From the NCBI RefSeq assembly GCF_009834765.1, contig NZ_WVHP01000002.1, positions 62,001-126,000 of the forward strand: a stretch of DNA of 64,000 nucleotides, read 5' to 3'. Shown piece after piece: positions 1-64,000 of this stretch. Under the pieces are notes generated by a model. The model was not told the DNA's origin. It worked only from the letters and a program-made list of their open reading frames with translations, and ran no database searches. This DNA is from Saccharibacter sp. EH611. Lineage in GTDB: Bacteria > Pseudomonadota > Alphaproteobacteria > Acetobacterales > Acetobacteraceae. Each line of letters begins with the position of its first letter. Within the stretch, counting starts at the first letter, position 1. Position numbers and translations under genes: made by a program.

Positions 1-270
1 CAAAAAGCCATGTAGTATGAAGATTTTTTGTGATGGGAGAAAAGCACGCAGACTTATCCCCTCTTCTGGATGAGCAACAAAAAAAGTCTTCACATGGTCT
101 CGTAATGCACATGCGACTTCTTCCATACCGAGGCCATACGCATCAGCCTTGAGAACGGCAGCGCATTCTGTCGTTCCGACAAATTGCCTATGCAAAGAAA
201 GCCAATTATGTCGTATGGCTGCTAAATTGATTTTTAAAAATGCGCTTGTCTGTTGATTAATTTGTTTCAC
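1..270 (-). CDS. alr: Alanine racemase, N-terminal part (cut by window edge)
   Basis: Reading the minus strand from a GTG at 270 gives an open frame of 90 codons to the window edge. Near residues 41-48 it carries KADAYGLG, the signature around the lysine that binds pyridoxal phosphate in alanine racemases, followed by VAHPEEGISLR, typical of the same barrel. The family converts L-alanine to D-alanine for peptidoglycan in the cytoplasm. The start is inferred: an AAAGG sits about 9 nt upstream of the GTG and no ATG is in frame, although a TTG two codons further upstream is possible. The gene diverges from the sphingolipid locus. The family is confident; the remaining three quarters lie outside the window. 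Confidence 0.88.
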   Translation of the reverse strand, partial: MKQINQQTSAFLKINLAAIRHNWLSLHRQFVGTTECAAVLKADAYGLGMEEVACALRDHVKTFFVAHPEEGISLRAFLPSQKIFILHGFL

Positions 271-650
271 ATCCAACCTTTGAACTGATCCCTTTCTGCC
301 CCTCTTTATATGTTGTGAGGTCATGAAGATCGTCCTGCTTCATCTAATGCTACGGGGAGACAGATCTGATATGTTCTAGAATTCTTTAAAATATGGCAAG
401 AGAGAGTAGCCATATTCTCACACCCTGTTGAGTGGTTTTCTTACCATACCCCAGAAAATTCCTCTTTCATCCTCAAAACTCTCACTCATAAGCTTGAGGA
501 GAAGGGGTATTCTGTATTACAGACAGTCAGCAATTCAAGCAGCGCGTTTTCAGAGCTGCTTTTGCGCTGCCCATCCGGGTAGCAACATGTTGTCATTTTT
601 CGCATAAGGCCCCTGAGAGTGTCGGTGGTCCGAATGGAGCTAGTCAAGGT
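271..650. other. Non-coding divergent intergenic region with three inverted repeats
   Basis: This 380-base stretch separates alr (minus) from the acyl-AMP ligase (plus) and holds no convincing reading frame. It contains ATATGGC (391-397) facing GCCATAT (409-415), CCTCAA (471-476) facing TTGAGG (494-499), and a pair of mutually exclusive hairpins at 537-570. A CTTGAG, 16 bases, TATTAC arrangement in 493-520 is a weak promoter candidate for the plus strand. The region must carry the promoters of both flanking genes, but none matches consensus well enough to assign. Confidence 0.5.
537..570 (+). promoter_or_regulatory. Two overlapping, mutually exclusive hairpins in the leader of the sphingolipid locus
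   Basis: AAGCAGC (537-543) can pair with GCTGCTT (555-561), and GCAGCGC (539-545) can pair with GCGCTGC (564-570). The two left arms overlap, so only one stem can form at a time. No run of T follows. Such arrangements are found in attenuating or switching leaders, but here this is only a sequence observation. Confidence 0.3.
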
Positions 651-2399
651 TTGACCGAGGCCAACCTAAATACCCAAAGCCCCCTGTCTATGACGCCAAG
701 CCGTTCAGGTTTAGCACGTCGCTATGGGGATTTTCCAAGCTTTCCAGCCGCGCTTGACTACGCAGCGCAGGGGGATTCTGGATTCAATATCTATTCGGGC
801 CGCGGAACCCTCGTAGAGTCACTTCCGTACCGTCAGCTGCGCGAGCAGGCGCTGGTCATTGCTCGTCGGCTACTAGGGCTTGGATTAAAACAGGGGGATC
901 GTGTCGCTCTCGTCGCTGAAAGTGACGGTGACTTTGCCCGTATTTTCTTCGGCTGCCAGTACGCAGGTCTTGTTCCCGCTCCTCTGCCACTTCCTGTCGC
1001 TTTTGGTGGGCGTGAATCCTATATAGACACGCTTCGTGGTATGATTGGTAGTGCGAGTGCTCGCGCGGTTATCGTTCCCAAAGTGATCGGCGGCTGGACT
1101 GAAGCCATCGTCGAAGGATTAGATATTGTTTTTGGCGGCTCTCCTGCCGAACTGATGGAGCATCCCGCCAAGGACTGCTCACTCCCCCAGATAACTCCCG
1201 ATGACCTGTCATACCTGCAGTTTTCTTCAGGAAGCACCCGTTTTCCTATGGGAGTAGCGGTTACTCAAAAAGCAGGCATGGCGAATGCACATGCTATCGC
1301 AGCTTACGGGTTGTGTGTTCATCCATCCGAAGACCCTCGTGATGACCGTTGCGTTTCTTGGCTTCCACTTTATCACGACATGGGGTTGGTTGGTTTCTTC
1401 CTCACCCCCATGACCTGCCAGCTTTCGGTTGACCTTCTTCCAACGCGCGAGTTTGCACGACGCCCCCATATCTGGCTCGAACTTATTTCACGCAATCGCG
1501 GTACATTGTCATATGGCCCATCCTTTGGCTTTGAACTGTGTGCTCGTCGCGGTGCTCGTGATGAAATCGATCTCTCCTGCTGGCGTGTAGCAGGAATCGG
1601 TGGGGATATGATTCGCCCCCATATCTTGAAACAATTTGCTGATATCTTCGCTTGTCGAGGGTTCGATCAACGTGCATTCGTTGCTAGCTACGGCATGGCT
1701 GAAACAACACTAGCCGTCAGTTTTGCTCCTTTAAATCAAGGACTTAAAGCGGATACAGTTGACCTTCGTTATTTAGAAGGGAAGAATTACGCACGCCCTG
1801 CTGATGAGCAAACAACAGCGGAACGTGCTTTTGTGCTATGCGGTAAACCATTACCCTTGCATGAAATCGAAGTAAGATCACCAGATGGAACTGTTCTTGC
1901 GGAACGAGAAGTCGGAACGATTTTCGTTCGTGGGCCTAGCCTCATGGTCGGTTACTTTAATCAACCTGAAGCTACAGCTCAGACGCTTTCTCAGGATGGG
2001 TGGTTAAATACAGGAGATATCGGGTATTTCCTTGATGGACAAATTGTTGTCACAGGACGTGCCAAAGACCTCATTATCATCAATGCGCGTAATATTTGGC
2101 CACAAGATTTAGAGTGGGCTGCCGAGAGTGAAATTACCTCTTTACGCTCACGTGATGTTGCCGTTTTCTCTGTAGATGATACCGATGGTGAAAAGGTTGT
2201 CGCGCTTGTTCAGTGTCGCATAACGGACACATCACTTAGGGAAGAGCTAAAGGACGGACTCACGTCTCTCTTCCGACGATTGCACGGTATTGATGTGGAT
2301 GTTGTCCTTGTTGCTCCCCGTACGCTCCCTCAAACTTCGTCCGGGAAATTAAGTAGAGCAAAGGCCAAAAACATGTTCTTGGCCGGAGAGTTTAAGTAG
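651..2399 (+). CDS. Fatty acyl-AMP ligase / acyl-ACP synthetase of the sphingolipid locus
   Basis: A 582-residue adenylate-forming enzyme. Visible motifs are the phosphate loop FSSGSTRFP (residues 191-199), YGMAETTLA, GWLNTGDIGY, and GRAKDLIIINARNIWPQDLE, a form typical of fatty acyl-AMP ligases acting with a carrier protein. A C-terminal SSGKLSRAK supplies the catalytic lysine. It should activate a fatty acid as acyl-AMP and load it on the ACP encoded next, feeding serine palmitoyltransferase, as established for the Caulobacter ceramide cluster. The open frame begins at a TTG (651) with AAGG almost touching it; an in-frame ATG at 690 lacks a clear ribosome site, so the start is undecided. 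A terminator-like hairpin separates it from the ACP gene. Which fatty acid it loads cannot be read. Confidence 0.85.
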   Translation: MTEANLNTQSPLSMTPSRSGLARRYGDFPSFPAALDYAAQGDSGFNIYSGRGTLVESLPYRQLREQALVIARRLLGLGLKQGDRVALVAESDGDFARIFFGCQYAGLVPAPLPLPVAFGGRESYIDTLRGMIGSASARAVIVPKVIGGWTEAIVEGLDIVFGGSPAELMEHPAKDCSLPQITPDDLSYLQFSSGSTRFPMGVAVTQKAGMANAHAIAAYGLCVHPSEDPRDDRCVSWLPLYHDMGLVGFFLTPMTCQLSVDLLPTREFARRPHIWLELISRNRGTLSYGPSFGFELCARRGARDEIDLSCWRVAGIGGDMIRPHILKQFADIFACRGFDQRAFVASYGMAETTLAVSFAPLNQGLKADTVDLRYLEGKNYARPADEQTTAERAFVLCGKPLPLHEIEVRSPDGTVLAEREVGTIFVRGPSLMVGYFNQPEATAQTLSQDGWLNTGDIGYFLDGQIVVTGRAKDLIIINARNIWPQDLEWAAESEITSLRSRDVAVFSVDDTDGEKVVALVQCRITDTSLREELKDGLTSLFRRLHGIDVDVVLVAPRTLPQTSSGKLSRAKAKNMFLAGEFK

Positions 2400-2406
2400 G
2401 TATAAT
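2379..2406 (+). promoter_or_regulatory. Candidate promoter for the acp-spt pair
   Basis: TATAAT at 2401-2406, immediately after the acyl-AMP ligase stop codon, is a perfect -10 match. TTGGCC at 2379-2384 lies 16 bases upstream as a half-matching -35. A start near 2413 would put the hairpin at 2421-2444 at the very beginning of the RNA. Confidence 0.4.
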
Positions 2407-2420
2407 GGGGCAATGCATTT

Positions 2421-2449
2421 GGGAGAGTACACCCCCGCTCTCCCTTTTT
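2421..2449 (+). terminator. Intrinsic terminator or attenuator between the acyl-AMP ligase and ACP genes
   Basis: GGGAGAG (2421-2427) and CTCTCCC (2438-2444) form a perfect 7-bp GC-rich stem with a 10-base loop, followed at once by TTTTT. This is the classical intrinsic terminator form, yet it lies between two genes of one pathway on the same strand. It may limit read-through into acp-spt or attenuate a promoter at 2379-2406. Confidence 0.65.
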
Positions 2450-2474
2450 AGACGCTTACAAAGGTTCGAAGCTC

Positions 2475-2729
2475 ATGACTGACAGCATCCCTAACATCGC
2501 CGATATGATTATTGAGAAGCTGCTCGCTAACCCTAAGGTTCCACGTAACATTAACGCGGATAGCCGCATTGTCGAAGATCTTGCTTTCGATAGCTTAGCT
2601 GTTATGAACTTTGTGATGGAAATTGAAGATACGCTTGATGTTTCTGTCCCTCTTGATAGACTGGCGGACATAAGGACGATCAATGATTTAGCATCGTGCT
2701 TACATGGTATTAAGGCAGAACAAGCATGA
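2475..2729 (+). CDS. Acyl carrier protein dedicated to sphingolipid synthesis
   Basis: An 84-residue acidic protein with the phosphopantetheine attachment motif FDSLAV, Ser40 being the expected modified residue. It differs clearly from the housekeeping AcpP encoded at 16017-16262, which has the usual GADSLD motif. It lies between the acyl-AMP ligase and serine palmitoyltransferase genes, and its stop overlaps the next start (ATGA). The likely role is to carry the long acyl chain to serine palmitoyltransferase, as in the Caulobacter cluster. An AAAGG lies upstream of the ATG. Partner specificity is inferred from position. Confidence 0.85.
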   Translation: MTDSIPNIADMIIEKLLANPKVPRNINADSRIVEDLAFDSLAVMNFVMEIEDTLDVSVPLDRLADIRTINDLASCLHGIKAEQA

Positions 2730-3928
2730 CATCTGGATTGTTTGATAAGTACGCATCTCTTAAAAAGTCATATGAATCTCTCGTTGAGGCCTCTCCACGT
2801 AATCCGTTCGGTGTGGTTATTGAGCGTCCTCTATCGGCTACGGTTGGCATCATTGAAGGGCGTGAAACGCTTCTTTTTGGAACCAACAATTATCTTGGCC
2901 TAAGTCAGTCTCGACATGCACGCGATGCTGCTATTGAGACAGCGACGTCTATGGGCGTTGGAACAACAGGCTCGCGCATTGCCAATGGTACTTTCTCCCT
3001 TCATAAGAAGTTGGAGAAACGCTTATCCGAAGTTTTCCATCGCAAACACACGATGGTCTTTTCAACAGGCTATCAAGCGAATCTGGGAACAATCTCAGCC
3101 TTGGTCAACAAGGACGATATCTTATTCCTAGATGCGGATAGCCATGCAAGCATCTACGATGGAGCAAAACTATCAGGCGCTCAGGTCATCCGCTTCCGCC
3201 ATAATGACCCTGCTGACCTAGATAAACGACTAGCTCGTACAAAAAATTCTCCAGGGGCTCGCCTTGTCATTGTTGAGGGTATTTATTCCATGACCGGGAA
3301 TATTGCCCCTATTAAAGAGTTTGTGGATGTTAAAAATCGCCATAATGCCTCCTTAATGGTCGATGAAGCACATTCTTTTGGTGTGTTGGGTGAACATGGA
3401 CGAGGTGTCGCTGAGCTACAAAATTGCGAAAATGGCGTTGACTTTGTCGTTGGCACGTTTTCTAAATCTTTGGGAACAGTTGGCGGCTACTGCGTTACGG
3501 ATCATGATGAAATTGACCTCATGCGTCTCTGCTCACGCCCCTATATGTTCACAGCCTCTCTACCTCCCGAAATTATTGCAGCGACTCTCGCGGCATTAGA
3601 GGATATTCAGAACAAGCCAGAACTGCGAACTACTCTGCAAAGAAATTCTACTCAGTTACATGCAGGGTTGAAAGAATTAGGCCTCACGACAAGTGATTTC
3701 GTCTCCCCCGTTATCGCGGTTACACTTGAGACTATTCCGCAAGCTATGGCTTTTTGGAATGCTCTTCTAGAAGCGGGTGTTTACGTCAATCTTTCGCTAC
3801 CTCCCGCAACGCCAGACAATCGCCCTCTTCTGCGTTGTTCTGTTATGGCTGCTCACTCTTCTGAAGAGATTGCTAAGGCGGTAAATGTTTTTGGGAATGT
3901 TGCTCGCACTCTCGGTGTCATCTCTTAA
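2726..3928 (+). CDS. spt: Serine palmitoyltransferase (alpha-oxoamine synthase)
   Basis: A 400-residue PLP enzyme of the alpha-oxoamine synthase family. Features are TNNYLGL near residue 53, the cofactor-stacking His140 in DADSHAS, DEAHSFG (213-219) and the PLP lysine Lys247 in GTFSKSLG. Related enzymes (KBL, AONS, ALAS) share these motifs. The adjacent dedicated ACP and acyl-AMP ligase make serine palmitoyltransferase by far the best call: it condenses serine with an acyl thioester to 3-ketosphinganine, the first step of ceramide synthesis. Translation is coupled to the ACP gene by a 4-base overlap. No ketosphinganine reductase or ceramide synthase follows, so these must be elsewhere. Confidence 0.87.
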   Translation: MTSGLFDKYASLKKSYESLVEASPRNPFGVVIERPLSATVGIIEGRETLLFGTNNYLGLSQSRHARDAAIETATSMGVGTTGSRIANGTFSLHKKLEKRLSEVFHRKHTMVFSTGYQANLGTISALVNKDDILFLDADSHASIYDGAKLSGAQVIRFRHNDPADLDKRLARTKNSPGARLVIVEGIYSMTGNIAPIKEFVDVKNRHNASLMVDEAHSFGVLGEHGRGVAELQNCENGVDFVVGTFSKSLGTVGGYCVTDHDEIDLMRLCSRPYMFTASLPPEIIAATLAALEDIQNKPELRTTLQRNSTQLHAGLKELGLTTSDFVSPVIAVTLETIPQAMAFWNALLEAGVYVNLSLPPATPDNRPLLRCSVMAAHSSEEIAKAVNVFGNVARTLGVIS

Positions 3929-3943
3929 CGGATGTAGCTTCGC

Positions 3944-3981
3944 AAAGGGAGGTAAGTAAGGATTAAACTTACTTTCCCTTT
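3944..3981. terminator. Hairpin between converging spt and Tam41-like genes
   Basis: AAAGGGA plus AAGTAAG (3944-3960, with a GGT bulge) pairs with CTTACTTTCCCTTT (3968-3981), a 14-bp bulged stem with a 7-base loop. It lies exactly between two convergent genes and could end both transcripts. No T-run directly abuts it on either strand. Confidence 0.5.
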
Positions 3982-4007
3982 ACCTTCAAATCAAAAAAGA
4001 CACTTTT

Positions 4008-4949
4008 TTATTTTCGGAAGGCAGACCTTATATGCCTGAAGCGCCATAAAAGAAGCGGTAAACTGAGAATGGGATGAGTCATCTCAAAAGAAGAGAGAGT
4101 AATCTTTTCTCCCGTGTGCCGCTGAATTTTCCACAATAGATATTTAATCCCATCACTAAACGTGAAAGCTGCTTTTAGAAGACGTACTACATTCAAAAAA
4201 TGTCCTATTTTTTGAATTTCTCCCCACTTGTGGTGTGCTTTTAAGCGTACAGCTGGTGTTAAGTGAGGTTGCAACGTCTCATTGATAACGTCTGCACTCA
4301 AAGATGCATGATGCCATGCTGCCAGTAGGATAGTTTTATAGCGCTTCTCTCTTCCCGTTAACAAATTTCGGCTTCGTCCTTTTTTCTCCACTCTTAGCTC
4401 TGCTTTATAAGTGCGAGCAAAAAGGTCATGCCAATAATCCTCAGCTGTTCCTGAATACGGGCCTAACAAGGCAGCCCAACAAGACGCTGTAATAACGCAA
4501 CGTCTGAGAGCCTCTAAAATACCATCAGCTGCTTTATTATTTCTCACCCAGACCAACCGTACCGGTTGGCAAAAACGTGCCCATATTGTGCTATCTCTGC
4601 TTTCTAATGTGCTGCGAGCTAGAAACTGAGAGAGAGATAAAACTGCAACCTTTGCTCGAAGCGTTTTGCCTGCAGGAATGGTATGCTCAACATAATATAC
4701 ATTGGGTGGCAGAATCTTATTAGCCAATCGTCCTATGCTAGAGTGGCTCAGATTAACTGTCCGATCTGTGATGACGTAAAAATCTAAAATCCCTTCATAG
4801 TCCGTTTCTCTCAAAACGGATCCATAAAAAAGAATCCCTAATGGAGGAGCTTTAAATAGATGCGCAACATAATCGGCTAGCTCACTCACCGCAGAATCAG
4901 TCGCTTCTGTCAGCTCGCTTATTAAAATCTTTTCCAGAGAATCAGACAT
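4008..4949 (-). CDS. Tam41/Mmp37-like nucleotidyltransferase (CDP-lipid synthase candidate)
   Basis: A 313-residue protein with a nucleotidyltransferase-fold start (FYGSVLRET, then LDFYVITD) near residues 41-62. Next come PPNVYYVEHTI and a KVAVLSLSQF segment, then QPVRLVWV. The order and spacing resemble mitochondrial Tam41, the soluble phosphatidate cytidylyltransferase that makes CDP-diacylglycerol. The match is by eye and distant. Its start overlaps the end of the lipid kinase gene by 8 bases, so kinase and cytidylyltransferase look like two consecutive steps. I infer that the kinase product (ceramide phosphate, or phosphatidate) may be converted to its CDP form for head-group attachment. 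A nucleotidyltransferase of other specificity remains possible. Confidence 0.6.
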   Translation of the reverse strand: MSDSLEKILISELTEATDSAVSELADYVAHLFKAPPLGILFYGSVLRETDYEGILDFYVITDRTVNLSHSSIGRLANKILPPNVYYVEHTIPAGKTLRAKVAVLSLSQFLARSTLESRDSTIWARFCQPVRLVWVRNNKAADGILEALRRCVITASCWAALLGPYSGTAEDYWHDLFARTYKAELRVEKKGRSRNLLTGREKRYKTILLAAWHHASLSADVINETLQPHLTPAVRLKAHHKWGEIQKIGHFLNVVRLLKAAFTFSDGIKYLLWKIQRHTGEKITLSSFEMTHPILSLPLLLWRFRHIRSAFRK

Positions 4950-5904
4950 GCAAAAACCTAAAGCTGGGGCCTTTTTCTAAAAAAATGCGCCTGTCATCTT
5001 TAGCTGGGAAAACCTCTCCATCCAAAACAAAATCACTATCAGTTTCAAGAGCAATACGAATCGCCCGATCGCTCTTATAATCCTCATGCTGTTGCAGCCA
5101 ATTTGGCACTCTTCCTCTAAGAAGATTTCCAAGAACTTTAGGAAGATTCTTAGGAAAAGAAGCGACATCTAAGAAGTGGAAACCTTCATCGTGCCTTTTA
5201 TCGCTCCAGAAGGGCCATATACCACGAGATAGCTTTTCTAACGCCGTCGCTATGAAGAGAAAGCTATCTCCATCACGATCCCCCCTTTCACAGGGAGGAA
5301 AAACCTCACGCTTTAGATAGTTCCCCTTCATCCAAGAATTTCGGCTACGCGCAAAGAAAAGACTAACAACGCTCGTTAAAAACGTATAAATAACAGCCAA
5401 ATCATGAGGAGCAAAGCGAATCACCGTCGGTTCATGAGCAATCCGAATAGCACGCGCGTATCCCGTACATCCCCCAAACATACCTAATACGCTAGGTTGA
5501 CTACCGTCATGCCATGAGAGACGAATAGGTGACCGCTCACTAGATTTAAGTGCTTTTCCCGCCATGACATAGTCAACAGCAGCGGGCCCACGCAAACCAA
5601 ACCCAACATCGGAAGCAATGAGGTTTGTGTTCCCTGCCGGCAAGATGGCGATTGCTGGTAAGTTATCTTCTGGATAAATAGCTGCAATCGCCGTTAAGCA
5701 GGCACTAACGGTTCCATCCCCTCCGTTGATCATGATCAAATCAACATTGTCTTTTTTCAATTCACGAATATGCTCAGGTAAATGCTCATCATGCTGGGAG
5801 CATACACAAAACTTTCCGAGCTTTCCCCGCGCAAAGGCGACAAACTTGCCCCCATCTTGCTGATTTCTACGACTGTTTGGATTATGAATAAGAGCTGGTC
5901 GCAC
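4942..5904 (-). CDS. Lipid kinase of the diacylglycerol/sphingosine kinase family (candidate ceramide kinase)
   Basis: A 320-residue protein of the DAGK catalytic family. NPNSRR is near residue 8, the nucleotide-binding GGDGTVS is at 61-67, and LPAGNTN follows, all diagnostic. The start is GTG at 5904. Bacterial members phosphorylate diacylglycerol or related lipids at the inner membrane, and a distinct ceramide kinase of this general type is known in the Caulobacter sphingolipid cluster. Placement beside serine palmitoyltransferase favours ceramide or a long-chain base as substrate, but that is inference. It is first in a minus-strand pair with the Tam41-like gene and diverges from the phosphoesterase operon, sharing the 5905-6074 promoter region. 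Confidence 0.75.
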   Translation of the reverse strand: MRPALIHNPNSRRNQQDGGKFVAFARGKLGKFCVCSQHDEHLPEHIRELKKDNVDLIMINGGDGTVSACLTAIAAIYPEDNLPAIAILPAGNTNLIASDVGFGLRGPAAVDYVMAGKALKSSERSPIRLSWHDGSQPSVLGMFGGCTGYARAIRIAHEPTVIRFAPHDLAVIYTFLTSVVSLFFARSRNSWMKGNYLKREVFPPCERGDRDGDSFLFIATALEKLSRGIWPFWSDKRHDEGFHFLDVASFPKNLPKVLGNLLRGRVPNWLQQHEDYKSDRAIRIALETDSDFVLDGEVFPAKDDRRIFLEKGPSFRFLHV

Positions 5905-6074
5905 GATTTTAGTCGGTCTTTATGGCTATAAATGTGGAAACCAGAGGCGCAAAATGCTCAACTGGCTGTTCTGGTGCTAGCCGAGGTCTTATATCACGGC
6001 TATGTTAACGGAACCAGTAAGGAAGGTTCTTCCTCACTGAAAATAATACTCTCGCTTCTTGATGTCGGAACCAT

Positions 6075-6992
6075 ATGCCTTCCAGAGCTCACTTTTTTCC
6101 TCCAGCCCCTTTGCAGGCTGCTCAAACGATTAGCTTGGCACATATATCAGACCCACATCTTCCTCTTCCTTCAATCCCTTGGACATCTTTCTTTCTCAAT
6201 AAGCGACTTCTCAGTGCACTTTTATGGCGCATAAAGAGACAGCACTGCCTCCGCCCTGATATTAATAAGAGACTGTTGAAAAGCATCCAGAGTGTTAAGA
6301 CACTTTCTAACATTCTTGTGAGTGGTGACATTACAAACTTCGGAACTTACGAAGAATATCTTTCGTCAAGAAGTTGGCTTCAAAGATTGCCTGCACCGCC
6401 TATTGTTGTACCAGGCAATCATGACATTATGGTGCCCATTACACCCGAAAAAAGCCTTGCCCTATGGAAAGAATGGTCCGGGGAAAGCTATCCTTTTGTA
6501 CGCCTCATTGGTCATGTTGCTATTATCGGCCTTAATTCGGCTCTTCCTACACCACCGTTCACGGCTTATGGATACCTTTCCAAATCACAACTTCTTGAGC
6601 TAGAATCACTGCTCGAAACTCTTGGAAAACAAGGCTATTGTCGGGTTGTTATGATTCATCACCCGCCTAAAAAAGGGCTCTTAAAAAAACAAAAATCCCT
6701 TCTTAATACGAATAAACTTTCGCGTATTTTACAGCGAAGAGGAGCAGAGCTTGTCGTGCACGGGCACTCCCACAATGCTACCGTGACGACCGTCGAGAAT
6801 ACAGATATTCCTCTCGTTGGGATCGGTGCTGCGTCCATGTATAGCCATTGCGACCATAGGCAAGCCAGCTGGAATCACTTCATTTTTACACCTCAAACAA
6901 ATGAGCACCATATTCAGCTAATGCGCTACAATTACGAGGGGGAAATCATGACCCAAAAACAATGGTCAGCGCCGATCGGGGGGCTATTATGA
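6075..6992 (+). CDS. Calcineurin-like metallophosphoesterase of the sphingolipid locus
   Basis: A 305-residue two-metal phosphoesterase with the full motif series: HISDPHL (residues 23-29), VSGDIT, PGNHD, MIHHPP and HGHSH. No signal peptide or membrane segment is evident. The family hydrolyses phosphomonoesters or diesters, including lipid and nucleotide substrates. It is the first gene of a chain (phosphoesterase, lptF, lptG, hydroxylase, nucleotidyltransferase) in which each stop overlaps the next start as ATGA, so it probably works on the same lipid, for example removing a phosphate or cleaving a CDP-lipid. The substrate is unknown. The ATG at 6075 has GGAA about 6 bases upstream. Confidence 0.8.
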   Translation: MPSRAHFFPPAPLQAAQTISLAHISDPHLPLPSIPWTSFFLNKRLLSALLWRIKRQHCLRPDINKRLLKSIQSVKTLSNILVSGDITNFGTYEEYLSSRSWLQRLPAPPIVVPGNHDIMVPITPEKSLALWKEWSGESYPFVRLIGHVAIIGLNSALPTPPFTAYGYLSKSQLLELESLLETLGKQGYCRVVMIHHPPKKGLLKKQKSLLNTNKLSRILQRRGAELVVHGHSHNATVTTVENTDIPLVGIGAASMYSHCDHRQASWNHFIFTPQTNEHHIQLMRYNYEGEIMTQKQWSAPIGGLL

Positions 6993-8152
6993 AAAATAGC
7001 TTGCCGACACTAGATCGCTATCTTTTGCGTCAATTAATCCCCCCCTTTAGCATAGCGCTCACGACGATGCTGATAGCCCTTCTCTTAGAACGGCTACTCA
7101 TCCTTTTTAACCACTTAGCAAATTCCGGCAGCTCTATCGCGACTTTTGTAACGTTGCTGACAGACTTGCTGCCTCATTATATGGGGCTTGCCGTTCCTGC
7201 TGCACTTTGCATCGCGGTGTTTCTAACAATTCATCGCATGAGTGAGCATAATGAGATTGACGCTTTATGCGCTAGCCATATTTCACTTTTGCGGATCACC
7301 CTTCCCTATATGAAGGTCGGTCTCATTCTCGGCATATTAAGCGTTTTTCTCTACGGTTATATACAGCCAGTTGCCCGTTATGATTATCGTGCCGGCTTCT
7401 ATTTCGCTCGCCACACGGGATGGGCCCCTCACTTACAGTCGGGTATGTTTGCAAGCACATCGGGCCATACGATGATCACAGCAGATCGCGTCGATCACGG
7501 CGGCTCACGTTTGCTTCGTGTTTTTATTCGTGATGTTAAAAAGGATGGGACGGTTCAAATCATCACTGCTCCCAAAGGCATACTCACCATTTCAGAGCAA
7601 ACAGAAGCAACTCAGCTTGATTTGTGGAATGGTCACATTATGTCCTCCAAACATCCAGATACCCTTGGAAATGACGTTACTGTAACGCACTTTGATCATA
7701 TTACGCGCCTGATTGAACGTTCTCATAAAAAGACAAGTTTTCGCTCACGTGGTGATGACGAAAGAGAACTGACTATTTTGGAGCTCGTTCATGCCCTACG
7801 TCATGGCGCTCCCGGGATCCCGTATAAAGCCTTACGTTCTGAGCTAGATTTCCGACTTGCCCGAGCAATTGCTATTCCCTTTATCCCCCTTCTATCCGTT
7901 GCATTAGCTGTTGGCCGGAAAAGAAAAAAATCTGCTTTTAGACAAATTGCTCTTGCCGTTATCTTGGTAGGCTTTGATGAGACACTTCTTTTTGGGCATA
8001 GTCTTGCCGCTGAAGGAGCCTCTCCTGTTTGGCTCTCGATCTGGGTTCCTGAGATAATTTTTTGCACAGCTTGTATTCTAGTTCTGCTTTCACGATCGTA
8101 CCCTGCATGGTACCGTCCTTCAAAGCGTGCTCACACGGGTAATCATCCATGA
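6989..8152 (+). CDS. lptF: LptF/YjgP-family permease
   Basis: A 387-residue membrane protein of the YjgP/YjgQ family: three N-terminal transmembrane helices, a central periplasmic beta-jellyroll region, and C-terminal helices (IAIPFIPLLSVALAVG and beyond). LptF and LptG form the inner-membrane channel of the LptB2FG exporter, which lifts lipopolysaccharide out of the membrane. I place the start at the ATG at 6989, which overlaps the previous stop as ATGA and has a run of G just upstream; an ATG at 6962 would give nine extra residues. Its coupling to sphingolipid genes, away from lptD or lptA, suggests either the genome's only pair placed here or a paralogue for sphingolipid export. Confidence 0.82.
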   Translation: MKNSLPTLDRYLLRQLIPPFSIALTTMLIALLLERLLILFNHLANSGSSIATFVTLLTDLLPHYMGLAVPAALCIAVFLTIHRMSEHNEIDALCASHISLLRITLPYMKVGLILGILSVFLYGYIQPVARYDYRAGFYFARHTGWAPHLQSGMFASTSGHTMITADRVDHGGSRLLRVFIRDVKKDGTVQIITAPKGILTISEQTEATQLDLWNGHIMSSKHPDTLGNDVTVTHFDHITRLIERSHKKTSFRSRGDDERELTILELVHALRHGAPGIPYKALRSELDFRLARAIAIPFIPLLSVALAVGRKRKKSAFRQIALAVILVGFDETLLFGHSLAAEGASPVWLSIWVPEIIFCTACILVLLSRSYPAWYRPSKRAHTGNHP

Positions 8153-9249
8153 TCTCTTTTTCACGGCATTCAACATTACTTCGTGTTTTTCTAAAGCCGC
8201 TTACAGCTCGTATTCTGCTTTGCTGCGCCGTTCTATCTGCACTGCTTGAAGTGCTTGCCCTTCTGGAAGAAGCATCTACAATATTGTCGCGCCATTTAGG
8301 CGTATATGGACTTATAAAATATAGCCTTCTCCACCTCCCAACATTAGCCGCGGAAATCATGCCACTGTCCGTCATGGTTGGCTCTCTGTTCACACTTTTA
8401 CAAATGACTCTTTCCAGTGAAATAGCAGCTATGAGAGCGTCGGGCTTATCGACATTTAACATGTTTAAATATCTTTTGCCGGCACCAATTTTTATTGGCA
8501 TTCTCACAATGATTGCTCAATTTTGGGTCATTCCTCCTTGCGAGCAAACGCTTAATATTTGGTGGAACGAAACAGCGACTCTTTCCAACGATCAAGATGC
8601 TCTCAGAGGTATATGGTTCCGCAATGCCGGTAATATTGCTCATATCGAGCAAATTAGTGCGGGCGGCTATCATCTAAAGGGGGTAACAATTTATAAGCGT
8701 CAGCCCGATACTGGGCTGTTACAGAAGACCAAACATTTCTCCGCCCTCACTGCGAGCCCTTCAGGATGGATCGCCAGCAACGACTCCTTAGAAACAACGA
8801 TTGACCAAAATCAAGATAAGGGCGAGACCTCCCCACTCCCTCAAAAATTTCCTCTGACCGTGACGCCACGACAGATTATTAATATGACTGTAGGAGGAAC
8901 TTTCTATACTCCCTCTCAAATATGGGCCGCTCTATCCGGCCGTATTCCTTCTAGTTTGCCAGCATCTAATTATTTGATGGCCTTATTGTCAGGTTTTTTC
9001 CTTCCCTTGCAAATGGCCGTTATGCTTCTCATCACTCTTCCAATCACCTATATCCCTCCACGGGCTGGTTTAAGAAATCCTCTGCCGGTATATGTTATGG
9101 CGTCAGGATTAGGTATTGTCATTTTGCAAGGAATGATCTCTGCCCTAGGGAATGCTGGTTCTGTACCAGTTTTGCTTGCTGTCAGCTCTGGGCATATCAT
9201 AGCGGCTTTACTAAGTTTGGCTTGGGTGCTGCGAATGGAGGAAAAATGA
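8149..9249 (+). CDS. lptG: LptG/YjgQ-family permease
   Basis: A 366-residue partner of the preceding LptF-like protein with the same layout: N-terminal helices, a soluble periplasmic middle and C-terminal helices. PTLAAEIMPLSVMVGSLFTL is typical of the LptG coupling region. Its ATG lies in the ATGA that ends lptF, and its stop overlaps the hydroxylase start in the same way. In the known machine LptF and LptG bind two LptB ATPases; no lptB is present in this window. Whether the cargo is LPS or a sphingolipid cannot be told from sequence. Confidence 0.82.
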   Translation: MISFSRHSTLLRVFLKPLTARILLCCAVLSALLEVLALLEEASTILSRHLGVYGLIKYSLLHLPTLAAEIMPLSVMVGSLFTLLQMTLSSEIAAMRASGLSTFNMFKYLLPAPIFIGILTMIAQFWVIPPCEQTLNIWWNETATLSNDQDALRGIWFRNAGNIAHIEQISAGGYHLKGVTIYKRQPDTGLLQKTKHFSALTASPSGWIASNDSLETTIDQNQDKGETSPLPQKFPLTVTPRQIINMTVGGTFYTPSQIWAALSGRIPSSLPASNYLMALLSGFFLPLQMAVMLLITLPITYIPPRAGLRNPLPVYVMASGLGIVILQGMISALGNAGSVPVLLAVSSGHIIAALLSLAWVLRMEEK

Positions 9250-10052
9250 GTACGCTGGGAAAATTCTTTAAAGAAGCCCCGTTGTTGAGAAAAGGGCGGA
9301 GTTACGACCTCGGCAAGATGAACCTTGCTCAGTTATGGTCTGCTTACCTGACCTATCCGATAATTATGTTATATTTTCTTCTCATTATCGGAACGGCTGT
9401 TTTTTCAGCTTATCTCTCACACAATATCTGGCTCAGCTTAATTCCTGTTCCTGTTGTCATCGCTGTTTATCCGACAGCTTGGTACATGATTCATCGTTAT
9501 ATTCTTCATGGGCGTTGGTTTTATCGTAACCCTATCACAGCCTCTATGTGGAAACGCATCCATTTTGACCATCATCAAGACCCTCATCTGTTAGAAGTGT
9601 TATTTGGCTCCCCCCTCAATACCGTGCCAACGATGATGGTGATCACCATGCCTATTGGTGCACTTATTAGCGGATGGAGCGGTGCTTTTTCAGCACTTTC
9701 TACAGCTTTGGTGATGACATGCATTTATGAATTTTTTCATTGCATTCAGCATCTAGCATATAAACCTCGTTGGAATTGGGTTGTTTATATTAAACAGCTT
9801 CATGTGCTGCATCATTTCCACGATGAAGACGGAAATTACGGAATCACAAACTACCTTCCAGACCGTTTGCTTGGAACCTTCTATCGTGAAGCAAAAGAAA
9901 GACCACGTAGCCCATACGTCTTCAACCTTGGATATACGGTTGAAGAAGCCGAGCGCTATCCATGGGTTATGAAAAAAACAGGCGCCCCTCCTCGTGATCG
10001 GCCTGATCCTGCACGCGCTCCGAGGCGTGAAGAACTGAACCGGCGCGCATGA
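9246..10052 (+). CDS. Sterol desaturase/fatty acid hydroxylase superfamily enzyme (ceramide hydroxylase candidate)
   Basis: A 268-residue integral membrane diiron enzyme. The histidine boxes are visible: HRYILH (83-88), HFDHH (106-110), a later FFHCIQH, and HVLHHFHDE. This matches the fatty acid hydroxylase superfamily, which includes Scs7/FA2H enzymes that 2-hydroxylate the acyl chain of ceramides. Free ceramides with 2-hydroxypalmitate are known from acetic acid bacteria, so this is a natural candidate; hydroxylation of the long-chain base is the alternative. The start at 9246 is chosen for the GGAGG 4-8 bases upstream and the ATGA overlap with lptG. An ATG at 9222 lacks these features. Confidence 0.8.
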   Translation: MSTLGKFFKEAPLLRKGRSYDLGKMNLAQLWSAYLTYPIIMLYFLLIIGTAVFSAYLSHNIWLSLIPVPVVIAVYPTAWYMIHRYILHGRWFYRNPITASMWKRIHFDHHQDPHLLEVLFGSPLNTVPTMMVITMPIGALISGWSGAFSALSTALVMTCIYEFFHCIQHLAYKPRWNWVVYIKQLHVLHHFHDEDGNYGITNYLPDRLLGTFYREAKERPRSPYVFNLGYTVEEAERYPWVMKKTGAPPRDRPDPARAPRREELNRRA

Positions 10053-10816
10053 TGCTTCCTGTCTTGGTATTAGCAGGGTCACGTGATGGTGAGCGTGACC
10101 CTTTAGCCCAATTGGGAAACGTCTCCCATAAGGCACTTCTCCCAATTGCTGGTATTCCTATGATTGAGCGGGTTGTGCGTGTTCTTGAGGATACTCCCGA
10201 CCTTGGCCCAATTTGGGTAAGTATTGAAAAACCTTCTTGTTTAGAATTCTTAGGGAAACGTATTCGCGTCTTAGAAGCAGCCTCTACCCCAAGTGAGAGT
10301 GTTGCTAAGGCATTAGACGAAATCGGCACCCCATGCCTTATTACGACGGCTGATCATGCCCTTTTGTCTTCTCAATGGATCCAAGAATTTCTTGAAAAAA
10401 GCCGTGCTTCTCAAGCCGACCTTACGGCAGGAGTAGCATCTGACCAAGCTATCCGACGTGATGTCCCCAATACGAAACGCACATATATCAGACTATCTGA
10501 TCTGACATTTTCAGGGTGTAATCTTTTTTACTTCCATGATGCTCGTGCACGCTCTGTCGTTACGTTATGGCAGAACTTACAACGCAACAGGAAGCGTCCT
10601 CTAAAAATGGCGTGGACATTAGGCATTCCAACGCTTCTACGTTTTATTCTTCGACAATTAGACACCAGTGGCATTGAGCAACGCATTGCTCATTTAACTC
10701 ATGCCTCTGTCAAAATTGTCACCCTGCAAGACGGTAAAGCATCCATTGACGTCGATAAAGTCTCTGACTTTCACCTCGTAAATGACTTACTCAATGAAGA
10801 AAAGAAGCAGTCATAG
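10049..10816 (+). CDS. MobA-like NTP transferase domain protein
   Basis: A 255-residue protein starting with a variant nucleotide-binding loop (VLVLAGSRDGERDPLA), followed by KALLPIAGIPMIERVVRVL and ITTADHALL. This pattern fits MobA/GlmU-type nucleotidyltransferases that activate phosphates of sugars or polyols. It is the last gene of the coupled phosphoesterase-lptFG-hydroxylase chain, overlapping the hydroxylase stop as ATGA. A role in making an activated head group (for example a CDP- or UDP-alditol or inositol) for the sphingolipid is plausible. The loop departs from the classical LAGG-x-SxRMG form, so the reaction is unassigned. Confidence 0.6.
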   Translation: MMLPVLVLAGSRDGERDPLAQLGNVSHKALLPIAGIPMIERVVRVLEDTPDLGPIWVSIEKPSCLEFLGKRIRVLEAASTPSESVAKALDEIGTPCLITTADHALLSSQWIQEFLEKSRASQADLTAGVASDQAIRRDVPNTKRTYIRLSDLTFSGCNLFYFHDARARSVVTLWQNLQRNRKRPLKMAWTLGIPTLLRFILRQLDTSGIEQRIAHLTHASVKIVTLQDGKASIDVDKVSDFHLVNDLLNEEKKQS

Positions 10817-10835
10817 AGACATAACTCTATGACTG
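10808..10835. terminator. Bidirectional terminator containing both stop codons
   Basis: CAGTCATAGAG (10808-10818) and CTCTATGACTG (10825-10835) form a perfect 11-bp stem with a 6-base loop. The TAG stop of the nucleotidyltransferase (10814-10816) and the TAG stop of the converging gene (10827-10829) both lie inside the stem. On the minus strand a T-rich CTTCTTTTCTTC follows, so it should end the minus-strand transcript well. Confidence 0.75.
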
Positions 10836-11735
10836 TCTAAGCTTCCTATCGTTTAAAATTAGATCCCGGATCAATGGAATCTTGTGAGCTATGCCGTAGT
10901 TGATCTTTTTAAAGTCGACCAATGTGACTGATCCTGCCGCTGACAATGTATGCATGCCATCAGAATGCGAGCCTGCTAATGTTTTAGGTAGCGGAAAATG
11001 ACCTCTAGTCTCTATGCGGGGTTTCCCGTAACCTAGCCCAGAAATACGCAATGTTTGCATTCCTCCACCGTAAGATGAACTACAATCTTGCACAGGCAGG
11101 ATGACGTCATCATTGACAACACACGCCGTGCCCCCAGGACGTGCCCCTTCTCGATCAACGAGAACGCAGCCCATGTCGCACCAAGCGCCTGTTAATTCTT
11201 CGGCAAGAGCGATGTGCAATGCGCTTTGACGGTAAGATTTAGGCGTTGGAGGTGTCCAAAACAGCCACCATCGATCCCTATAAAACAACGGGGTCGCATC
11301 AATTGCACCAATTGGGAAATCAAAAGCCGTAACCCGTTCCCATTGATAAGGGAATTTCACGGCACGGTAGAGAGAAAGACGGCCAGATTTATATCCTTCG
11401 GGCAAAAGATAAAACTCATCACCATGTCGAATGATTTGTGGGTAAGAAAGATGCCAAGGTTCTTGTAAAACAGTTTCATGCTCTATGAGAGAGAAGGCTT
11501 CATCATAGACCAAAACGTCAATTTTACCTTTCCCTGGATGATAATCATATGACTCTACAAAAACATACAGACGACCATCATGCCAAATACCAAATGGATC
11601 TGCGAAAAAATGTCTTTTCCCATAATCTGGAAGCCACGTGATGCCATAACCTTCAAGAGTATTGCGCTTAATGACCTCTTCAAAAGGAGCATGCACAATC
11701 GCACAACGCCAATGATCCATTTCAAAAAGTGACAT
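10827..11735 (-). CDS. Protein resembling the N-terminal domain of glucosamine inositolphosphorylceramide transferase
   Basis: A 302-residue soluble protein with beta-propeller-like repeats: FFADPF near residues 43-48, HLSYPQI, DATPLFY, a DRWWLFWT strand and an EGARPGGTA loop. This pattern matches the domain found at the N-terminus of plant GINT1 enzymes, which glycosylate inositolphosphorylceramide, and in many bacterial proteins. In plants it precedes a GT64 domain; here it stands alone. The setting makes a role in sphingolipid head-group glycosylation attractive. The start at 11735 is chosen because AGGAG lies 5 bases upstream; an ATG at 11762 has no such site. It is monocistronic and converges on the preceding operon. 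Confidence 0.65.
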   Translation of the reverse strand: MSLFEMDHWRCAIVHAPFEEVIKRNTLEGYGITWLPDYGKRHFFADPFGIWHDGRLYVFVESYDYHPGKGKIDVLVYDEAFSLIEHETVLQEPWHLSYPQIIRHGDEFYLLPEGYKSGRLSLYRAVKFPYQWERVTAFDFPIGAIDATPLFYRDRWWLFWTPPTPKSYRQSALHIALAEELTGAWCDMGCVLVDREGARPGGTACVVNDDVILPVQDCSSSYGGGMQTLRISGLGYGKPRIETRGHFPLPKTLAGSHSDGMHTLSAAGSVTLVDFKKINYGIAHKIPLIRDLILNDRKLRQS

Positions 11736-11838
11736 GACCTCTCCTATATAATTTGATGACATTATGCTGTGACCATCTCTCCATTCTATATTACTATCAT
11801 AAAAGATGATTTTATGTTAGCGAGGAACAATTACCTTG

Positions 11839-12642
11839 ATGAAAAACACCATGGCAAATACGGAGGTTGACCTCCGCTTCCAAGCCGCTTCCAATATTGT
11901 CGCCGATGCAGCCGAGCTTGCTCTCTCTATGCAGCCTGCCCCAGGGAAACCTCAAGCTTCCCTCAAAGGACGGCAGGACTACGTCACCGAGGCAGATCAA
12001 GCTGTAGAAAAATTTGTGACAGAACGCCTACAGGCTCTATTCCCACAGGATAGCGTGCTTGGGGAAGAAAAAGGCGGAGGCATTGGTGCTCAATATCAAT
12101 GGGTCATCGACCCTATTGATGGAACTTCAAATTTTGCGCGCGGGCGCAACCGTTGGTGCATTTCGCTCGGTCTCATGAAAGAAAATACGCCAGTCGCTGG
12201 TATTATTAATGCTCCAGCTCTACGGGAAATTTTTACAGCTCAACTTGGTCAGGGCGCTTTCCTCAACAACCGGCCCATCAATGCTTCAAAAACCTCAACC
12301 ATGAACGAAGCTATGGTTGAGATTGGTTGGTCGCCCTATGTTCCTGAAGGCTGGTTTCAAGAACGTATGTCGTCGATGCTCTCTTTAGGCGCCATGCCTC
12401 GTTCCCTCGGGTCTGGAGCGTTAGCTCTCGCTGATGTCGCTTGTGGTCGTTCGGATGGGTATTTAGAGCATACTATTTTTCTCTGGGACGTCGCGGCTGC
12501 TTTGATTCTTTTAAAAGAAGCAGGTGCTGATGTTTCCCCGTTCATCAAAATGGGGGGAACTACACAGCCTACAACCATTCTGGCAAGTGCTCCCAGCGTC
12601 TCATCTATTTTATCACAATCTTTTAATGTAAAAATGACGTGA
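11839..12642 (+). CDS. Inositol monophosphatase family protein
   Basis: A 267-residue Mg-dependent phosphatase. It shows VTEADQAVE, the metal ligands GEEKGG and DPIDGTSNF (near residue 95), and the C-terminal LWDVAAALILLKEAG. Family members dephosphorylate inositol-1-phosphate, 3'-phosphoadenosine phosphates or fructose-1,6-bisphosphate. Next to a GINT1-like gene, an inositol phosphate or inositol-phospholipid substrate is reasonable, but a general SuhB or histidinol-phosphatase role is not excluded. The start is either ATG 11839 or the TTG at 11836; GAGGA at 11822-11826 spaces slightly better to the TTG. Confidence 0.8.
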   Translation: MKNTMANTEVDLRFQAASNIVADAAELALSMQPAPGKPQASLKGRQDYVTEADQAVEKFVTERLQALFPQDSVLGEEKGGGIGAQYQWVIDPIDGTSNFARGRNRWCISLGLMKENTPVAGIINAPALREIFTAQLGQGAFLNNRPINASKTSTMNEAMVEIGWSPYVPEGWFQERMSSMLSLGAMPRSLGSGALALADVACGRSDGYLEHTIFLWDVAAALILLKEAGADVSPFIKMGGTTQPTTILASAPSVSSILSQSFNVKMT

Positions 12643-12705
12643 CGCTTTCCTCAGATCATTTTACGAACATTTTGTATGGTCTTATCCTGATGAAAGAACC
12701 TTCTT

Positions 12706-13422
12706 ATGCCCTCTTTTTCGCGCTTTCCCACTAAAACGCTATGCGCTCTAGGTGGCATCACAATATTGGGTGCCTGCTCGTCAACAAGTTCAGCAACGAC
12801 TGCATCTGAACAGCAGCCTCTCGTTGAGCAGGCAGCGTCGTCTGTGAAGAGTTTTTTCAGCAATGGAAACCAAGCACAGCGAGCAGCAAAGCTTTTAAAG
12901 AAGTCACACGCTGTTATGGTGTGCCCTTCTATATCGAATATGTCTCTTATTTTTGGTGGCTCTAGTGGACGATGCACACTTTTAAGTCGTGATGCACGCG
13001 GATCATGGTCAGATCCGGCATTTTATACCATCAGCTCAGGCACTTTTGGGCTTCAACTTGGGTATCAGCATTCTCAACTCATGCTCTTTATCACATCCAA
13101 ACGTGGCGTTCAGGCGCTTTTGGATCATCAGTTCACTTTTGATGCCAACGCCAGTGCCTCCTTCACCAGTTTTGGGGGCAGCGCTCAGAGCAGTCATGTA
13201 AGCGGTGGGAAACATGATATCTACGCCTTACAGCAAGCGAATGGTGTTTTTGCTGGAGGAGCGCTTGGAGGAAGCAAACTATCAGCAGACAGCGCTGCAA
13301 ACCGAGCCTATTACCAGCAATATGTTGGGCCAGAAGATATTGTTGTAAATATGCGCGTCAACAATCCTTCTGCAGACGTTTTACGTCGTGCTTTAATGAA
13401 AGCTGAAAAGAAGGCACAGTAA
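12706..13422 (+). CDS. SYLF-domain (YSC84-like) lipoprotein
   Basis: A 238-residue protein with a lipoprotein signal: a hydrophobic stretch ending in ILGAC, with Cys24 as the lipidated residue. Residues about 60-235 form a SYLF/Ysc84 domain: GVMVCP-like AVMVCPSI, FGLQLGYQ, GGSAQ and the C-terminal LRRALMKAEKKA. SYLF domains bind phosphoinositides or other lipids in eukaryotes, and bacterial members are secreted or periplasmic lipoproteins of unclear role. It follows the sphingolipid locus with only 63 bases between, so co-transcription is possible. A link with lipids is suggestive only. Confidence 0.82.
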   Translation: MPSFSRFPTKTLCALGGITILGACSSTSSATTASEQQPLVEQAASSVKSFFSNGNQAQRAAKLLKKSHAVMVCPSISNMSLIFGGSSGRCTLLSRDARGSWSDPAFYTISSGTFGLQLGYQHSQLMLFITSKRGVQALLDHQFTFDANASASFTSFGGSAQSSHVSGGKHDIYALQQANGVFAGGALGGSKLSADSAANRAYYQQYVGPEDIVVNMRVNNPSADVLRRALMKAEKKAQ

Positions 13423-13431
13423 TGACTAAAC

Positions 13432-13457
13432 AGGCCGCTTCCTAAAAGAAGTGGCCT
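13432..13457. terminator. Convergent hairpin between the SYLF gene and mltG
   Basis: AGGCCGCTTC (13432-13441) pairs with GAAGTGGCCT (13448-13457) over 10 bp with one G-T wobble and a 6-base loop. It lies between two convergent genes. The T-run is weak on both strands, so termination efficiency is uncertain. Confidence 0.6.
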
Positions 13458-13468
13458 TCATACCTCCG

Positions 13469-14536
13469 TCATGGAGTGCGTCGTTGCTTACGATAATCAC
13501 GCACATGCTGTGTATGCTCTGCTAGCGTCTGTGAGAAAGAATGTCCTCCTCGCCCCGTAGCCATAAAATATAAGGCATCACCAGCTGCAGGATGAGCAAC
13601 AGCCTCCATTGATTGACGACTTGGAGAGCAAATAGGGCCAGGCGGCAGCCCCGTATTTTCATACGTATTATACGGGCTGTTATACTGTAGGTCAGCATGA
13701 GACAGAGGTCGCCCCAAACTCCCCTTTCCTTCACTTACGGCGTAAATAACCGTGGGGTCTGTTTGCAAGCGCATATTTTTCTTGAGACGATTCAAAAAAA
13801 CACGTGCTACTTGCGGCCGCTCTGCAGGAAGAGCTGTTTCTCGTTCTACCAACGAAGCCAACACCAGTAATTGTTCAGGTGTCTCCACAATACCTTGCAG
13901 AGCATCACGATCGCGATGTTCCCAGACTTGGGTTTCGTGACGATGCATCAACTCTTGCATCTTTGCCAAAAGACTGCGTCGTTCTGTTCCCCAACGATAA
14001 AAAAACGTTTGAGGATAAACCGACCCCTCCGTAATTTCGGGAAGCTCACCCTGCAACGCTACGGCTCTTTGAAGAATGCCGCGAATACGAAAAGCCGTAA
14101 CGCCCTCAGCAATAGTCACACTATGTGTAACAGGGCGACCATGCCGCAAAATATAAAGAATATGAGAAATCGAAACACGCGCCGGAAAATCAAATTCCGC
14201 TGCGTGGATTCCACCATGTCTCAACGTCACTAAAGCGGCTGCACGAAAAAAAACGAGTGAAGACCAACCCGGTGACAAAAGATGCTGCTCTTGTAAGGTT
14301 TGAGCGACCTTATGCATCCCCCCTTGAGGGATCACTACCGTTCGTTCTTCGGAAAGAGGGCCAGGGTCTGTATAATGCCCATAACCTGCAATGATACAAG
14401 CTACACAGACACACACTCCAAAGAAGAAAGCACGACCAACCGTAACATAATCACGCCAACATTTTTGAGTGTCGTCCCCCAAAGAAGATTCCTCTGATCT
14501 TTCTTTTGATTTCTTAAAAAGGGAGAAGCGTGACAT
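13469..14536 (-). CDS. mltG: Endolytic murein transglycosylase MltG (YceG-like)
   Basis: A 355-residue protein with a short cytoplasmic tail, one transmembrane helix at about 32-52 and a periplasmic YceG domain. ASLVERETA (near residue 230) carries the catalytic glutamate; VARVFLNRLKKNMRLQTDPTV and SPYNTYENTGLPPGPI are family signatures. MltG cleaves nascent glycan strands and helps set their length. It lies 70 bases downstream of fabF on the same strand, the usual alphaproteobacterial order, so it is likely the tail of the fab operon. The start at 14536 follows naturally from the family N-terminus. Confidence 0.9.
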   Translation of the reverse strand: MSRFSLFKKSKERSEESSLGDDTQKCWRDYVTVGRAFFFGVCVCVACIIAGYGHYTDPGPLSEERTVVIPQGGMHKVAQTLQEQHLLSPGWSSLVFFRAAALVTLRHGGIHAAEFDFPARVSISHILYILRHGRPVTHSVTIAEGVTAFRIRGILQRAVALQGELPEITEGSVYPQTFFYRWGTERRSLLAKMQELMHRHETQVWEHRDRDALQGIVETPEQLLVLASLVERETALPAERPQVARVFLNRLKKNMRLQTDPTVIYAVSEGKGSLGRPLSHADLQYNSPYNTYENTGLPPGPICSPSRQSMEAVAHPAAGDALYFMATGRGGHSFSQTLAEHTQHVRDYRKQRRTP

Positions 14537-14606
14537 GATCTATATGATACAATGAGAAGAGGAGCTTCTCAAGCCTAAGACAGAGAAACTCCCGATACTC
14601 CTCATT

Positions 14607-15890
14607 TTACCCGGCAAAGCGCTTTAAAATTAAACTTGCATTTGTTCCGCCAAATCCAAAGCTATTAGAAAGCGCAACGTCAATTTTACGCTCTTGAGCT
14701 TCATGGGCAACCCGGTCAATCACGGTTTCACGTGCAGGGTTGTCTAAATTGAGCGTAGGCGGAATAACCCCATCACGAAGCGCTTGAAGACAGAAAATAG
14801 CTTCAATAGCTCCAGCGGCTCCAAGCAAATGCCCAATGGATGATTTTGTGGACGACATGGCTAAATGACGCGCATGGTCTCCAAAGCGACGCTCAACAGC
14901 AGAAAGCTCAAGGTCATCCGCCATCGTGGAGGTGCCATGAGCATTCACATAGCCTATCTCACTCACATCAGTCTGTGCGTCTTTCAGAGCAGCAGTCATG
15001 GCCCGATAGGCTCCTTCATGCCCTGCAGCAGGTGCTGTGATATGATGCGCATCACCAGAAAGACCATACCCACCAATCTCACCGTAGATCTTTGCTCCAC
15101 GGCGTTTGGCATGTTCATACTCTTCCAGCACAAGCACCCCTGCCCCTTCGCCCATCACAAAGCCGTCGCGCTCTTTGTCCCAAGGACGCGAAGCCTTCGT
15201 CGGCTCATCGTTAAAGCCTGTTGAAAGAGCACGAGCTGAGCAAAAGCCAGCAATCCCGAGAGCGCAAATAGCCGCTTCCGTACCACCAGCAACCATCACA
15301 TCGGCATCGCCATGCTGGATAAGACGAGAAGCATCACCAATCGCATGGATCCCCGTCGCACAAGCGGTTACAGCCGCATGGTTTGGGCCTTTAAAACCAT
15401 AGCGGATCGACAAATGTCCGGACGCGAGGTTGATTAACGCAGCAGGAATAAAGAAAGGTGACAGGCGCCGCGCCTTCCCGTTCGCAACAGCAAGAGAATT
15501 CTCATAAATCGTTTGAAGACCGCCAATCCCAGAACCGATCATCACACCGGTCGCGCAGCGATCTTCTTCATTTTCAGGCTTCCAACCTGAATCTTCAACA
15601 GCCTGAATAGCTGCGGCCAAACCAAGATGAATAAAACGATCCATCTTTTTCTGGTCTTTGGGAACTACCCAATCTGATAAAGTCAAGCCACCTTCTTCAG
15701 TGGGGCCTTCTGGCACTTGCCCACCGATTCTTGCAGCAAGTTCTGATGGGTCAAAATGGGTAATCGGCCCAATGCCGGAGTGACCTTCGGTAAGACGCTT
15801 CCATGTCAGTTCAGCACCAACAGCAAGCGGGCTCACTGCACCCATTCCCGTGACGACAACACGTTTCCTGTTTGTTCCAGCCCCGCTCAT
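14607..15890 (-). CDS. fabF: 3-oxoacyl-ACP synthase II
   Basis: A 427-residue condensing enzyme of fatty acid elongation. The catalytic cysteine is in VTACATGIHA, the two histidines are in NAHGTSTMADD and SIGHLLGAAGAIEA, and SNSFGFGGTNASL closes the C-terminus. It condenses malonyl-ACP with acyl-ACP and influences the vaccenate content of membranes. I chose the ATG at 15890, with AGGG 5 bases upstream. A TTG at 15920 would add ten residues and looks spurious. It is downstream of acpP in a fabD-fabG-acpP-fabF-mltG order. Confidence 0.94.
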   Translation of the reverse strand: MSGAGTNRKRVVVTGMGAVSPLAVGAELTWKRLTEGHSGIGPITHFDPSELAARIGGQVPEGPTEEGGLTLSDWVVPKDQKKMDRFIHLGLAAAIQAVEDSGWKPENEEDRCATGVMIGSGIGGLQTIYENSLAVANGKARRLSPFFIPAALINLASGHLSIRYGFKGPNHAAVTACATGIHAIGDASRLIQHGDADVMVAGGTEAAICALGIAGFCSARALSTGFNDEPTKASRPWDKERDGFVMGEGAGVLVLEEYEHAKRRGAKIYGEIGGYGLSGDAHHITAPAAGHEGAYRAMTAALKDAQTDVSEIGYVNAHGTSTMADDLELSAVERRFGDHARHLAMSSTKSSIGHLLGAAGAIEAIFCLQALRDGVIPPTLNLDNPARETVIDRVAHEAQERKIDVALSNSFGFGGTNASLILKRFAG

Positions 15891-15963
15891 CGACGCCCTA
15901 CCTCGTATTCTTCTTATCAAACAAGCGGAATAGCCTTACACCACCCCGCTTTTCCATTCACAA

Positions 15964-15991
15964 TGGAGACTAGCATAAAAACCAGTCTCCA
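15964..15991 (-). repeat. Inverted repeat between acpP and fabF
   Basis: TGGAGACT (15964-15971) and AGTCTCCA (15984-15991) make a perfect 8-bp stem with a 12-base loop in the acpP-fabF interval. No U-run follows on the transcribed minus strand, so an RNA processing or stability element is as likely as a terminator. Confidence 0.45.
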
Positions 15992-16016
15992 ATGCATCTC
16001 TTGCCAAAGAGATTGA

Positions 16017-16262
16017 TTAGGAAGCTTTTTGCTTGCTGATGTAGTCAATAGCATCAGAAACCGTTGCAATTTTTTCTGCTGTATCTTCTGGGATCTCAAC
16101 AGAAAATGCTTCTTCAAAAGCCATTACCAACTCAACGGTATCAAGGCTATCAGCACCCAGATCGTCAATGAAAGACGCATTTGGTGTAACCTTGCTTTCT
16201 TCAACGCCAAGATGCTCGACGACGATTTTCTTGACCTTATCAGCGATTTCGTTGTTGCTCAT
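16017..16262 (-). CDS. acpP: Acyl carrier protein (housekeeping)
   Basis: An 81-residue acidic protein with the classical phosphopantetheine motif [10 protein letters not shown]; Ser39 is the attachment site. It shuttles acyl chains for fatty acid synthesis and supplies lipid A and phospholipid acyltransferases. The start at 16262 ([12 protein letters not shown]) has AAGG in good position; the upstream in-frame ATG at 16286 would add eight basic residues foreign to the family. It is separated from fabG by 158 bases containing two tandem hairpins, which fits separate high-level expression of ACP. Confidence 0.96.
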
Positions 16263-16344
16263 TTGCCTTTTCCCTTCTCCCCTCATGGGGTGCTACTAAA
16301 CAAAACTCTGCCAGCTTCCATCACGAAAGACAGCATTGCCGCGT

Positions 16345-16404
16345 GACGAAGCAAGTTAGCGGCCTTCGTCAGGCAAAGCAGGGGCGCATTAGCACGCTTT
16401 GCCT
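16345..16404 (-). promoter_or_regulatory. Two tandem hairpins between fabG and acpP
   Basis: GACGAAG (16345-16351) pairs with CTTCGTC (16364-16370), and directly next to it AGGCAAAGC (16371-16379) pairs with GCTTTGCCT (16396-16404). Both stems are perfect (7 and 9 bp) and abut without a gap. Neither is followed by a U-run on the minus strand. They may terminate or process the fabG transcript, or protect the abundant acpP mRNA. Confidence 0.5.
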
Positions 16405-16420
16405 CCTTTGGCCAAGTATT

Positions 16421-17164
16421 TCACACCATCGCCATACCACCATTCACATGAAGTGTGGTACCAGTGACCCAGGCAGCCTCATCTGAAGCCAAATATAGCA
16501 CAGCAGAAGCGATATCTTCTGGCCGTCCCATACGCCCAAGTGGAATCCCACCAAGGAGACGTTCACGCGCCGCTTCTGGCAGCGCATCTGTCATTGGGGT
16601 TTCCACAAAACCAGGAGCGACAACGTTTACCGTGACGCCTCGTGATCCTGCTTCTTGAGCCAAAGACTTGCTCATACCAACCAAACCAGCTTTGGCTGCT
16701 GCATAATTCGCCTGTCCTGGGTTACCCGTTGTACCCACAATAGACGAGATGGAAATAATACGTCCAGAACGCCGACGAAGCATCCCCTTTAATGCCGCAC
16801 GTGCCAAGCGAAATGGGCTCTCAAGATCAACTTTCATGACCTGTTCCCAATCGCTATCTTTCATACGCATCGCTAACGTATCACGCGTGAGACCTGCATT
16901 GTTAATGAGAATATCCAATGTCTGTCCAGCAACTTCCTCAGCACGCTTGACAAGAGCATCAGCCTGCTCACCCTCAGAAAGGTTCGCTGTAACAACATGA
17001 ACACGATCTGAACCTAGTTGCTCCGCGACGTTCTTAAGCGCTTCTTCACGCGTACCACTCAACACAACGCAGGCACCTTGGCGATGCAAATGTTCTGCAA
17101 TCGCCTTGCCGATACCGCCAGAGGCTCCCGTGACGAGCGCAAGCTTTCCAGAAAGAGAAAACAT
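16421..17164 (-). CDS. fabG: 3-oxoacyl-ACP reductase
   Basis: A 247-residue short-chain dehydrogenase with the NADPH loop TGASGGIG (13-20), NNAGLTRD, the catalytic Ser in SISSIVG and YAAAKAG (Tyr/Lys), and the C-terminal VTGTTLHVNGGMAMV typical of FabG. It reduces 3-oxoacyl-ACP in each elongation round. The gene follows fabD by 14 bases and has AAAGG ahead of its ATG, so the two are co-transcribed. The genomic context separates it from the general SDR at 33887-34687. Confidence 0.95.
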   Translation of the reverse strand: MFSLSGKLALVTGASGGIGKAIAEHLHRQGACVVLSGTREEALKNVAEQLGSDRVHVVTANLSEGEQADALVKRAEEVAGQTLDILINNAGLTRDTLAMRMKDSDWEQVMKVDLESPFRLARAALKGMLRRRSGRIISISSIVGTTGNPGQANYAAAKAGLVGMSKSLAQEAGSRGVTVNVVAPGFVETPMTDALPEAARERLLGGIPLGRMGRPEDIASAVLYLASDEAAWVTGTTLHVNGGMAMV

Positions 17165-17178
17165 GACGTGACCTTTCC

Positions 17179-18123
17179 TTAAAGATTTTTCAGCATGGTC
17201 TCGACGTCACCGGGTTTACCAGCAAAGTCTGCTTTTAACTCCGGTGCAATCCGACGTGCTAGGCCCGTCAGAACTTTCCCCGCTCCCAATTCATGCTGCT
17301 GGGTAATAGCGTGTGTTTCAAAAGATTCAACCGTTTCTCTCCAACGCACACGCCCTGTAACCTGACGTACAAGCAAAGCTTTGATCTCATCAGGTGTTGT
17401 TACAGATTGAGCCGTAACGTTAGCAATCACGGGGATCACCGCTTCCTTGAAACTGACCTTCTCCAAGGCCTCTTGCATCTCGTCGGCCGCTGGCTGCATG
17501 AGAGAAGAGTGGAATGGTGCAGATACAGGAAGCTGCACAACACGACGCACTCCCTCTGCTTTAGCGAGCTCCATAACACGTTCAACAGCAGGGAGATGAC
17601 CTGAGACAACAATCTGTCCCCCGCCATTATCATTGGCTACTTCTAGAACCTGTCCATCAGCAACTTTAGCACAAAGCTGTGTTGCCTTATCAGAATCGAC
17701 ACCCAACAAAGCGGCCATGCCACCTTCCCCCACGGAAACTGCACGCTGCATTGCCTGACCACGAAGACGAAGCAACTTTGCTCCATCAGAGATGGACATA
17801 ACCCCCGCACTCGTCAAAGCGGCATATTCACCTAAAGAATGGCCTGCAACGACGGAGGCTTTATCTTTCAGAGCAAACCCTCCTTCACTTTCCAGCACAC
17901 GTACAGTCGCCATAGACACAGCGAACAAAGCCGGTTGCGTATTCTCAGTCGCTGTGAGCTCGTTAGGATCCCCTTCGAACATAAGCCGAGAAAGATGAAC
18001 GTTAAGAGCATCATCAACTTCTTCAAATACGGCCCGTGCTACAGGAAAGGCTTCAGCAAGCTCTTTTCCCATACCAACAAACTGACTGCCTTGCCCTGGG
18101 AAGACAAACGCGTGACGTGTCAT
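17179..18123 (-). CDS. fabD: Malonyl-CoA:ACP transacylase
   Basis: A 314-residue acyltransferase. PGQGSQFVGMG at the N-terminus and GHSLGEYAAL, with the nucleophilic serine, are diagnostic; the catalytic histidine lies in VSAPFHSSLM. It transfers malonyl groups from CoA to AcpP, the entry to chain elongation. It is the first gene of the minus-strand fab cluster. The promoter should lie in 18124-18252, where I see no consensus match. Confidence 0.95.
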   Translation of the reverse strand: MTRHAFVFPGQGSQFVGMGKELAEAFPVARAVFEEVDDALNVHLSRLMFEGDPNELTATENTQPALFAVSMATVRVLESEGGFALKDKASVVAGHSLGEYAALTSAGVMSISDGAKLLRLRGQAMQRAVSVGEGGMAALLGVDSDKATQLCAKVADGQVLEVANDNGGGQIVVSGHLPAVERVMELAKAEGVRRVVQLPVSAPFHSSLMQPAADEMQEALEKVSFKEAVIPVIANVTAQSVTTPDEIKALLVRQVTGRVRWRETVESFETHAITQQHELGAGKVLTGLARRIAPELKADFAGKPGDVETMLKNL

Positions 18124-18252
18124 GCAGACCCCTACTCTTTATTCAACTGTCTCGCTATGTAACCTGCGCAGGCCCTTCCGGCTACCCCAAAAGAGCCCTG
18201 CAGACGGCCTTAATGAACGTATTTCTATCGTGGGATATTCAATATACTGACA

Positions 18253-18960
18253 TTAGCGCGGCAAAAGGCGCCCTCTTTGCCAAGCCTCCGCTGCCTCTTC
18301 AGGATCTTTTCCTTGAACACTGACAGCATAGTCCAGCGCATTCATGACGCGTGTTCCCAGCATCATGATAGACATTTCATCTAGCAAATCTTCATCAACT
18401 TCGTCACGCAACCCATCACGCAAAATAATTTGAGCAGAAACAGATTGGCCTTGCAGAAGATTACTATCTGGGAGCTCAATTAACAATCCATCATGGAAAG
18501 CTGCATGAGGCTGCCATACCGCGAAAACTGGATTTTCCCCGCGCTCATGAGCCTGCTGCACGCGGTCGAGTAGTGCCCCTTCACCAATGGTCTCCACAGC
18601 TAAATCTTTTAACGCTTGATGTTGCTCCTGAGCTGCCTTCACGTAAGAAAGGCTTTCTTCTGTCACAATGAAGCTAGTATATGCGCCATCTTTAGCGTCT
18701 TTAAGCACTGACAACGCCAGCTGAGGCTGATAAAGATCACCGATGGCTTCACGCCCTTCATGAGCGAGAGCATCATCTTGGGGCATCCATGCGGAAACCA
18801 AAATGTCGATATCGTGACGTGCAAGCGCTTCCTCACGCTCATCCGCACTGAGATCAACATAAGATACATCCACGCCGTTTGCTTCCACCACACGTGCAAC
18901 AGCACTCGCACATGCCGCATGAAGCGCGGTGTAAAGATGACCAATAGCAAGATGAGACAT
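18253..18960 (-). CDS. OpuAC-like substrate-binding domain protein without signal peptide
   Basis: A 235-residue protein resembling the glycine betaine/choline binding domain (OpuAC): DILVSAWMPQDD and NPVFAVWQPHAAF are the typical ligand-pocket strands, and the C-terminus has the helical LGTRVMNALDYAV segment. Such proteins usually work in the periplasm with an ABC permease. Here no signal sequence is present from either possible start (18960, preceded by AGGGG, or ATG 18981), and no permease or ATPase gene is adjacent. It may be a cytoplasmic ligand sensor. The ligand is unknown. Confidence 0.7.
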   Translation of the reverse strand: MSHLAIGHLYTALHAACASAVARVVEANGVDVSYVDLSADEREEALARHDIDILVSAWMPQDDALAHEGREAIGDLYQPQLALSVLKDAKDGAYTSFIVTEESLSYVKAAQEQHQALKDLAVETIGEGALLDRVQQAHERGENPVFAVWQPHAAFHDGLLIELPDSNLLQGQSVSAQIILRDGLRDEVDEDLLDEMSIMMLGTRVMNALDYAVSVQGKDPEEAAEAWQRGRLLPR

Positions 18961-19026
18961 CAGGAAAGCCCCTACAACCATAAGAAATTATCATATGGAA
19001 TAAACAGGGGCTCCCTATTTGTGAAG

Positions 19027-19059
19027 CCTCTCTGTCTCATTAATAAAATGACAGAGAGG
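19027..19059. terminator. Hairpin downstream of the M13 peptidase gene
   Basis: CCTCTCTGTC (19027-19036) pairs perfectly with GACAGAGAGG (19050-19059), a 10-bp stem with a 13-base loop that can partly pair further. It lies 15 bases beyond the end of the M13 peptidase gene on the minus strand. No T-run follows it there, so it is a probable rather than certain terminator. Confidence 0.55.
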
Positions 19060-19073
19060 TTATTGAGCCGATG

Positions 19074-21176
19074 TTACCAGATTTTCACACGTTGATCTGG
19101 TGATAAATAAAGTTTTTGCCCCGGCTTTACCCCAAACGCATCATACCACTCATCAATATTATGGGCAGGCATGTTAACACGCGTGATAGCAGGAGCATGC
19201 TCATTGGAAAGCATTTGCCGACGCAATGCATCAGGACGATCTTTCTCCCGCCAAGCTTGAGCCCAGCCTAAAAAGACACGCTGATCCCCACTAAGGCCAT
19301 GAACCACAACACTTGGCTTGCCATGTAGCGAATTGTGGTAAGCTTGAAGCCCTAAGTTCAAGCCTCCGAGATCAGCAATATTTTCGCCCATTGTCATCGC
19401 ACCATTGACGTGTAGCCCTGGCAAGACCTCCTGTGCGTCATATTGTGCACCAAGGCGTTTAGCGAGCTTTTCAAAAGCGGATGATGATTGGGGGCTCCAC
19501 CAATCATAAAGTCGACCATGTTCATCATAATGACGTCCTTGGTCATCAAAACCATGGCTCATTTCATGGCCAATCACCCCACCAATAGCCCCATAATTGA
19601 CTGCCATATCGCCTTTCGGATCGAAGAAGGGAGGTTGCAATATAGCAGCTGGGAACACAATCTCGTTCATCGTAGGGTCATTGTAGGCATTAACCGTTTG
19701 CGGCGTCATGTCCCACTCATCACGGTCGACGGGCCGATCAAGCTTAGAAAGCTGATAATCCCACCCAAAGGCAATACCGCGTTTCGCATTGCCATAAATA
19801 TCCCCTGGCCGAACCTCAAATGCACTATAATCACGCCATTTTTTAGGATAGCCTACCTGGATCGCAAAATGATCCAACTTCACGAGAGCTTTCTGTCGTG
19901 TTGGTGCATCCATCCACGTATTATGCTGCAAACGTTCCCGGAAAGCTGCTTTTAGCTCCCCAACTAAGCCTGTAATCTGCTTTTTTGCAGAGGCTGGGAA
20001 GTAACGTGCAACATACTCACGCCCAAGAGCCCATCCCATCGCACTGTCCGTCGCGCTCACTGCACGTTTCCAACGCACTGGCTGTACATCGACACCTGTC
20101 AACGTATGGCCGTTAAAATTAAAGGATGCATCAGAAAAATCATGCGACAGATATGGTGCCGCATTGTCGGCAAGATGAAATGCAAGCCATGCCTGTAAAA
20201 CCCTTGGCTCAGTACGGGCTAAAACACGCCCCATTGCGGCAATGGCTTTTGGCTCACGAACGTCAATAACGCGATCCTCCAAGCCTTTTTCAGGCAAACC
20301 TGCCGCAAGAAAAAAGCTCTTCCAATCGACATCTGGCGCTTTAATAGCGAGCGCCTTAATGGCCATTGGATTAAAGACTTTTAGTGGATCCCTCGTCTGA
20401 TCACGTGGTGCTTCAACATGAGCTAATGACGTTTCAAGCGCCACTACATCATCTGCTGACTTTTGAGCATCAGGCCACTGAGCTAACGTCAACAAACGTG
20501 CAATGTAAGCGCGGTAAGCTTCTTTTTTTGGCGCAAGCTTTGGATCAAAATAATAGCTAATGTCCGGCAAGCCGAGCCCGCCTGAAACACCAATGCTCAT
20601 CCCTTGGTCAAGCATCAGCATATACCGTTCTGGATCGCGCTGATCCTGCTCAATACCGAACGCAAAAGTGCTAAACATCAAAGAATGAGCAGACTGTCCA
20701 AAAATACGCGCTAAAGATTCGCGATCCTTAACCGAACGAATAATGGAAAGATCTTGGGCAAGAGGCTTTCCTCCTTTGCGATCTGCCGCTGCTTGATCTA
20801 GATAGCTTGCGTAATAGACCCCCAGCTTCCCTAGCTCGCTCTGGGCGCCTCTTGGATGCTGGACGGCGTCTTCTAGGATAGCTTTTTGACGGACTTGAGA
20901 AAGCTCAAAAAGAATCCTGAACGGCCCATAGCTGCTCATATCGTCAGGAATCTTTAAATTCTGCAAATAGTGCCCATTCGCATAATGAAAAAAATCATCC
21001 CCGGGATGAATGTTTGTCTCCATACCTGACTGATTAAAGCCCCAGTCATTATGATAAGGCTGCACAGATACAGAAGAGGCCTGCGCTGCGTCTAAACCGC
21101 CCCATACTACCCCTAGCCCTAAAGCTACGAGCCCCGTTGTTTGTGTTACTCGTGATGAAAATTGCGAGAATCGCAC
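19074..21176 (-). CDS. M13-family zinc metallopeptidase (PepO/neprilysin-like), exported
   Basis: A 700-residue protein with a signal peptide of about 33 residues ending in AAQA. The zinc site is VIGHEMSHGFDD (two histidines and the catalytic Glu) with the third ligand in GENIADLGGL downstream; NAYNDPTMNEIVFPAAIL is also a family signature. M13 enzymes cleave peptides up to about 40 residues; bacterial ones are often periplasmic or secreted. A YRxN-like C-terminal stretch (INMPAHNIDEWYDAF) completes the fold. AGGAG lies ahead of the ATG. The gene is probably transcribed alone, with hairpins on both sides. Confidence 0.92.
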   Translation of the reverse strand: MRFSQFSSRVTQTTGLVALGLGVVWGGLDAAQASSVSVQPYHNDWGFNQSGMETNIHPGDDFFHYANGHYLQNLKIPDDMSSYGPFRILFELSQVRQKAILEDAVQHPRGAQSELGKLGVYYASYLDQAAADRKGGKPLAQDLSIIRSVKDRESLARIFGQSAHSLMFSTFAFGIEQDQRDPERYMLMLDQGMSIGVSGGLGLPDISYYFDPKLAPKKEAYRAYIARLLTLAQWPDAQKSADDVVALETSLAHVEAPRDQTRDPLKVFNPMAIKALAIKAPDVDWKSFFLAAGLPEKGLEDRVIDVREPKAIAAMGRVLARTEPRVLQAWLAFHLADNAAPYLSHDFSDASFNFNGHTLTGVDVQPVRWKRAVSATDSAMGWALGREYVARYFPASAKKQITGLVGELKAAFRERLQHNTWMDAPTRQKALVKLDHFAIQVGYPKKWRDYSAFEVRPGDIYGNAKRGIAFGWDYQLSKLDRPVDRDEWDMTPQTVNAYNDPTMNEIVFPAAILQPPFFDPKGDMAVNYGAIGGVIGHEMSHGFDDQGRHYDEHGRLYDWWSPQSSSAFEKLAKRLGAQYDAQEVLPGLHVNGAMTMGENIADLGGLNLGLQAYHNSLHGKPSVVVHGLSGDQRVFLGWAQAWREKDRPDALRRQMLSNEHAPAITRVNMPAHNIDEWYDAFGVKPGQKLYLSPDQRVKIW

Positions 21177-21191
21177 ATTTTTTCTCCTAAT

Positions 21192-21213
21192 AGGGCGATA
21201 ACATGATCGCCCT
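21192..21213. terminator. Hairpin between the desaturase-like gene and the M13 peptidase gene
   Basis: AGGGCGAT (21192-21199) and ATCGCCCT (21206-21213) form a perfect 8-bp stem with a 6-base loop just downstream of the diiron protein gene on the minus strand. The AGGAG of the M13 gene follows immediately after it, so it could also modulate that ribosome site. Confidence 0.5.
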
Positions 21214-21224
21214 TCATAATGATG

Positions 21225-22052
21225 TTAAGCAGCTATCTTTGTTTGTTTCAAATATGTTTTCTGCCGCCATTTAATCAAAAGATAAGCCCCTCGAGCAATG
21301 AGGCGCTGCCAGCGAGAGTGAGGTTTTAGTCCCGTTGTTTTGATGATCATCGCCGTTACTCGGTCGAGGTGTTTTTGCTGATAAAATTCCATCGCACGCC
21401 CCATATAAGCTGCAATACAACGATTATGGTCATACATGACGTCAGAACGCTCGTTCGTCACATGATAGGCTGTCGCCAGCTCATCATCCTCACTTTCAAG
21501 AACGCGCCCAAGTGCGATCCGTAAACGTGACCACGGGCCCAGCTTTTCACGTTCCAGATAGCGGTGCATCTGGTCATAGAATAGCTTAAAATGACGATAT
21601 TCATCCGCTGCAATCTGCTTACAGAGCGCCTTCAAGACAGGTTCTTCTGTTGCATCAGCAAGCGCTGTGTAAAATGACGACGTTCCGGTTTCGACCATAC
21701 AGCGGGCGATCATTTCACCCGTTCGGGAACCACGGATAGAAGCATCAACATCAGCATCAATACGATATGTATCCCGATAACGCTCAAATGCCTCTGTATA
21801 ATCCCACGCTGGGTCAGCCAACATAGCCCATTTTCCTAGCGCATCTCCGTGCTGAACCTCCTCCTCTGCCCAATTCTGCGCTGCTGCACTAAACCCCTCA
21901 TCACCTGCAAAAACATGCAAAAGATAGTCCGTGTAATCACGAGCGTTTCGCTCAACCACAGAAGCTGCTTTTACGAGGGCAATCATGTCAGGGTTCACTT
22001 TTGATGGCTCAAACGCGTCCCAATCCATTTGTTCAATGCGCCAATGTTTCAC
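21225..22052 (-). CDS. Diiron protein of the acyl-ACP desaturase type (ferritin-like fold)
   Basis: A 275-residue helical protein with two ExxH motifs, EEVQHGD (Glu65, His68) and DEYRHF (Glu151, His154), plus Glu34 and Glu121 as further candidate ligands. The spacing of the six ligands closely follows soluble plant stearoyl-ACP desaturase, and the segment around Glu65 resembles the EENRHGD block of that family. Such enzymes insert a double bond into acyl-ACP using O2 and ferredoxin. It lies close to the fab genes and bioB. A generic ferritin-like oxidase is the alternative; electron donor genes are not adjacent. No signal peptide is seen. Confidence 0.65.
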   Translation of the reverse strand: MKHWRIEQMDWDAFEPSKVNPDMIALVKAASVVERNARDYTDYLLHVFAGDEGFSAAAQNWAEEEVQHGDALGKWAMLADPAWDYTEAFERYRDTYRIDADVDASIRGSRTGEMIARCMVETGTSSFYTALADATEEPVLKALCKQIAADEYRHFKLFYDQMHRYLEREKLGPWSRLRIALGRVLESEDDELATAYHVTNERSDVMYDHNRCIAAYMGRAMEFYQQKHLDRVTAMIIKTTGLKPHSRWQRLIARGAYLLIKWRQKTYLKQTKIAA

Positions 22053-22176
22053 AACGTCCCTCTCCTGTGCATTCGTTTACATTTGATATATAGACTGCTC
22101 ATCGCCTCGTACTTCCAGATGGCATGCCGTAGGCATTATGGGTAGGTGTAGGCAGCCAATAGGAGACAACATTTAG

Positions 22177-23184
22177 ATGAATGCTGATCATATGACAGAG
22201 CATGCACCAAATTTTCCGCTACGTCACGACTGGACGCGCGAGGAAGTCGAACGGCTCCTTGCTCTTCCATTCCCGGAACTCATTTTCCAAGCGCAGCAAG
22301 CTCACCGTCAGTATTTTGATCCAACCAAGGTTCAAATTTCTACTCTACTATCCATTAAAACAGGTGGTTGTCCGGAGGATTGCGCTTACTGCCCACAGAG
22401 TGCTCGTCATAACAATGAGCAAAACGCTGCCAAGCTCCTTCCGCTAGAGACCGTTATTGCGGATGCTAAAACAGCCAAAGAAGCCGGCGCTGGCCGCTTC
22501 TGCATGGGGGCTGCGTGGCGAGCTCCTAAAGACCGGGATCTCGATCCCGTTTGTGAGATGGTAAAAGAAGTCAAAGCATTAGGGCTAGAAACTTGCCTTA
22601 CGATTGGCATGCTAACACCCAGCCAATCCCAACGTCTCAAAGAAGCCGGGTTGGACTATTACAACCATAACCTTGACACGTCTGAAGATTTTTACGGGAA
22701 AATCATCTCCACACGTACCTATCAAGATCGCCTAGATACGCTGGCTAATGTCCGTGATGCAGACATTAAGGTCTGTTGCGGCGGGATTATCGGCATGGGG
22801 GAAGATGTTTCTGACCGTGCGGGACTCCTAATGACGCTCGCTAATTTACCAACACATCCTGAAAGTGTTCCCATCAACCTACTTGTCCGCGTTGAAGGTA
22901 CACCACTTTCTGATACAGAAACAGTAGACCCCGTCACGTTTGCGCGCGTTATCGCGACAGCTCGTATCATGATGCCAGCCAGTCATGTTCGCCTCGCCGC
23001 GGGACGCGAAAACATGTCAGAAGCCGCTCATGCTCTTTGCTTCCTTGCCGGAGCAAACTCTATCTTTTGGGGAGAAAAACTTCTGACGACGCCTAACCCT
23101 AAAGAAAATAGAGACCGGCAGCTTCTTGAGCTTTTAGGTATGTCGCCCATGATGGATCGCGACCCAGCTTTGGTGTCTTCGTAA
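22177..23184 (+). CDS. bioB: Biotin synthase
   Basis: A 335-residue radical SAM enzyme. [13 protein letters not shown] holds the CxxxCxxC that binds the 4Fe-4S cluster and [19 protein letters not shown] and VRLAAGRE supply ligands of the second 2Fe-2S cluster. It inserts sulfur into dethiobiotin, the last step of biotin synthesis. AGGAG is about 11 bases ahead of the ATG. The other bio genes are not in the window. It diverges from the desaturase-like gene. Confidence 0.96.
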
Positions 23185-23195
23185 AGACATGTGCC

Positions 23196-23223
23196 ACGCC
23201 TCGTCTTCTCATAGACGGGGCGT
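23196..23223. terminator. Convergent hairpin after bioB
   Basis: ACGCCTCGTC (23196-23205) pairs with GACGGGGCGT (23214-23223) over 10 bp with one T-G wobble and an 8-base loop, between bioB and the converging MCE operon. No strong T-run follows on either strand. Confidence 0.55.
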
Positions 23224-23238
23224 CGGCATCACGCTTCC

Positions 23239-24012
23239 TTATCCTGCATTGTCATTTTGAACACTATCTTGTATTTGCCGCCTTAACTTCGCGGCCTTAT
23301 CGAAGTCACCTAAACCATCATAGGCTTGAGACTGCAGAAGTAGAGCGCGGCGCATCGCCCGATAATCTCCTGCTTCCTCACGCATTTTCGTTAAGTTCCC
23401 TGTAAAGGTGGCAGCATTAGACCAGTCATGCACCATCAAATAATGATGAGATTGTAGCTCCAGTAAATTACTTTTCGCACGCGCTTCTTTATACTGCGAT
23501 AGGTGTTCAATTGCTTCTTGCAACAGTGCCTTATCTTGGGTTGCCGCAGCATTTAAGCCCAAAACCGTATAAGCCTGCTCCTGCGTTTCCACATCCTGTG
23601 ACGTAAGAGCCCGACGCGCCTCCTTCTCGGAAGAAAGCCATCTTTTTAGGCCATAAAAAGCATAAGAACGAATAAGCTTTAAATCTTCTTGTTGCCTCCA
23701 ATCGCGAACAGACAATGCCGCTCCAACCTGATCGAGCGTTGCTAAACATTCATCCAGCTTATTTTGACGCAGCTGTGCAGTCGCTAAATTATACCCAGCA
23801 TCATGGATACCCTGCGCATCATTCGCGGCAAGAGCCCTCTGAAGCGCCCTGTTATACTGAATGGCAGCTTGGCTCATATGACCGCGGTTAAAAATCGTAT
23901 GACCTGTATCCATCGCTAAGGAATATTGTCCATCCTCCCACACTTGACGTTGCGGGCTACACGCCCCAAGCATCAGCAATGCAGCAAGGGAGAAAAAATA
24001 TGTCTTGTTCAT
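23239..24012 (-). CDS. TPR-like lipoprotein of the MCE transporter operon
   Basis: A 257-residue protein with a lipoprotein signal ending in LMLGAC (Cys18). The rest is helical with tetratricopeptide-like repeats: QAAIQYNRALQRAL, AGYNLATAQLRQNKLDECLATLDQV and GLGDFDKAAKLRRQI. It is the last gene of the operon, overlapping the MCE protein stop as ATGA. Other MCE operons often end with an auxiliary lipoprotein of a different fold, so a TPR lipoprotein in this slot is unusual. A role as an outer-membrane or periplasmic partner of the MCE channel is inferred from position. Confidence 0.72.
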   Translation of the reverse strand: MNKTYFFSLAALLMLGACSPQRQVWEDGQYSLAMDTGHTIFNRGHMSQAAIQYNRALQRALAANDAQGIHDAGYNLATAQLRQNKLDECLATLDQVGAALSVRDWRQQEDLKLIRSYAFYGLKRWLSSEKEARRALTSQDVETQEQAYTVLGLNAAATQDKALLQEAIEHLSQYKEARAKSNLLELQSHHYLMVHDWSNAATFTGNLTKMREEAGDYRAMRRALLLQSQAYDGLGDFDKAAKLRRQIQDSVQNDNAG

Positions 24013-24968
24013 GGGTGCACCTCATAAGCTGGTAAACGCCGTTTAACTTTAGAGCTTCCACTCCCCCCTAAAATCCATAGAGAGCGAAGTTGATCTGTCA
24101 TTTTTCGTAAACTATCAGCCGTTGCTTCGGCTTCAATCATAAGCTGTGGCAATTGTTCCGTACTCAGGGCTGTATTATGCATGATGGCGTTCACATCAGG
24201 AGTAGACTTTTTGAGGTCTCCGGTTATGATGTGTGTATTGCCTAACGTCCCATTCGCTTCTTGCAACGTCGTATCAAGCTTTCTTTCAAGAGGCTGTACA
24301 TTCTGGATAGCCGTATTGAGGCTTAATAAAAGCTGGTTAACATGCTGAGCCGTTTCTGGCTTACTCAACAACTCTCCTGCAGTCCCCTTCCCAGCTCGCA
24401 AGTCTACAAGCAATTCCTTCGCTTGCTGCGTAATCGCTTGCACGTTATCCATCGCCGGTAAGAGACGAGCACGCACATCTCTTAGAGTCTGTATAATCAT
24501 ATCAGCAGGATTGAGCTCAACATTGGCTTGCATAACCGCAAACCCCCAATCAAGCGGCTGACCTTGCCCACGTGAAAGCTCAATGTAACTCGCCCCTGCC
24601 ACAACGAAACGTCGTCGAATTGTTGCTGTACTGTCTGTGCGAATATAACGCTCAAACTGCGGTTCAATCGTCCCTTCTGCCGACATACGGCCAGCTTCGT
24701 TCATATCAATCTTACGAATCTCACCAACATGAACACCCATTACCTCAATGTCATTGTTGATCGCTAATCCGGCAACACCGCTCTCTGGGAGCACAAAATG
24801 AATCCGCCCTGCCGGAGTAAGCCATTGCCGCAAGAATCCCGCCTCAATGATAGCCGCTATCAACACCACGAGTGCTACCAAAACGAGGAGCCCGACCCAC
24901 TCATCAGCGTAGCGATTACGAAATAATGGCCTTGCTGTATCTGTCTGACGTTTTAGGCTCAGCATCAC
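24009..24968 (-). CDS. MlaD-type MCE domain protein
   Basis: A 319-residue protein with one N-terminal membrane helix (about 24-46) and a single MCE domain at about 55-130, including SGVAGLAINNDIEVMGVHVGEI and GASYIELSRG. A long alpha-helical periplasmic tail follows, ending near residue 300. MCE proteins form hexameric rings that pass lipids between membranes. It overlaps the ABC protein gene upstream and the lipoprotein gene downstream by four bases each. The cargo is unknown; the long tail suggests a channel-forming type rather than a bare ring. Confidence 0.85.
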   Translation of the reverse strand: MMLSLKRQTDTARPLFRNRYADEWVGLLVLVALVVLIAAIIEAGFLRQWLTPAGRIHFVLPESGVAGLAINNDIEVMGVHVGEIRKIDMNEAGRMSAEGTIEPQFERYIRTDSTATIRRRFVVAGASYIELSRGQGQPLDWGFAVMQANVELNPADMIIQTLRDVRARLLPAMDNVQAITQQAKELLVDLRAGKGTAGELLSKPETAQHVNQLLLSLNTAIQNVQPLERKLDTTLQEANGTLGNTHIITGDLKKSTPDVNAIMHNTALSTEQLPQLMIEAEATADSLRKMTDQLRSLWILGGSGSSKVKRRLPAYEVHP

Positions 24969-25681
24969 GCACTCCTCATTTCCATAAGACCACTATCACC
25001 TAGGCGAAACACCTGCATGTTCTCTTTCACGTAATCATGCCAAACTGCATGGTCAGACGCTATCCATACAACAGCACAGCCCCTCTGCATGGCCGCTGTC
25101 AACTCAGAAAGAAAAGCCTCATATAGTCCCTCCGGCTGTAAAGAAACGGGGTCTTCCAACAGTAGCAAAGAAGGCTTTCCCAAAAAGGCTCGAATATATT
25201 CAGCACGCCGTCGATCAAGAGCTGATAGACGCCCCGGAGGCTGTATGGGAAGCCCAGGCAAACCAAACCGTATCCCCAGCTTTACGGCCTCCTCAACCAA
25301 TACATCTAAATCTGTTGAACTATGATGAAGGCGAGGCCACATGACGTTCATGTGAGTACCGTAAAGGTCTATCCAATTACCACTTGAAAAAACGCGCCCT
25401 ATGCGCCCCCTCAAAGCCCATATTTGACGCTCTTCGAGGGCTTTCCAATCCAAGCCCATACATTTTACGGTGCCTTCACCAGCTGGCAAAACACCCGTAC
25501 AAACATCGACAAATTGCGTTCGCTGCACCGCATCACGACATTCGATAAGAGCACATTCTCCCGGCCCTAACAGGAAATTATATTTTGCCGAGGCCAAGCC
25601 ACTATCTCCTAGCATAGGCCGTGCTTCCATAAGCTCCAAAGCAGCTGAATAGGAGACTGTTGTCATTGTTTCGCTCATCAC
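24965..25681 (-). CDS. Degenerate ABC ATPase-fold subunit of the MCE transporter (probable pseudo-ATPase)
   Basis: A 238-residue protein that follows the length and strand order of MlaF-type ATPases but has lost the catalytic motifs. Where the Walker A loop should be (about 48-56) it reads CRDAVQRTQ, with all glycines gone and Lys replaced by Arg. The signature LSGGQ is LSALD (152-156), the Q-loop glutamine is Ser, and Walker B reads LLLLED, with the Asp-Glu order swapped. The H-loop His211 remains. The frame is intact and translationally coupled on both sides, so it is a maintained protein rather than decay. It probably does not hydrolyse ATP in the normal way. Confidence 0.75.
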   Translation of the reverse strand: MMSETMTTVSYSAALELMEARPMLGDSGLASAKYNFLLGPGECALIECRDAVQRTQFVDVCTGVLPAGEGTVKCMGLDWKALEERQIWALRGRIGRVFSSGNWIDLYGTHMNVMWPRLHHSSTDLDVLVEEAVKLGIRFGLPGLPIQPPGRLSALDRRRAEYIRAFLGKPSLLLLEDPVSLQPEGLYEAFLSELTAAMQRGCAVVWIASDHAVWHDYVKENMQVFRLGDSGLMEMRSA

Positions 25682-26496
25682 ACGCTCCCTAGAACCAGAT
25701 CAACGACAACATTAATCGCAAGGACAGACAGCATTCCTCGCGAAAAACCACGAGGAAGAAGAGTTGTTAAATTGTCTTCTGATGTAATATCCATTCCGGA
25801 CAGGCAGCAACACAGCCCAACAACTGAACCGCTTAACAAGAATTTGATGGGAATGCCGATATAATCAAGCGGATTAACGCTGTTGACCACTTGAAACATG
25901 AACGACCAAAGAGAAACGGTTACTATCCCTTTGGCCCAGCAAACAACATAGCCTGTTCCCAAAGCAATCAAGCTAAATAATGTTCCCAGCGTGAAACCAC
26001 TAATGGTCATTGCAACAGTGCGCGGCAACACGAAACTTAAAAATGGATCAATGCCTAAACTCGTCAGTGTTTTTAACTGTCCTTGCGTCGCAAGATTTCC
26101 CATCTCAGCGAGCATCAACATGCCCGACCGGCCGAGTAGAATAACACCAACGAGAACAGGCGCTATCTCACGTACCAAAACGCTTGCGAGGATTCCCCCG
26201 GTCATCTGCGCCATCCCGGCAAATCCAAGCCAAAAAACAGCCTGCGCGACAATTCCAAACCCTGTTATGCTCGCGACAACAATGACACTAAGCAAACCAC
26301 CCGCCGTGACCTGACGTAAGGTCTTCCAAAACTCGATCTTAACCGTACGACGCCATGTGCTGGGAAGAAATATCTCTTTTAAGATACCCCATCCTGCACC
26401 AATCATAATGAGCATAAAACGCGGTTGAGCACGCGTAACCCGCCCGACAAAACCGGTTATGCGATGTATAATTAAAAAACGTTCAGAAATATTCAT
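25678..26496 (-). CDS. MlaE-type ABC permease
   Basis: A 272-residue membrane protein of the MlaE/YrbE family with five or so helices and the conserved stretch LVREIAPVLVGVILLGRSG, then MGNLATQGQLKTLTSLGIDP, VLPRTVA. In typical MlaE the coupling helix reads EQIDAL; here it is GQLKTL, so the contact with the ATPase has changed as well. It should form the inner-membrane core of an MCE lipid transporter. Four-base overlaps join it to the cyclase-like gene upstream and the ATPase-like gene downstream. Confidence 0.85.
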   Translation of the reverse strand: MNISERFLIIHRITGFVGRVTRAQPRFMLIMIGAGWGILKEIFLPSTWRRTVKIEFWKTLRQVTAGGLLSVIVVASITGFGIVAQAVFWLGFAGMAQMTGGILASVLVREIAPVLVGVILLGRSGMLMLAEMGNLATQGQLKTLTSLGIDPFLSFVLPRTVAMTISGFTLGTLFSLIALGTGYVVCWAKGIVTVSLWSFMFQVVNSVNPLDYIGIPIKFLLSGSVVGLCCCLSGMDITSEDNLTTLLPRGFSRGMLSVLAINVVVDLVLGSV

Positions 26497-28826
26497 CGCC
26501 GACCTGCCAAGATATAGCTTCGAGTGACACCACTACCCGGCAAGTAAAAATCTCCCCTAGGTCTAAAAAGAAAATAACTTCTCAACTCTTGGTAGGCTTG
26601 CTCAGAAACTTGTATTTGTCCATCGTCAGGAGAATTACGGGCCAGCAACTCTGCAACATTGAGGCTATCTCCCCAAATATTAAACACATCAGGGTCTTCC
26701 CCCAGATGGGATGCCATAATAGGCCCCACATCAAAGCCAATACGAAAAGTTAGGTCAGTATTAATTCCTGCTAAAGCCATCAAGCATGCTTCACGTATCC
26801 TAATCGCTGAATCAGCCAAACGAAGAGCATCTCCGTGATTAAATTTTTGCTGACAACTCCCTAAAAAGACCACACGATTCCCAGAAACCTGTACGGCAAA
26901 CAACCCCGTTTCGCGCGCTATATTCTGTATTCGAGACGACAGGTCACCAATGAGCTGGATCATCTGTTTTGCAGCATCTTGCTGCGCTGTATAAGAACCA
27001 GCAAATTCAAGTACCATAAGTGGAACTGTTGGATATAATCCGGTTTCTGGAACCGCCTTCGTTCCATCCAACGGATTAACCAAAAAGCCATGTACGTAAT
27101 GGGTTTGCTCATCGTGATCAGAAACAGCACGTTCAAAATAACTATCTTGCCCTGTAGATGGTGCAGATTTCTCTCCCCGCTGTTCTTGAGCAAAGCGAAC
27201 AGCTAATACAGAGGACGCTAGGGCAACGATACGCTCTATCCCCTCATTGTGACCGGCATTCTCTATCATAAGAGCCCCAACAGGACGGTGCTGCTCTGTT
27301 ACAGGGAAAAAAAGTAACCGTTTTGTGTTCGCGGTTCTCATCACCAGTCGATGAAACACCTCAAAGCGCTTATCTTGCGTCGCATCCGACACATTAACGG
27401 CATACATCTCAGATAATGTTTCAAACAATTTCTCGTAAGACGATTTATTAAGCTCTATGCCCGCAGCATGCACGTTACGGGTTGCATCAAACATATCCTC
27501 ACAAATGAGACGCTGCTTATCTGAAAGTAAGCGCCACGTGCTTACTCTCTTTCCTCCTGAACGTTCTGCTAAGGCTTCTGTCAAAATGGGAATTTCCTGA
27601 GAAGGATTAAGCAAGCCTGGTGTATTTGCTACCCGAAGCAAAATCGCGTTTTCACGTTTTTCTTCATCACTTCGGCCGCGAATAACCTTTTGCAAACGTT
27701 CCACACGGCGCCCTTGATAGATCAGCCCTAGAGCAAGTAAGGAAGCAAGACCGACGATAAGGAGTGAAAAATAGATCGTTTGCTTTTGCACATCTTGCGT
27801 GAAGCTCGCGAAATCATTTTCCGGAGCATTCAGAAGCAGTACCCACGACCGCTTTGCCAATGGCATAGCAGATGCAATTGTCACATAGTTCTGTCCCCTT
27901 GCATGGACTAAACCGGCACCATCTCCTCTAACCCTGAAAATATTTAATGCTCGCACAAAAACAGGCTGGATAACCGGGTCTAAATGAACATCGGAAGCAT
28001 TAAATCCCGGTTTTTCAAGACCCTCCATATTGCGACCAGCAATAACATGACCATCCAAATCAACGATGACGGCTTTTCCACTCTTACCAACTTTCAAGCT
28101 ATTAACAAATTTCGTTAATTGGTTAAGAGAGACGTTAATCGCAAAGACAAAGCGATGCCCGTTTAATGTGTGGAAAGATGTTGATGCGGTAACAATAAAT
28201 TGGTGTGTTGAGACATACGGATATGGGTCTGTCCAATAGAGGCGGTTACTACCTTCTTGATTTTCATGGCGGATCCCTCCTGTGTACCAAGGACGGGTTC
28301 TTGAATCGTAATTACCTGCCGGAAAACTCTCGGCGTTCAGAAACTTCCCATGAGAATCCGTAATTATGTTTTCAAAAAGATTTCCGCCATCCTTCTTTTT
28401 AAGTGACATCTCAGCATAATCATCTCCATGGCGCGAAACCATCCACACGCGCCCATCTTCATCTCCCAAAAAGAAGCTATCAACTTGTGGTGCATTTTTA
28501 AGAACAGCCCGCCCCAATGACATAAAAGTTGCAGCATTCTGTTCGACCTCAGGCCTATTCAACGCATCACGTGCAACAATAGACGTAGATGTTGCGGGCG
28601 AAAGATAATCGCTGACTTCTTGCGTAATATAACGCTGCTGTGTCCTCAAAAGATTGCGCGACAGGACAATCGCCCCCTCACGCATCGTATGATAGGTGTG
28701 CAACGTTACGAGAGCGATGGTACCGATAACCAGAAACACCCCCAAGATAGGCGCTATAAACTGGAATATCTGCCAACGCCGGTTCGCTAAGCTCGCGGCG
28801 GGATCAACGATTTCATCTGACGACAA
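26493..28826 (-). CDS. Membrane sensor with dCache, GAF-like and degenerate class III cyclase domains
   Basis: A 777-residue protein: membrane helix at about 22-44, a periplasmic double Cache domain (45-350) containing YDSRTRPWY (173-181), a second helix (352-370), a GAF-like region (about 395-545) and a C-terminal class III nucleotide cyclase homology domain (about 598-777). By eye the metal-binding aspartates are Glu607 and Asn650, and the transition-state arginine after Asn723 is Leu727, so cyclase activity is doubtful. It heads the MCE operon and may sense a periplasmic ligand for it. The start is a TTG at 28826; no ATG exists before residue 48. Confidence 0.75.
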   Translation of the reverse strand: MSSDEIVDPAASLANRRWQIFQFIAPILGVFLVIGTIALVTLHTYHTMREGAIVLSRNLLRTQQRYITQEVSDYLSPATSTSIVARDALNRPEVEQNAATFMSLGRAVLKNAPQVDSFFLGDEDGRVWMVSRHGDDYAEMSLKKKDGGNLFENIITDSHGKFLNAESFPAGNYDSRTRPWYTGGIRHENQEGSNRLYWTDPYPYVSTHQFIVTASTSFHTLNGHRFVFAINVSLNQLTKFVNSLKVGKSGKAVIVDLDGHVIAGRNMEGLEKPGFNASDVHLDPVIQPVFVRALNIFRVRGDGAGLVHARGQNYVTIASAMPLAKRSWVLLLNAPENDFASFTQDVQKQTIYFSLLIVGLASLLALGLIYQGRRVERLQKVIRGRSDEEKRENAILLRVANTPGLLNPSQEIPILTEALAERSGGKRVSTWRLLSDKQRLICEDMFDATRNVHAAGIELNKSSYEKLFETLSEMYAVNVSDATQDKRFEVFHRLVMRTANTKRLLFFPVTEQHRPVGALMIENAGHNEGIERIVALASSVLAVRFAQEQRGEKSAPSTGQDSYFERAVSDHDEQTHYVHGFLVNPLDGTKAVPETGLYPTVPLMVLEFAGSYTAQQDAAKQMIQLIGDLSSRIQNIARETGLFAVQVSGNRVVFLGSCQQKFNHGDALRLADSAIRIREACLMALAGINTDLTFRIGFDVGPIMASHLGEDPDVFNIWGDSLNVAELLARNSPDDGQIQVSEQAYQELRSYFLFRPRGDFYLPGSGVTRSYILAGRR

Positions 28827-28933
28827 GATTCTTCACCCTTTTATTGATCGTCACGTCTTGGGAGTTTTGGCCCATCTTTTTAAAGATGACGGGCTGTCCG
28901 TTTCTCACATTCTCTACTATTATGCCGCTAATG

Positions 28934-29764
28934 ATGAAGCGCAACCATCTTTCTCACCGTTCGGTTCTTTCTCTCACTGGGAAAGAACGTTTGACCTTCC
29001 TTCAAGGTCTCATCACTAACGATGTTCTCTCCCTGAAAAATGGAGAGATCCGTTGGGCAGCCCTTCTGAACGCGCAAGGACGTATCCAAAGCCTTTTCTT
29101 TGTTTTTGGAACGCCTGACGCACTTTTTCTTGATCTTCCTGATGATCACGCAGAAACGGTCATGAAGCAGCTGAAACGTTTCCGTCTTCGAGCTGACGTC
29201 ACTATCGAGCTGACCTCCCTCGCTGTGTTCGTAGGTTCTTGTGAAGATCCTCTTCCTTCACACGCGCTATGCTGCGCCCCTGACCCACGCCATCCCCGCC
29301 TCGGCTGGCGTGCCCTTGCAGACTATTCTTCAGAAGGGAACCATGAGGGTGAAGGTGCCTTCCAACGTCGTCGTCTCGAGCTCGGCATTCCTGAAATGAC
29401 AGACCTTGGCACTCCCGGGCAAACCCTGGCGCTAGAAGCTAATCTGGATGCTCTCAATGGCGTTTCATGGGAGAAAGGCTGCTATTTAGGGCAGGAGGTT
29501 ACGGCGCGCATGCATTATCGTGCCCATGCGAAGAGACGTCTCCTTCCTATCATTCTTCCCGATGACGCTTCTTTCTCCTATGGAGACGACATTTTTTCTC
29601 ATGACCAACATATAGGCACATTAAGATCGACTTGCGGTTTATATGGGTTAGCGATGGTTCACCGGGACGCGTGGAACAGTAACTATCTTAATATGAAAGA
29701 GCGCACTATCCAGCTTGTATGGCCGGAATGGCTTCCAACGACATTACGCCCTGAAAAAGGATAA
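28934..29764 (+). CDS. ygfZ: YgfZ/CAF17-like folate-binding protein
   Basis: A 276-residue protein of the aminomethyltransferase fold. LTGKERLTFLQGLITNDV near the N-terminus and WEKGCYLGQEVTARMHYRA near residue 190 (with the KGCYLGQE signature) are diagnostic. YgfZ uses tetrahydrofolate to help assemble or repair 4Fe-4S clusters, for example in radical SAM enzymes such as MiaB, also encoded here. The open frame begins at 28844, but the family starts near the ATG at 28934; no clear ribosome site is visible and ATG 28931 or 28922 are possible. It diverges from the sensor gene. Confidence 0.88.
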   Translation: MKRNHLSHRSVLSLTGKERLTFLQGLITNDVLSLKNGEIRWAALLNAQGRIQSLFFVFGTPDALFLDLPDDHAETVMKQLKRFRLRADVTIELTSLAVFVGSCEDPLPSHALCCAPDPRHPRLGWRALADYSSEGNHEGEGAFQRRRLELGIPEMTDLGTPGQTLALEANLDALNGVSWEKGCYLGQEVTARMHYRAHAKRRLLPIILPDDASFSYGDDIFSHDQHIGTLRSTCGLYGLAMVHRDAWNSNYLNMKERTIQLVWPEWLPTTLRPEKG

Positions 29765-29773
29765 ATTTACTTT

Positions 29774-30190
29774 ATGAGCTGGTCTTCCGTCCCTGATAGC
29801 GTGCTTCACGATATTCTCGAATCAGTCTCCTTCAACAGTGATGGCCTCATCACGGCAATCGCGCAAGATGAAACGCGTCACGTCCTGATGCTCGCATGGA
29901 TGAATAAAGACGCATTAGCTGAAACATTAAAAACTGGCCGCGTATGTTACTATTCCCGGAGTCGTCAGTCGCTCTGGCGCAAGGGGGAAACCTCAGGACA
30001 AGAGCAACATCTTCTCTCTGCTGATCTGGACTGCGATATGGATGCTGTTCTGCTAACAGTAAGGCAAAAAGGAGTCGCTTGCCATACAGGCCGCAGGAGC
30101 TGCTTTTACCAAAGCGTTACACCGCAAGGCTTAACGGAAAACGCAGCTCCCGACATTTCACCTGATCAGCTTTATCACTCAAAAAATTAA
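29774..30190 (+). CDS. hisI: Phosphoribosyl-AMP cyclohydrolase
   Basis: A 138-residue single-domain HisI. MLAWMNKDAL, YYSRSRQSLWRKGETSG, the zinc cluster DLDCDMDAVLL and GVACHTGRRSCFYQ are all family signatures. It opens the purine ring of phosphoribosyl-AMP, the third step of histidine synthesis. Other his genes are not adjacent. It is nine bases downstream of ygfZ, so co-transcription is likely, and it overlaps the end of converging fghA by four bases. Confidence 0.94.
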   Translation: MSWSSVPDSVLHDILESVSFNSDGLITAIAQDETRHVLMLAWMNKDALAETLKTGRVCYYSRSRQSLWRKGETSGQEQHLLSADLDCDMDAVLLTVRQKGVACHTGRRSCFYQSVTPQGLTENAAPDISPDQLYHSKN

Positions 30191-31041
30191 GCGCGTAACG
30201 CTGCCGCATGATGGTTGATATGATCTTCTATAAAGCTTTGCACAAACCAATAAGAATGATCAAAACCCTCATGCTGCCTTAACGTTAGCGCCTGACCAGC
30301 ACTACGAGCGGCCTCTTGCAATAAGTTGGGCTGCAGTTTCTCAAGGAAATTGTCACTTAACCCTTGGTCAACCAGTAATGTCCCTGGATGACGCTTGCCA
30401 GCCTTAAGCAGCAAGCACGGATCATACTGTTGCCACAGCGATTGATCGCCGCCGAAATATAGATCGGCAGCCTTCTCTCCCCAATCAGTCTGAGAAGGGG
30501 AAGAAAGAGGGGCAAAAGCTGAGACGGTTTTCCACTTGTCTGGCGCAGAAAGGGCAAAACTAAGTGCCCCCATCCCCCCCATAGAATGCCCCATAATGCC
30601 ACAACGCTTTGGGATAAAGGGAAAAGTCTCTTCCATGAGAGCTGGGAGCTCTTCCCCAACATAAGAGGCCATCCGGTAGTGCTCAGACCACGGTTGGGCC
30701 GTTGCGTCTACATAATATCCAGCACCGGTTCCGACGTCATAAGAATCGTCCTCTCCCGCAATGTTCGCCCCACGGGGTGAGGTGTCTGGCGCAATCAACG
30801 CAATGCCGTGTTTTGCTGCGTATCGAACGGCATTCGCTTTAATCAAAAACGTTTCTTGCGTGCACGTTAAGCCTGCCAACACGTAGATTGCCGGGACAGA
30901 AGCCCCCTCTAAGGCTTGACGAGGCAGAAAAACACCCACTTTGGCGTCTAACCCAAGCTCACGCGATGCGTGGGAGAGGAAGCGTAATTCCCCTCCACAG
31001 CAAGCATGGCGTTCTAGCAGTTGTGCTGTATCGCCCACCAT
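30187..31041 (-). CDS. fghA: S-formylglutathione hydrolase
   Basis: A 284-residue serine esterase. LAGLTCTQETF (oxyanion region) and the nucleophile elbow GHSMGGMGAL (about residue 147), then the C-terminal FDHSYWFVQ histidine, are typical of FghA/esterase D. It hydrolyses S-formylglutathione to formate and glutathione, completing formaldehyde oxidation begun by the enzyme encoded 3 bases upstream. The two genes clearly form an operon. Cytoplasmic. Confidence 0.95.
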   Translation of the reverse strand: MVGDTAQLLERHACCGGELRFLSHASRELGLDAKVGVFLPRQALEGASVPAIYVLAGLTCTQETFLIKANAVRYAAKHGIALIAPDTSPRGANIAGEDDSYDVGTGAGYYVDATAQPWSEHYRMASYVGEELPALMEETFPFIPKRCGIMGHSMGGMGALSFALSAPDKWKTVSAFAPLSSPSQTDWGEKAADLYFGGDQSLWQQYDPCLLLKAGKRHPGTLLVDQGLSDNFLEKLQPNLLQEAARSAGQALTLRQHEGFDHSYWFVQSFIEDHINHHAAALRA

Positions 31042-31044
31042 ACT

Positions 31045-32160
31045 TTAGTACTCCACAACATTGCGGATTCCCTCACCACGACTCATCATTTCGAAGCCCT
31101 CGTTGATATCCTCAAGCTTCAATTTATGTGTGATCAGGTCATCAATATTAATGTGACCTTCCATGTACCAATCCACAATTTTTGGCACATCTGTACGGCC
31201 GCGTGCACCACCAAATGCAGAACCAATCCAGCGACGTCCGGTCACGAGTTGGAATGGACGTGTGCTAATCTCCTGTCCGGCACCGGCCACACCAATGACA
31301 CAAGAGACACCCCAGCCACGGTGTGCACTTTCCAGAGCTTGCCGCATAAGTGTTACATTACCGACGCACTCAAACGTATAATCAGCCCCTCCGCCTGTCA
31401 TTTCGATCAAATGGCCAACGATATCACCGTTTTCACCAAGATCTTTTGGATTAACGAAGTCTGTCATCCCAAATTTGCGCGCCATAGCTTCGCGATCTGG
31501 GTTAATATCCACTCCGATAATCCGGCGCGCGCCTACCATTTTGGCACCCTGAATGACGTTCAGACCAATGCCGCCCAGTCCAAAAACAGCGACTGTTGAT
31601 CCAGCTTCCACCTTAGCGGTGAATAACACAGCACCAATACCTGTCGTGACACCACAACCGATATAGCAAACTTTATCGAAAGGGGCGTCTGGACGGATTT
31701 TAGCCAGAGAAATTTCAGGCATCACCGTATAATTCGCAAAGGTAGAGCAGCCCATATAATGATGGACAGGCTTGCCTTTGTAGGAAAAGCGCGTTGTCCC
31801 ATCTGGGAGAAGCCCCTTCCCCTGCGTGCTTCGAATAGATGTGCATAGATTCGTTTTCTGCGATAGGCAGGAAGGGCATTCACGGCATTCCGGTGTATAG
31901 AGCGGAATAACGTGATCGCCTGGCTTTAGGTGTTTCACACCAGAACCAACCTCACGTACGATTCCCGCCCCCTCATGACCTAAAATAGCCGGAAACAAAC
32001 CTTCTGGATCTTGGCCAGACAACGTATATTTATCTGTATGACAAAGCCCTGTCGCTTTTACCTCAACGAGCACTTCCCCCTCACGAGGGCCTTCTAACTG
32101 AACAGTGTCAACAACAAGAGGCTTCCCAGCCTCCATTGCAATAGCAGCACGCACGTCCAT
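31045..32160 (-). CDS. frmA: S-(hydroxymethyl)glutathione dehydrogenase / class III alcohol dehydrogenase
   Basis: A 371-residue zinc medium-chain dehydrogenase. It shows GHEGAGIV with catalytic zinc ligands, the structural zinc cysteines in PECRECPSCLSQKTNLC, the NAD-binding FGLGGIGLNVIQGAK, and the class III marker GWGVSCVIGVAGAG. It oxidises the glutathione adduct of formaldehyde to S-formylglutathione using NAD. It is coupled with fghA and serves formaldehyde detoxification; a secondary role in nitrosoglutathione reduction is known for the family. It diverges from the bestrophin-like gene. Confidence 0.95.
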   Translation of the reverse strand: MDVRAAIAMEAGKPLVVDTVQLEGPREGEVLVEVKATGLCHTDKYTLSGQDPEGLFPAILGHEGAGIVREVGSGVKHLKPGDHVIPLYTPECRECPSCLSQKTNLCTSIRSTQGKGLLPDGTTRFSYKGKPVHHYMGCSTFANYTVMPEISLAKIRPDAPFDKVCYIGCGVTTGIGAVLFTAKVEAGSTVAVFGLGGIGLNVIQGAKMVGARRIIGVDINPDREAMARKFGMTDFVNPKDLGENGDIVGHLIEMTGGGADYTFECVGNVTLMRQALESAHRGWGVSCVIGVAGAGQEISTRPFQLVTGRRWIGSAFGGARGRTDVPKIVDWYMEGHINIDDLITHKLKLEDINEGFEMMSRGEGIRNVVEY

Positions 32161-32264
32161 AATATCTTTCCTTCTTCATATTTTTGCCCTTTGAATGTGC
32201 CATTTCATGCGTGGGCTTCAAGCCCTTGTCTTCTGTTTTCTCTAAATTCGAGGAGCATCATCCT

Positions 32265-33140
32265 TTGATCGTCCAACGCCGCTACGGTATGATTGCCCTG
32301 GTCAAAGAGACCATGCCATCTCTTATCATCCTCGCTCTATGGGATTCTATCGTTGTTATTCTATTCCAAGTTTTTCACCAGGAATGGATGGAACAACCCT
32401 CTTTACCTATCTCTTTAATGGGGTCGGCACTCGCTATTTTCCTTGGTATCCGTAACAATGCTGCTTATGCCCGCTGGTGGGAAGGAAGAAGCCTTTGGGG
32501 GTCTGTTACGAATAATTGTCGTTCATTCGGTCGGCAAACAGCAAGCCTTTTGCATAACCGCCCAGATCTCGCACGCGCAATGGCGGCTTACCCATATATA
32601 TTGCGCGCTTCATTAAGTGGTAATGCTGTAGGATCTGAAATTGACACACTTCTTACACCCAAAATGAAAGACCGTGTTTTTTCCTGCACAAACACGTCTA
32701 ATGCGTTAATTTACGAAATCGGAATTGAGGTCAAAAAGGAGGTAGAACGTCACAATATTGATGGTGCTGTTCATGGTACAGTAGATCGTATCTTGTCTGA
32801 CCTCGCTAATGCACAAGGAGGACTTGAGAGAATTCGGAACACACCTCTTCCTGTACAGTATTCGATTCTCCCTAATATTGTGACACATCTTTTCTGTATT
32901 GTTCTCCCCTTCTCTGCCGTGCAAACACTTGGCTGGATTACGCCACTCGGCTCCAGCATTATTGGCTTGCTTTTTCAGATGTTAGACCGTAGCGGGCGGG
33001 ACTTACAGGAGCCATTTAGCAATACCATACATGCTCTACCAATGCTGAATATGGCCCGTACGATTGAACGCGACCTTCTCCAGCCAATTGGCTTAAAAAA
33101 CCACCCTCTTCCCTCACCTAAAAATGGAATTCTTCCGTAA
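32265..33140 (+). CDS. Bestrophin-like membrane channel (UPF0187/YneE family)
   Basis: A 291-residue membrane protein. ETMPSLIILALWDS, LGIRNNAAYARWWEGRSLWGSVTNNCRSFGRQ and ILPNIVTHLFCIVLPF are characteristic of bacterial bestrophin homologues, pentameric anion or cation channels of the inner membrane. I place the start at the TTG at 32265 because GAGGAG lies exactly 9 bases upstream and the family begins there with I-V-x-R-R. The longer frame from ATG 32184 has no ribosome site and an unrelated N-terminus. Its ion selectivity cannot be read. Confidence 0.83.
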   Translation: MIVQRRYGMIALVKETMPSLIILALWDSIVVILFQVFHQEWMEQPSLPISLMGSALAIFLGIRNNAAYARWWEGRSLWGSVTNNCRSFGRQTASLLHNRPDLARAMAAYPYILRASLSGNAVGSEIDTLLTPKMKDRVFSCTNTSNALIYEIGIEVKKEVERHNIDGAVHGTVDRILSDLANAQGGLERIRNTPLPVQYSILPNIVTHLFCIVLPFSAVQTLGWITPLGSSIIGLLFQMLDRSGRDLQEPFSNTIHALPMLNMARTIERDLLQPIGLKNHPLPSPKNGILP

Positions 33141-33198
33141 ATAGAAGAACTGTACGAAATACGAGACAAAGAGTGGTTTTTCTGATAGGATAAGCACT

Positions 33199-33789
33199 AT
33201 GAACAACAGCTTCAGAATGCCTCATAAAGTTGGCGTAACGGACGAAATGGCCCGCACTGCTGCCAAGAACACCGCTCGCCAGAAAGACCCAGAACAGGGT
33301 AGCAACCCCTTCCGTGAAGGGGATGCAATTGTCTATGCCGCTCACGGCGTCGGCCATGTTGACCGCATCGGCGAGGAAGAAGTTGCCGGTACCAAGATTG
33401 AGATGATCCAAATCTCTTTCCCCGGCAACCAAATGACGCTTCGCATTCCAATGGCAAAAGCTCGCAAATCGGGCTTACGCAAGATTGCGACGCGTGAAAT
33501 CGTTGATAAAGCAATGGCTGTCATTAAAGGTAAACCGCATGTCAGCCGTGGAATGTGGGCACGGCGAGCCGTCGCCTATCAAGAAAAAATCAACTCTGGT
33601 GACCTTGTGCAAATCGCCGAGGTTTTGCGCGATCTACGTCGAAACGTTGATAGCCTTGATGGTAGCTTCTCTGAACGTAAAATTTTTGAAGCTGCTCAGG
33701 AACGTTTTGTGGCAGAGCTCGCTGTTCTTGAAGGCAAAGAGCCATCTAAGGTTCTTGATGAACTCACTCAAACCATGAAGAACGCCTAA
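33199..33789 (+). CDS. carD: CarD family transcriptional regulator
   Basis: A 196-residue protein. The N-terminal CarD/RID domain (GDAIVYAAHGVGHVDRIGEEEVAG, with the Tudor-like fold that binds the RNA polymerase beta subunit) is followed by the helical DNA-binding part with KPHVSRGMWARRAVAYQEKINSGD. CarD/CdnL proteins stabilise the open complex at rRNA and housekeeping promoters. A basic 35-residue N-terminal extension precedes the domain. A strong terminator follows directly, so the gene is the end of its unit. Confidence 0.92.
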   Translation: MNNSFRMPHKVGVTDEMARTAAKNTARQKDPEQGSNPFREGDAIVYAAHGVGHVDRIGEEEVAGTKIEMIQISFPGNQMTLRIPMAKARKSGLRKIATREIVDKAMAVIKGKPHVSRGMWARRAVAYQEKINSGDLVQIAEVLRDLRRNVDSLDGSFSERKIFEAAQERFVAELAVLEGKEPSKVLDELTQTMKNA

Positions 33790-33801
33790 ATTATGTCATG
33801 T

Positions 33802-33840
33802 TCACCCCTAATAATAAAGAAATGTTAGGGGTGATTCTTT
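33802..33840 (+). terminator. Intrinsic terminator after carD
   Basis: TCACCCCTAA (33802-33811) and TTAGGGGTGA (33825-33834) form a perfect 10-bp stem with a 13-base loop, followed by TTCTTTT. One of the clearest intrinsic terminators in the window. Confidence 0.87.
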
Positions 33841-33886
33841 TATAAAACTCCTTCCTCTGGCTGATCCTGAAAGGAATTGGTGACCC

Positions 33887-34687
33887 ATGACGACCTCATC
33901 ACGATCTCGCTTCAAAGGCCAAAAAGTCCTTATTACCGGTGCCTCTCAGGGAATAGGTGAAGCAACGGCGCTTTATTTTGCTCAGGAGGGAGCACGCGTT
34001 GCTCTCAATGGGAGGAAGGAAGACAAACTTCTTGCTGTCCGAGAGAACCTTCCCAAGGTACCAGAGGGTGATCATGTCATTGCGGCAGGGGATATCTCAA
34101 AAGAAGACGATGTCGCAGCCTTGACGGCTAAAAGCATTCAAGAAATGGGTGGACTGGATGTTTTAGTCTGCAATGCAGGGTATCAAATTCCCTCTCCTTC
34201 GGAAGATATTAGCCTAGCTGACTTTGAGGGGGTTATGGCCGTTAACGTCACGGGGGTTATGCTCGCTTGCCGTGAAGCGCTACGTTACTGGCTTAAAGAA
34301 GGTATTAAAGGGCGTATTGTTGTAAATTCCTCTGTCCATCAGCTTATTCCCAAACCCCATTATTTGGGTTACTCTGCATCTAAGGGAGCTGTAGGCAATA
34401 TTGTCCGCACATTAGCTCTCGAATATGCAAGTCGTGGCATTCGCGTTAATGCTGTCGCCCCGGGGGCCATTGTCACGCCCATCAATGACTCTTGGGTTAA
34501 AGACCCTCAACAGTATGAAGCTGTTTCAAGTCATATTCCTATGAAACGGCCAGGTCAGAGTGAAGAAATCGCGGCAACTGTTGGCTTTCTAGCGGCAACC
34601 GAAAGCAGCTACATCACAGGCCAAACTCTCTATGTTGATGGCGGCCTAACGCTTTATGGAGACTTTGAAAAGAACTGGTCTTCCTAA
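33887..34687 (+). CDS. Short-chain dehydrogenase, glucose 1-dehydrogenase-like
   Basis: A 266-residue NAD(P)-dependent SDR with TGASQGIG (17-24), CNAGYQ, the catalytic Ser in VNSSVHQ, YSASKGA (Tyr/Lys) and a C-terminal ITGQTLYVDGGLTLYG. The end of the sequence resembles glucose 1-dehydrogenases and cytoplasmic polyol dehydrogenases of acetic acid bacteria. The substrate is probably a sugar or polyol but is not determined by these motifs. It stands alone after the carD terminator, with its own upstream region at 33841-33886. Confidence 0.8.
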   Translation: MTTSSRSRFKGQKVLITGASQGIGEATALYFAQEGARVALNGRKEDKLLAVRENLPKVPEGDHVIAAGDISKEDDVAALTAKSIQEMGGLDVLVCNAGYQIPSPSEDISLADFEGVMAVNVTGVMLACREALRYWLKEGIKGRIVVNSSVHQLIPKPHYLGYSASKGAVGNIVRTLALEYASRGIRVNAVAPGAIVTPINDSWVKDPQQYEAVSSHIPMKRPGQSEEIAATVGFLAATESSYITGQTLYVDGGLTLYGDFEKNWSS

Positions 34688-34720
34688 CAAAAAAGCTCAT
34701 GCTTGGGGAAGGAGTTCGTC

Positions 34721-36300
34721 ATGTTGCCACTTACTTCTACCCCAGGTAATTTAGAAACGACTATTATAGCCCACCTTCGGCAAAATGCTCTAACGGAATC
34801 CAGTCTTCTTATTGAGCGTTTACAAGGAGGGGAGACTCATACTTTTCTCAAAGGATGGCTCCTCTTCCTTCAAGGGAAGGTAGGAGAAGCAGCGAAGGAA
34901 TTCTCTTCACTTTCAGCCTTCACTCCTCTCCACCCTTGCATCCTTATTCAGCAAGAAATACGAACTGACCTCGTTGAGAAACGTTTTTTAGAGCTCTTGG
35001 ATGCCGTCGAAATACACGAATCTCACACTCCAATTCTCTCTGAGCTACGCGCGCTTTCTCTCCTTCAACTTGGCTTTCTTAAAGATGCTGAAAAGGTCGC
35101 ACGTTGTGCTCTAAGGCGTTGTCCTAATCATCTCGCTTTGCAAAATGCCTTGGCTACTATCCTAGGAGAGCGGGGGGCTTTTAGTGAGGCCCTGAGTATC
35201 CTTGAAAAGCTATGCGACGACTATCCTGATCGTTGGCAACCGCTTAACAATCTGGCTTGCACACTCAATGACATCGGCCTGATGGACAAAGCCATTGATC
35301 CTACCGCCGTGCTATTATGTTGTCACCGACGGAGCCTAAGCTTCGTCTCAATCACTCAATTGCTCTTCTAAAAGCTGGACGATTTTCTCAGGGATGGCAT
35401 GAGCATGAGTGGCGCTTAAGACTACCTGGCCATACCACTCTTCCCTACAAAAAAATCCTTCCGTGTCTATCTAAGGCACAACGTTTTGATGGTCTGCGCT
35501 TACTCATTACTCAGGAAAAAGGGTTGGGGGATACGCTCATGTATCTTCGTTACCTTCCTCTTCTTGCTGCCCGTGGAGCACACCTTCATGTCTGGGGCAA
35601 TCAAGAGCTCGCCAATTTGATGCAACATGTCGATGGTGTTCAGCTTGTACAGGTCGATGGAGACTGTCCAGAGTATGACTATCACTGCCCCTTTATTAGT
35701 CTTCCACGCGCTTTTAACGGGCTTCCTAATGAGCGTATGGGACAACCTGTCCCATACTTGCACGTACCTCCCCATAAAACAGAATACTGGTTCCAAAAAT
35801 CAGATTCAGCTCCTTCCCATTCTCTTCGTATTGGTATCGCATGGGCTGGTGGAGAGCATAACGAAGGACGAGAGGCACGCCTTCTGGATAGGCATCGGTC
35901 GATGCCCCTATCTGAGCTTTCAGCTCTCTTTTCTATTCCACAAATATCATTCTATAGTCTACAAAAAGGCCCGGCTGCAACACAGTTAAATCATGACCAA
36001 TACCCAATTATTGACTTTATGCCTGAATGCAATGATATGGAAGATACTGCCGCCCTTATCCAAGGACTTGACCTCATTGTTACTGTCGATACATCAATCG
36101 TTCATCTAGCGGGCGGACTAGGGAAACCCACGATCATGATGGATCGTTTTTGCAACTGCTGGAGATGGGGGTACCATAGTTCTACAAGCATATGGTACCC
36201 CTCTTTGCAAATATATCGTCAAAAAGAATTCGATAATTGGTCTAATGTCATTTGTGATGTCAAAGACTTTATTATATCTCTTTTAAAAGAAAGAGTATGA
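34721..36300 (+). pseudogene. TPR-glycosyltransferase (GT9-like) gene interrupted by a single-base frameshift
   Basis: Two overlapping frames make one gene. The first (34721-35371) has TPR repeats up to NNLACTLNDIGLMDKAID, then turns to nonsense. The second picks up at 35299 as SYRRAIMLSP and LRLNHSIALLKAGRF, then a GWHEHEWRLR block and a GT9-like half with ITQEKGLGDTLMYLRYLP, GIAWAGG and VDTSIVHLAGGLGKP. The expected junction is A-I-D-S-Y-R-R-A-I; the DNA GATCCTAC lacks one T relative to GATTCCTAC. The start at 34721 has AAGGAG six bases upstream. The family transfers sugars or is of unknown acceptor. Either a true mutation or a sequencing error in the read-out explains the break; the 3' half could start alone at ATG 35317. 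Confidence 0.85.
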
Positions 36301-36309
36301 TTTTTAACT

Positions 36310-36927
36310 CTAATTATCTTTCTCGAATGCACCCGCAATACGAAGGTCAACATTATCCTCTACATAAGGAACAAACATTTTCACGCCAAAATCACTGCGC
36401 TTTATTGTTGCCTGTGCTTCAAAACCAGTTGTATATTTCTTGCTCATCATGCTTGTACCTGCCCCGATGAAACGTACCTTTAATATTTCTGGTTTCGTGA
36501 CGCCATGCAGTGTTAAAGCTCCCTCAACAGAAGCACTATCTTTCCCTGTCTTCACAATTTTGGTAGCCGAGAAATGAGCGGTCGGAAACTTTTCAGCATC
36601 GAACCACTCTTTACCTTTTAATTCATCATTCAGCTTAGCGCTTGTGGTCAACAATGAACTCAAAGGAATATCAATGCTGAGTGATGTATTCTTAACCTCA
36701 ACAGGATCAAGAATCATCGTCCCCTTTATTCCGGACAGAAGGCCAGTGTAATGGCTAAATCCTAGATGAAGAACTGAAAAAACAACCTGTGTATGGTTAG
36801 GGTCAACGTGATACGTCCCAGCACTAACTTGCCCTGTGTCAGGAGCCGTTTGCGCAATAGCAGGCATCCCCCATGACAAAGCCATAGCAAGCGACGTCGC
36901 TACAATGGGGTAAGAGACTTTCATCAT
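36310..36927 (-). CDS. YceI-family periplasmic lipid-binding protein
   Basis: A 205-residue protein with a signal peptide cleaved near AIAQ (residues 23-26). It shows the lipocalin-like YceI pattern: GTYHVDPNHTQVVFSVLHLGFSHYTG, a LKGKEWFDAEKFPTAHF loop and a GALTLHGVTKP strand. YceI proteins bind isoprenoids such as polyprenyl ubiquinone precursors; their precise role is unsettled. Two ATG codons occur in tandem at the start (36927 and 36924). It lies 16 bases beyond tamB on the same strand and might be co-transcribed. Confidence 0.9.
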   Translation of the reverse strand: MMKVSYPIVATSLAMALSWGMPAIAQTAPDTGQVSAGTYHVDPNHTQVVFSVLHLGFSHYTGLLSGIKGTMILDPVEVKNTSLSIDIPLSSLLTTSAKLNDELKGKEWFDAEKFPTAHFSATKIVKTGKDSASVEGALTLHGVTKPEILKVRFIGAGTSMMSKKYTTGFEAQATIKRSDFGVKMFVPYVEDNVDLRIAGAFEKDN

Positions 36928-36943
36928 GCACTTTCCTTAGACG

Positions 36944-39900
36944 TTAATAATCGATTCCATAGGATAGCCCTACACTAGAACCGGGATCATTTTCAGGTGT
37001 CGTAAAGCCTGTTACCTGCCCGCCCGTTCCTACGGTCGTATTCAGCTTGAGATGCTTGGTAAGATCAACACGCACTTGTGCCTGAGCCCCCTTACCAGAT
37101 AACCCCTCTTTAGCACCAACGTAGACACCCTTCATCACATATTTTCCGGCTTCAACGCTACTCCCCCCATTTTCAACGCTTCCGCCTCCACCTATGCCGA
37201 GATGATCCAACCCTAAGGTGTTACGTACTGTTCCCAATGGATCAAAAGCAGAGCCTCCTGTAATTTGCACGACAGCTGCTCCAAGCTCTGCTAACTGCGT
37301 TGCAGAGAGCGACCCTCTATTTTGTCCAAAAAGAAGGATGGAAAGCACCTCATCTCGTGGAAGTTGTGGCGTGGAGACAAAATCAATTTTTGGAGCACTC
37401 GCATGCCCGGAAACAAGAAGACTCGCTAAAGTACCGTTCGCGTTTCTGTCCGCTCTAAAATCTACAGTGGGGTCAATCTTATTTGTTACGCCTACTCCAT
37501 CAAACCCAACTCTTCCTTGGGTAAAGTTGAGGCTGATCCCTGCAAGATTAAAGCTTCCACGTCGTAGATCAACTCCTCCTGTGATAGCCGGTGATGTACT
37601 CGTTCCACCAACATTGAGCTTGGCCTGCATCTCCGCAAAAAGCCCATGCCCCCGCACAAAAAGCTTCCCTGGAGATGTCACATCAACATTTAACCCAATA
37701 ATAAGAGGTGGTGATGCAGCCTTCCTCTCCTGCTCTTTTTGTGGAGAAATCAGCTCAAGCTGTGGGACAGAAGCCGGCATTGAATCCGGAATAGTAATAG
37801 AAGCCTCTGGGATCTTTACCTTCCCTGTGACATCCAAGCGGGTTGTTGCTTGGCCGAAAATATGCAGCTGGCTATCAATCGTTTCCTCAAGCATGTCACT
37901 CTGCAACGGTTGAGCATGATCCATAACAAAATTGAGATCGACCGGCAGCCCTGGACGAAGGGCTCCGACATCCCCTGTCAGATTCATCGTCCCCTTGCCT
38001 GCATGAATAAGGAAACGTTGAATATGTACTGTATCGCCATCAGCAGTAACGTCTCCTGTGATACCAGAAAGATGAACCCCTTGAGCGTAATGATCAAAGC
38101 TTCCATCGCGCATCGTTACCTGACCTGTCACACGCGGTTGCTTCAATGCTCCATTCACGGCCATATCAAGAGAAAGCTGACCACTAACCCCCATGCCTGA
38201 GGCTCCTAAAAGGGCATTAGCCAAAGAGAGATCAACATTCCCTTTTGCTGCAAGGCCAAATTTTCCGTCTTTTTGTAGAGGAACGGCACCCTGTACAGCC
38301 ATCAAAGCCCCTTTCCCCGCTTCTAAATGCGCTTGAACTTGGGCTGTTTTCCCATGCAGATCTGTTTGTACATGAAATGAGGCTGGAGGAAGAGATGCAC
38401 CTGGGTCTGTCTTCATATGCAGTCCACGCCCATCCATAGTGACCTGCCCTACAGGAGCCGATAAAGAACCATGTACAGCAGAATGAGCATCAAGCACACC
38501 ATCAGCCTTCAATGATGGCACAAACGGTGTCGCTAACGCCGGTGTAACGTGCTGGATGGACGCTTCAAGTGCAAAATCGGGTTTGATATGCCCAGCGACA
38601 TTGATCATTGCCGATTGACTACGCCCTGCCTGCAACGTTGCTTTCAAATGGTCAACGCCCGTCGTCACCCCATATGACAGAGTAGCTGGAGCCATTAACT
38701 GAAGCTGCTCTCCCTTCACATCTGCCTTAAGACTTTTCAGCTTAAGCTGCTTGTCAGGGATATTTTCGACAGCCGCCATCGTTAAATGGGCAGACCCACC
38801 CAGAATATGATCAAAATCCCCTTTTGTTGTGAGTGCTAATGCTGACTGAGGCCCTATAATGTGCGCTTGAAGATTCCCCGTGATTTTTTGAGCCTTTATC
38901 CCCTCAACCATTAAGCGAATATCTGCGTAAGGATCATCTGGTAAGTGATTAAGTGTGCCTTTAAGGCCAATATGCCTCAAAGCATAATCGGCCATCGCCA
39001 CTTGGCCATCTACAGCTAATTGTAAACGTTCCTGCTCAGATGCGCTTTTCTGTCCCGCTTGTCCTTCTTGCTGCGTATGTAACCCAACAGTAAGATGCCC
39101 ACTGATGGGTTTACCAATCAATGGACGAAAAACATCCAATCGGCGAATAGCAACATCAAGGTCACCTCTCGGAATCTTGTGCCCAGCGGGTAGCATCACG
39201 ACTCCTTTCCCTTGCATACTCGCCCAATCTAAAGCTTTGAGATCAAGAGTTAGAGAACCTTGTGTGTCACGCTTAAAATTGGCTCGCACTTGTACCGGCG
39301 ACCGATTTAATTCACCCGTTAGCTGTATTCCGCCATCTGGATATGATGGTAGGTGATCAACATGGGCGTTGAGAGAAAGTGGGGCTGTTTTTATAATGGT
39401 TCCTGCTCTTTGCATGCCAAAGAGACTTTTCAGCGTTACTGTTGCCTCAAGATCATTGAGCGCTCCTTGGGCTAAAACCGCCAAATCTGCCTTGCCGCGT
39501 AAGGTCGATTGAGCACGACTAAGGTCGGGCAAACGCACATTAAAAGCAGACGATAGATGCTGGTCTCCACTTAATGTTGCCTGCCCATCAAGATGAAGTG
39601 CCGCGCCATTGAGCGTAAGTTCTTCCAGATAAATCGCATGATCGGCCGTACGTTTAACACGAAGCTGCAACTGCCCATCACGCCCTATCAACTGAGCCGC
39701 CTGCTCTTGCCCCCCCGTAATGGAAAGAGTACCTTTGAGCTGAGCCGTTAGGTCATCCTTTTTGGTTACAGGCAACGCAAAATCTGCATTCAATTGAGTT
39801 TTACCCTGCAAAGACGTTCCGCCCAGCGCCCCAACTAACCCTTCCAGCCGAGGAAGCATAAGCGCCACATGCCCCGACGCGGCAGGAGATAATTTTCCAG

Positions 39901-41095
39901 ATAGAGCTAACTGTAAGAGATCATGTTTCACTGTGAGTGAAAAAGGACGCAACGTTTCCATAGGTTGCATCCATGCCTCAAGAAAAACGGGAGACGCTGC
40001 AAAAAGTCTCGGAGCTTTGCCCGGGATACTCAACCCATCAATCTGCCCTTTTAAACTCAGCTTCTGGTTTGTATCACCTAAGTCGGCATGAATATTTTGC
40101 GCACCACTTCCAGCCACTGACAGTCCCTGAATTGTCAGCGTTCCGTTCCCAGCGGGCGCAGCCATGCTTCCATGCAAGTTCGCAGCAAGATTAATACCCT
40201 CCCAGCCAATGTCAGGGCGCAGTGTCATGTGCGGAGACGTCACATGAACAGACAAATCTCCTACCCGCTGAAGAGGATCAACTGTTCCAGAAATTGTGCT
40301 CTGCAAAGGGCCTGATGGAGCCTGCCCTGCATTCATCCCCATAAACAGATTTAAATGACGGGAAGGGCCATGGATATCGACCTGTAAAGAAAGCGGGTCG
40401 AGAGCTGGAAGGTGCCCAAAGAGACTCACAAGCCCTTCTGCTCCCTCTTCAAAACGCAGTGTCGCATCTGTGTGTTGACGCTGTATGGCTGCATTGAGAT
40501 GAACCGTCCCGGCTCGGTCTTTCCTCTGAACATCCAGCCCAATTGCCATGACCGGCAAAGCATCAAACCGCAAAGGAGCTGAAAAATCAGCGATATTATG
40601 AATAAAAGCATGCCCGGAAAGAGACAAAGAAAGAGCCTGCCCAACGAGATCGCGACCAAGGTCAATCTCCTTGACGGACAGTTCATCAATACGCACACCT
40701 AGCGAAGGAAGCGATGTTTTCTTAGATGCCGGAGCGGGCGGTGTAGAGGAAATGGGTGTCCGAGCAACCTCAAGCTTCGCCGCACGTAAAAACGTTACAT
40801 GAACAGTCTTACGCATAAGATCTAACAACCCTACACGCAAATCTGCTTTTTCTAATGTAAACCAGATACCCTTATGATCTTGAAGGGTGGCATGATCTAC
40901 CGTTAACCGCCACGGGAGAATACGTGAAAAGCCCTTAGCATGTACCATATCCCCAGTGAGGGAAGGCAGTTTATCTTCAATCAAACGCTCTCCATAAGGC
41001 GTATTAGCCGCGACAAGCACTCCCGCCACAAGAACCAACGGCACACCTGCCAGGAGAGACAGTGCATAGAGAGCAATTTTATGCATCCGTTTCAT
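36944..41095 (-). CDS. tamB: Translocation and assembly module protein TamB
   Basis: A 1383-residue envelope protein: an N-terminal signal anchor (about residues 5-31), a very long AsmA-like beta-helical body of repeated strands, and a C-terminal TamB domain (DUF490) with LNVGGTSTSPAITGGVDLRRGSFNLAG and a terminal aromatic residue. TamB bridges the periplasm and works with TamA in outer membrane protein assembly and, as recently shown for AsmA-like proteins, phospholipid transport. The ATG at 41095 overlaps the tamA stop by one base (TAATG), so I prefer it to an in-frame upstream start at 41131. Confidence 0.92.
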   Translation of the reverse strand: MKRMHKIALYALSLLAGVPLVLVAGVLVAANTPYGERLIEDKLPSLTGDMVHAKGFSRILPWRLTVDHATLQDHKGIWFTLEKADLRVGLLDLMRKTVHVTFLRAAKLEVARTPISSTPPAPASKKTSLPSLGVRIDELSVKEIDLGRDLVGQALSLSLSGHAFIHNIADFSAPLRFDALPVMAIGLDVQRKDRAGTVHLNAAIQRQHTDATLRFEEGAEGLVSLFGHLPALDPLSLQVDIHGPSRHLNLFMGMNAGQAPSGPLQSTISGTVDPLQRVGDLSVHVTSPHMTLRPDIGWEGINLAANLHGSMAAPAGNGTLTIQGLSVAGSGAQNIHADLGDTNQKLSLKGQIDGLSIPGKAPRLFAASPVFLEAWMQPMETLRPFSLTVKHDLLQLALSGKLSPAASGHVALMLPRLEGLVGALGGTSLQGKTQLNADFALPVTKKDDLTAQLKGTLSITGGQEQAAQLIGRDGQLQLRVKRTADHAIYLEELTLNGAALHLDGQATLSGDQHLSSAFNVRLPDLSRAQSTLRGKADLAVLAQGALNDLEATVTLKSLFGMQRAGTIIKTAPLSLNAHVDHLPSYPDGGIQLTGELNRSPVQVRANFKRDTQGSLTLDLKALDWASMQGKGVVMLPAGHKIPRGDLDVAIRRLDVFRPLIGKPISGHLTVGLHTQQEGQAGQKSASEQERLQLAVDGQVAMADYALRHIGLKGTLNHLPDDPYADIRLMVEGIKAQKITGNLQAHIIGPQSALALTTKGDFDHILGGSAHLTMAAVENIPDKQLKLKSLKADVKGEQLQLMAPATLSYGVTTGVDHLKATLQAGRSQSAMINVAGHIKPDFALEASIQHVTPALATPFVPSLKADGVLDAHSAVHGSLSAPVGQVTMDGRGLHMKTDPGASLPPASFHVQTDLHGKTAQVQAHLEAGKGALMAVQGAVPLQKDGKFGLAAKGNVDLSLANALLGASGMGVSGQLSLDMAVNGALKQPRVTGQVTMRDGSFDHYAQGVHLSGITGDVTADGDTVHIQRFLIHAGKGTMNLTGDVGALRPGLPVDLNFVMDHAQPLQSDMLEETIDSQLHIFGQATTRLDVTGKVKIPEASITIPDSMPASVPQLELISPQKEQERKAASPPLIIGLNVDVTSPGKLFVRGHGLFAEMQAKLNVGGTSTSPAITGGVDLRRGSFNLAGISLNFTQGRVGFDGVGVTNKIDPTVDFRADRNANGTLASLLVSGHASAPKIDFVSTPQLPRDEVLSILLFGQNRGSLSATQLAELGAAVVQITGGSAFDPLGTVRNTLGLDHLGIGGGGSVENGGSSVEAGKYVMKGVYVGAKEGLSGKGAQAQVRVDLTKHLKLNTTVGTGGQVTGFTTPENDPGSSVGLSYGIDY

Positions 41096-43077
41096 TAGAA
41101 AGTCTCCCCAAGCCCTAAATAGAGCTCCCATTTATCGCCGCGATAAGGACGGTTCATAGGCAACGCAACATCAACACGCACTGGGCCAATGGGTGTAAAA
41201 TAACGCACACCACCGCCATAACCGACCCGCAATTTTCCATGCCCAGGAATAGAGGATGACCCCACCTGCCCAGCGTCAGCAAACGCCACAACCCCAAAAT
41301 TTTTGGGGAGCTTTTGACGAAATTCTACTGTCCCAGCATCCATAGAAGTCCCCCCAACGGCATATTTTGTTCTGCCATATTGGGGGCCCACCCCTTGATA
41401 ACGGAAGCCACGCACAGTAGCGGGGCCCCCAGCATAAAAACGCTGATCGGGTGGAATATTCCACGTTGAAGCCCCTTGAATTGACCCCACGCTTCCCCGT
41501 AAAGCAATCACGCTGTTGCCAGGTCGGCTAATGCCCAAATGATGCAAATCAAAATAAGTCGCTATTTGCGCATTCATCGGCAAGAAAAAAGAGGTGTCAT
41601 GCTCTAAAGAAACTGAAGGTGTGACCCCCACAGTGAAACGAAAACCATGCGTCGCCGGTTCAATAGGGTTGCTACGGTGCGTGTTATCAAAATTCACTTG
41701 CAATGGGACAGATGCAATAAAATAATTACGTGATGTTCCAAACTGAATAATCTGCTCTTGTTCTAAAGAAAGAGCACCACTCACAAACCAGTCTTTCCCA
41801 ATGGGCTGAGACACCCCTCCACGCGCTAGCCAAGCCGTCTGATGATAGGAATATAAAAGCTGCCTCAACGCTTCAACACGCAAATTTAAGGTACGACTGC
41901 GTTCCATAAAGTCAGGCTTATTGAAGTCAGCATAAATATCGTACCCCAGTCCCTGCTGGGCGGTTCCCCCAAGGCCTGTTGCAATAGCCGCAAGGCGAAG
42001 CTGTTCCCCTCGCCCTAAGAGATTGCGATGCAACCATGTAACCCCCGCTCTTCCGCCTAAGTCTGTTGAATAACCAACATCAGCAGTAATGCGATGGCGC
42101 TTCCCTTCGATAAAATCAAAGTTAAGGGGCATGGCTCCATTAATGCCCGCCATTGAGTTTCGCGTTTGTGAAACAGGCTGCACTTTCTTGCCATTTTTAA
42201 CCTGCACTGAAGAAAAAAGCCCTGTCCCGCCTAGGTCTGTTCGAGCCGCTTCGATCACAGATGGCTGATAAAGCTGTCCCTCATGAATCGTAAGACGGCG
42301 ATAGATATAATCAGCTTTTACGTGTTTGAGGCCATTCAACGTGAAAGAACCAAGAACAACTTTGGGCCCACGATTGAGAAAGAAACCTGCGTCAATGGTT
42401 TTTCTCTCCATATTCAAAACCGCCTGAGGAGCTGAAACACTCGCCTGCGCGTATCCTTGCTCTTGCAAATACGTTAGAAGACGGCTTGGTATGGCGAGAA
42501 TATCCGCGGCAATCGCAGGATCACCCGCATGAACTTGCAGAACACTCTGCTCTCCCGTCGTGAGTTTATTTTCCTTCGCAGACAATAACGATTCTGTCGT
42601 TCCACTTTTTCCTGAAACGAAGAAAAGTCTTCCCACTTTAAATTGGGTCCCAAGCACGGCCGAAATACGACATTCAACTGTTTTACCAGGAGGTAAAGCT
42701 GCTAGAAATGACGCAAGCTGTACATCATCTCCTTCAAGTGCCTTCCCTTCCGCAAGAACTTTAATCCCCACATGGCCAGCATAATATCCACGTGACCGCA
42801 GAGCTCCCATGAGGCGCTCATAATCTCCACGAATACGGCCTGCCAACGCATACGGGCTTACGTCATGCGTTTTTTGTAATGATTTTAATGAGGACGCCGC
42901 TCCCATGCCTTTAGTAACACCGGAATCCGCCGTGGGAGTGATCACAGTGCGATATGCGATCGTCACAGACTGATCAGCATGTGCTTTTGGAAGCTCACTC
43001 CCAAAAGAAGACTGCCCAGCCCAGCCAATGATGATTACAGCGACCCTAGCGATCACCCTAGTATATGGAGGCCTCAC
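41095..43077 (-). CDS. tamA: Outer membrane assembly protein TamA (Omp85 family)
   Basis: A 660-residue protein with a signal peptide, an N-terminal POTRA region (to about 330) and a C-terminal 16-stranded barrel. FTLNGLKHVKADYIYRRLTIHEGQLY is a POTRA repeat; GGPATVRGFRYQGVGP carries the VRGF motif of barrel strand linkage, and the C-terminus ends LYLGLGETF with a terminal aromatic. TamA inserts outer membrane proteins with TamB, encoded directly downstream. It diverges from the acyltransferase gene. Confidence 0.92.
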   Translation of the reverse strand: MRPPYTRVIARVAVIIIGWAGQSSFGSELPKAHADQSVTIAYRTVITPTADSGVTKGMGAASSLKSLQKTHDVSPYALAGRIRGDYERLMGALRSRGYYAGHVGIKVLAEGKALEGDDVQLASFLAALPPGKTVECRISAVLGTQFKVGRLFFVSGKSGTTESLLSAKENKLTTGEQSVLQVHAGDPAIAADILAIPSRLLTYLQEQGYAQASVSAPQAVLNMERKTIDAGFFLNRGPKVVLGSFTLNGLKHVKADYIYRRLTIHEGQLYQPSVIEAARTDLGGTGLFSSVQVKNGKKVQPVSQTRNSMAGINGAMPLNFDFIEGKRHRITADVGYSTDLGGRAGVTWLHRNLLGRGEQLRLAAIATGLGGTAQQGLGYDIYADFNKPDFMERSRTLNLRVEALRQLLYSYHQTAWLARGGVSQPIGKDWFVSGALSLEQEQIIQFGTSRNYFIASVPLQVNFDNTHRSNPIEPATHGFRFTVGVTPSVSLEHDTSFFLPMNAQIATYFDLHHLGISRPGNSVIALRGSVGSIQGASTWNIPPDQRFYAGGPATVRGFRYQGVGPQYGRTKYAVGGTSMDAGTVEFRQKLPKNFGVVAFADAGQVGSSSIPGHGKLRVGYGGGVRYFTPIGPVRVDVALPMNRPYRGDKWELYLGLGETF

Positions 43078-43223
43078 ACCATCATCCTCAACGCCTTATG
43101 ACACACCAATAACAGCTATATTTTACGCCATAGCAAAGAATATAAAAAAACTAACTAAGAAACCCAGCTTATTTATGGTAGCCTTGAATCGAATGCAGCT
43201 CTTCGCTTCATCATCTTCGAATA

Positions 43224-44252
43224 ATGATGATTGAAGATCACGATTGCCTTGCCACCATAAAGGTGCTTATCACGTATCTCATGTCTTCTGTCACGCCTCT
43301 CTTAAAAATGCGCCAACACTCCAGCAAGCAACGCCCTCATTTCGATCCGTCTCAGCTCATTCATCGCCAGTGCCCTACAACTCCGTCTTCGGTGTGGCGC
43401 ACGATGCGTTGTGTTTGCCGTCTTTCTGCTGTGCTTGCATGGAGCCTTATCGGCTGTGGCCTTCAAATGCTTTGCGTGATCCTTCCAGGAAAGATGAATC
43501 TTCTTTTCCCTCTCTTATTTTGGCGTGTTCTTTGTTTTTTGCTTGGGATCAATATACGTCAACTCGGTACAATGGCTGGACATCTCTCCCCTCGCCAAGA
43601 TGGTCGGCGTGTTGTTTTTGTCGCTAATCATACATCTTGGCTTGACGTCTTAGTTTTGGGATCCGTACTTCCTGTTTTTTTTATTGCGAAAGCGGATGTT
43701 AGAAACTGGCCTTTTATCGGGTTCTTAACGCGGCTTGGTGGCACAATTTATATCACACGCAACCGTCAGGAGGCGGCCCAAAATGTACAAAATGTTCTGG
43801 AACGCCTCATTAAAGGGTACAATATCGCTTTTTTCCCTGAAGGAACAACATCAGACGGAAGCGCCGTAAGACCATTTCTCTCCTCACTTTTTGCGATCGC
43901 CAAACCAACGAAAAAAGAGAAAGAAAGAGAAAGAAAAACTGGCCAAGAACTCCCCCCCCTTCTTGTCCAACCCATTTCCCTTACATACGATCAGCTTGAA
44001 GGTCTTCCCGTTGGACGTTCACGCCGGGCTTCCGTTTTTTCATGGTTTGGTGATATGTATCTCATGCCACATGTATGGTCTTTGGGAAAATGGCGCTCCA
44101 TGCGTGCCACTATCCTCTTCCATGAACCCTTAAAACCTGAGGACTTTCCTACCCGAAAAGCTCTTGCTAATGTGTCTCATGACCTCATCCGTAAGGGTAA
44201 TGAAGCCCTCAGACAAAACCGTGTTGACCCTTCATCCCCACACCGCCTTTAA
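43224..44252 (+). CDS. PlsC-like 1-acylglycerol-3-phosphate acyltransferase
   Basis: A 342-residue protein with one or two membrane helices (about 72-112) and an acyltransferase domain: VANHTSWLDVLVLG (the HX4D catalytic motif), WPFIGFLTRLGGTIYITRN and FFPEGTTSDGSAVRPFLSSLF. It should acylate a lysophospholipid, for example lysophosphatidate, or an ornithine-type lipid. A KEKERERKTGQE insert near residue 233 is unusual. No ribosome site supports the start at 43224; ATG 43281 is possible. It lies 33 bases upstream of miaB. Confidence 0.85.
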   Translation: MMIEDHDCLATIKVLITYLMSSVTPLLKMRQHSSKQRPHFDPSQLIHRQCPTTPSSVWRTMRCVCRLSAVLAWSLIGCGLQMLCVILPGKMNLLFPLLFWRVLCFLLGINIRQLGTMAGHLSPRQDGRRVVFVANHTSWLDVLVLGSVLPVFFIAKADVRNWPFIGFLTRLGGTIYITRNRQEAAQNVQNVLERLIKGYNIAFFPEGTTSDGSAVRPFLSSLFAIAKPTKKEKERERKTGQELPPLLVQPISLTYDQLEGLPVGRSRRASVFSWFGDMYLMPHVWSLGKWRSMRATILFHEPLKPEDFPTRKALANVSHDLIRKGNEALRQNRVDPSSPHRL

Positions 44253-44285
44253 TCGGTTCTTTTAGAAAGTTCACTTTGATCGCCC

Positions 44286-45671
44286 ATGTCTGAACACGTT
44301 TCTCCTTCTTCGACACCGCATGGTTTACACATCATCACTTGGGGCTGCCAGATGAATGTGTATGACAGCGCACGTATGGCCGATGTCTTAAGACCATTGG
44401 GATATGCTCCCGTTGATCGTCCTGAAAACGCAGATATGATCATTCTTAATACATGTCATATTCGTGAAAAAGCTGCAGAAAAAGTATTTTCGGAGCTGGG
44501 CCGACTTCGTAAAATTACTGAGGAACGTAAGGAGAAATCCGGCAAATCGACGTTCTTAGCTGTTGCCGGATGTGTTGCGCAGGCTGAAGGGAAAGAAATT
44601 CTAGCGCGCGCTCCTTATGTTGATCTAGTTCTCGGCCCACAAACTTATCACCGTTTGCCTGAGATGGTTGCACGCGTTGCGCGCGCCGGTGGCGGCGTTA
44701 TTGATACGGATTTCCCGGTCGAAGCGAAATTCGACTTTCTGCCAGAAGAAGCCGCTCCGCAGACAAGTGCAAACCTCACCGCCTTTCTAACCATCCAAGA
44801 AGGCTGTGATAAATTCTGCTCCTTCTGTGTCGTCCCTTACACCCGTGGTGCTGAGACGAGCCGTCCCGTATCTTCTGTTTTAGACGAAGCTAAACGCCTC
44901 GTTGACAGCGGAGTTAAAGAAATCACTCTCCTTGGTCAAAATGTGAATGCTTATCACGGTACATGGGAAGGACGTTCCGTCACTTTGGCCGAGCTTGCTG
45001 ATAAGCTTAGGGACATTCCCGGTCTTGAACGCCTCCGCTACATGACCTCTCATCCACGCGATATGGAAGAGACGCTCATTGAAGCTCACCGCGATAATCC
45101 GATCTTCATGCCCTTCTTGCATCTTCCTGTACAAAGCGGTTCTGACCGTATTTTAAAAGCCATGAACCGCGGTCATACAGCTGATGAATATCGTGATATT
45201 ATCACACGCCTTCGCCACGCTCGGCCCGATATCGCTTTGTCCTCAGACTTTATCGTTGGGCACCCTGGTGAAACGGATGAGGACTTTGAAGCCACGATGC
45301 AACTGGTGAAAGATGTAACCTTCGCCTGTGCTTATAGCTTTAAATATTCTGCTCGTCCGGGCACGCCTGCCGCCGGGCAACCTTTCCAGGTGCCAGAAGA
45401 TGTGAAAGACCGCCGCCTCGCACGCTTACAGGCACTTCTACGTGAGCAGCAAGATGCGTTTAATGCTTCTCTTCTTGGCACGGTTCAAGATATTCTCGTC
45501 AGCAGTACGGGTCGAAAGCCAGGTCAAGTTATGGGGCGTTCACCTTATCTTCAGCCCGTACATTTTGAAGGAGACCCATCACTGATTGGTCGCGTTGTTC
45601 AAGTTCGTATCACAACACAACGCACAAACTCCCTCGGGGGTGTTTTGTGTGAGGAGGCATTGGCCGTTTGA
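44286..45671 (+). CDS. miaB: tRNA-2-methylthio-N6-dimethylallyladenosine synthase
   Basis: A 461-residue radical SAM methylthiotransferase. Its three regions are visible: the UPF0004 domain with [11 protein letters not shown] and [12 protein letters not shown], the SAM cluster [17 protein letters not shown], and a C-terminal TRAM domain (from about residue 380). It adds a methylthio group to A37 of tRNAs reading codons that start with U. Its Fe-S clusters need repair factors such as YgfZ. The stop overlaps the TTG start of phoH. Confidence 0.95.
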
Positions 45672-46759
45672 CTTCGTCTGCCAAAACGTCATCTTCTTCT
45701 CCCTCCAGCGGAGAACATCGCACAACCACGTTGCGATTTAATGATAACCACCTGCTTCAAAAGCTCGTTGGGGATCATAACCGCTACCTCACGAAACTTG
45801 AGCATGGACTTGATGTTCGCTTAACGTGTCGGGGTAATAGAATCGCTGTTTCAGGCTCTCCAGAGACCGTTGAGCAGGCGCAAGCGGCCTTAATTGCTCT
45901 TTACCGTCAGGTTGAGCAGGGGCATACTCTTGATACAGAACATGTTGAGGGGATTATTCGCCTCAGCTCTCTCCCCTCCTCTCGTCAAGCAGCCCCTATG
46001 CCGCATTCTTCTCCAACTCGTGAGCATCCACCTGCAGCCCGCCTAAAAGACCTTCCAACCATCCAAACAAAGCGAGGCGTACTCTCTCCTCGCTCTCACG
46101 GGCAGACAGCCTATATGGAAGCGTTAGCCCAACAAGAAATGGTCTTTGGAATTGGGCCAGCAGGAACGGGAAAAACCTACCTCGCCGTGGCGCAGGCCGT
46201 CGCTATGTTTCAAGCAGGACAGGTCGATCGTATCATTCTCTCACGCCCCGCCGTCGAAGCGGGTGAACGTCTTGGGTTTCTACCTGGTGATATGCGTGAA
46301 AAAATTGATCCTTATCTGCGCCCTCTCTACGACGCCCTGCATGACATGATGCCGGGAGACCAAGTGACGCGACGTATGAGCAGTGGTGAAATTGAAGTCG
46401 CTCCTCTCGCCTTCATGCGTGGCCGCACACTAGGTCATGCTTATGTCATCTTGGATGAAGCGCAGAACACGACCCCCGCTCAGATGAAAATGTTCCTAAC
46501 GCGAATGGGGCCTAATACCCATATGGCCATCACTGGTGATATGAGCCAGATTGACCTTCCCGCAGGCGTTACATCTGGCTTAAGAGACGCCGTTGCAACA
46601 CTTGAGGGGGTGCAAGGTATTTCAATCTGCCACCTCACCGCACTTGATGTGGTACGTCATCCACTTGTCTCTCGTATCGTTGAAGCTTACGATCGTTCCT
46701 CTTCCGACATCTCATCCCGGGAATCTCATGACACCGCGAAACCCTATCGCACGCGCTGA
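45668..46759 (+). CDS. phoH: PhoH-like ATPase
   Basis: A 363-residue P-loop protein. [19 protein letters not shown] is the Walker A (about residues 160-178) and [14 protein letters not shown] the Walker B with an ATP-dependent RNA-binding family pattern; a KH-like domain comes first. It probably acts in RNA metabolism with YbeY, encoded next. The start is a TTG at 45668 inside the miaB stop (TTGA), with GAGGAG about 10 bases upstream. The order miaB-phoH-ybeY-corC is conserved in many Proteobacteria. Confidence 0.92.
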
Positions 46760-47219
46760 TCTTATTGTAGAATCAGTGCGTTGGTATGGCGCTATTAGTG
46801 ACCTTGATCGCCTTGTGCAGCGAACATACCAAATGGTGCGCCGTTTCGGTGGAATAAATGTTAACCAGCAAACAGCACCGTCACTGCTTTTCTCTGACGA
46901 TCAGCACGTAAAGAAGCTCAACTTCCAATTCCGTGGAAAGAACAAGCCAACGAATGTTTTAACATTCGAGCCCCTTGGCCCACAGCATGGCGGCGATATT
47001 GTCCTTGCTTACGAGACGATGAAGCGTGAAGCCGACAAAGCCCAACGCCCATTGCGAGCGCATGTGACACATCTGCTTATTCATGGCCTCCTTCATCTCG
47101 CTGGGCATGACCATCTCCATCCAGGTGAAGCACGCCGTATGGAAACGTTAGAAACTTATATTATGCGTCGTATGGGGTTCCCTGACCCTTGGAAAACCGG
47201 AGCAAAGCCACACGCATGA
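46728..47219 (+). CDS. ybeY: Endoribonuclease / rRNA maturation factor YbeY
   Basis: A 163-residue metalloprotein. HLLIHGLLHLAGHDH is the zinc-binding H3XH5XH motif; RGKNKPTNVLTFE precedes it, as in all YbeY. It processes 16S rRNA 3' ends and takes part in ribosome quality control. The start at 46728 overlaps phoH by 32 bases; the open frame runs further upstream, but those residues are an antiparallel reading of phoH. Its stop overlaps the corC start as ATGA. Confidence 0.94.
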   Translation: MTPRNPIARADLIVESVRWYGAISDLDRLVQRTYQMVRRFGGINVNQQTAPSLLFSDDQHVKKLNFQFRGKNKPTNVLTFEPLGPQHGGDIVLAYETMKREADKAQRPLRAHVTHLLIHGLLHLAGHDHLHPGEARRMETLETYIMRRMGFPDPWKTGAKPHA

Positions 47220-48142
47220 CGTCCGATCATTCCTCAAGCTCTCTTTCAAGTTTTTTCAACTTTTTCCATCGAAAAAGTCGGGACTATAACCTTCGTCATG
47301 CGATTGAAGAGATCGTTAGCGAAGCCTCCCACCGTGCCGCCACATCACAGGAAACACCTGAGCTTGACCGCCAAGAGCGCGCCCTTATCATGAATGTTCT
47401 GCATTTGCGTAACATTACAGCCGATGACGTCATGGTACCACGGGCAGATATCGTCGCCATGCCCGACCATATCTCTTTTGAAGATGCACTCGCCCTTGTT
47501 CGGCAGGAACATCACTCCCGTATGCCGGTCTATCATGACCAGCTTGATGATATTGTGGGAATGATCCACGTCAAAGACCTCATCACTCACCTTGATGAGA
47601 AAGCCCCTTTTAATATTCAATCGCTCTTACGCCAGCCCTTATTGATTGCCCCGACAATCCCTGTGCTAGATCTTCAATTGCAAATGCGGCAACGCCGTAC
47701 TCATATGGCTCTCGTCATTGACGAATATGGCAGTATCGACGGACTTGTCACGATTGAAGACCTCATTGAGAAAATTGTGGGCGACATCTCTGACGAACAT
47801 GATGATCCCGTAGAAACACCGTGGATTGAACGGCCTGATGGGTCTATCGACCTTGATGCCCGGCTTTCCGTTAAAGAGCTAGAGCAACGCTTCGGAGAAG
47901 TTCTCACGTCCGAAGAGCGTGAAGCTGAAATTGAAACAGTCGGCGGACTTGTCTTCCATCTTGCCGAGCATGTCCCCGCTCGTGATGAAGTACTCACCCA
48001 CCCGAGCGGTATAGAATTCCGTGTGTTAGAAGCTGATGCGCGCCATATTCTCACTCTCAGAATGCATTTACCTCCTGACTGGAGTAAAAGGCACGATCCT
48101 CCCAACTTAGAAGAGGACATATCACCAGCCCTTGACGCTTAA
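47216..48142 (+). CDS. corC: CorC/HlyC-type CBS-domain protein
   Basis: A 308-residue cytoplasmic protein with two CBS domains (VPRADIVAMPDHISFEDALALVRQEHHSRMPVY and MGLVIDEYGS-like MALVIDEYGSIDGLVTIEDLIEKIVGDI) and a C-terminal transporter-associated CorC_HlyC domain (EIETVGGLVFHLAEHVP). It is thought to regulate magnesium or cobalt efflux. The start at 47216 is in the ATGA overlap with ybeY; the earlier in-frame ATG at 47189 lies inside ybeY. The apolipoprotein N-acyltransferase gene that often follows is absent here. Confidence 0.92.
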   Translation: MTSDHSSSSLSSFFNFFHRKSRDYNLRHAIEEIVSEASHRAATSQETPELDRQERALIMNVLHLRNITADDVMVPRADIVAMPDHISFEDALALVRQEHHSRMPVYHDQLDDIVGMIHVKDLITHLDEKAPFNIQSLLRQPLLIAPTIPVLDLQLQMRQRRTHMALVIDEYGSIDGLVTIEDLIEKIVGDISDEHDDPVETPWIERPDGSIDLDARLSVKELEQRFGEVLTSEEREAEIETVGGLVFHLAEHVPARDEVLTHPSGIEFRVLEADARHILTLRMHLPPDWSKRHDPPNLEEDISPALDA

Positions 48143-48144
48143 AA

Positions 48145-48167
48145 AGCTCTATGTCGTTGATAGAGCT
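48145..48167 (+). terminator. Weak hairpin after corC
   Basis: AGCTCTAT (48145-48152) pairs with ATAGAGCT (48160-48167), a perfect 8-bp stem with a 7-base loop three bases beyond the corC stop. Only ATTCT follows, so termination may be partial. Confidence 0.5.
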
Positions 48168-48200
48168 ATTCTCCGCGTTCTTCATTAAGGAATTTCAGTC

Positions 48201-48815
48201 GTGACCCAGCGTCTTCTCTCTCGTCGTACTATGTTAGGTGCGCTCCCTGCTTTTGCTGCAAGCACGCAATTTGCACATGCAGCAGAAACGCCAGATACAC
48301 GATTCACCCCTCGTATTATCGGGAACCCCCATGCTCCCGTCCTCGTGCAAGAATGGTTTTCTCTCACCTGCACACATTGCGCGCATTTTGCGACAGATGT
48401 CTTCCCCGAAGTTCGGAAGAGATTTATTGATACAGGAAAAATTCGTTATCAGTTCCATGATTTCCCACTTGATCAAATTGGTCTGATTGCCGCGGCAGTT
48501 GCACGCTCGTTGCCAGAAGAGCGTTATGAACCTTTCATCATGTCTCTGTTCTCACGTTTACAACAATGGGCATTTAGTTCTAGCGATCCAATTGAACATT
48601 TACGTCAGGAAGCTGCCCTTGCCGGTATGGCCCCTAGCCGCTTTGACGCTATCCGTAACGATCAAACCCTGGCTAAAGAGCTGTATGAGCAATCGCAAAA
48701 TGATGGCCGTATCTATTCCATCCAAGGCACGCCGTATTTCCGCTTTAATGACAAGCCCTTCGCTCAAGACCCCGAAACTATTGAAAAATTTGCTGAATTA
48801 GTGCGTAACGCCTAA
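48201..48815 (+). CDS. DsbA-family thiol oxidoreductase, exported
   Basis: A 204-residue thioredoxin-fold protein with a twin-arginine-like signal (SRRTMLGALPAFAAST) cleaved near AHAAE. The redox site is CTHC (Cys57, Cys60) followed by a helical insert and the cis-proline loop QGTPYF. It should form or shuffle disulfides in the periplasm. The start is a GTG at 48201 with AAGGA about 9 bases upstream. It lies between corC and smc on the same strand, and a separate DsbB partner is not in the window. Confidence 0.87.
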   Translation: MTQRLLSRRTMLGALPAFAASTQFAHAAETPDTRFTPRIIGNPHAPVLVQEWFSLTCTHCAHFATDVFPEVRKRFIDTGKIRYQFHDFPLDQIGLIAAAVARSLPEERYEPFIMSLFSRLQQWAFSSSDPIEHLRQEAALAGMAPSRFDAIRNDQTLAKELYEQSQNDGRIYSIQGTPYFRFNDKPFAQDPETIEKFAELVRNA

Positions 48816-48851
48816 AAGCGTTTCTTTACCATCTAACACACACGGTTTTTC

Positions 48852-51800
48852 ATGACGCAGCACAGGGCAACCATTACCCGTTTGGATATTGCCGGGTTCA
48901 AAAGCTTTGCTGATGATGTCCACCTGGACATCCTGCCTGGGCTTACAGGCATTGTCGGCCCCAATGGATGTGGCAAGTCTAATATTGTAGAAGCCCTGCG
49001 CTGGACGATGGGAGAAAGCTCAGCTCGCGCTCTCCGTGGTGGTGAAAGTGATGACCTTATCTTTGCTGGAACGGGCGCTCGTCCATCACGTAATGTTGCT
49101 AAGGTCACGCTTTCGCTTGATCATGCCCAAGGCTTAGCTCCCGCTCCTTTTGGGGAAAGTGATGAACTCAATATCTCACGCCAAGCTGAACGTGGGCGTG
49201 GGAGTGCCTACCGCATTAATGGCCAGACGATGCGAGCACGCGATGTTCAAACAATTTTCGCGGATCTTTCCTCTGGGGCTCGTAGCTCGTCCATTATCAG
49301 CCAAAACCGTGTCAGCCAGCTGATCGCCGCTAAACCGGAAGAACGCCGTGCGCTCCTTGAAGAAGCCGCTGGAATCACAGGGTTATATGCACGGCGCCGT
49401 GACGCTGAATTGAAACTACGTCAATCAGAAAGCAATTTAGAACGCGCTGAAGATAGGCGGCAACAGCTCACCGAGCAGCTGGATGTTCTTGAAGATCAAT
49501 CAACGCACGCACGGCATTATCGCTCCCTTTCTGAGAAAATTCGTGAATCAGAGCTTCTCTTACTCACCGCACAACATGCTCGTGCGCAAAAATCCATACA
49601 ACAGCACCAGAAAAACCTTTCTCAAATTAAAGACAAACTTCATAAAATAGAAACACAGGTTCATAATGCGGAAAAATATTCTGCTGAGCAAAAAGAAAAA
49701 GAGAAAATCTATCAACGTAATATTGAAACACTTCGCCCCGCTATTGAGGAGCTTCGTGTTAGCATTCAGGTCGCCAAAAAAAACCTAGAACATTCGCAGA
49801 AAACCAAACAAGAAACGGCTGAACGGCTTGCACAAATTGAAAGTGACTTACAACGTCAGAAGAACACGCGCGACCAACTTACCGCACGCAAAAACGCTCT
49901 TCTATCCGAGATCAATACTCTAAAGGAAAAAGAAGCTCTCTTTCCTGAAAAGCAGGAGACACTACGTAAAGAGCTCGAACGCCTCTCCCATGATCAAGCG
50001 GACAAGCAGCGTTCTTACGATGAGCTCACTGCGCAGTACAACAAAGAATATCTCCAACACGAAACGCTAAAAAGCCAGCTAAAGGATCGCAACCAACAGC
50101 TTAAAAAAGAACGTACTGCGCTTCAGGAACTTGAGAACGAACACGAAAAAATTCACCAAAAACAGGCTGACTTCCCGTCGCTTCACCATGCTTCTCAGCA
50201 AGCACAGGAAGCACGAGACCAAGCGCAACATGCCCGGCGAAAACTGCAAAAGGCACAGTCCGCTCACCAAGAATGTGTATTAGAAGCGAAGCTTGCTGCT
50301 CAAGCTCTTAAGCAAGCCGAAGAACAAGAGAAACAGCTTAAAACACGCCTTCATAGTGTAAAGAACAATCTTGAGGAACTTGAAAAACGCCGTCAGTCGG
50401 ACGCAACACAGTGCCAAATGTTGGAAGATTCTCTGCTTTCAGATGAGCAGAAACACCTGCTGGAACGCACCATAAGTAATGCTAGAAAAACGACCAAAGA
50501 AGCAGAAGAACGCGAGAAAAAACTCTTCCAGAAAAAAGAACAGGTTGAACAAGAATGGCTGACTAAACGCGCTCGTCATGATGAATGGCAACGTAAACAC
50601 ACCGCCTTAACCGAAGAGATTGAGCGCCTCACCCACGCTTTGTCTCAGCAAGAAAAACGCTATCAAAATGCTCTTGATGCCATTGAAAAAATGAATCAAG
50701 AACCTCTCTCTGCTCACGATGTTGAGCAAGCTGAGAATAACTTCTCCTCTGTGGAGAAAGAGCTTTCCTCCCACAATAAGAAACTCTCCAAAACGCAAAA
50801 CGAGCTCACGCAAGCACAACGCCATGCTGAGAAAATACGCCAAGAGGTTATGCAACGGGAAGCGGAGTTAGCGCAACTCCAAGGCGAATGCGAAGGCCTT
50901 CGTCAAAGCCTTGGAGCCAATGAAACCCAAACACCAGATCCTGTTATTGACCATATCCGAGTTCCAGAAGAGCTTACACGTGCCCTCGCTTGCGCTCTGA
51001 CAGAGGGACTGGAAGCCTCACTGTCTCCCCTCCCACTTCCACCTTCAAGCAATCACGAAACATTGCGCTATTGGCGAGATTTGCCAATCTTATCGGCAGA
51101 TGGCGTTGCTTCTTTACAGCCTTTGAGCGCGTATATGACCGCTCCAAAAGCGCTCTCACGTGCTCTTTCTTCAGTCTTTTTAGTAGATGATCCACAGCAA
51201 GGCGAAACATTCCAAGCCCAGCTAGCCCCAGGGCAAAGCCTTGTCTCGCGTGAGGGTGATGTATGGCGCTGGGATGGGTTTGTTCGTAGTCATAAAGCTC
51301 CATCTGCCGAAACGATACGGTTAGAGCAGCAACAGCGCCTTCGCAGTCTTGAAAAAGAGATTAAAGCCATCAAAGCGGCTCTGACCGAAGCGCAGGAAAA
51401 ATTTACTACCAGCCAAAAAACACTTGTGTCATGCCGCACGCACGTCGCTACGCTCACACGACAGCATCAGCAGCTGAAAGACAGCCATAGTAAAGCCCAT
51501 CTTCAGGCGCAGGAGCTGTCACGCCGGTTCTCTTTCCATCAAGAACGGCTTACGCTAGCCCAGGAACAGCTAGAGGAGCAAAAGAACGCCCTCCAAAGCC
51601 TTAAGGAGCAGCGACAACATCAAGAAAGCGCTCTGACGCATTTCCCCAAACAACCACACGATGCGCTTCGCCTCGCGGAAGAAGCCACACACGCTATACA
51701 AAAACAGGCACGCCAAGCCCGCGATGCTTATCAAAAACGTCAAGCAGAACTTCATAAAGCTGAACGCTCTTATGAGCAGGCCCTTCTGGCGCATAAAACG

Positions 51801-53390
51801 ACGCAAGAACGCCTCGCAGAATTAAAGCTCTCTGACCAACGACTCGCTCAAGAAATACGCTCCCAACAAGGAGAACATAATGAACTTCTTGAGGAGCAGA
51901 AACGTCTTGATGTCCGCACCTTCCATGCCCGTGTCCAACAAGGTGACACCTCACTTGCTGAGGCCTTGACGCAACGTCAACAGGCCGAACAGGCTTACAA
52001 AGAAGCCCAACAACACGCTGATCAGCTGACGGAGCACTACACACAGTTAGAACGTGAACTCACTGCCCTAAACACTCAAGCTGACACTATTGGGCAACGT
52101 ATCAAGACACAGAAAGATACACTTTCCCGCTCAGAAGAACAGACTGCACAGCTTGCGCAAGAGGAAGCATCCCTCCCAACTCTAGAGAGTACACAGCATG
52201 CAGTGACTGAAGCACAGCACGCTCTTAAAATAGTACGTACGCACGTACAAAAATTACACCAACACCATGCGCAGCTAGAGCAAGAGGAACAGAGCTGTCG
52301 TGCGCACTATGAAGCTCTTCAACAGCAACATAAAATGCTTGAAGAAACATTAGACCATCTACACGAAGAAGAAACAGCGCTCCTTCAGCGGCAAAAACAG
52401 CTTCTTCCCTCCTCAGAAAACAGTGGAAAAAACCAAACTGCCCTAGAGGAAAATATAACGCGCTCTTCCGAAAAGCTCACAAAGCTAGAGGAGGAGATGC
52501 AGACGAACCGCAGTGCTCTCGAAGAATTGTATAAAGACAAAGAGCAACGCTCTGCCCGTCACCATCATGATCATCAACAGCGTGCTCAGTATGCTGAAGA
52601 AGTTATCCGTATCAAAGAGCGTTTGGAACAGGCCTATTCCGCTTACGATACACTCCGCCACAATACGCCTCTTCCAGAAAACTCCCCTACATTAACGGAG
52701 GTCACCGCACAGGCCGAGCAACAGTTCCGGCGAAATGTAAAGCGCTTTACGCAGGAACGCGAAGCACTTGGCCCTGTTAATTTATGTGCTGAAGAAGAAT
52801 TTCAGAAAGCTCGCGACGAATCAGAGCATTTGCTTAAAGAACATACCGAGCTCACCACGGCTATTGCGCGTCTTCGCGGTGGGATTGGAGCGATTAATCG
52901 ACAAGGGCGCTCAAAGCTCACAACGATCTTCACAGAGATCAACCAGCATTTTCAGTCTCTTTTTGAGCGTATGTTTGGAGGTGGGAAGGCACATCTCGCC
53001 ATGGTCGGAAGTGACGATCCGTTAGATGCTGGGCTCGAGATTTTCGCGCAACCACCGGGAAAAAAATTATCGACCCTTTCCCTTCTTTCTGGTGGCGAAC
53101 AAGCCTTGACGGCTCTCTCTCTGATTTTTGCCGCGTTCCACTGCACACCAGCGCCAATTTGTGTGCTGGATGAAGTGGATGCTCCTTTAGATGATGCTAA
53201 TATTGAGCGTTTCTGCCATCTTCTAACGGATATGACGAAACAGACAAAAACACGCTTTTTAGTGGTTACCCATCATCAGCTCACTATGGCGCATATGGAT
53301 CGTCTTTTTGGCGTTACAATGCAGGAAAGAGGTGTCAGCCGCTTGCTCTCTGTTAATTTAGATGAAAGTATCAAGATGGCTAACGGTTGA
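48852..53390 (+). CDS. smc: Chromosome segregation protein SMC (long form)
   Basis: A 1512-residue ATPase: Walker A GPNGCGKSNIVEALRW near residue 36, two long glutamine-, glutamate- and lysine-rich coiled coils (about 170-700 and 830-1320) flanking a hinge region (about 700-800), and a C-terminal LSGGEQALTALSL signature with Walker B ICVLDEVDAPLDDANIERF. SMC with ScpA and ScpB compacts and segregates the chromosome. The total is several hundred residues longer than the roughly 1150-1200 of most bacterial SMC, mainly because the coiled coils are longer. The composition is unlike the neighbours (rich in Q and E). Confidence 0.94.
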   Translation: MTQHRATITRLDIAGFKSFADDVHLDILPGLTGIVGPNGCGKSNIVEALRWTMGESSARALRGGESDDLIFAGTGARPSRNVAKVTLSLDHAQGLAPAPFGESDELNISRQAERGRGSAYRINGQTMRARDVQTIFADLSSGARSSSIISQNRVSQLIAAKPEERRALLEEAAGITGLYARRRDAELKLRQSESNLERAEDRRQQLTEQLDVLEDQSTHARHYRSLSEKIRESELLLLTAQHARAQKSIQQHQKNLSQIKDKLHKIETQVHNAEKYSAEQKEKEKIYQRNIETLRPAIEELRVSIQVAKKNLEHSQKTKQETAERLAQIESDLQRQKNTRDQLTARKNALLSEINTLKEKEALFPEKQETLRKELERLSHDQADKQRSYDELTAQYNKEYLQHETLKSQLKDRNQQLKKERTALQELENEHEKIHQKQADFPSLHHASQQAQEARDQAQHARRKLQKAQSAHQECVLEAKLAAQALKQAEEQEKQLKTRLHSVKNNLEELEKRRQSDATQCQMLEDSLLSDEQKHLLERTISNARKTTKEAEEREKKLFQKKEQVEQEWLTKRARHDEWQRKHTALTEEIERLTHALSQQEKRYQNALDAIEKMNQEPLSAHDVEQAENNFSSVEKELSSHNKKLSKTQNELTQAQRHAEKIRQEVMQREAELAQLQGECEGLRQSLGANETQTPDPVIDHIRVPEELTRALACALTEGLEASLSPLPLPPSSNHETLRYWRDLPILSADGVASLQPLSAYMTAPKALSRALSSVFLVDDPQQGETFQAQLAPGQSLVSREGDVWRWDGFVRSHKAPSAETIRLEQQQRLRSLEKEIKAIKAALTEAQEKFTTSQKTLVSCRTHVATLTRQHQQLKDSHSKAHLQAQELSRRFSFHQERLTLAQEQLEEQKNALQSLKEQRQHQESALTHFPKQPHDALRLAEEATHAIQKQARQARDAYQKRQAELHKAERSYEQALLAHKTTQERLAELKLSDQRLAQEIRSQQGEHNELLEEQKRLDVRTFHARVQQGDTSLAEALTQRQQAEQAYKEAQQHADQLTEHYTQLERELTALNTQADTIGQRIKTQKDTLSRSEEQTAQLAQEEASLPTLESTQHAVTEAQHALKIVRTHVQKLHQHHAQLEQEEQSCRAHYEALQQQHKMLEETLDHLHEEETALLQRQKQLLPSSENSGKNQTALEENITRSSEKLTKLEEEMQTNRSALEELYKDKEQRSARHHHDHQQRAQYAEEVIRIKERLEQAYSAYDTLRHNTPLPENSPTLTEVTAQAEQQFRRNVKRFTQEREALGPVNLCAEEEFQKARDESEHLLKEHTELTTAIARLRGGIGAINRQGRSKLTTIFTEINQHFQSLFERMFGGGKAHLAMVGSDDPLDAGLEIFAQPPGKKLSTLSLLSGGEQALTALSLIFAAFHCTPAPICVLDEVDAPLDDANIERFCHLLTDMTKQTKTRFLVVTHHQLTMAHMDRLFGVTMQERGVSRLLSVNLDESIKMANG

Positions 53391-54198
53391 CGATTACGCC
53401 CTGACATCAGACAATCAGCACCTCCTGTTAACAACCCGGATAACCAAGACAGCCGGAGCCGTGAAAGATCGACCTATTTTTGCCGAACCTACACTTTGCG
53501 AATCGGTATTGACCCGCATTCGCCAGCATGGGCTGCGCGTTGTGGGAGACGTGCATGGTGATCTCAACGCCTTTCGGCACGCCATCGCAACCCAACGTTA
53601 TGTCTTACAATTGGGCGATCTTGTGGATCACGGCCCCGATAGCGCTGGCGTGCTTGAAGTCATGCTGGATCTTATTGAGACTCAACGAGGGATGTTCGTC
53701 CTTGGGAACCATGACCGCAAACTCGGCCGTGCTTTAGAGGGACGACGACTGAGACGTGATCCACCGCTTGAGGAAACACTTAGGCAAATTAGCCTTTCTG
53801 CTCAAGATGATCTCGCTCAACGTGCACACGAAGCTATTCGTCATGCACCGGCCTGGCAGCGATTAAATAATATTATTTTTGTACATGGTGGCTTTCACAC
53901 AACCATGCTGTCATCGCCCCCTCCTCCGACAGGGTTGGACGACATGTCCCCCCCTCTGTCTCGTGCGCTGTTTGGTGAAACCACCAGTCGTATGCAACCT
54001 GATGGATACCCCGAGCGCCGCCTAAGCTGGATTAACCGTATCCCTGCAGGTATCACCGTCTATGTCGGTCATGACCGCCGTTCTTATGATGGAAGGCCGT
54101 GGCACCGTACCGGACGTCTGGGTGGGAAAGCAGTCTTTATGGATCTTGGTGCCGGAAAAGGTGGCCATTTAGCATGGATTGACCTCAATGACTTCTGA
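53362..54198 (+). CDS. PPP-family metallophosphatase
   Basis: A protein of up to 278 residues with the phosphoprotein phosphatase signatures GDVHGDL (61-67), GDLVDHGPDS and GNHDRK, and a later IIFVHGGF. The family includes serine/threonine phosphatases and diadenosine tetraphosphatases. The true start is uncertain: ATG 53362 overlaps smc by 29 bases and has no ribosome site, while GTG 53461 (close to where family similarity begins) has a GGAG very near. It is followed by chorismate mutase with an 11-base overlap. Confidence 0.78.
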   Translation: MKVSRWLTVDDYALTSDNQHLLLTTRITKTAGAVKDRPIFAEPTLCESVLTRIRQHGLRVVGDVHGDLNAFRHAIATQRYVLQLGDLVDHGPDSAGVLEVMLDLIETQRGMFVLGNHDRKLGRALEGRRLRRDPPLEETLRQISLSAQDDLAQRAHEAIRHAPAWQRLNNIIFVHGGFHTTMLSSPPPPTGLDDMSPPLSRALFGETTSRMQPDGYPERRLSWINRIPAGITVYVGHDRRSYDGRPWHRTGRLGGKAVFMDLGAGKGGHLAWIDLNDF

Positions 54199-54493
54199 GA
54201 CAGCTGACCTTGCTCTTCAGCAACTCCGCAATACGATTGATAATATCGACACAGCTCTTGTGTGCTTGTTGGCAGAGCGTTTTAAGACAACACAAACAGT
54301 TGGCGAGCTAAAAGCGCAGTACCAGCTTCCTGCATCTGATCCCGAGCGTGAGGCTCAACAAGTTGCCCGTCTTCGTCAGCTTGCTGAAAATGCCCAGCTT
54401 GATCCCGATTTTGCAGAACGTTTCTTTTCCTTTGTCGTGTCAGAAGTCATTGCTCACCATAAGCGCATCGCCAGCTCTTTAGAGACTGATTGA
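54188..54493 (+). CDS. Chorismate mutase (AroQ type)
   Basis: A 101-residue helical protein of the AroQ class: LRNTIDNIDTALVCLLAERFKTTQTVGELKA carries the substrate-binding Arg and Lys, and a second helix ends in FFSFVVSEVIAHHKRI. It converts chorismate to prephenate for tyrosine and phenylalanine. The ATG at 54188 overlaps the phosphatase stop by 11 bases; a TTG at 54179 is less likely. It is transcribed in the direction of sldB, 113 bases further on. Confidence 0.88.
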   Translation: MTSETADLALQQLRNTIDNIDTALVCLLAERFKTTQTVGELKAQYQLPASDPEREAQQVARLRQLAENAQLDPDFAERFFSFVVSEVIAHHKRIASSLETD

Positions 54494-54606
54494 TATGCTC
54501 ATATTTTTGTGATCGTTCCTTCACGTAAACGTGTTGGATGATGGGTTTTTTTACTTTGTGACGCTCCCCTAATTGAAAGAATATTCTTCCAGTTAGGAGA
54601 TTGTCT

Positions 54607-54990
54607 GTGATTTCTTCTTCTCCCTCCTCCCGATCCCGATGGAAGGTAGCTCCTGTTCTCATCGGAATACTTGCAGCCATTATTTTGGTCTTTGGCCTTT
54701 ATTTCGTCATATTAGGGTCAGAACTCGCTTGGCTCGGCGGCTCTTGGTATTATGTGCTGTGCGGCATTCTCCTCACAGCTTCGGGTATTCTCATGCTCCG
54801 TCAACAAGCAATGGGCGGCTGGCTTTATCTGCTGGCATGGTTCTTAACGATCCCTTGGACAATTTACGAAGTTGGGTTCGATTTTTGGGGATGGCTCCCT
54901 CGCCTCTTAGGCCCCACTCTGATTGCCATCGCTGTCGCGTTCAGCCTTCTCGCACTATCTCGTATCCAGAAAGAAGCACGCCATGCGTAA
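54607..54990 (+). CDS. sldB: Membrane subunit of the PQQ polyol dehydrogenase
   Basis: A 127-residue protein with four transmembrane helices: VLIGILAAIILVFGLYFVIL, YYVLCGILLTASGILML, WLYLLAWFLTIPWTIYEV and a C-terminal LIAIAVAFSLLAL. It corresponds to the N-terminal membrane part of quinoprotein glucose dehydrogenase. SldB is needed for SldA to be active and probably hands electrons to ubiquinone. The start is the GTG at 54607, with AGGAG 7 bases upstream; a TTG at 54601 is too close. Its stop overlaps the sldA start by 8 bases. Confidence 0.87.
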   Translation: MISSSPSSRSRWKVAPVLIGILAAIILVFGLYFVILGSELAWLGGSWYYVLCGILLTASGILMLRQQAMGGWLYLLAWFLTIPWTIYEVGFDFWGWLPRLLGPTLIAIAVAFSLLALSRIQKEARHA

Positions 54991-57175
54991 GAACTTTTTT
55001 CTTGCAACACTTCTTGCAAGCAGCGCATCCATCTCCCTTTCAGCTTTTGCACAAATCCCACCGTCTTCTGAGCCCCCCAGCTTAGAACAGCAAGAATCTT
55101 CTCATAATCAGCCTTACCATTCCCTGTATCCTCCACCGTCTCCAACAACCCCCCAACCATTAAGCGTCAACCCCGCTCATCTACCTGATATCGGTGAAAT
55201 ACCCGCTAACCAACTGCCAACCATGGCTCCACAACAAGGAGCGCATCCCCAAGAAAGCGATTGGCCTGTTTACGGTCATGACGACCACCAAAGCCGGTTT
55301 TCGCCTCTTAAACAAATTACGCCTGAAAATGTCGCACAGCTGAAACGTGCTTTCGTCTATCATACAGGCAGTTTAGTGCCGAAGGGGAAAGCCAATAAAT
55401 GGGCTCCCGAAACCACCCCAATTAAGGTTGGTTCCTCACTTTATTTATGCTCTGCTACAAATGACATGATGCGTGTTGACGCTACGAATGGGCAGGAAAA
55501 ATGGCATTTTCATTCAGGCGAGAAATATGAAAGCATCCCTTACACAGCTGCCTGCAAAGGAGTAACCTATTTTACCTCCTCCCTCGTGCCCGAAGGTCAG
55601 CCCTGCCATAATCGTATTATGGAAGCGACACTTGATGAACGCTTGATTCAAGTTGATGCAGATACGGGGGCTCTCTGCCCAATGTTTGGCCATGACGGGC
55701 AAGTTAACCTCATGCAAGGCATCGGATGGTCTGTGCCCGGTTTTGTCGCCATGACAACACCACCTCCGGTGATCAATGGCGTTGCTGTCGTCAATCATGA
55801 AGTGCTTGACGGACAGCGCCGTTGGGCCCCGTCTGGTGTGATCCGCAGTTATGATGCAGAAAGCGGTCAGTTTGTCTGGGCATGGGATGTCAACAATCCC
55901 GACAATCATCACCAACCTGCACCCGGTAAGTTCTATAGTCGTGGCACACCCAACTCATGGGCCGCTATGACGGGTGATAATGAGCTTGGACTCGTTTACG
56001 TCCCCACCGGGAATTCAGCCGTTGATTATTACAGTGCCTTACGCACCGATGCTGAAAATAAGGTATCGTCCTCCATCGTTGCCCTTGATGTCAAAACGGG
56101 TTCCCCACGCTGGGTCTTCCAGACAGTTCATAAAGACGTATGGGACTATGACATTGGCTCTCAAGCAACACTTTTTGATGCACATGCGCCAGATGGCAGC
56201 ATCATTCCTGCGCTGATTATGCCAACCAAACGTGGCCAGACATTCATCTTAGACAGACGCACCGGTAAACCTCTACCTGACTTCCCTGTCGTTGAAAAAG
56301 CAGCGCCTTCACCTGGTTTTGTACCTGATGATACACGCGCCCCAACACAACCATGGTCTGTTGCTGTGCCACGGCTAGGCTTCCCAAAGCTTAGAGAAGC
56401 TGACATGTGGGGCATGTCACCTTTAGATCAACTTTTTTGCCGCATTAAGTTCCGTCGGGCTGCTTATACGGGTGAGTTCACTCCACCTCGTCTTGGTAAA
56501 CCCTGGATCGAATATCCCGGTTATAATGGCGGGAGTGACTGGGGCAGTATGGCTTATGATCCACAAAGCGGTATTCTTCTCGCTAATTGGAACAATTTGC
56601 CTATGTATGATGCGCTGGTTACACGCAAACAAGCGGATCATCTTGGCTTAGTTTCTATTGATTCCCCAGACTACAAACCTGGCGGCGGCGGCGCTGAAGG
56701 AAACGGAGCTCAAGCGGATACACCCTACGGTATTATTGTTTCACCATTTTGGAACCAATTCACCAAAATGATGTGCAATCAGCCTCCTTACGGAATGATC
56801 ACAGCGATCAATCTCAAAACGCATTCCGTGCTATGGCAGCGGCCATTAGGAACGGCACGTGCTAATGGTCCTTGGGGCTTACCCACTGGCCTGCCCCTCA
56901 CCATTGGTACACCCAATAATGGTGGCCCTATCATTACCGCCGGAGGGGTCGCCTTTGTCGCTGCGACCACAGATAATCTTCTGCATGCTATTGATATGAA
57001 ATCCGGCAAAGAACTCTGGCATGATGCTCTTCCTGGGGGTGGTCAAGCAACCCCAATGACGTATGCCGTTAATGGACGCCAGTATGTTGCTATCATGGCA
57101 GGAGGACATCATTTCATGGGAACACCGATCTCGGACTCGCTTGTTGTATATGCTCTTCCTGAAACCATTCACTAA
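54983..57175 (+). CDS. sldA: PQQ-dependent glycerol/sorbitol (polyol) dehydrogenase, catalytic subunit
   Basis: A 730-residue exported quinoprotein with a signal peptide ending near AFAQ (residue 23), a proline-rich linker (about 30-80), then the eight-bladed beta-propeller: DWPVYGHDDHQSRFSPL begins it, and repeated W-motif strands such as GSPRWVFQTVHKDVWDYDIGS, LDRRTGKPLPDFPV and LHAIDMKSGKELWHD follow. The two-subunit arrangement with sldB is that of the major polyol dehydrogenase of Gluconobacter, which oxidises glycerol, sorbitol, arabitol and gluconate in the periplasm. A one-chain glucose dehydrogenase is excluded by the separate anchor gene. The start at 54983 begins the signal peptide. 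Confidence 0.88.
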   Translation: MRKNFFLATLLASSASISLSAFAQIPPSSEPPSLEQQESSHNQPYHSLYPPPSPTTPQPLSVNPAHLPDIGEIPANQLPTMAPQQGAHPQESDWPVYGHDDHQSRFSPLKQITPENVAQLKRAFVYHTGSLVPKGKANKWAPETTPIKVGSSLYLCSATNDMMRVDATNGQEKWHFHSGEKYESIPYTAACKGVTYFTSSLVPEGQPCHNRIMEATLDERLIQVDADTGALCPMFGHDGQVNLMQGIGWSVPGFVAMTTPPPVINGVAVVNHEVLDGQRRWAPSGVIRSYDAESGQFVWAWDVNNPDNHHQPAPGKFYSRGTPNSWAAMTGDNELGLVYVPTGNSAVDYYSALRTDAENKVSSSIVALDVKTGSPRWVFQTVHKDVWDYDIGSQATLFDAHAPDGSIIPALIMPTKRGQTFILDRRTGKPLPDFPVVEKAAPSPGFVPDDTRAPTQPWSVAVPRLGFPKLREADMWGMSPLDQLFCRIKFRRAAYTGEFTPPRLGKPWIEYPGYNGGSDWGSMAYDPQSGILLANWNNLPMYDALVTRKQADHLGLVSIDSPDYKPGGGGAEGNGAQADTPYGIIVSPFWNQFTKMMCNQPPYGMITAINLKTHSVLWQRPLGTARANGPWGLPTGLPLTIGTPNNGGPIITAGGVAFVAATTDNLLHAIDMKSGKELWHDALPGGGQATPMTYAVNGRQYVAIMAGGHHFMGTPISDSLVVYALPETIH

Positions 57176-57204
57176 ATAAATTCACTTTTCTGATATATTA
57201 TTAC

Positions 57205-57240
57205 GGTGGAGAGGAGCATTCCTTTCCACCATTTTTATTT
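57205..57240 (+). terminator. Intrinsic terminator after sldA
   Basis: GGTGGAGAGGA pairs with TCCTTTCCACC across 57205-57230 (ten matched pairs, one G-T, four-base loop), followed by ATTTTTATTTT. A strong intrinsic terminator 30 bases after the sldA stop. Confidence 0.9.
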
Positions 57241-57336
57241 TGCTTAAAAAATGAAAACATTTCATAGGCTATATTGTTCTCAATAAAAAATAGGGTTAGC
57301 TTTTTCTCTGCAATAGATCACAGGGATACCCAAAAG

Positions 57337-58617
57337 ATGACGCACCAACATCCCGAACTCTCTCTTTCTGTATCTCTACCGACTGTTCAATCAACCATCG
57401 GTCCTGCTGGTTTTGATCAGCGCCATCTCACATCTCACTCTTCAACACTGGCTTTTGACCCTGGTTTTTCTTCTACAGCCTCATGTTGCAGTGGGATTAC
57501 ATACATCGATGGAGAAAAAGGCATTCTGCTCCATCGTGGATATCCGATTGAAGAACTCGCACTTAAAGCAGACTTCACCGAGCTCACCTATCTTCTGCTT
57601 TCAGGGCATCTCCCCACACGGCTTGAATACGTGTCTTTTTGCCATGAAATGGCTGAGCTTCGTATTCTTAATGAGCAAATTCGTAATTTCTTTAATGGGT
57701 TCCGTCGTGATACTCACCCAATGGCCATTTTATGTGGAACAGTAGCAGCACTTTCGACATTTTATACAGACGAGCTTGATACGAACAATCGTGATCACCG
57801 TGAATTCGCGGCCCGTCAGTTGGTCGCAAAAGTGCCAACAATTGCTGCTTGGGCTTATAAATATACGATCGGTGAACCTTTTATATATCCAGAAGAGGAA
57901 CTCTCTTTTTCTGAAAATATTCTACACATGCTTTTTGCGCGGCCTGGACGCCGCTACAATGTTAACCCCGTTCTCGCACGAGCAATTGATCGCATCCTCA
58001 TGCTTCATGCCGACCATGAGCAGAATGCATCAACGACTGCCGTGCGTTTAGTTGGCTCCACGGGGGCCAATCCATTCGCCTGTGTTTCTGCTGGGATTGC
58101 CGCCCTATGGGGGCCAGCCCATGGTGGCGCTAATGAAGCCGCCCTTGATATGTTCCATCAGATTGGATCCAAGGAGAATATCCCAGCCTTTCTCACTAAG
58201 GTGAAAGACAAAACATCGGGCATTCGCCTTATGGGGTTTGGACATCGTATTTACCGCAATGTGGATCCTCGCTCTAAGTTGCTGCGGACAAGCTTCCACG
58301 AAGTGATTGAAACGCTGGGTTTAGAACGTGATCCTCTGCTTGATCTCGCCATGGAACTTGAGCGCATCGCTACAGAAGATGAGTATTTTATCAAAAGAAA
58401 GCTTTATCCAAATGTCGATTTTTACTCTGGCCTTATTTTGAAAGCCTTGGGTATTCCGACATCCATGTTCACAGCATTGTTTGCCATCGCTCGTACAACA
58501 GGCTGGGTCAGCCAGTGGCTTGAGATGACAAGTAATCCCAACAACCGCATCATGCGCCCGCGCCAAATCTACACAGGCGAAGAGGCTCGGCCCGTTCCTT
58601 CTATGGACGAGCGATAA
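57337..58617 (+). CDS. gltA: Citrate synthase (type II)
   Basis: A 426-residue citrate synthase. [35 protein letters not shown] is the type II N-terminal domain; the catalytic histidines are in [14 protein letters not shown] and [14 protein letters not shown]. In Acetobacter this enzyme (aarA) is linked to acetic acid resistance through the modified TCA cycle. The frame is open from a TTG at 57274, but homology begins at the ATG 57337; no good ribosome site is visible. It stands alone between the sldA terminator and a 183-base gap. Confidence 0.92.
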
Positions 58618-58800
58618 AACCATATCCCTGTTGATAGGCCTTTCGAATACAATCACTTCGATGGGTAATATGCCATTGAAAGCACGGGGACACGCAAACG
58701 CTCATCCCCGATCACTCAAACAATACTGGAATCATCAGTGTCTTTCGTGTCTTTATGATCGCTCGCCTCTTCCAATATCTCCACCTGCGCTATAGCGGCC

Positions 58801-59037
58801 TTAGCAGTTGCAGCCTCGGGTCGCGCCACGATCACGGCGCACAATATGGTGGTCAATCCACTCGGACACTAAAAGCCGGGCTTCTGGGATGGACGATTCA
58901 GGATGATGAATGCGGTAGAGTGTCGTACACGCTGAGAAAATCTGCATCTCACTTTGCCCCATTCCATGAAGCTCCTGATACGCCGTGATAACAGCACGTT
59001 CGCATTTGCGACCGATATGGCTAATTTCGAGTTCCAT
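58801..59037 (-). CDS. Small conserved-looking hypothetical protein
   Basis: A 78-residue protein I do not recognise. It is soluble with a plausible composition (ISHIGRKCERAVITAYQELHGMGQSEMQIFSACTTLYRIHHPES near the start), two cysteines close to the C-terminus and no membrane segment. AAGG lies about 8 bases ahead of the ATG, which supports translation. A CTCACA/TGTGAG inverted repeat at 59072-59088 just upstream could be its operator. The opposite frames look like shadows. No function is offered. Confidence 0.55.
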   Translation of the reverse strand: MELEISHIGRKCERAVITAYQELHGMGQSEMQIFSACTTLYRIHHPESSIPEARLLVSEWIDHHIVRRDRGATRGCNC

Positions 59038-59071
59038 CTCTGAGCCTTACTCTCTCAGGTTAACTGGGTAT

Positions 59072-59088
59072 CTCACAGAGAATGTGAG
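59072..59088. repeat. Small palindrome upstream of the hypothetical gene
   Basis: CTCACA (59072-59077) and TGTGAG (59083-59088) are separated by 5 bases, about 35 bases upstream of the small minus-strand gene and 145 bases before pyrE. It could bind a dimeric regulator; no regulator gene is adjacent. Confidence 0.3.
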
Positions 59089-59233
59089 CTAGGGCGTTTC
59101 ACCATATAGAAAAACTTATAACTGAAACAAGGTTTCTTTAACAGAAAGAGATGATGAAACCATCTTTCCTCTACCCCTCTTGCTTTGTAACCGCTAGATG
59201 TCTCAAAAGGAACCTCTTTATTTGGAGAAGATA

Positions 59234-59974
59234 ATGACCGCATCCGGCACCTCCTCTCATAGCAGCCGCCACACACAGTGGGACCGTGACGCCGCCTTAA
59301 CAACAGCTCGTATTCTTCTGGAAATTAAAGCGATTAATTTCCGCCCAGATGAGCCCTACACGCTCACATCTGGATGGAAGTCGCCCGTCTATATTGATTG
59401 TCGAAAAATTATCTTCTTCCCCCGTGCACGCGCCAAGTTGATGGAACTTGCTGTCGAAAAAATTGGACGCCATATCGGCTATGAAAGTCTTGATGCTGTT
59501 GTCGGTGGGGAAACAGCAGGCATCCCCTTCGCCGCCTGGATTGCTGACCGACTCATGACCCCTATGGCGTATGTACGTAAAAAGCCAAAAGGATTTGGCC
59601 GTAACGCGCAGATTGAAGGGGATGTGCCTGAAAATATGCGCACCCTTCTTGTCGAAGATCTAACAACAGATGGTGCATCCAAAATCCGTTTTGCCAATGC
59701 TCTTCGCCAAGCTGGTGCGATTGTCGATCATACGTTCGTTGTCTTCTACTATGGCGTTTTCCCAGGCGCTCAGAAGACCCTTTCAGATATGGGAATCTCC
59801 CTCCATTCTCTCTGCACTTGGTGGGATGTGTTAGAAGCATGCGCCAATGGTCAATATTTCTCCGACCAAGACAGCGCTGAAGTGCGCCGTTTTCTAGAAG
59901 ACCCTTGCGGTTGGTCACGCGCTCATGGCGGCGTCGGCAGCGCAGAAGAAGCACTCGCTTTTAAAAAGAGCTAA
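59234..59974 (+). CDS. pyrE: Orotate phosphoribosyltransferase
   Basis: A 246-residue phosphoribosyltransferase. The PRPP-binding loop is LLVEDLTTDGASK, and YTLTSGWKSPVYIDCRKI near the N-terminus with FGRNAQIEGD is the orotate side. It makes orotidine monophosphate in pyrimidine synthesis. The ATG at 59234 has GGAGA about 7 bases upstream; an earlier in-frame start at 59198 adds 12 residues without a ribosome site. It is 27 bases before murI, so the two are probably co-transcribed. Confidence 0.94.
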   Translation: MTASGTSSHSSRHTQWDRDAALTTARILLEIKAINFRPDEPYTLTSGWKSPVYIDCRKIIFFPRARAKLMELAVEKIGRHIGYESLDAVVGGETAGIPFAAWIADRLMTPMAYVRKKPKGFGRNAQIEGDVPENMRTLLVEDLTTDGASKIRFANALRQAGAIVDHTFVVFYYGVFPGAQKTLSDMGISLHSLCTWWDVLEACANGQYFSDQDSAEVRRFLEDPCGWSRAHGGVGSAEEALAFKKS

Positions 59975-60001
59975 TTCGTCCCTCTAATCACGAAGGCCCC
60001 C

Positions 60002-60847
60002 ATGTCTAACCATAGTCCACATATTCTTGTCTTTGACTCTGGCATTGGTGGCATGGGGGTCGTTCAAGCGTTGCGTAGCCTCGCTCCCTCTGTGCATGTA
60101 GACTATCTCGCTGATACGGCTCTGTTCCCTTATGGGGAACAGCCCGATGCTCCTTTGACAGAACACATTGTCGCGCTTCTTAAAGAGGCATGCCAGAAGC
60201 TATCTCCTGACTTGCTCATCATCGCCTGTAATACAGCAAGCACCCTTGCTTTGCCCGCCGTTAGAGCAACGCTCAGCCTTCCTGTTGTCGGCTGCGTCCC
60301 ACCCATTCGTTGGGCTGGCCGAGTGTCAGTCAGCCGCACTATTGGCCTTCTTGTCACCACGGCCACGGCTCGTCGACCCTATCTGCGTGATCTTCATCAA
60401 CGTTTTGCTGCTGATTGTCGTCTCATCGTGCATGGGTCCGCTCATCTTGCTCAACTGGCAGAACAAGCGTTCCGAGGCGAAAACCCTTCCTCAGAAGACG
60501 TTGCCTTTGAGCTGACGCACCTTTTCTCTCAAGAAGGCGGGGAAAAAATTGATACAATCGGGCTGGGATGCACGCATTATACCTTTCTCATGCCTATCTT
60601 CCGTCGCCTTAATGCAGCGTCCTCCATCATGTGGCTAGATCCGGCACCTGCCGTCGCTCAACATGCGCTTTCTCGTCTTTCGGAGCATTTTGATCTTATG
60701 AGCCAACCGGCTCAGCACACGGCCCCGCAGCGTTGCTTTGTCACCGCGTTCCCGAAAGAAAACGACAGCCTGACACAACATATCACATGGTTAGGTTTTA
60801 GCGACTGTGTGCTTTTCCCTTTTCCACGAAAAGCACAATTTTCTTAG
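60002..60847 (+). CDS. murI: Glutamate racemase
   Basis: A 281-residue cofactor-independent racemase. FDSGIGGMGV (first catalytic region), IIACNTAST and GLGCTHYTFL (two cysteines Cys74 and Cys184 or nearby as acid/base) mark the family. It makes D-glutamate for peptidoglycan, complementing the alanine racemase at the left edge. Its stop overlaps the end of the converging prenyl synthase by four bases. Confidence 0.94.
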   Translation: MSNHSPHILVFDSGIGGMGVVQALRSLAPSVHVDYLADTALFPYGEQPDAPLTEHIVALLKEACQKLSPDLLIIACNTASTLALPAVRATLSLPVVGCVPPIRWAGRVSVSRTIGLLVTTATARRPYLRDLHQRFAADCRLIVHGSAHLAQLAEQAFRGENPSSEDVAFELTHLFSQEGGEKIDTIGLGCTHYTFLMPIFRRLNAASSIMWLDPAPAVAQHALSRLSEHFDLMSQPAQHTAPQRCFVTAFPKENDSLTQHITWLGFSDCVLFPFPRKAQFS

Positions 60848-61905
60848 TTAACGCGATTCACTGTATAAAGCACCGTCTTCACCAAAAGTGCCTTTAATTC
60901 ACTCTCTGGGAAGATCTCTAATGCTTCAACTGCTTTATGCGCATAACGCTCTGCCCGTTTCAGCGTTGTCTTAATCGCATCTGTTCGAGCGATCATGTCT
61001 AAAGCGCGCGGCAAGTCTGCGTCAGTCTGCTCGTTATCCTCTATGACGCGCTTCCAGAAGACACGTTCTTCCTCAGTTCCAGAATCATAGGCCGCTAAAA
61101 CAGGTAGGGTAATTTTGCCTTCACGAAGATCATCACCCACTGTTTTCCCCAACACCTGCTGGTCAGCCGCATAATCTAGCGCATCATCAACTAACTGGAA
61201 GGCCATACCAAGATTAGTGCCATACGCTTCTAGCGCCAACTCTTCCTTCTCGGACCGCCCGGCAACTACGGCACCAACACGACAAGCCGCTGCAAATAAG
61301 GCCGCTGTCTTTCCGTGAATAACCTCTAAATACCGTTCAATAGGCGTAGAAAGGTCATTCTGCGTCGACATCTGCAACACTTCACCCTCAGCAATCGTTG
61401 CCGATGCCTCAGACAAAATCGCCATGACCTTAAGTGAACCATCTGCCGTCATAAGCTGGAACGAACGCGCGAAAAGGAAGTCGCCAACCAGCACAGAAGA
61501 TTTATTTCCAAACAGCGCATTAGCCGACGCCATGCCACGCCTTAACGTGCTTTCATCCACGACGTCATCATGAAGAAGTGTTGCCGTATGGATAAATTCA
61601 ACACACGCTGCCAAACCAACATGACGCTGATTCTCAGCACTTGGCTGATAACCACACAAACGAGCCGAAGCGAGCGTCAATAATGGACGCAGGCGCTTCC
61701 CCCCCGCCGCAACAAGATGTGCCCCTAATTGTGGGATCAGTGGAACCGAGCTTTGCATTCTATCAATGATAGCCTGATTACATGCTCGCATATCATCAGC
61801 AAGGTAGGCGGACAAAGCCTTCAAAGCATCCTCTTCCCTTACATTTTCACGACTAGCAGCGGTGGAATGGCGCGTAGCAAGGGGATCTGACGAGGAAGAA
61901 ACCAA
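60844..61905 (-). CDS. ispB: Long-chain polyprenyl diphosphate synthase
   Basis: A 353-residue trans-prenyltransferase with LLHDDVVDES and QLVDDALDYAAD, the two aspartate-rich Mg/diphosphate motifs, and GGKRLRP. It probably makes the decaprenyl tail of ubiquinone Q10; the exact chain length is not readable. The start is a TTG at 61905, the only start before residue 38 that has a GGAG about 10 bases upstream; a stop codon lies two codons further up. A hairpin sits just before it in the leader. Confidence 0.9.
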   Translation of the reverse strand: MVSSSSDPLATRHSTAASRENVREEDALKALSAYLADDMRACNQAIIDRMQSSVPLIPQLGAHLVAAGGKRLRPLLTLASARLCGYQPSAENQRHVGLAACVEFIHTATLLHDDVVDESTLRRGMASANALFGNKSSVLVGDFLFARSFQLMTADGSLKVMAILSEASATIAEGEVLQMSTQNDLSTPIERYLEVIHGKTAALFAAACRVGAVVAGRSEKEELALEAYGTNLGMAFQLVDDALDYAADQQVLGKTVGDDLREGKITLPVLAAYDSGTEEERVFWKRVIEDNEQTDADLPRALDMIARTDAIKTTLKRAERYAHKAVEALEIFPESELKALLVKTVLYTVNRVN

Positions 61906-61921
61906 GGGTCACAACTCCACT

Positions 61922-61950
61922 CCCTAACCCTCGCAATGAGGGTATTAGGG
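61922..61950 (-). promoter_or_regulatory. Leader hairpin directly upstream of the prenyl diphosphate synthase start
   Basis: CCCTAACCCTC (61922-61932) pairs with GAGGGTATTAGGG (61938-61950) with a 5-base loop and a small bulge. It ends 17 bases before the TTG start, near the ribosome site, so it could limit translation initiation or mark the end of nrdB transcription. Function not determined. Confidence 0.4.
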
Positions 61951-61962
61951 CACATACAAGGA

Positions 61963-62002
61963 GCCGTCCCATGTCTTTAATGGAGAAAAGACACTAGACG
62001 GC
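61963..62002 (-). terminator. Hairpin in the nrdB-ispB intergenic region
   Basis: GCCGTC (61963-61968) pairs with GACGGC (61997-62002), and inside it GTCTTT (61973-61978) pairs with AAAGAC (61987-61992). It is about 105 bases beyond the nrdB stop. No T-run follows on the minus strand; a terminator or processing site is possible. Confidence 0.4.
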
Positions 62003-62107
62003 CATTTTAACAAAGACTTACGTCTACCATATGAGCAGACGAATAGACGGGGTCAAGATCATAGCTCTTATTCCCCGCTCTATTCGTGCGATTTTACCAA
62101 CAAAACG

Positions 62108-63133
62108 TTAGTTGAAAACATCACTTTCGAATGCTTCTTCCCAACTCCCTTGGGTTGAGGCACGTGAGTATTCTGTAGCGCGATTTTCAAAGAAATTCGT
62201 GTGCTCAACAGCATTCAGCATATCATCAACCCACGGAAGCGGATTCTTATCAATGCCATAGATCGGGTCCAAACCAAGCTGTGTGAGGCGTCGATCCGCA
62301 ATAAAGCGGATATAACGCTCAACCAATGCGGGATCCAATCCTTCCACGGGGCCCATCTCAAAAGCCAGCTCAATGAAAGCATCTTCATGTTTGACGGTCT
62401 GACGGCAAATCTCAACGAGCTCATCGCGGAAATCCTGCGTCCATAGCTCAGGATTCTCACGAATAAAGGTCCTAAAGAGCCGAATCATGGACAGGCAGTG
62501 CAATGTTTCATCACGCACAGACCATGAAACAATCTGCCCCATTCCTTTAAGCTTATTAAAGCGTGGAAAATTCAACAGAATGGCGAAAGATGCGAAGAGC
62601 TGAAGCCCTTCCATAAAGGCCCCAAAAGCAGCCATCGTTTTCGCAATATCGCGCTTACTGTTGATATTGAAGGATTGCATGAAGTCATACTTATCCTTCA
62701 TCTCCTTGTATTTCAGGAAAGCAGAATACTCAGTTTCCGGGATGCCAATAGTATCCAGAAGATGTGAATAGGCCGCAATATGAATGGTTTCAATGTTCGA
62801 AAAACATGAAAGCATCATCAAGACTTCAGTCGGCTTAAAAACCTGACTGTAGTATTTCATATATGCAGAATTTACTTCCACATCAGCTTGCGTAAAGAAG
62901 CGGAAAATTTGCGTGACCAGATTACGCTCTACGTCGCTTAGCGTACGATGCCAATCCTTGACGTCTTCCGCCATAGGGACTTCCTCGGGAAGCCAATGCA
63001 AACGCTGCTGCGTCAACCATGCATCATAAGCCCAAGGGTAACGAAATGGCTTATAAACGGGGTTTTCAACAAGCAAGTTCGCTTCAATTTCTGATTCTGG
63101 TGCAGACGGAAGAGGTGCTTGATCTACCATCAT
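62108..63133 (-). CDS. nrdB: Ribonucleoside-diphosphate reductase beta subunit
   Basis: A 341-residue diiron-tyrosyl radical protein. The metal-ligand helices appear as DVEVNSAYMKYY-SNIETIHIAAYSHLLDT and VRDETLHCLSMIRLF; the fold and length match class I NrdB. It generates the radical used by NrdA to make deoxyribonucleotides. It is 52 bases downstream of nrdA on the same strand; co-transcription is expected. Confidence 0.94.
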   Translation of the reverse strand: MMVDQAPLPSAPESEIEANLLVENPVYKPFRYPWAYDAWLTQQRLHWLPEEVPMAEDVKDWHRTLSDVERNLVTQIFRFFTQADVEVNSAYMKYYSQVFKPTEVLMMLSCFSNIETIHIAAYSHLLDTIGIPETEYSAFLKYKEMKDKYDFMQSFNINSKRDIAKTMAAFGAFMEGLQLFASFAILLNFPRFNKLKGMGQIVSWSVRDETLHCLSMIRLFRTFIRENPELWTQDFRDELVEICRQTVKHEDAFIELAFEMGPVEGLDPALVERYIRFIADRRLTQLGLDPIYGIDKNPLPWVDDMLNAVEHTNFFENRATEYSRASTQGSWEEAFESDVFN

Positions 63134-63185
63134 TTAGTTCCTTCGCATTCCTACTAACTAACACTTATCGCTTACAAAGACCGCC

Positions 63186-64000
63186 TTATTGGCAAGACAA
63201 GCATTCTTCATAGCTACCCGCCCCTGTTTCATTATGGCGCGGCGTTGTTTGTGGCAGATGATCGTCATCACCTTCCATGATGTCTTTCTTCGACGCCATA
63301 TTAGAAACCGTATCAGCCCGTTGAATGGACAAAGAACGGCAGTAATACAGAGATTTTACGCCCTTCTTCCATGCCTCGTAATGAATACGAACGAGATCAC
63401 GCTTATGGACATCAGCCGGCAAGAACAGATTGACAGACTGTGCCTGGCAGATGAATGGCGCACGATCCGCTGCATGTTCCACCACCCAACGCTGATCCAG
63501 CTCAAAGGCCGTTTTAAAGACGTCTTTTTCATCCTGAGACAAGAAGTCCAGATGCTGCACAGACCCCTTCGTTAACGTGATAGAAGACCACACTTCCTCG
63601 TTATCACGACCATGTTTTTTCAACAGTTGAGCTAAATGGCGATTACGCACGGTAAAAGAACCAGAAAGCGTCTTCTGCAGAAAAACATTCGCACTAATGG
63701 GATCAATCCCAGGACTTGCATTCCCAGCGATGATGGAAATAGACGCCGTCGGCGCTACAGCCATCTTGTGGGAGAAGCGCTCCATAAACCCATACTCTTC
63801 AGCATCGGGGCATGCTCCACGCGTTTGTGCAAGATCCTTAGAGGCTTGATTGGCCTGCTCAGAAATATGCTTGAAGATTTTCTTATTCCAAACCTTTGCC
63901 ATCACACTGCCAAACGGCACCATCTTGCTTTGCAAGAAGGAGTGGAAGCCCATCGCCCCCAATCCAACAGAGCGCTCACGCATCGCAGCATAACGAGCAT
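63186..64000 (-). CDS. nrdA: Ribonucleoside-diphosphate reductase alpha subunit, C-terminal part
   Basis: The frame runs from the window edge to a stop at 63186, giving the last 271 residues of NrdA: RYAAMRERSVGLGAMGFHSFLQ, MAVAPTASISIIAGNASPGIDPISANVF (active-site region) and GVKSLYYCRSLSIQRAD. The C-terminus ends ECLSCQ, the redox-active cysteine pair that thioredoxin or glutaredoxin reduces. It reduces ribonucleotides to deoxyribonucleotides. The rest is outside the window. Confidence 0.93.
   Translation of the reverse strand, partial: ARYAAMRERSVGLGAMGFHSFLQSKMVPFGSVMAKVWNKKIFKHISEQANQASKDLAQTRGACPDAEEYGFMERFSHKMAVAPTASISIIAGNASPGIDPISANVFLQKTLSGSFTVRNRHLAQLLKKHGRDNEEVWSSITLTKGSVQHLDFLSQDEKDVFKTAFELDQRWVVEHAADRAPFICQAQSVNLFLPADVHKRDLVRIHYEAWKKGVKSLYYCRSLSIQRADTVSNMASKKDIMEGDDDHLPQTTPRHNETGAGSYEECLSCQ

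Follow-up and report, generated by a model that had tools for sequence, protein, structure and literature searches.

A conserved gene cluster of Saccharibacter sp. EH611 predicted to build and export a phosphorylated hydroxy-ceramide

The closest described system is the ceramide phosphoglycerate (CPG)/CPG2 locus of Caulobacter crescentus, CC_1168-CC_1152 (PMC11324152, PMC10331486, PMC12275187). The role of AasR has been demonstrated in this organism (PMC9386255), CpgB is reported to be a ceramide kinase (PMC10331486), the formation of CPG requires the kinase and CC_1161, and CC_1153 and CC_1158 are assigned to the conversion of CPG into CPG2 (PMC11324152). A DesA-family hydroxylase, CC_0202, is listed elsewhere in the Caulobacter genome. 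Gluconobacter oxydans, a related acetic acid bacterium, carries the same aasR-acpR-spt trio as the locus analyzed here, and the distant position of its acyltransferase gene (aca) and of epi is already published (PMC9386255). In Escherichia coli BL21(DE3), ECD_02850-02854 bring together an acyl-AMP ligase, an ACP, SPT and a YghO-type CerS with an LptF/G pair, as here; this cluster includes an epimerase-type CerR, and no lipid kinase, Tam41-like protein, ntp or gint is annotated in the stretch examined.

We analyzed a window of 64,000 nucleotides from Saccharibacter sp. EH611. The twelve genes proposed to form a sphingolipid locus between positions 651 and 12642 are all open reading frames in place and their profile matches agree, indicating that the locus is real (Table 1). 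Its SPT is 98% identical to that of S. floricola, and aasR also lies upstream of acpR-spt in other acetic-acid-bacterial loci. The genes are tightly packed, with consecutive overlaps of 31, 4, 28 and 4 bases along mpe-lptF2-lptG2-fah-ntp and of 8 bases between tam and kin, and this order is repeated across genera, so that the arrangement is not due to chance. The lptF2/lptG2 pair (182 and 175 bits for PF03739) is one of two LptF/LptG pairs in the genome, the other, on contig C1, scoring higher. Sites combining a hairpin with a T run, such as that between aasR and acpR, number 16 in the region versus 11.7 (sd 3.7) in shuffled sequences, which is not a clear excess.

Table 1 Features of the sphingolipid locus, with positions in the window.
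Feature	Description	Position	Strand	Evidence
aasR	acyl-AMP ligase family, predicted dedicated acyl-ACP synthetase	651..2399	+	NF006624, 886 bits (cut-off 600)
hairpin and T run	possible attenuator or terminator in the aasR/acpR gap (weak evidence)	2421..2444	+	
acpR	acyl carrier protein dedicated to SPT	2475..2729	+	PF00550; 4-base overlap with spt
spt	serine palmitoyltransferase	2726..3928	+	NF047599, 600.5 bits (cut-off 500)
tam	Tam41-like nucleotidyltransferase, CC_1161/CpgC-type, predicted ceramide-1-phosphate activation	4008..4949	-	AlphaFold model and fold search
kin	DAGK-family lipid kinase, CC_1160/CpgB-type, predicted ceramide kinase	4942..5904	-	PF00781
mpe	calcineurin-like phosphoesterase, CC_1158-type	6075..6992	+	PF00149
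lptF2	second LptF-type permease	6962..8152	+	PF03739
lptG2	second LptG-type permease	8149..9249	+	PF03739
fah	hydroxylase; predicted target ceramide acyl chain or base	9222..10052	+	PF04116
ntp	MobA/CofC-like nucleotidyltransferase, CC_1153-type by family and position	10049..10816	+	PF12804
gint	GINT1_N-domain five-bladed beta-propeller, predicted sugar-active	10827..11762	-	PF24793, 90 bits
imp	IMPase-family phosphatase; cluster membership unsure	11836..12642	+	PF00459

The content and order of the cluster match those of Caulobacter CC_1165-CC_1153 by locus number (PMC11324152), with aasR, acpR, spt, the Tam41-like gene, the kinase, the phosphoesterase, LptF2, LptG2 and the CofC-like nucleotidyltransferase (whose nearest solved relative is TTHA0179) common to both; equivalence with the CC_ genes was set here by family, fold and order rather than by direct alignment. 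The head-group genes, described as an unusual set in the original prediction, are less so than claimed, since most of them have already been described as part of the phosphosphingolipid set of Caulobacter (PMC11324152). The accessory GINT1_N and GT4 genes do differ from the Caulobacter locus. Other differences are the PF04116 hydroxylase, which follows lptG2 and precedes ntp, the place occupied by cerS in the Caulobacter locus numbering, the location of CerS outside the locus, and CerR, CpgA and a CpgD-like gene, which are treated below.

The tam product has no Pfam or NCBIfam match above cut-off. Nevertheless, its predicted structure (pLDDT 90) retrieves Tam41 with a Foldseek E of 1.1e-8, and VIA-align gives Z 18.3 for Tam41 versus 6.9 for the best non-Tam41 entry. 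The fold is that of the Tam41 CDP-DAG synthase (PDB 7ecd, 6ig2, 6ig4; Z 15-18), at 11-14% identity and with ceramide-1-phosphate as predicted substrate, whereas that of Tam41 is phosphatidic acid. We also observe 27 invariant residues across the 37 aligned sequences, including G43, S44 and D56. By family and modelled fold, kin and tam would fit the ceramide kinase CpgB and CpgC/CC_1161, respectively.

Among 100 Acetobacteraceae genomes, 30 have spt, 26 have the Tam41-like gene and 25 have both. The association of tam with spt (25/26 tam-positive genomes, Fisher p 1.4e-17) and that of GINT1_N with tam (24/26 tam-positive genomes versus 8/74 others, p 3.5e-14) are calculated ignoring kinship, and the co-occurrence is partly the shared descent of one clade. 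The kinase gene adjoins tam in the window and in all 25 other tam-positive loci, fah is present at all 25, and mpe, lptF2, lptG2 and ntp are each present at 24, the case missing ntp being a contig end. In genome G029 (locus L126), mpe, lptF2 and lptG2 are missing from the locus although tam, kin, fah and ntp remain, so the linkage with the exporter is not strict. Distant alpha- and gammaproteobacterial loci show much of the same gene content in varied order. The original prediction had made a single functional system depend on co-conservation with spt across relatives; exceptions aside, spt is accompanied by tam, kin, LptF2/G2, the hydroxylase, ntp and the GINT1-like gene, which supports a single system for the synthesis, decoration and export of a sphingolipid.

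The first three genes of rhodobacterial ceramide synthesis (AasR/AcpR/Spt/CerS/CerR) are all present in the locus, and CerS and CerR queries gave no match in the window, in agreement with the expectation that part of the pathway lies elsewhere. The search of the whole genome located one of the two missing genes: CerS, a YghO/CC_1154-type acyltransferase, is encoded on contig C18, outside the window (full query coverage, 33% identity), and CerS is found in 31/31 genomes with spt or tam versus 2/9 spt-negative controls. For CerR, this genome yielded no orthologue: the matches are partial (32-38% identity), and the best is HpnA (TIGR03466, 487 bits, cut-off 368). Clear CerR orthologues (E <= 5.5e-69) occur in six genomes, namely G086, the query's own genome, and five others at 47-55% identity; outside these six the best E is 6.3e-17.

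In all 24 CerR-less genomes of the set L171-L194, a gene for an SDR reductase (PF00106) adjoins cerS divergently. These 24 SDRs form one clade with support 100/100, which also takes in L223; all have the catalytic Ser and YxxxK, and 22 match a strict expression of the cofactor motif. Among the 31 genomes with spt or tam, CerR is found in 0/24 with the SDR pair and in 6/7 without it (p 9.5e-6), the remaining genome, G021, having neither and only an SDR of 39-40% identity near aasR. In at least two of the CerR genomes, G068 and G098, cerS has CerR itself as its neighbour and lacks an adjacent SDR, and no SDR of the cerS-paired type was found in the six CerR genomes among the first 25 candidates scored in large genomes, all six included. 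We therefore propose, from the sequences, the SDR beside cerS as a candidate for the missing ketosphinganine reductase, of the TSC10/FVT1/BT_0972 kind. It resembles the SDR-type 3-ketosphinganine reductase BT_0972 of Bacteroides thetaiotaomicron (PMC9278070) by family and by the Tyr-x-x-x-Lys and Gly-x-x-x-Gly-x-Gly motifs, although the latter comes from another phylum and another gene context. The SDR could act on another substrate, as glk is a neighbour of the pair in 18/24 genomes. The pair might even be coincidental if acetic acid bacteria kept a very divergent true CerR, such as the G. oxydans epi product GOX1849, an epimerase-type reductase named in PMC9386255, and weak CerR-type matches indeed occur in every genome searched. 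We consider this unlikely, given that, across the 24 genomes that carry the SDR pair, E values with the CerR query never fall below 3.8e-16, far from those of true orthologues, that the window's genome shows only HpnA-type or weaker matches, that the pair persists where the flanks show no glk or thiL (L176, L186, L188, L193 and L194), and that SDRs of this group adjoin spt-like genes in G006, G010, G056 and G096, lying between the spt-like gene and cerS within the main locus in G056 and between cerS and the spt-like gene in G010.

Taking together the observed gene identities, folds, order and co-conservation, the presence of CerS and the undetected CerR and CpgA in the genome, we infer a series of reactions and a head group. 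AasR would load a fatty acid onto AcpR, and SPT would join acyl-AcpR and serine into 3-ketosphinganine, whose ketone would be reduced by the SDR encoded beside cerS on C18, rather than by a CerR orthologue, before N-acylation by CerS. The PF04116 hydroxylase would add a hydroxyl group, the kinase would form ceramide-1-phosphate, and the Tam41-like enzyme would use CTP to attach CMP and so form CDP-ceramide, the activated lipid. The CofC/MobA-like ntp product and the phosphoesterase may then provide or complete a small head group linked through phosphate, with glycerate (giving CPG) as the likeliest candidate; LptF2/G2, with an assumed shared LptB ATPase, would deliver the product to the outer membrane. 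The GINT1-like propeller, and the GT4 found beside gint in relatives, could be an accessory sugar module. We give a probability of about 0.68 to this main reading, in which the locus makes an acyl-hydroxylated ceramide and adds a phosphate, this phosphate is activated and extended, and the lipid is passed to LptF2/G2 as its dedicated exporter.

The head group leaves more room for alternatives. A gene resembling that of CpgA, the CDP-alcohol transferase needed for CPG2, is found at loci L033, L034, L044, L051 and L139, and more weakly at L047, and at none of the acetic-acid-bacterial loci examined. No CpgA-type transferase was found in the window's genome either, where PF01066 matches only PgsA- and PssA-type frames, both named by size and neighbours (PgsA adjoins uvrC, PssA adjoins psd). 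A gene like that of CpgD, the phosphoglycerate cytidylyltransferase, searched with an L044 gene assigned by family rather than with the Caulobacter sequence, had no match at acetic-acid-bacterial loci. CPG2, the double-phosphoglycerate form, is therefore not expected, and the assignment of CC_1153 and CC_1158 to its formation fits poorly with the retention of ntp and mpe in a genome without CpgA. This retention is consistent with tam, kin, ntp and mpe attaching a sugar phosphate or another phospho-alcohol instead of glycerate, with the GT4 and the GINT1-like propeller finishing a phospho-glyco-ceramide with a new head group. GT4 is present at 13 and gint at 12 of the 25 other tam-positive loci, and where gint lies away from the locus (L149-L156), a GT4, an undescribed family of 376-451 aa or a flippase homologue is nearby in 7/8 regions, the exception being L150. 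Yet none of these proteins has a known reaction, the locus in the window lacks GT4, and the glycan genes may serve exopolysaccharide or LPS; this reading is somewhat unlikely. The inositol-based head group suggested in the original prediction fares worse: an inositol-phosphoceramide, or a plant-like glucosamine-inositol-phosphoceramide with inositol supplied by the IMPase and an amino sugar added by the GINT1-like protein, is highly improbable, in spite of a GINT1_N match inside a sphingolipid locus, its strong co-occurrence with tam, its absence from all 14 control genomes, and the adjacent IMPase gene. Inositol-3-phosphate synthase (PF07994) has no match in the window's genome versus matches in 5/14 control genomes, which bears on de novo synthesis and not on inositol import, and the CDP-alcohol transferases are limited to the PgsA and PssA types. 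In plant GINT1, the GT64 catalytic domain is C-terminal; in the 311 aa gint protein, PF24793, the N-terminal propeller domain, is the only domain above cut-off in the Pfam scan, with no GT64, and the model (pLDDT 85) has a GH130/GH62/GH117/GH43-type fold (Z about 19-22), pointing to a glycosidase or phosphorylase type. The imp gene lies outside the overlapping operon, and its product is below every NCBIfam cut-off, the best likeness being HisN. It is present at 17/25 other tam-positive loci, usually followed by ysc84-mltG-fabF, with an MmcB-type gene in 10/25, and probably belongs to this flanking block rather than to the cluster.

It is also conceivable that ceramide synthesis alone is functional, the remainder being envelope genes that are unrelated to it but conserved as neighbours, and the only product a free 2-hydroxyacyl dihydroceramide. 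Acetic acid bacteria contain free hydroxy-ceramides, and the literature titles and abstracts searched name no phosphosphingolipid from them. We regard this as very unlikely in view of the distribution of the genes: at the threshold used, tam occurs in just one of the 70 genomes without spt, namely G056, which has a divergent spt-like gene; the five spt-positive genomes without tam all lack gint; and split loci keep both halves, in G054 (L021, Neokomagataea anthophila) and in G066, where 23 kb separate them.

Combined with the main reading, these data lead us to suggest, tentatively and at less than even odds, that an unrelated SDR, divergently paired with cerS, has replaced CerR in a eukaryote-like route that reduces before acylating, and that the product is a phospho-ceramide dedicated to export, its head group being assembled with no CpgA (and apparently no CpgD) and receiving a sugar cap through the GINT1_N propeller/GT4 module. 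If this is true, enzymes of the CC_1153 and CC_1158 types would be able to act at the first phosphoglycerate step, and bee- and flower-associated as well as other acetic acid bacteria would possess a new class of outer-membrane sphingolipid.

The sphingolipid locus is real and conserved, and it is mostly explained by the published Caulobacter pathway, with informative losses. All of the genes named in the original prediction are present in it and profile matches agree, with SPT and the acyl-AMP ligase also passing curated NCBIfam cut-offs; the SPT shares 98% identity with its Saccharibacter floricola DSM 15669 counterpart (locus L030). The genes acpR and spt overlap downstream of aasR, tam and kin lie on the opposite strand to these three with an 8-base overlap, mpe-lptF2-lptG2-fah-ntp form a chain with four overlaps, gint is convergent to ntp with a gap of 10, and imp lies 73 bases past gint on the other strand. 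LptF2/G2 are a second pair, the other pair of the genome (contig C1) scoring higher. Alanine-racemase-like and thiamine-type genes, named by eye, lie upstream of aasR, and the flippase found there in the Gluconobacter/Neokomagataea arrangement was not found upstream in the window. A promoter scan of the region was uninformative (13 sites vs 18.3 expected). Downstream, the order imp-ysc84-mltG-fabF is kept at many loci (L120-L146), an MmcB-type gene preceding imp at several of them, and this block looks like a housekeeping flank.

Table. Coordinates of the features discussed (C, contigs of the Saccharibacter sp. EH611 genome; L, extracted loci or regions; G in the text, genomes of the 100-genome Acetobacteraceae survey)
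Feature	Position	Strand	Also as
Window (genome size 2.28 Mb)	C2:62001-126000		
Sphingolipid locus	window 651-12642		
imp-ysc84-mltG-fabF	window 11836-15920		
SDR beside cerS	C18:37414-38220	minus	L157:8415-9221
cerS	C18:38278-39501		
Additional weak CerR match	C21:357694-358029		
Family of 376-451 aa without Pfam match	L019:6459-7811		
Sulfotransferase-domain gene	L046:19393-21138		

We searched 15 window genes across 79 named SPT loci. All twelve locus genes occur together at 13 loci of Saccharibacter, Bombella, Parasaccharibacter and relatives, and eight Asaia and Swaminathania loci have all but gint, with a GT4 glycosyltransferase before imp; gint is found elsewhere in the genome in G008 and G085, apparently Swaminathania (L022) and Asaia (L026). 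GT4 and gint are both present at the Gluconobacter morbifer locus. Three Neokomagataea loci comprise aasR-acpR-spt only, but the idea that this genus is without head-group genes was rejected, because the second half was located elsewhere in the same genome: in Neokomagataea anthophila (G054 = L021) aasR-acpR-spt and tam...gint-imp are both kept, on separate contigs. The same halves lie 23 kb apart in G066. Some loci further afield, in alpha- and gammaproteobacteria, cluster spt, tam, kin, mpe, lptF2/G2, cerS and ntp, in varied order and sometimes with gaps; many others from these classes lack such clustering.

Among 100 Acetobacteraceae genomes from 100 genera, all counted, including 13 with <90% completeness or >5% contamination, spt was found in 30, tam in 26, both together in 25, and GINT1_N in 32. 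The cut-off for spt was E <= 1e-100; divergent spt-like genes (31-33% identity; G006, G010, G056, G096) therefore count as negative. GINT1_N is present in 24 of the 26 genomes with tam vs 8 of the 74 without it; this comparison and the joint occurrence of tam and spt rest on gene-presence sets compiled by hand from the survey results and on statistics that ignore shared descent. At the 25 tam loci besides the window, kin and fah are always present, mpe, lptF2, lptG2 and ntp are each present at 24, and imp, GT4 and gint at 17, 13 and 12, respectively. At its locus the 1.9 Mb genome G029 (L126) retains the genes aasR, acpR, spt, tam, kin, fah and ntp but has no mpe, lptF2 or lptG2; no ntp was seen in G009, where the contig ends ahead of its place.

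By family and order, the window has counterparts of Caulobacter CC_1165, 1163, 1162, 1161, 1160, 1158, 1156, 1155 and 1153. According to the account of these genes in PMC11324152, CC_1161 (CDP-DAG-synthase domain) and CC_1160 (ceramide kinase) are required for ceramide phosphoglycerate (CPG), efficient formation of its double-phosphoglycerate form, CPG2, requires CC_1159, CC_1158, CC_1153 and CC_1152, the second Lpt genes include CC_1156 and CC_1155, and CC_1154 is CerS; its authors consider that the roles of CC_1161, CC_1159, CC_1158, CC_1153 and CC_1152 need clarifying. CC_1152, or CpgD, has been shown to produce CDP-glycerate (PMC12275187). The Tam41-like protein has no profile match above cut-off, and neither tam nor fah matches PDB sequences. 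Nevertheless, the model of the Tam41-like protein (37-sequence alignment, pLDDT 90) has three Tam41 entries as best matches (Foldseek E 1.1e-8 to 1.7e-7, five chains), with VIA-align Z of 18.3, 15.8 and 15.0, the next other entry reaching 6.9.

Unlike Caulobacter, the genome keeps CC_1161-, CC_1158- and CC_1153-type genes with no CC_1159-type gene (CpgA) found by a PF01066 profile search, whose only matches are frames beside uvrC (PgsA) and a psd-type gene (PssA), these neighbours being named by eye. Family-checked CpgA-like and CpgD-like queries from locus L044, searched in 119 loci (79 SPT loci and 40 fetched), gave no match at 25 named acetic-acid-bacterial loci or at the fetched loci of genomes with the SDR pair described below. 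The expected product is therefore CPG or some other single head group, and not CPG2. That CC_1153- and CC_1158-type genes are kept where CpgA is missing suggests that their proteins work ahead of CPG2 formation or independently of it. We also considered ntp as CpgD and rejected it, because L044 has an ntp homologue (41%) plus a separate NTP-transferase of another kind. An inositol-based head group, raised as a possibility in the original prediction, was abandoned as the main reading on the CDP-alcohol-transferase, inositol-phosphate-synthase, IMPase and gint-fold results. The GINT1_N model is a sugar-enzyme-type beta-propeller (pLDDT 85, 14-sequence alignment) that in fold comes nearest to mannoside phosphorylases (GH130, Z up to 21.9), with GH159, GH62, GH117 and GH43 enzymes also near (Z about 19-21); these matches lie close together and thus indicate a predicted sugar-enzyme fold class, not a reaction. 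Against PDB sequences, gint gave three marginal matches, all to a motility repressor.

The surroundings of gint point to glycosylation of an exported lipid. GT4 lies between ntp and gint at 7 of the 25 tam loci, and gint is away from the locus in 11 genomes; in seven of the eight such regions examined, a GT4, a protein of 376-451 aa without Pfam match or a polysaccharide-flippase homologue is close by. The E. coli BL21 cluster also holds a flippase relative (30%). Genes serving an envelope polysaccharide instead would look similar. The 376-451 aa family (L019, with relatives in L153, L154, L155 and L136) immediately precedes aasR in Gluconobacter morbifer, Neokomagataea and Asaia; in other places it adjoins gint or GT4. 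In spt regions of non-acetic alpha- and gammaproteobacteria, we observe a sulfotransferase-domain gene (L046; also L040, L061, L063, L065, L073, L075, L041) together with a family of 300 aa that has no Pfam match, which suggests that different sphingolipid head groups are made there.

As anticipated, part of the pathway lies outside the window: cerS is on contig C18, 33% identical to the query over full query length. Among 40 chosen genomes, cerS occurs in 31 of 31 with spt or tam vs 2 of 9 controls without spt. Clear CerR orthologues (E <= 5.5e-69) were found in six of 32 entries for chosen genomes (G049, G063, G068, G071, G086, G098), the best E in the other 26 (25 different genomes, G100 repeating G054) being 6.3e-17. 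CerR in the Saccharibacter genome itself was rejected: its two weak matches are HpnA (TIGR03466), the best one, and a 221-aa frame for which every NCBIfam score falls far below cut-off; a further weak match lies on C21. The aasR-acpR-spt trio with distant epi and aca genes is already published for Gluconobacter oxydans (PMC9386255). The CerR (epi) assignment of GOX1849 in that report may deserve re-examination, since the best CerR-type match in the related Saccharibacter is HpnA.

Divergent from and adjacent to cerS is a short-chain-type reductase gene (SDR), a pair found in 24 of 24 genomes without CerR (L171-L194). The SDR is absent beside cerS in G068, G086, G049 and G021 (L195-L198), G063 and G071 (L139, L143) and G098 (L164). 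CerR itself adjoins cerS, convergently, in G068 (L163) and G098 (L164). The SDR thus seems to stand in for CerR functionally and, in part, positionally, probably as a non-orthologous substitute for this reductase. In a search of all 100 genomes that scored the first 25 candidates per large genome, E <= 1e-57 was reached only in the 24 pair genomes and G010, whose SDRs form a single clade (support 100/100), with matches of 1e-44 to 1e-41 in G096, G036, G016 and G006. The 79 SPT loci yielded no strong SDR match (>120 bits) and, at 27 of them, a CerR match (>80 bits); the pair is thus a feature of Acetobacteraceae cerS loci, not of spt loci generally. According to PMC9278070, Bacteroides has an SDR with ketosphinganine reductase activity. 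We propose the SDR beside cerS as the candidate enzyme for ketosphinganine reduction in acetic acid bacteria.

Four genomes carry, next to members of the same SDR group, SPT-like genes that are divergent in sequence (31-33% identity with the window SPT). In G056 (L136) the main locus ends with the series spt-like, SDR, cerS; in G010 (L223) the series is cerS, SDR, spt-like; and in G006 (L227) and G096 (L224) an SDR of 37-40% adjoins the spt-like gene. These sets, which include cerS in G010 and G056, may represent a second ceramide core lineage, compact and lacking CerR. G021, also without CerR, has an SDR of 39-40% near aasR (L042, L123).

Acetic acid bacteria live as symbionts of insects and are used in industry, and their acid tolerance is often tied to unusual membrane lipids. 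The locus predicts a phosphosphingolipid, of which no report for these bacteria was found in the best-ranked open-access literature. Open-access searches, partly of the best 10-20 of more results, found no publication on the kinase/Tam41/LptFG part in Acetobacteraceae, or on the SDR reductase or SDR-cerS pair in acetic acid bacteria. The locus is a comparative handle on the open gene functions in the Caulobacter CPG pathway, and the SDR-cerS pair is a specific, testable reductase candidate which bears on the order of reduction and acylation, a matter of dispute according to PMC11087976.
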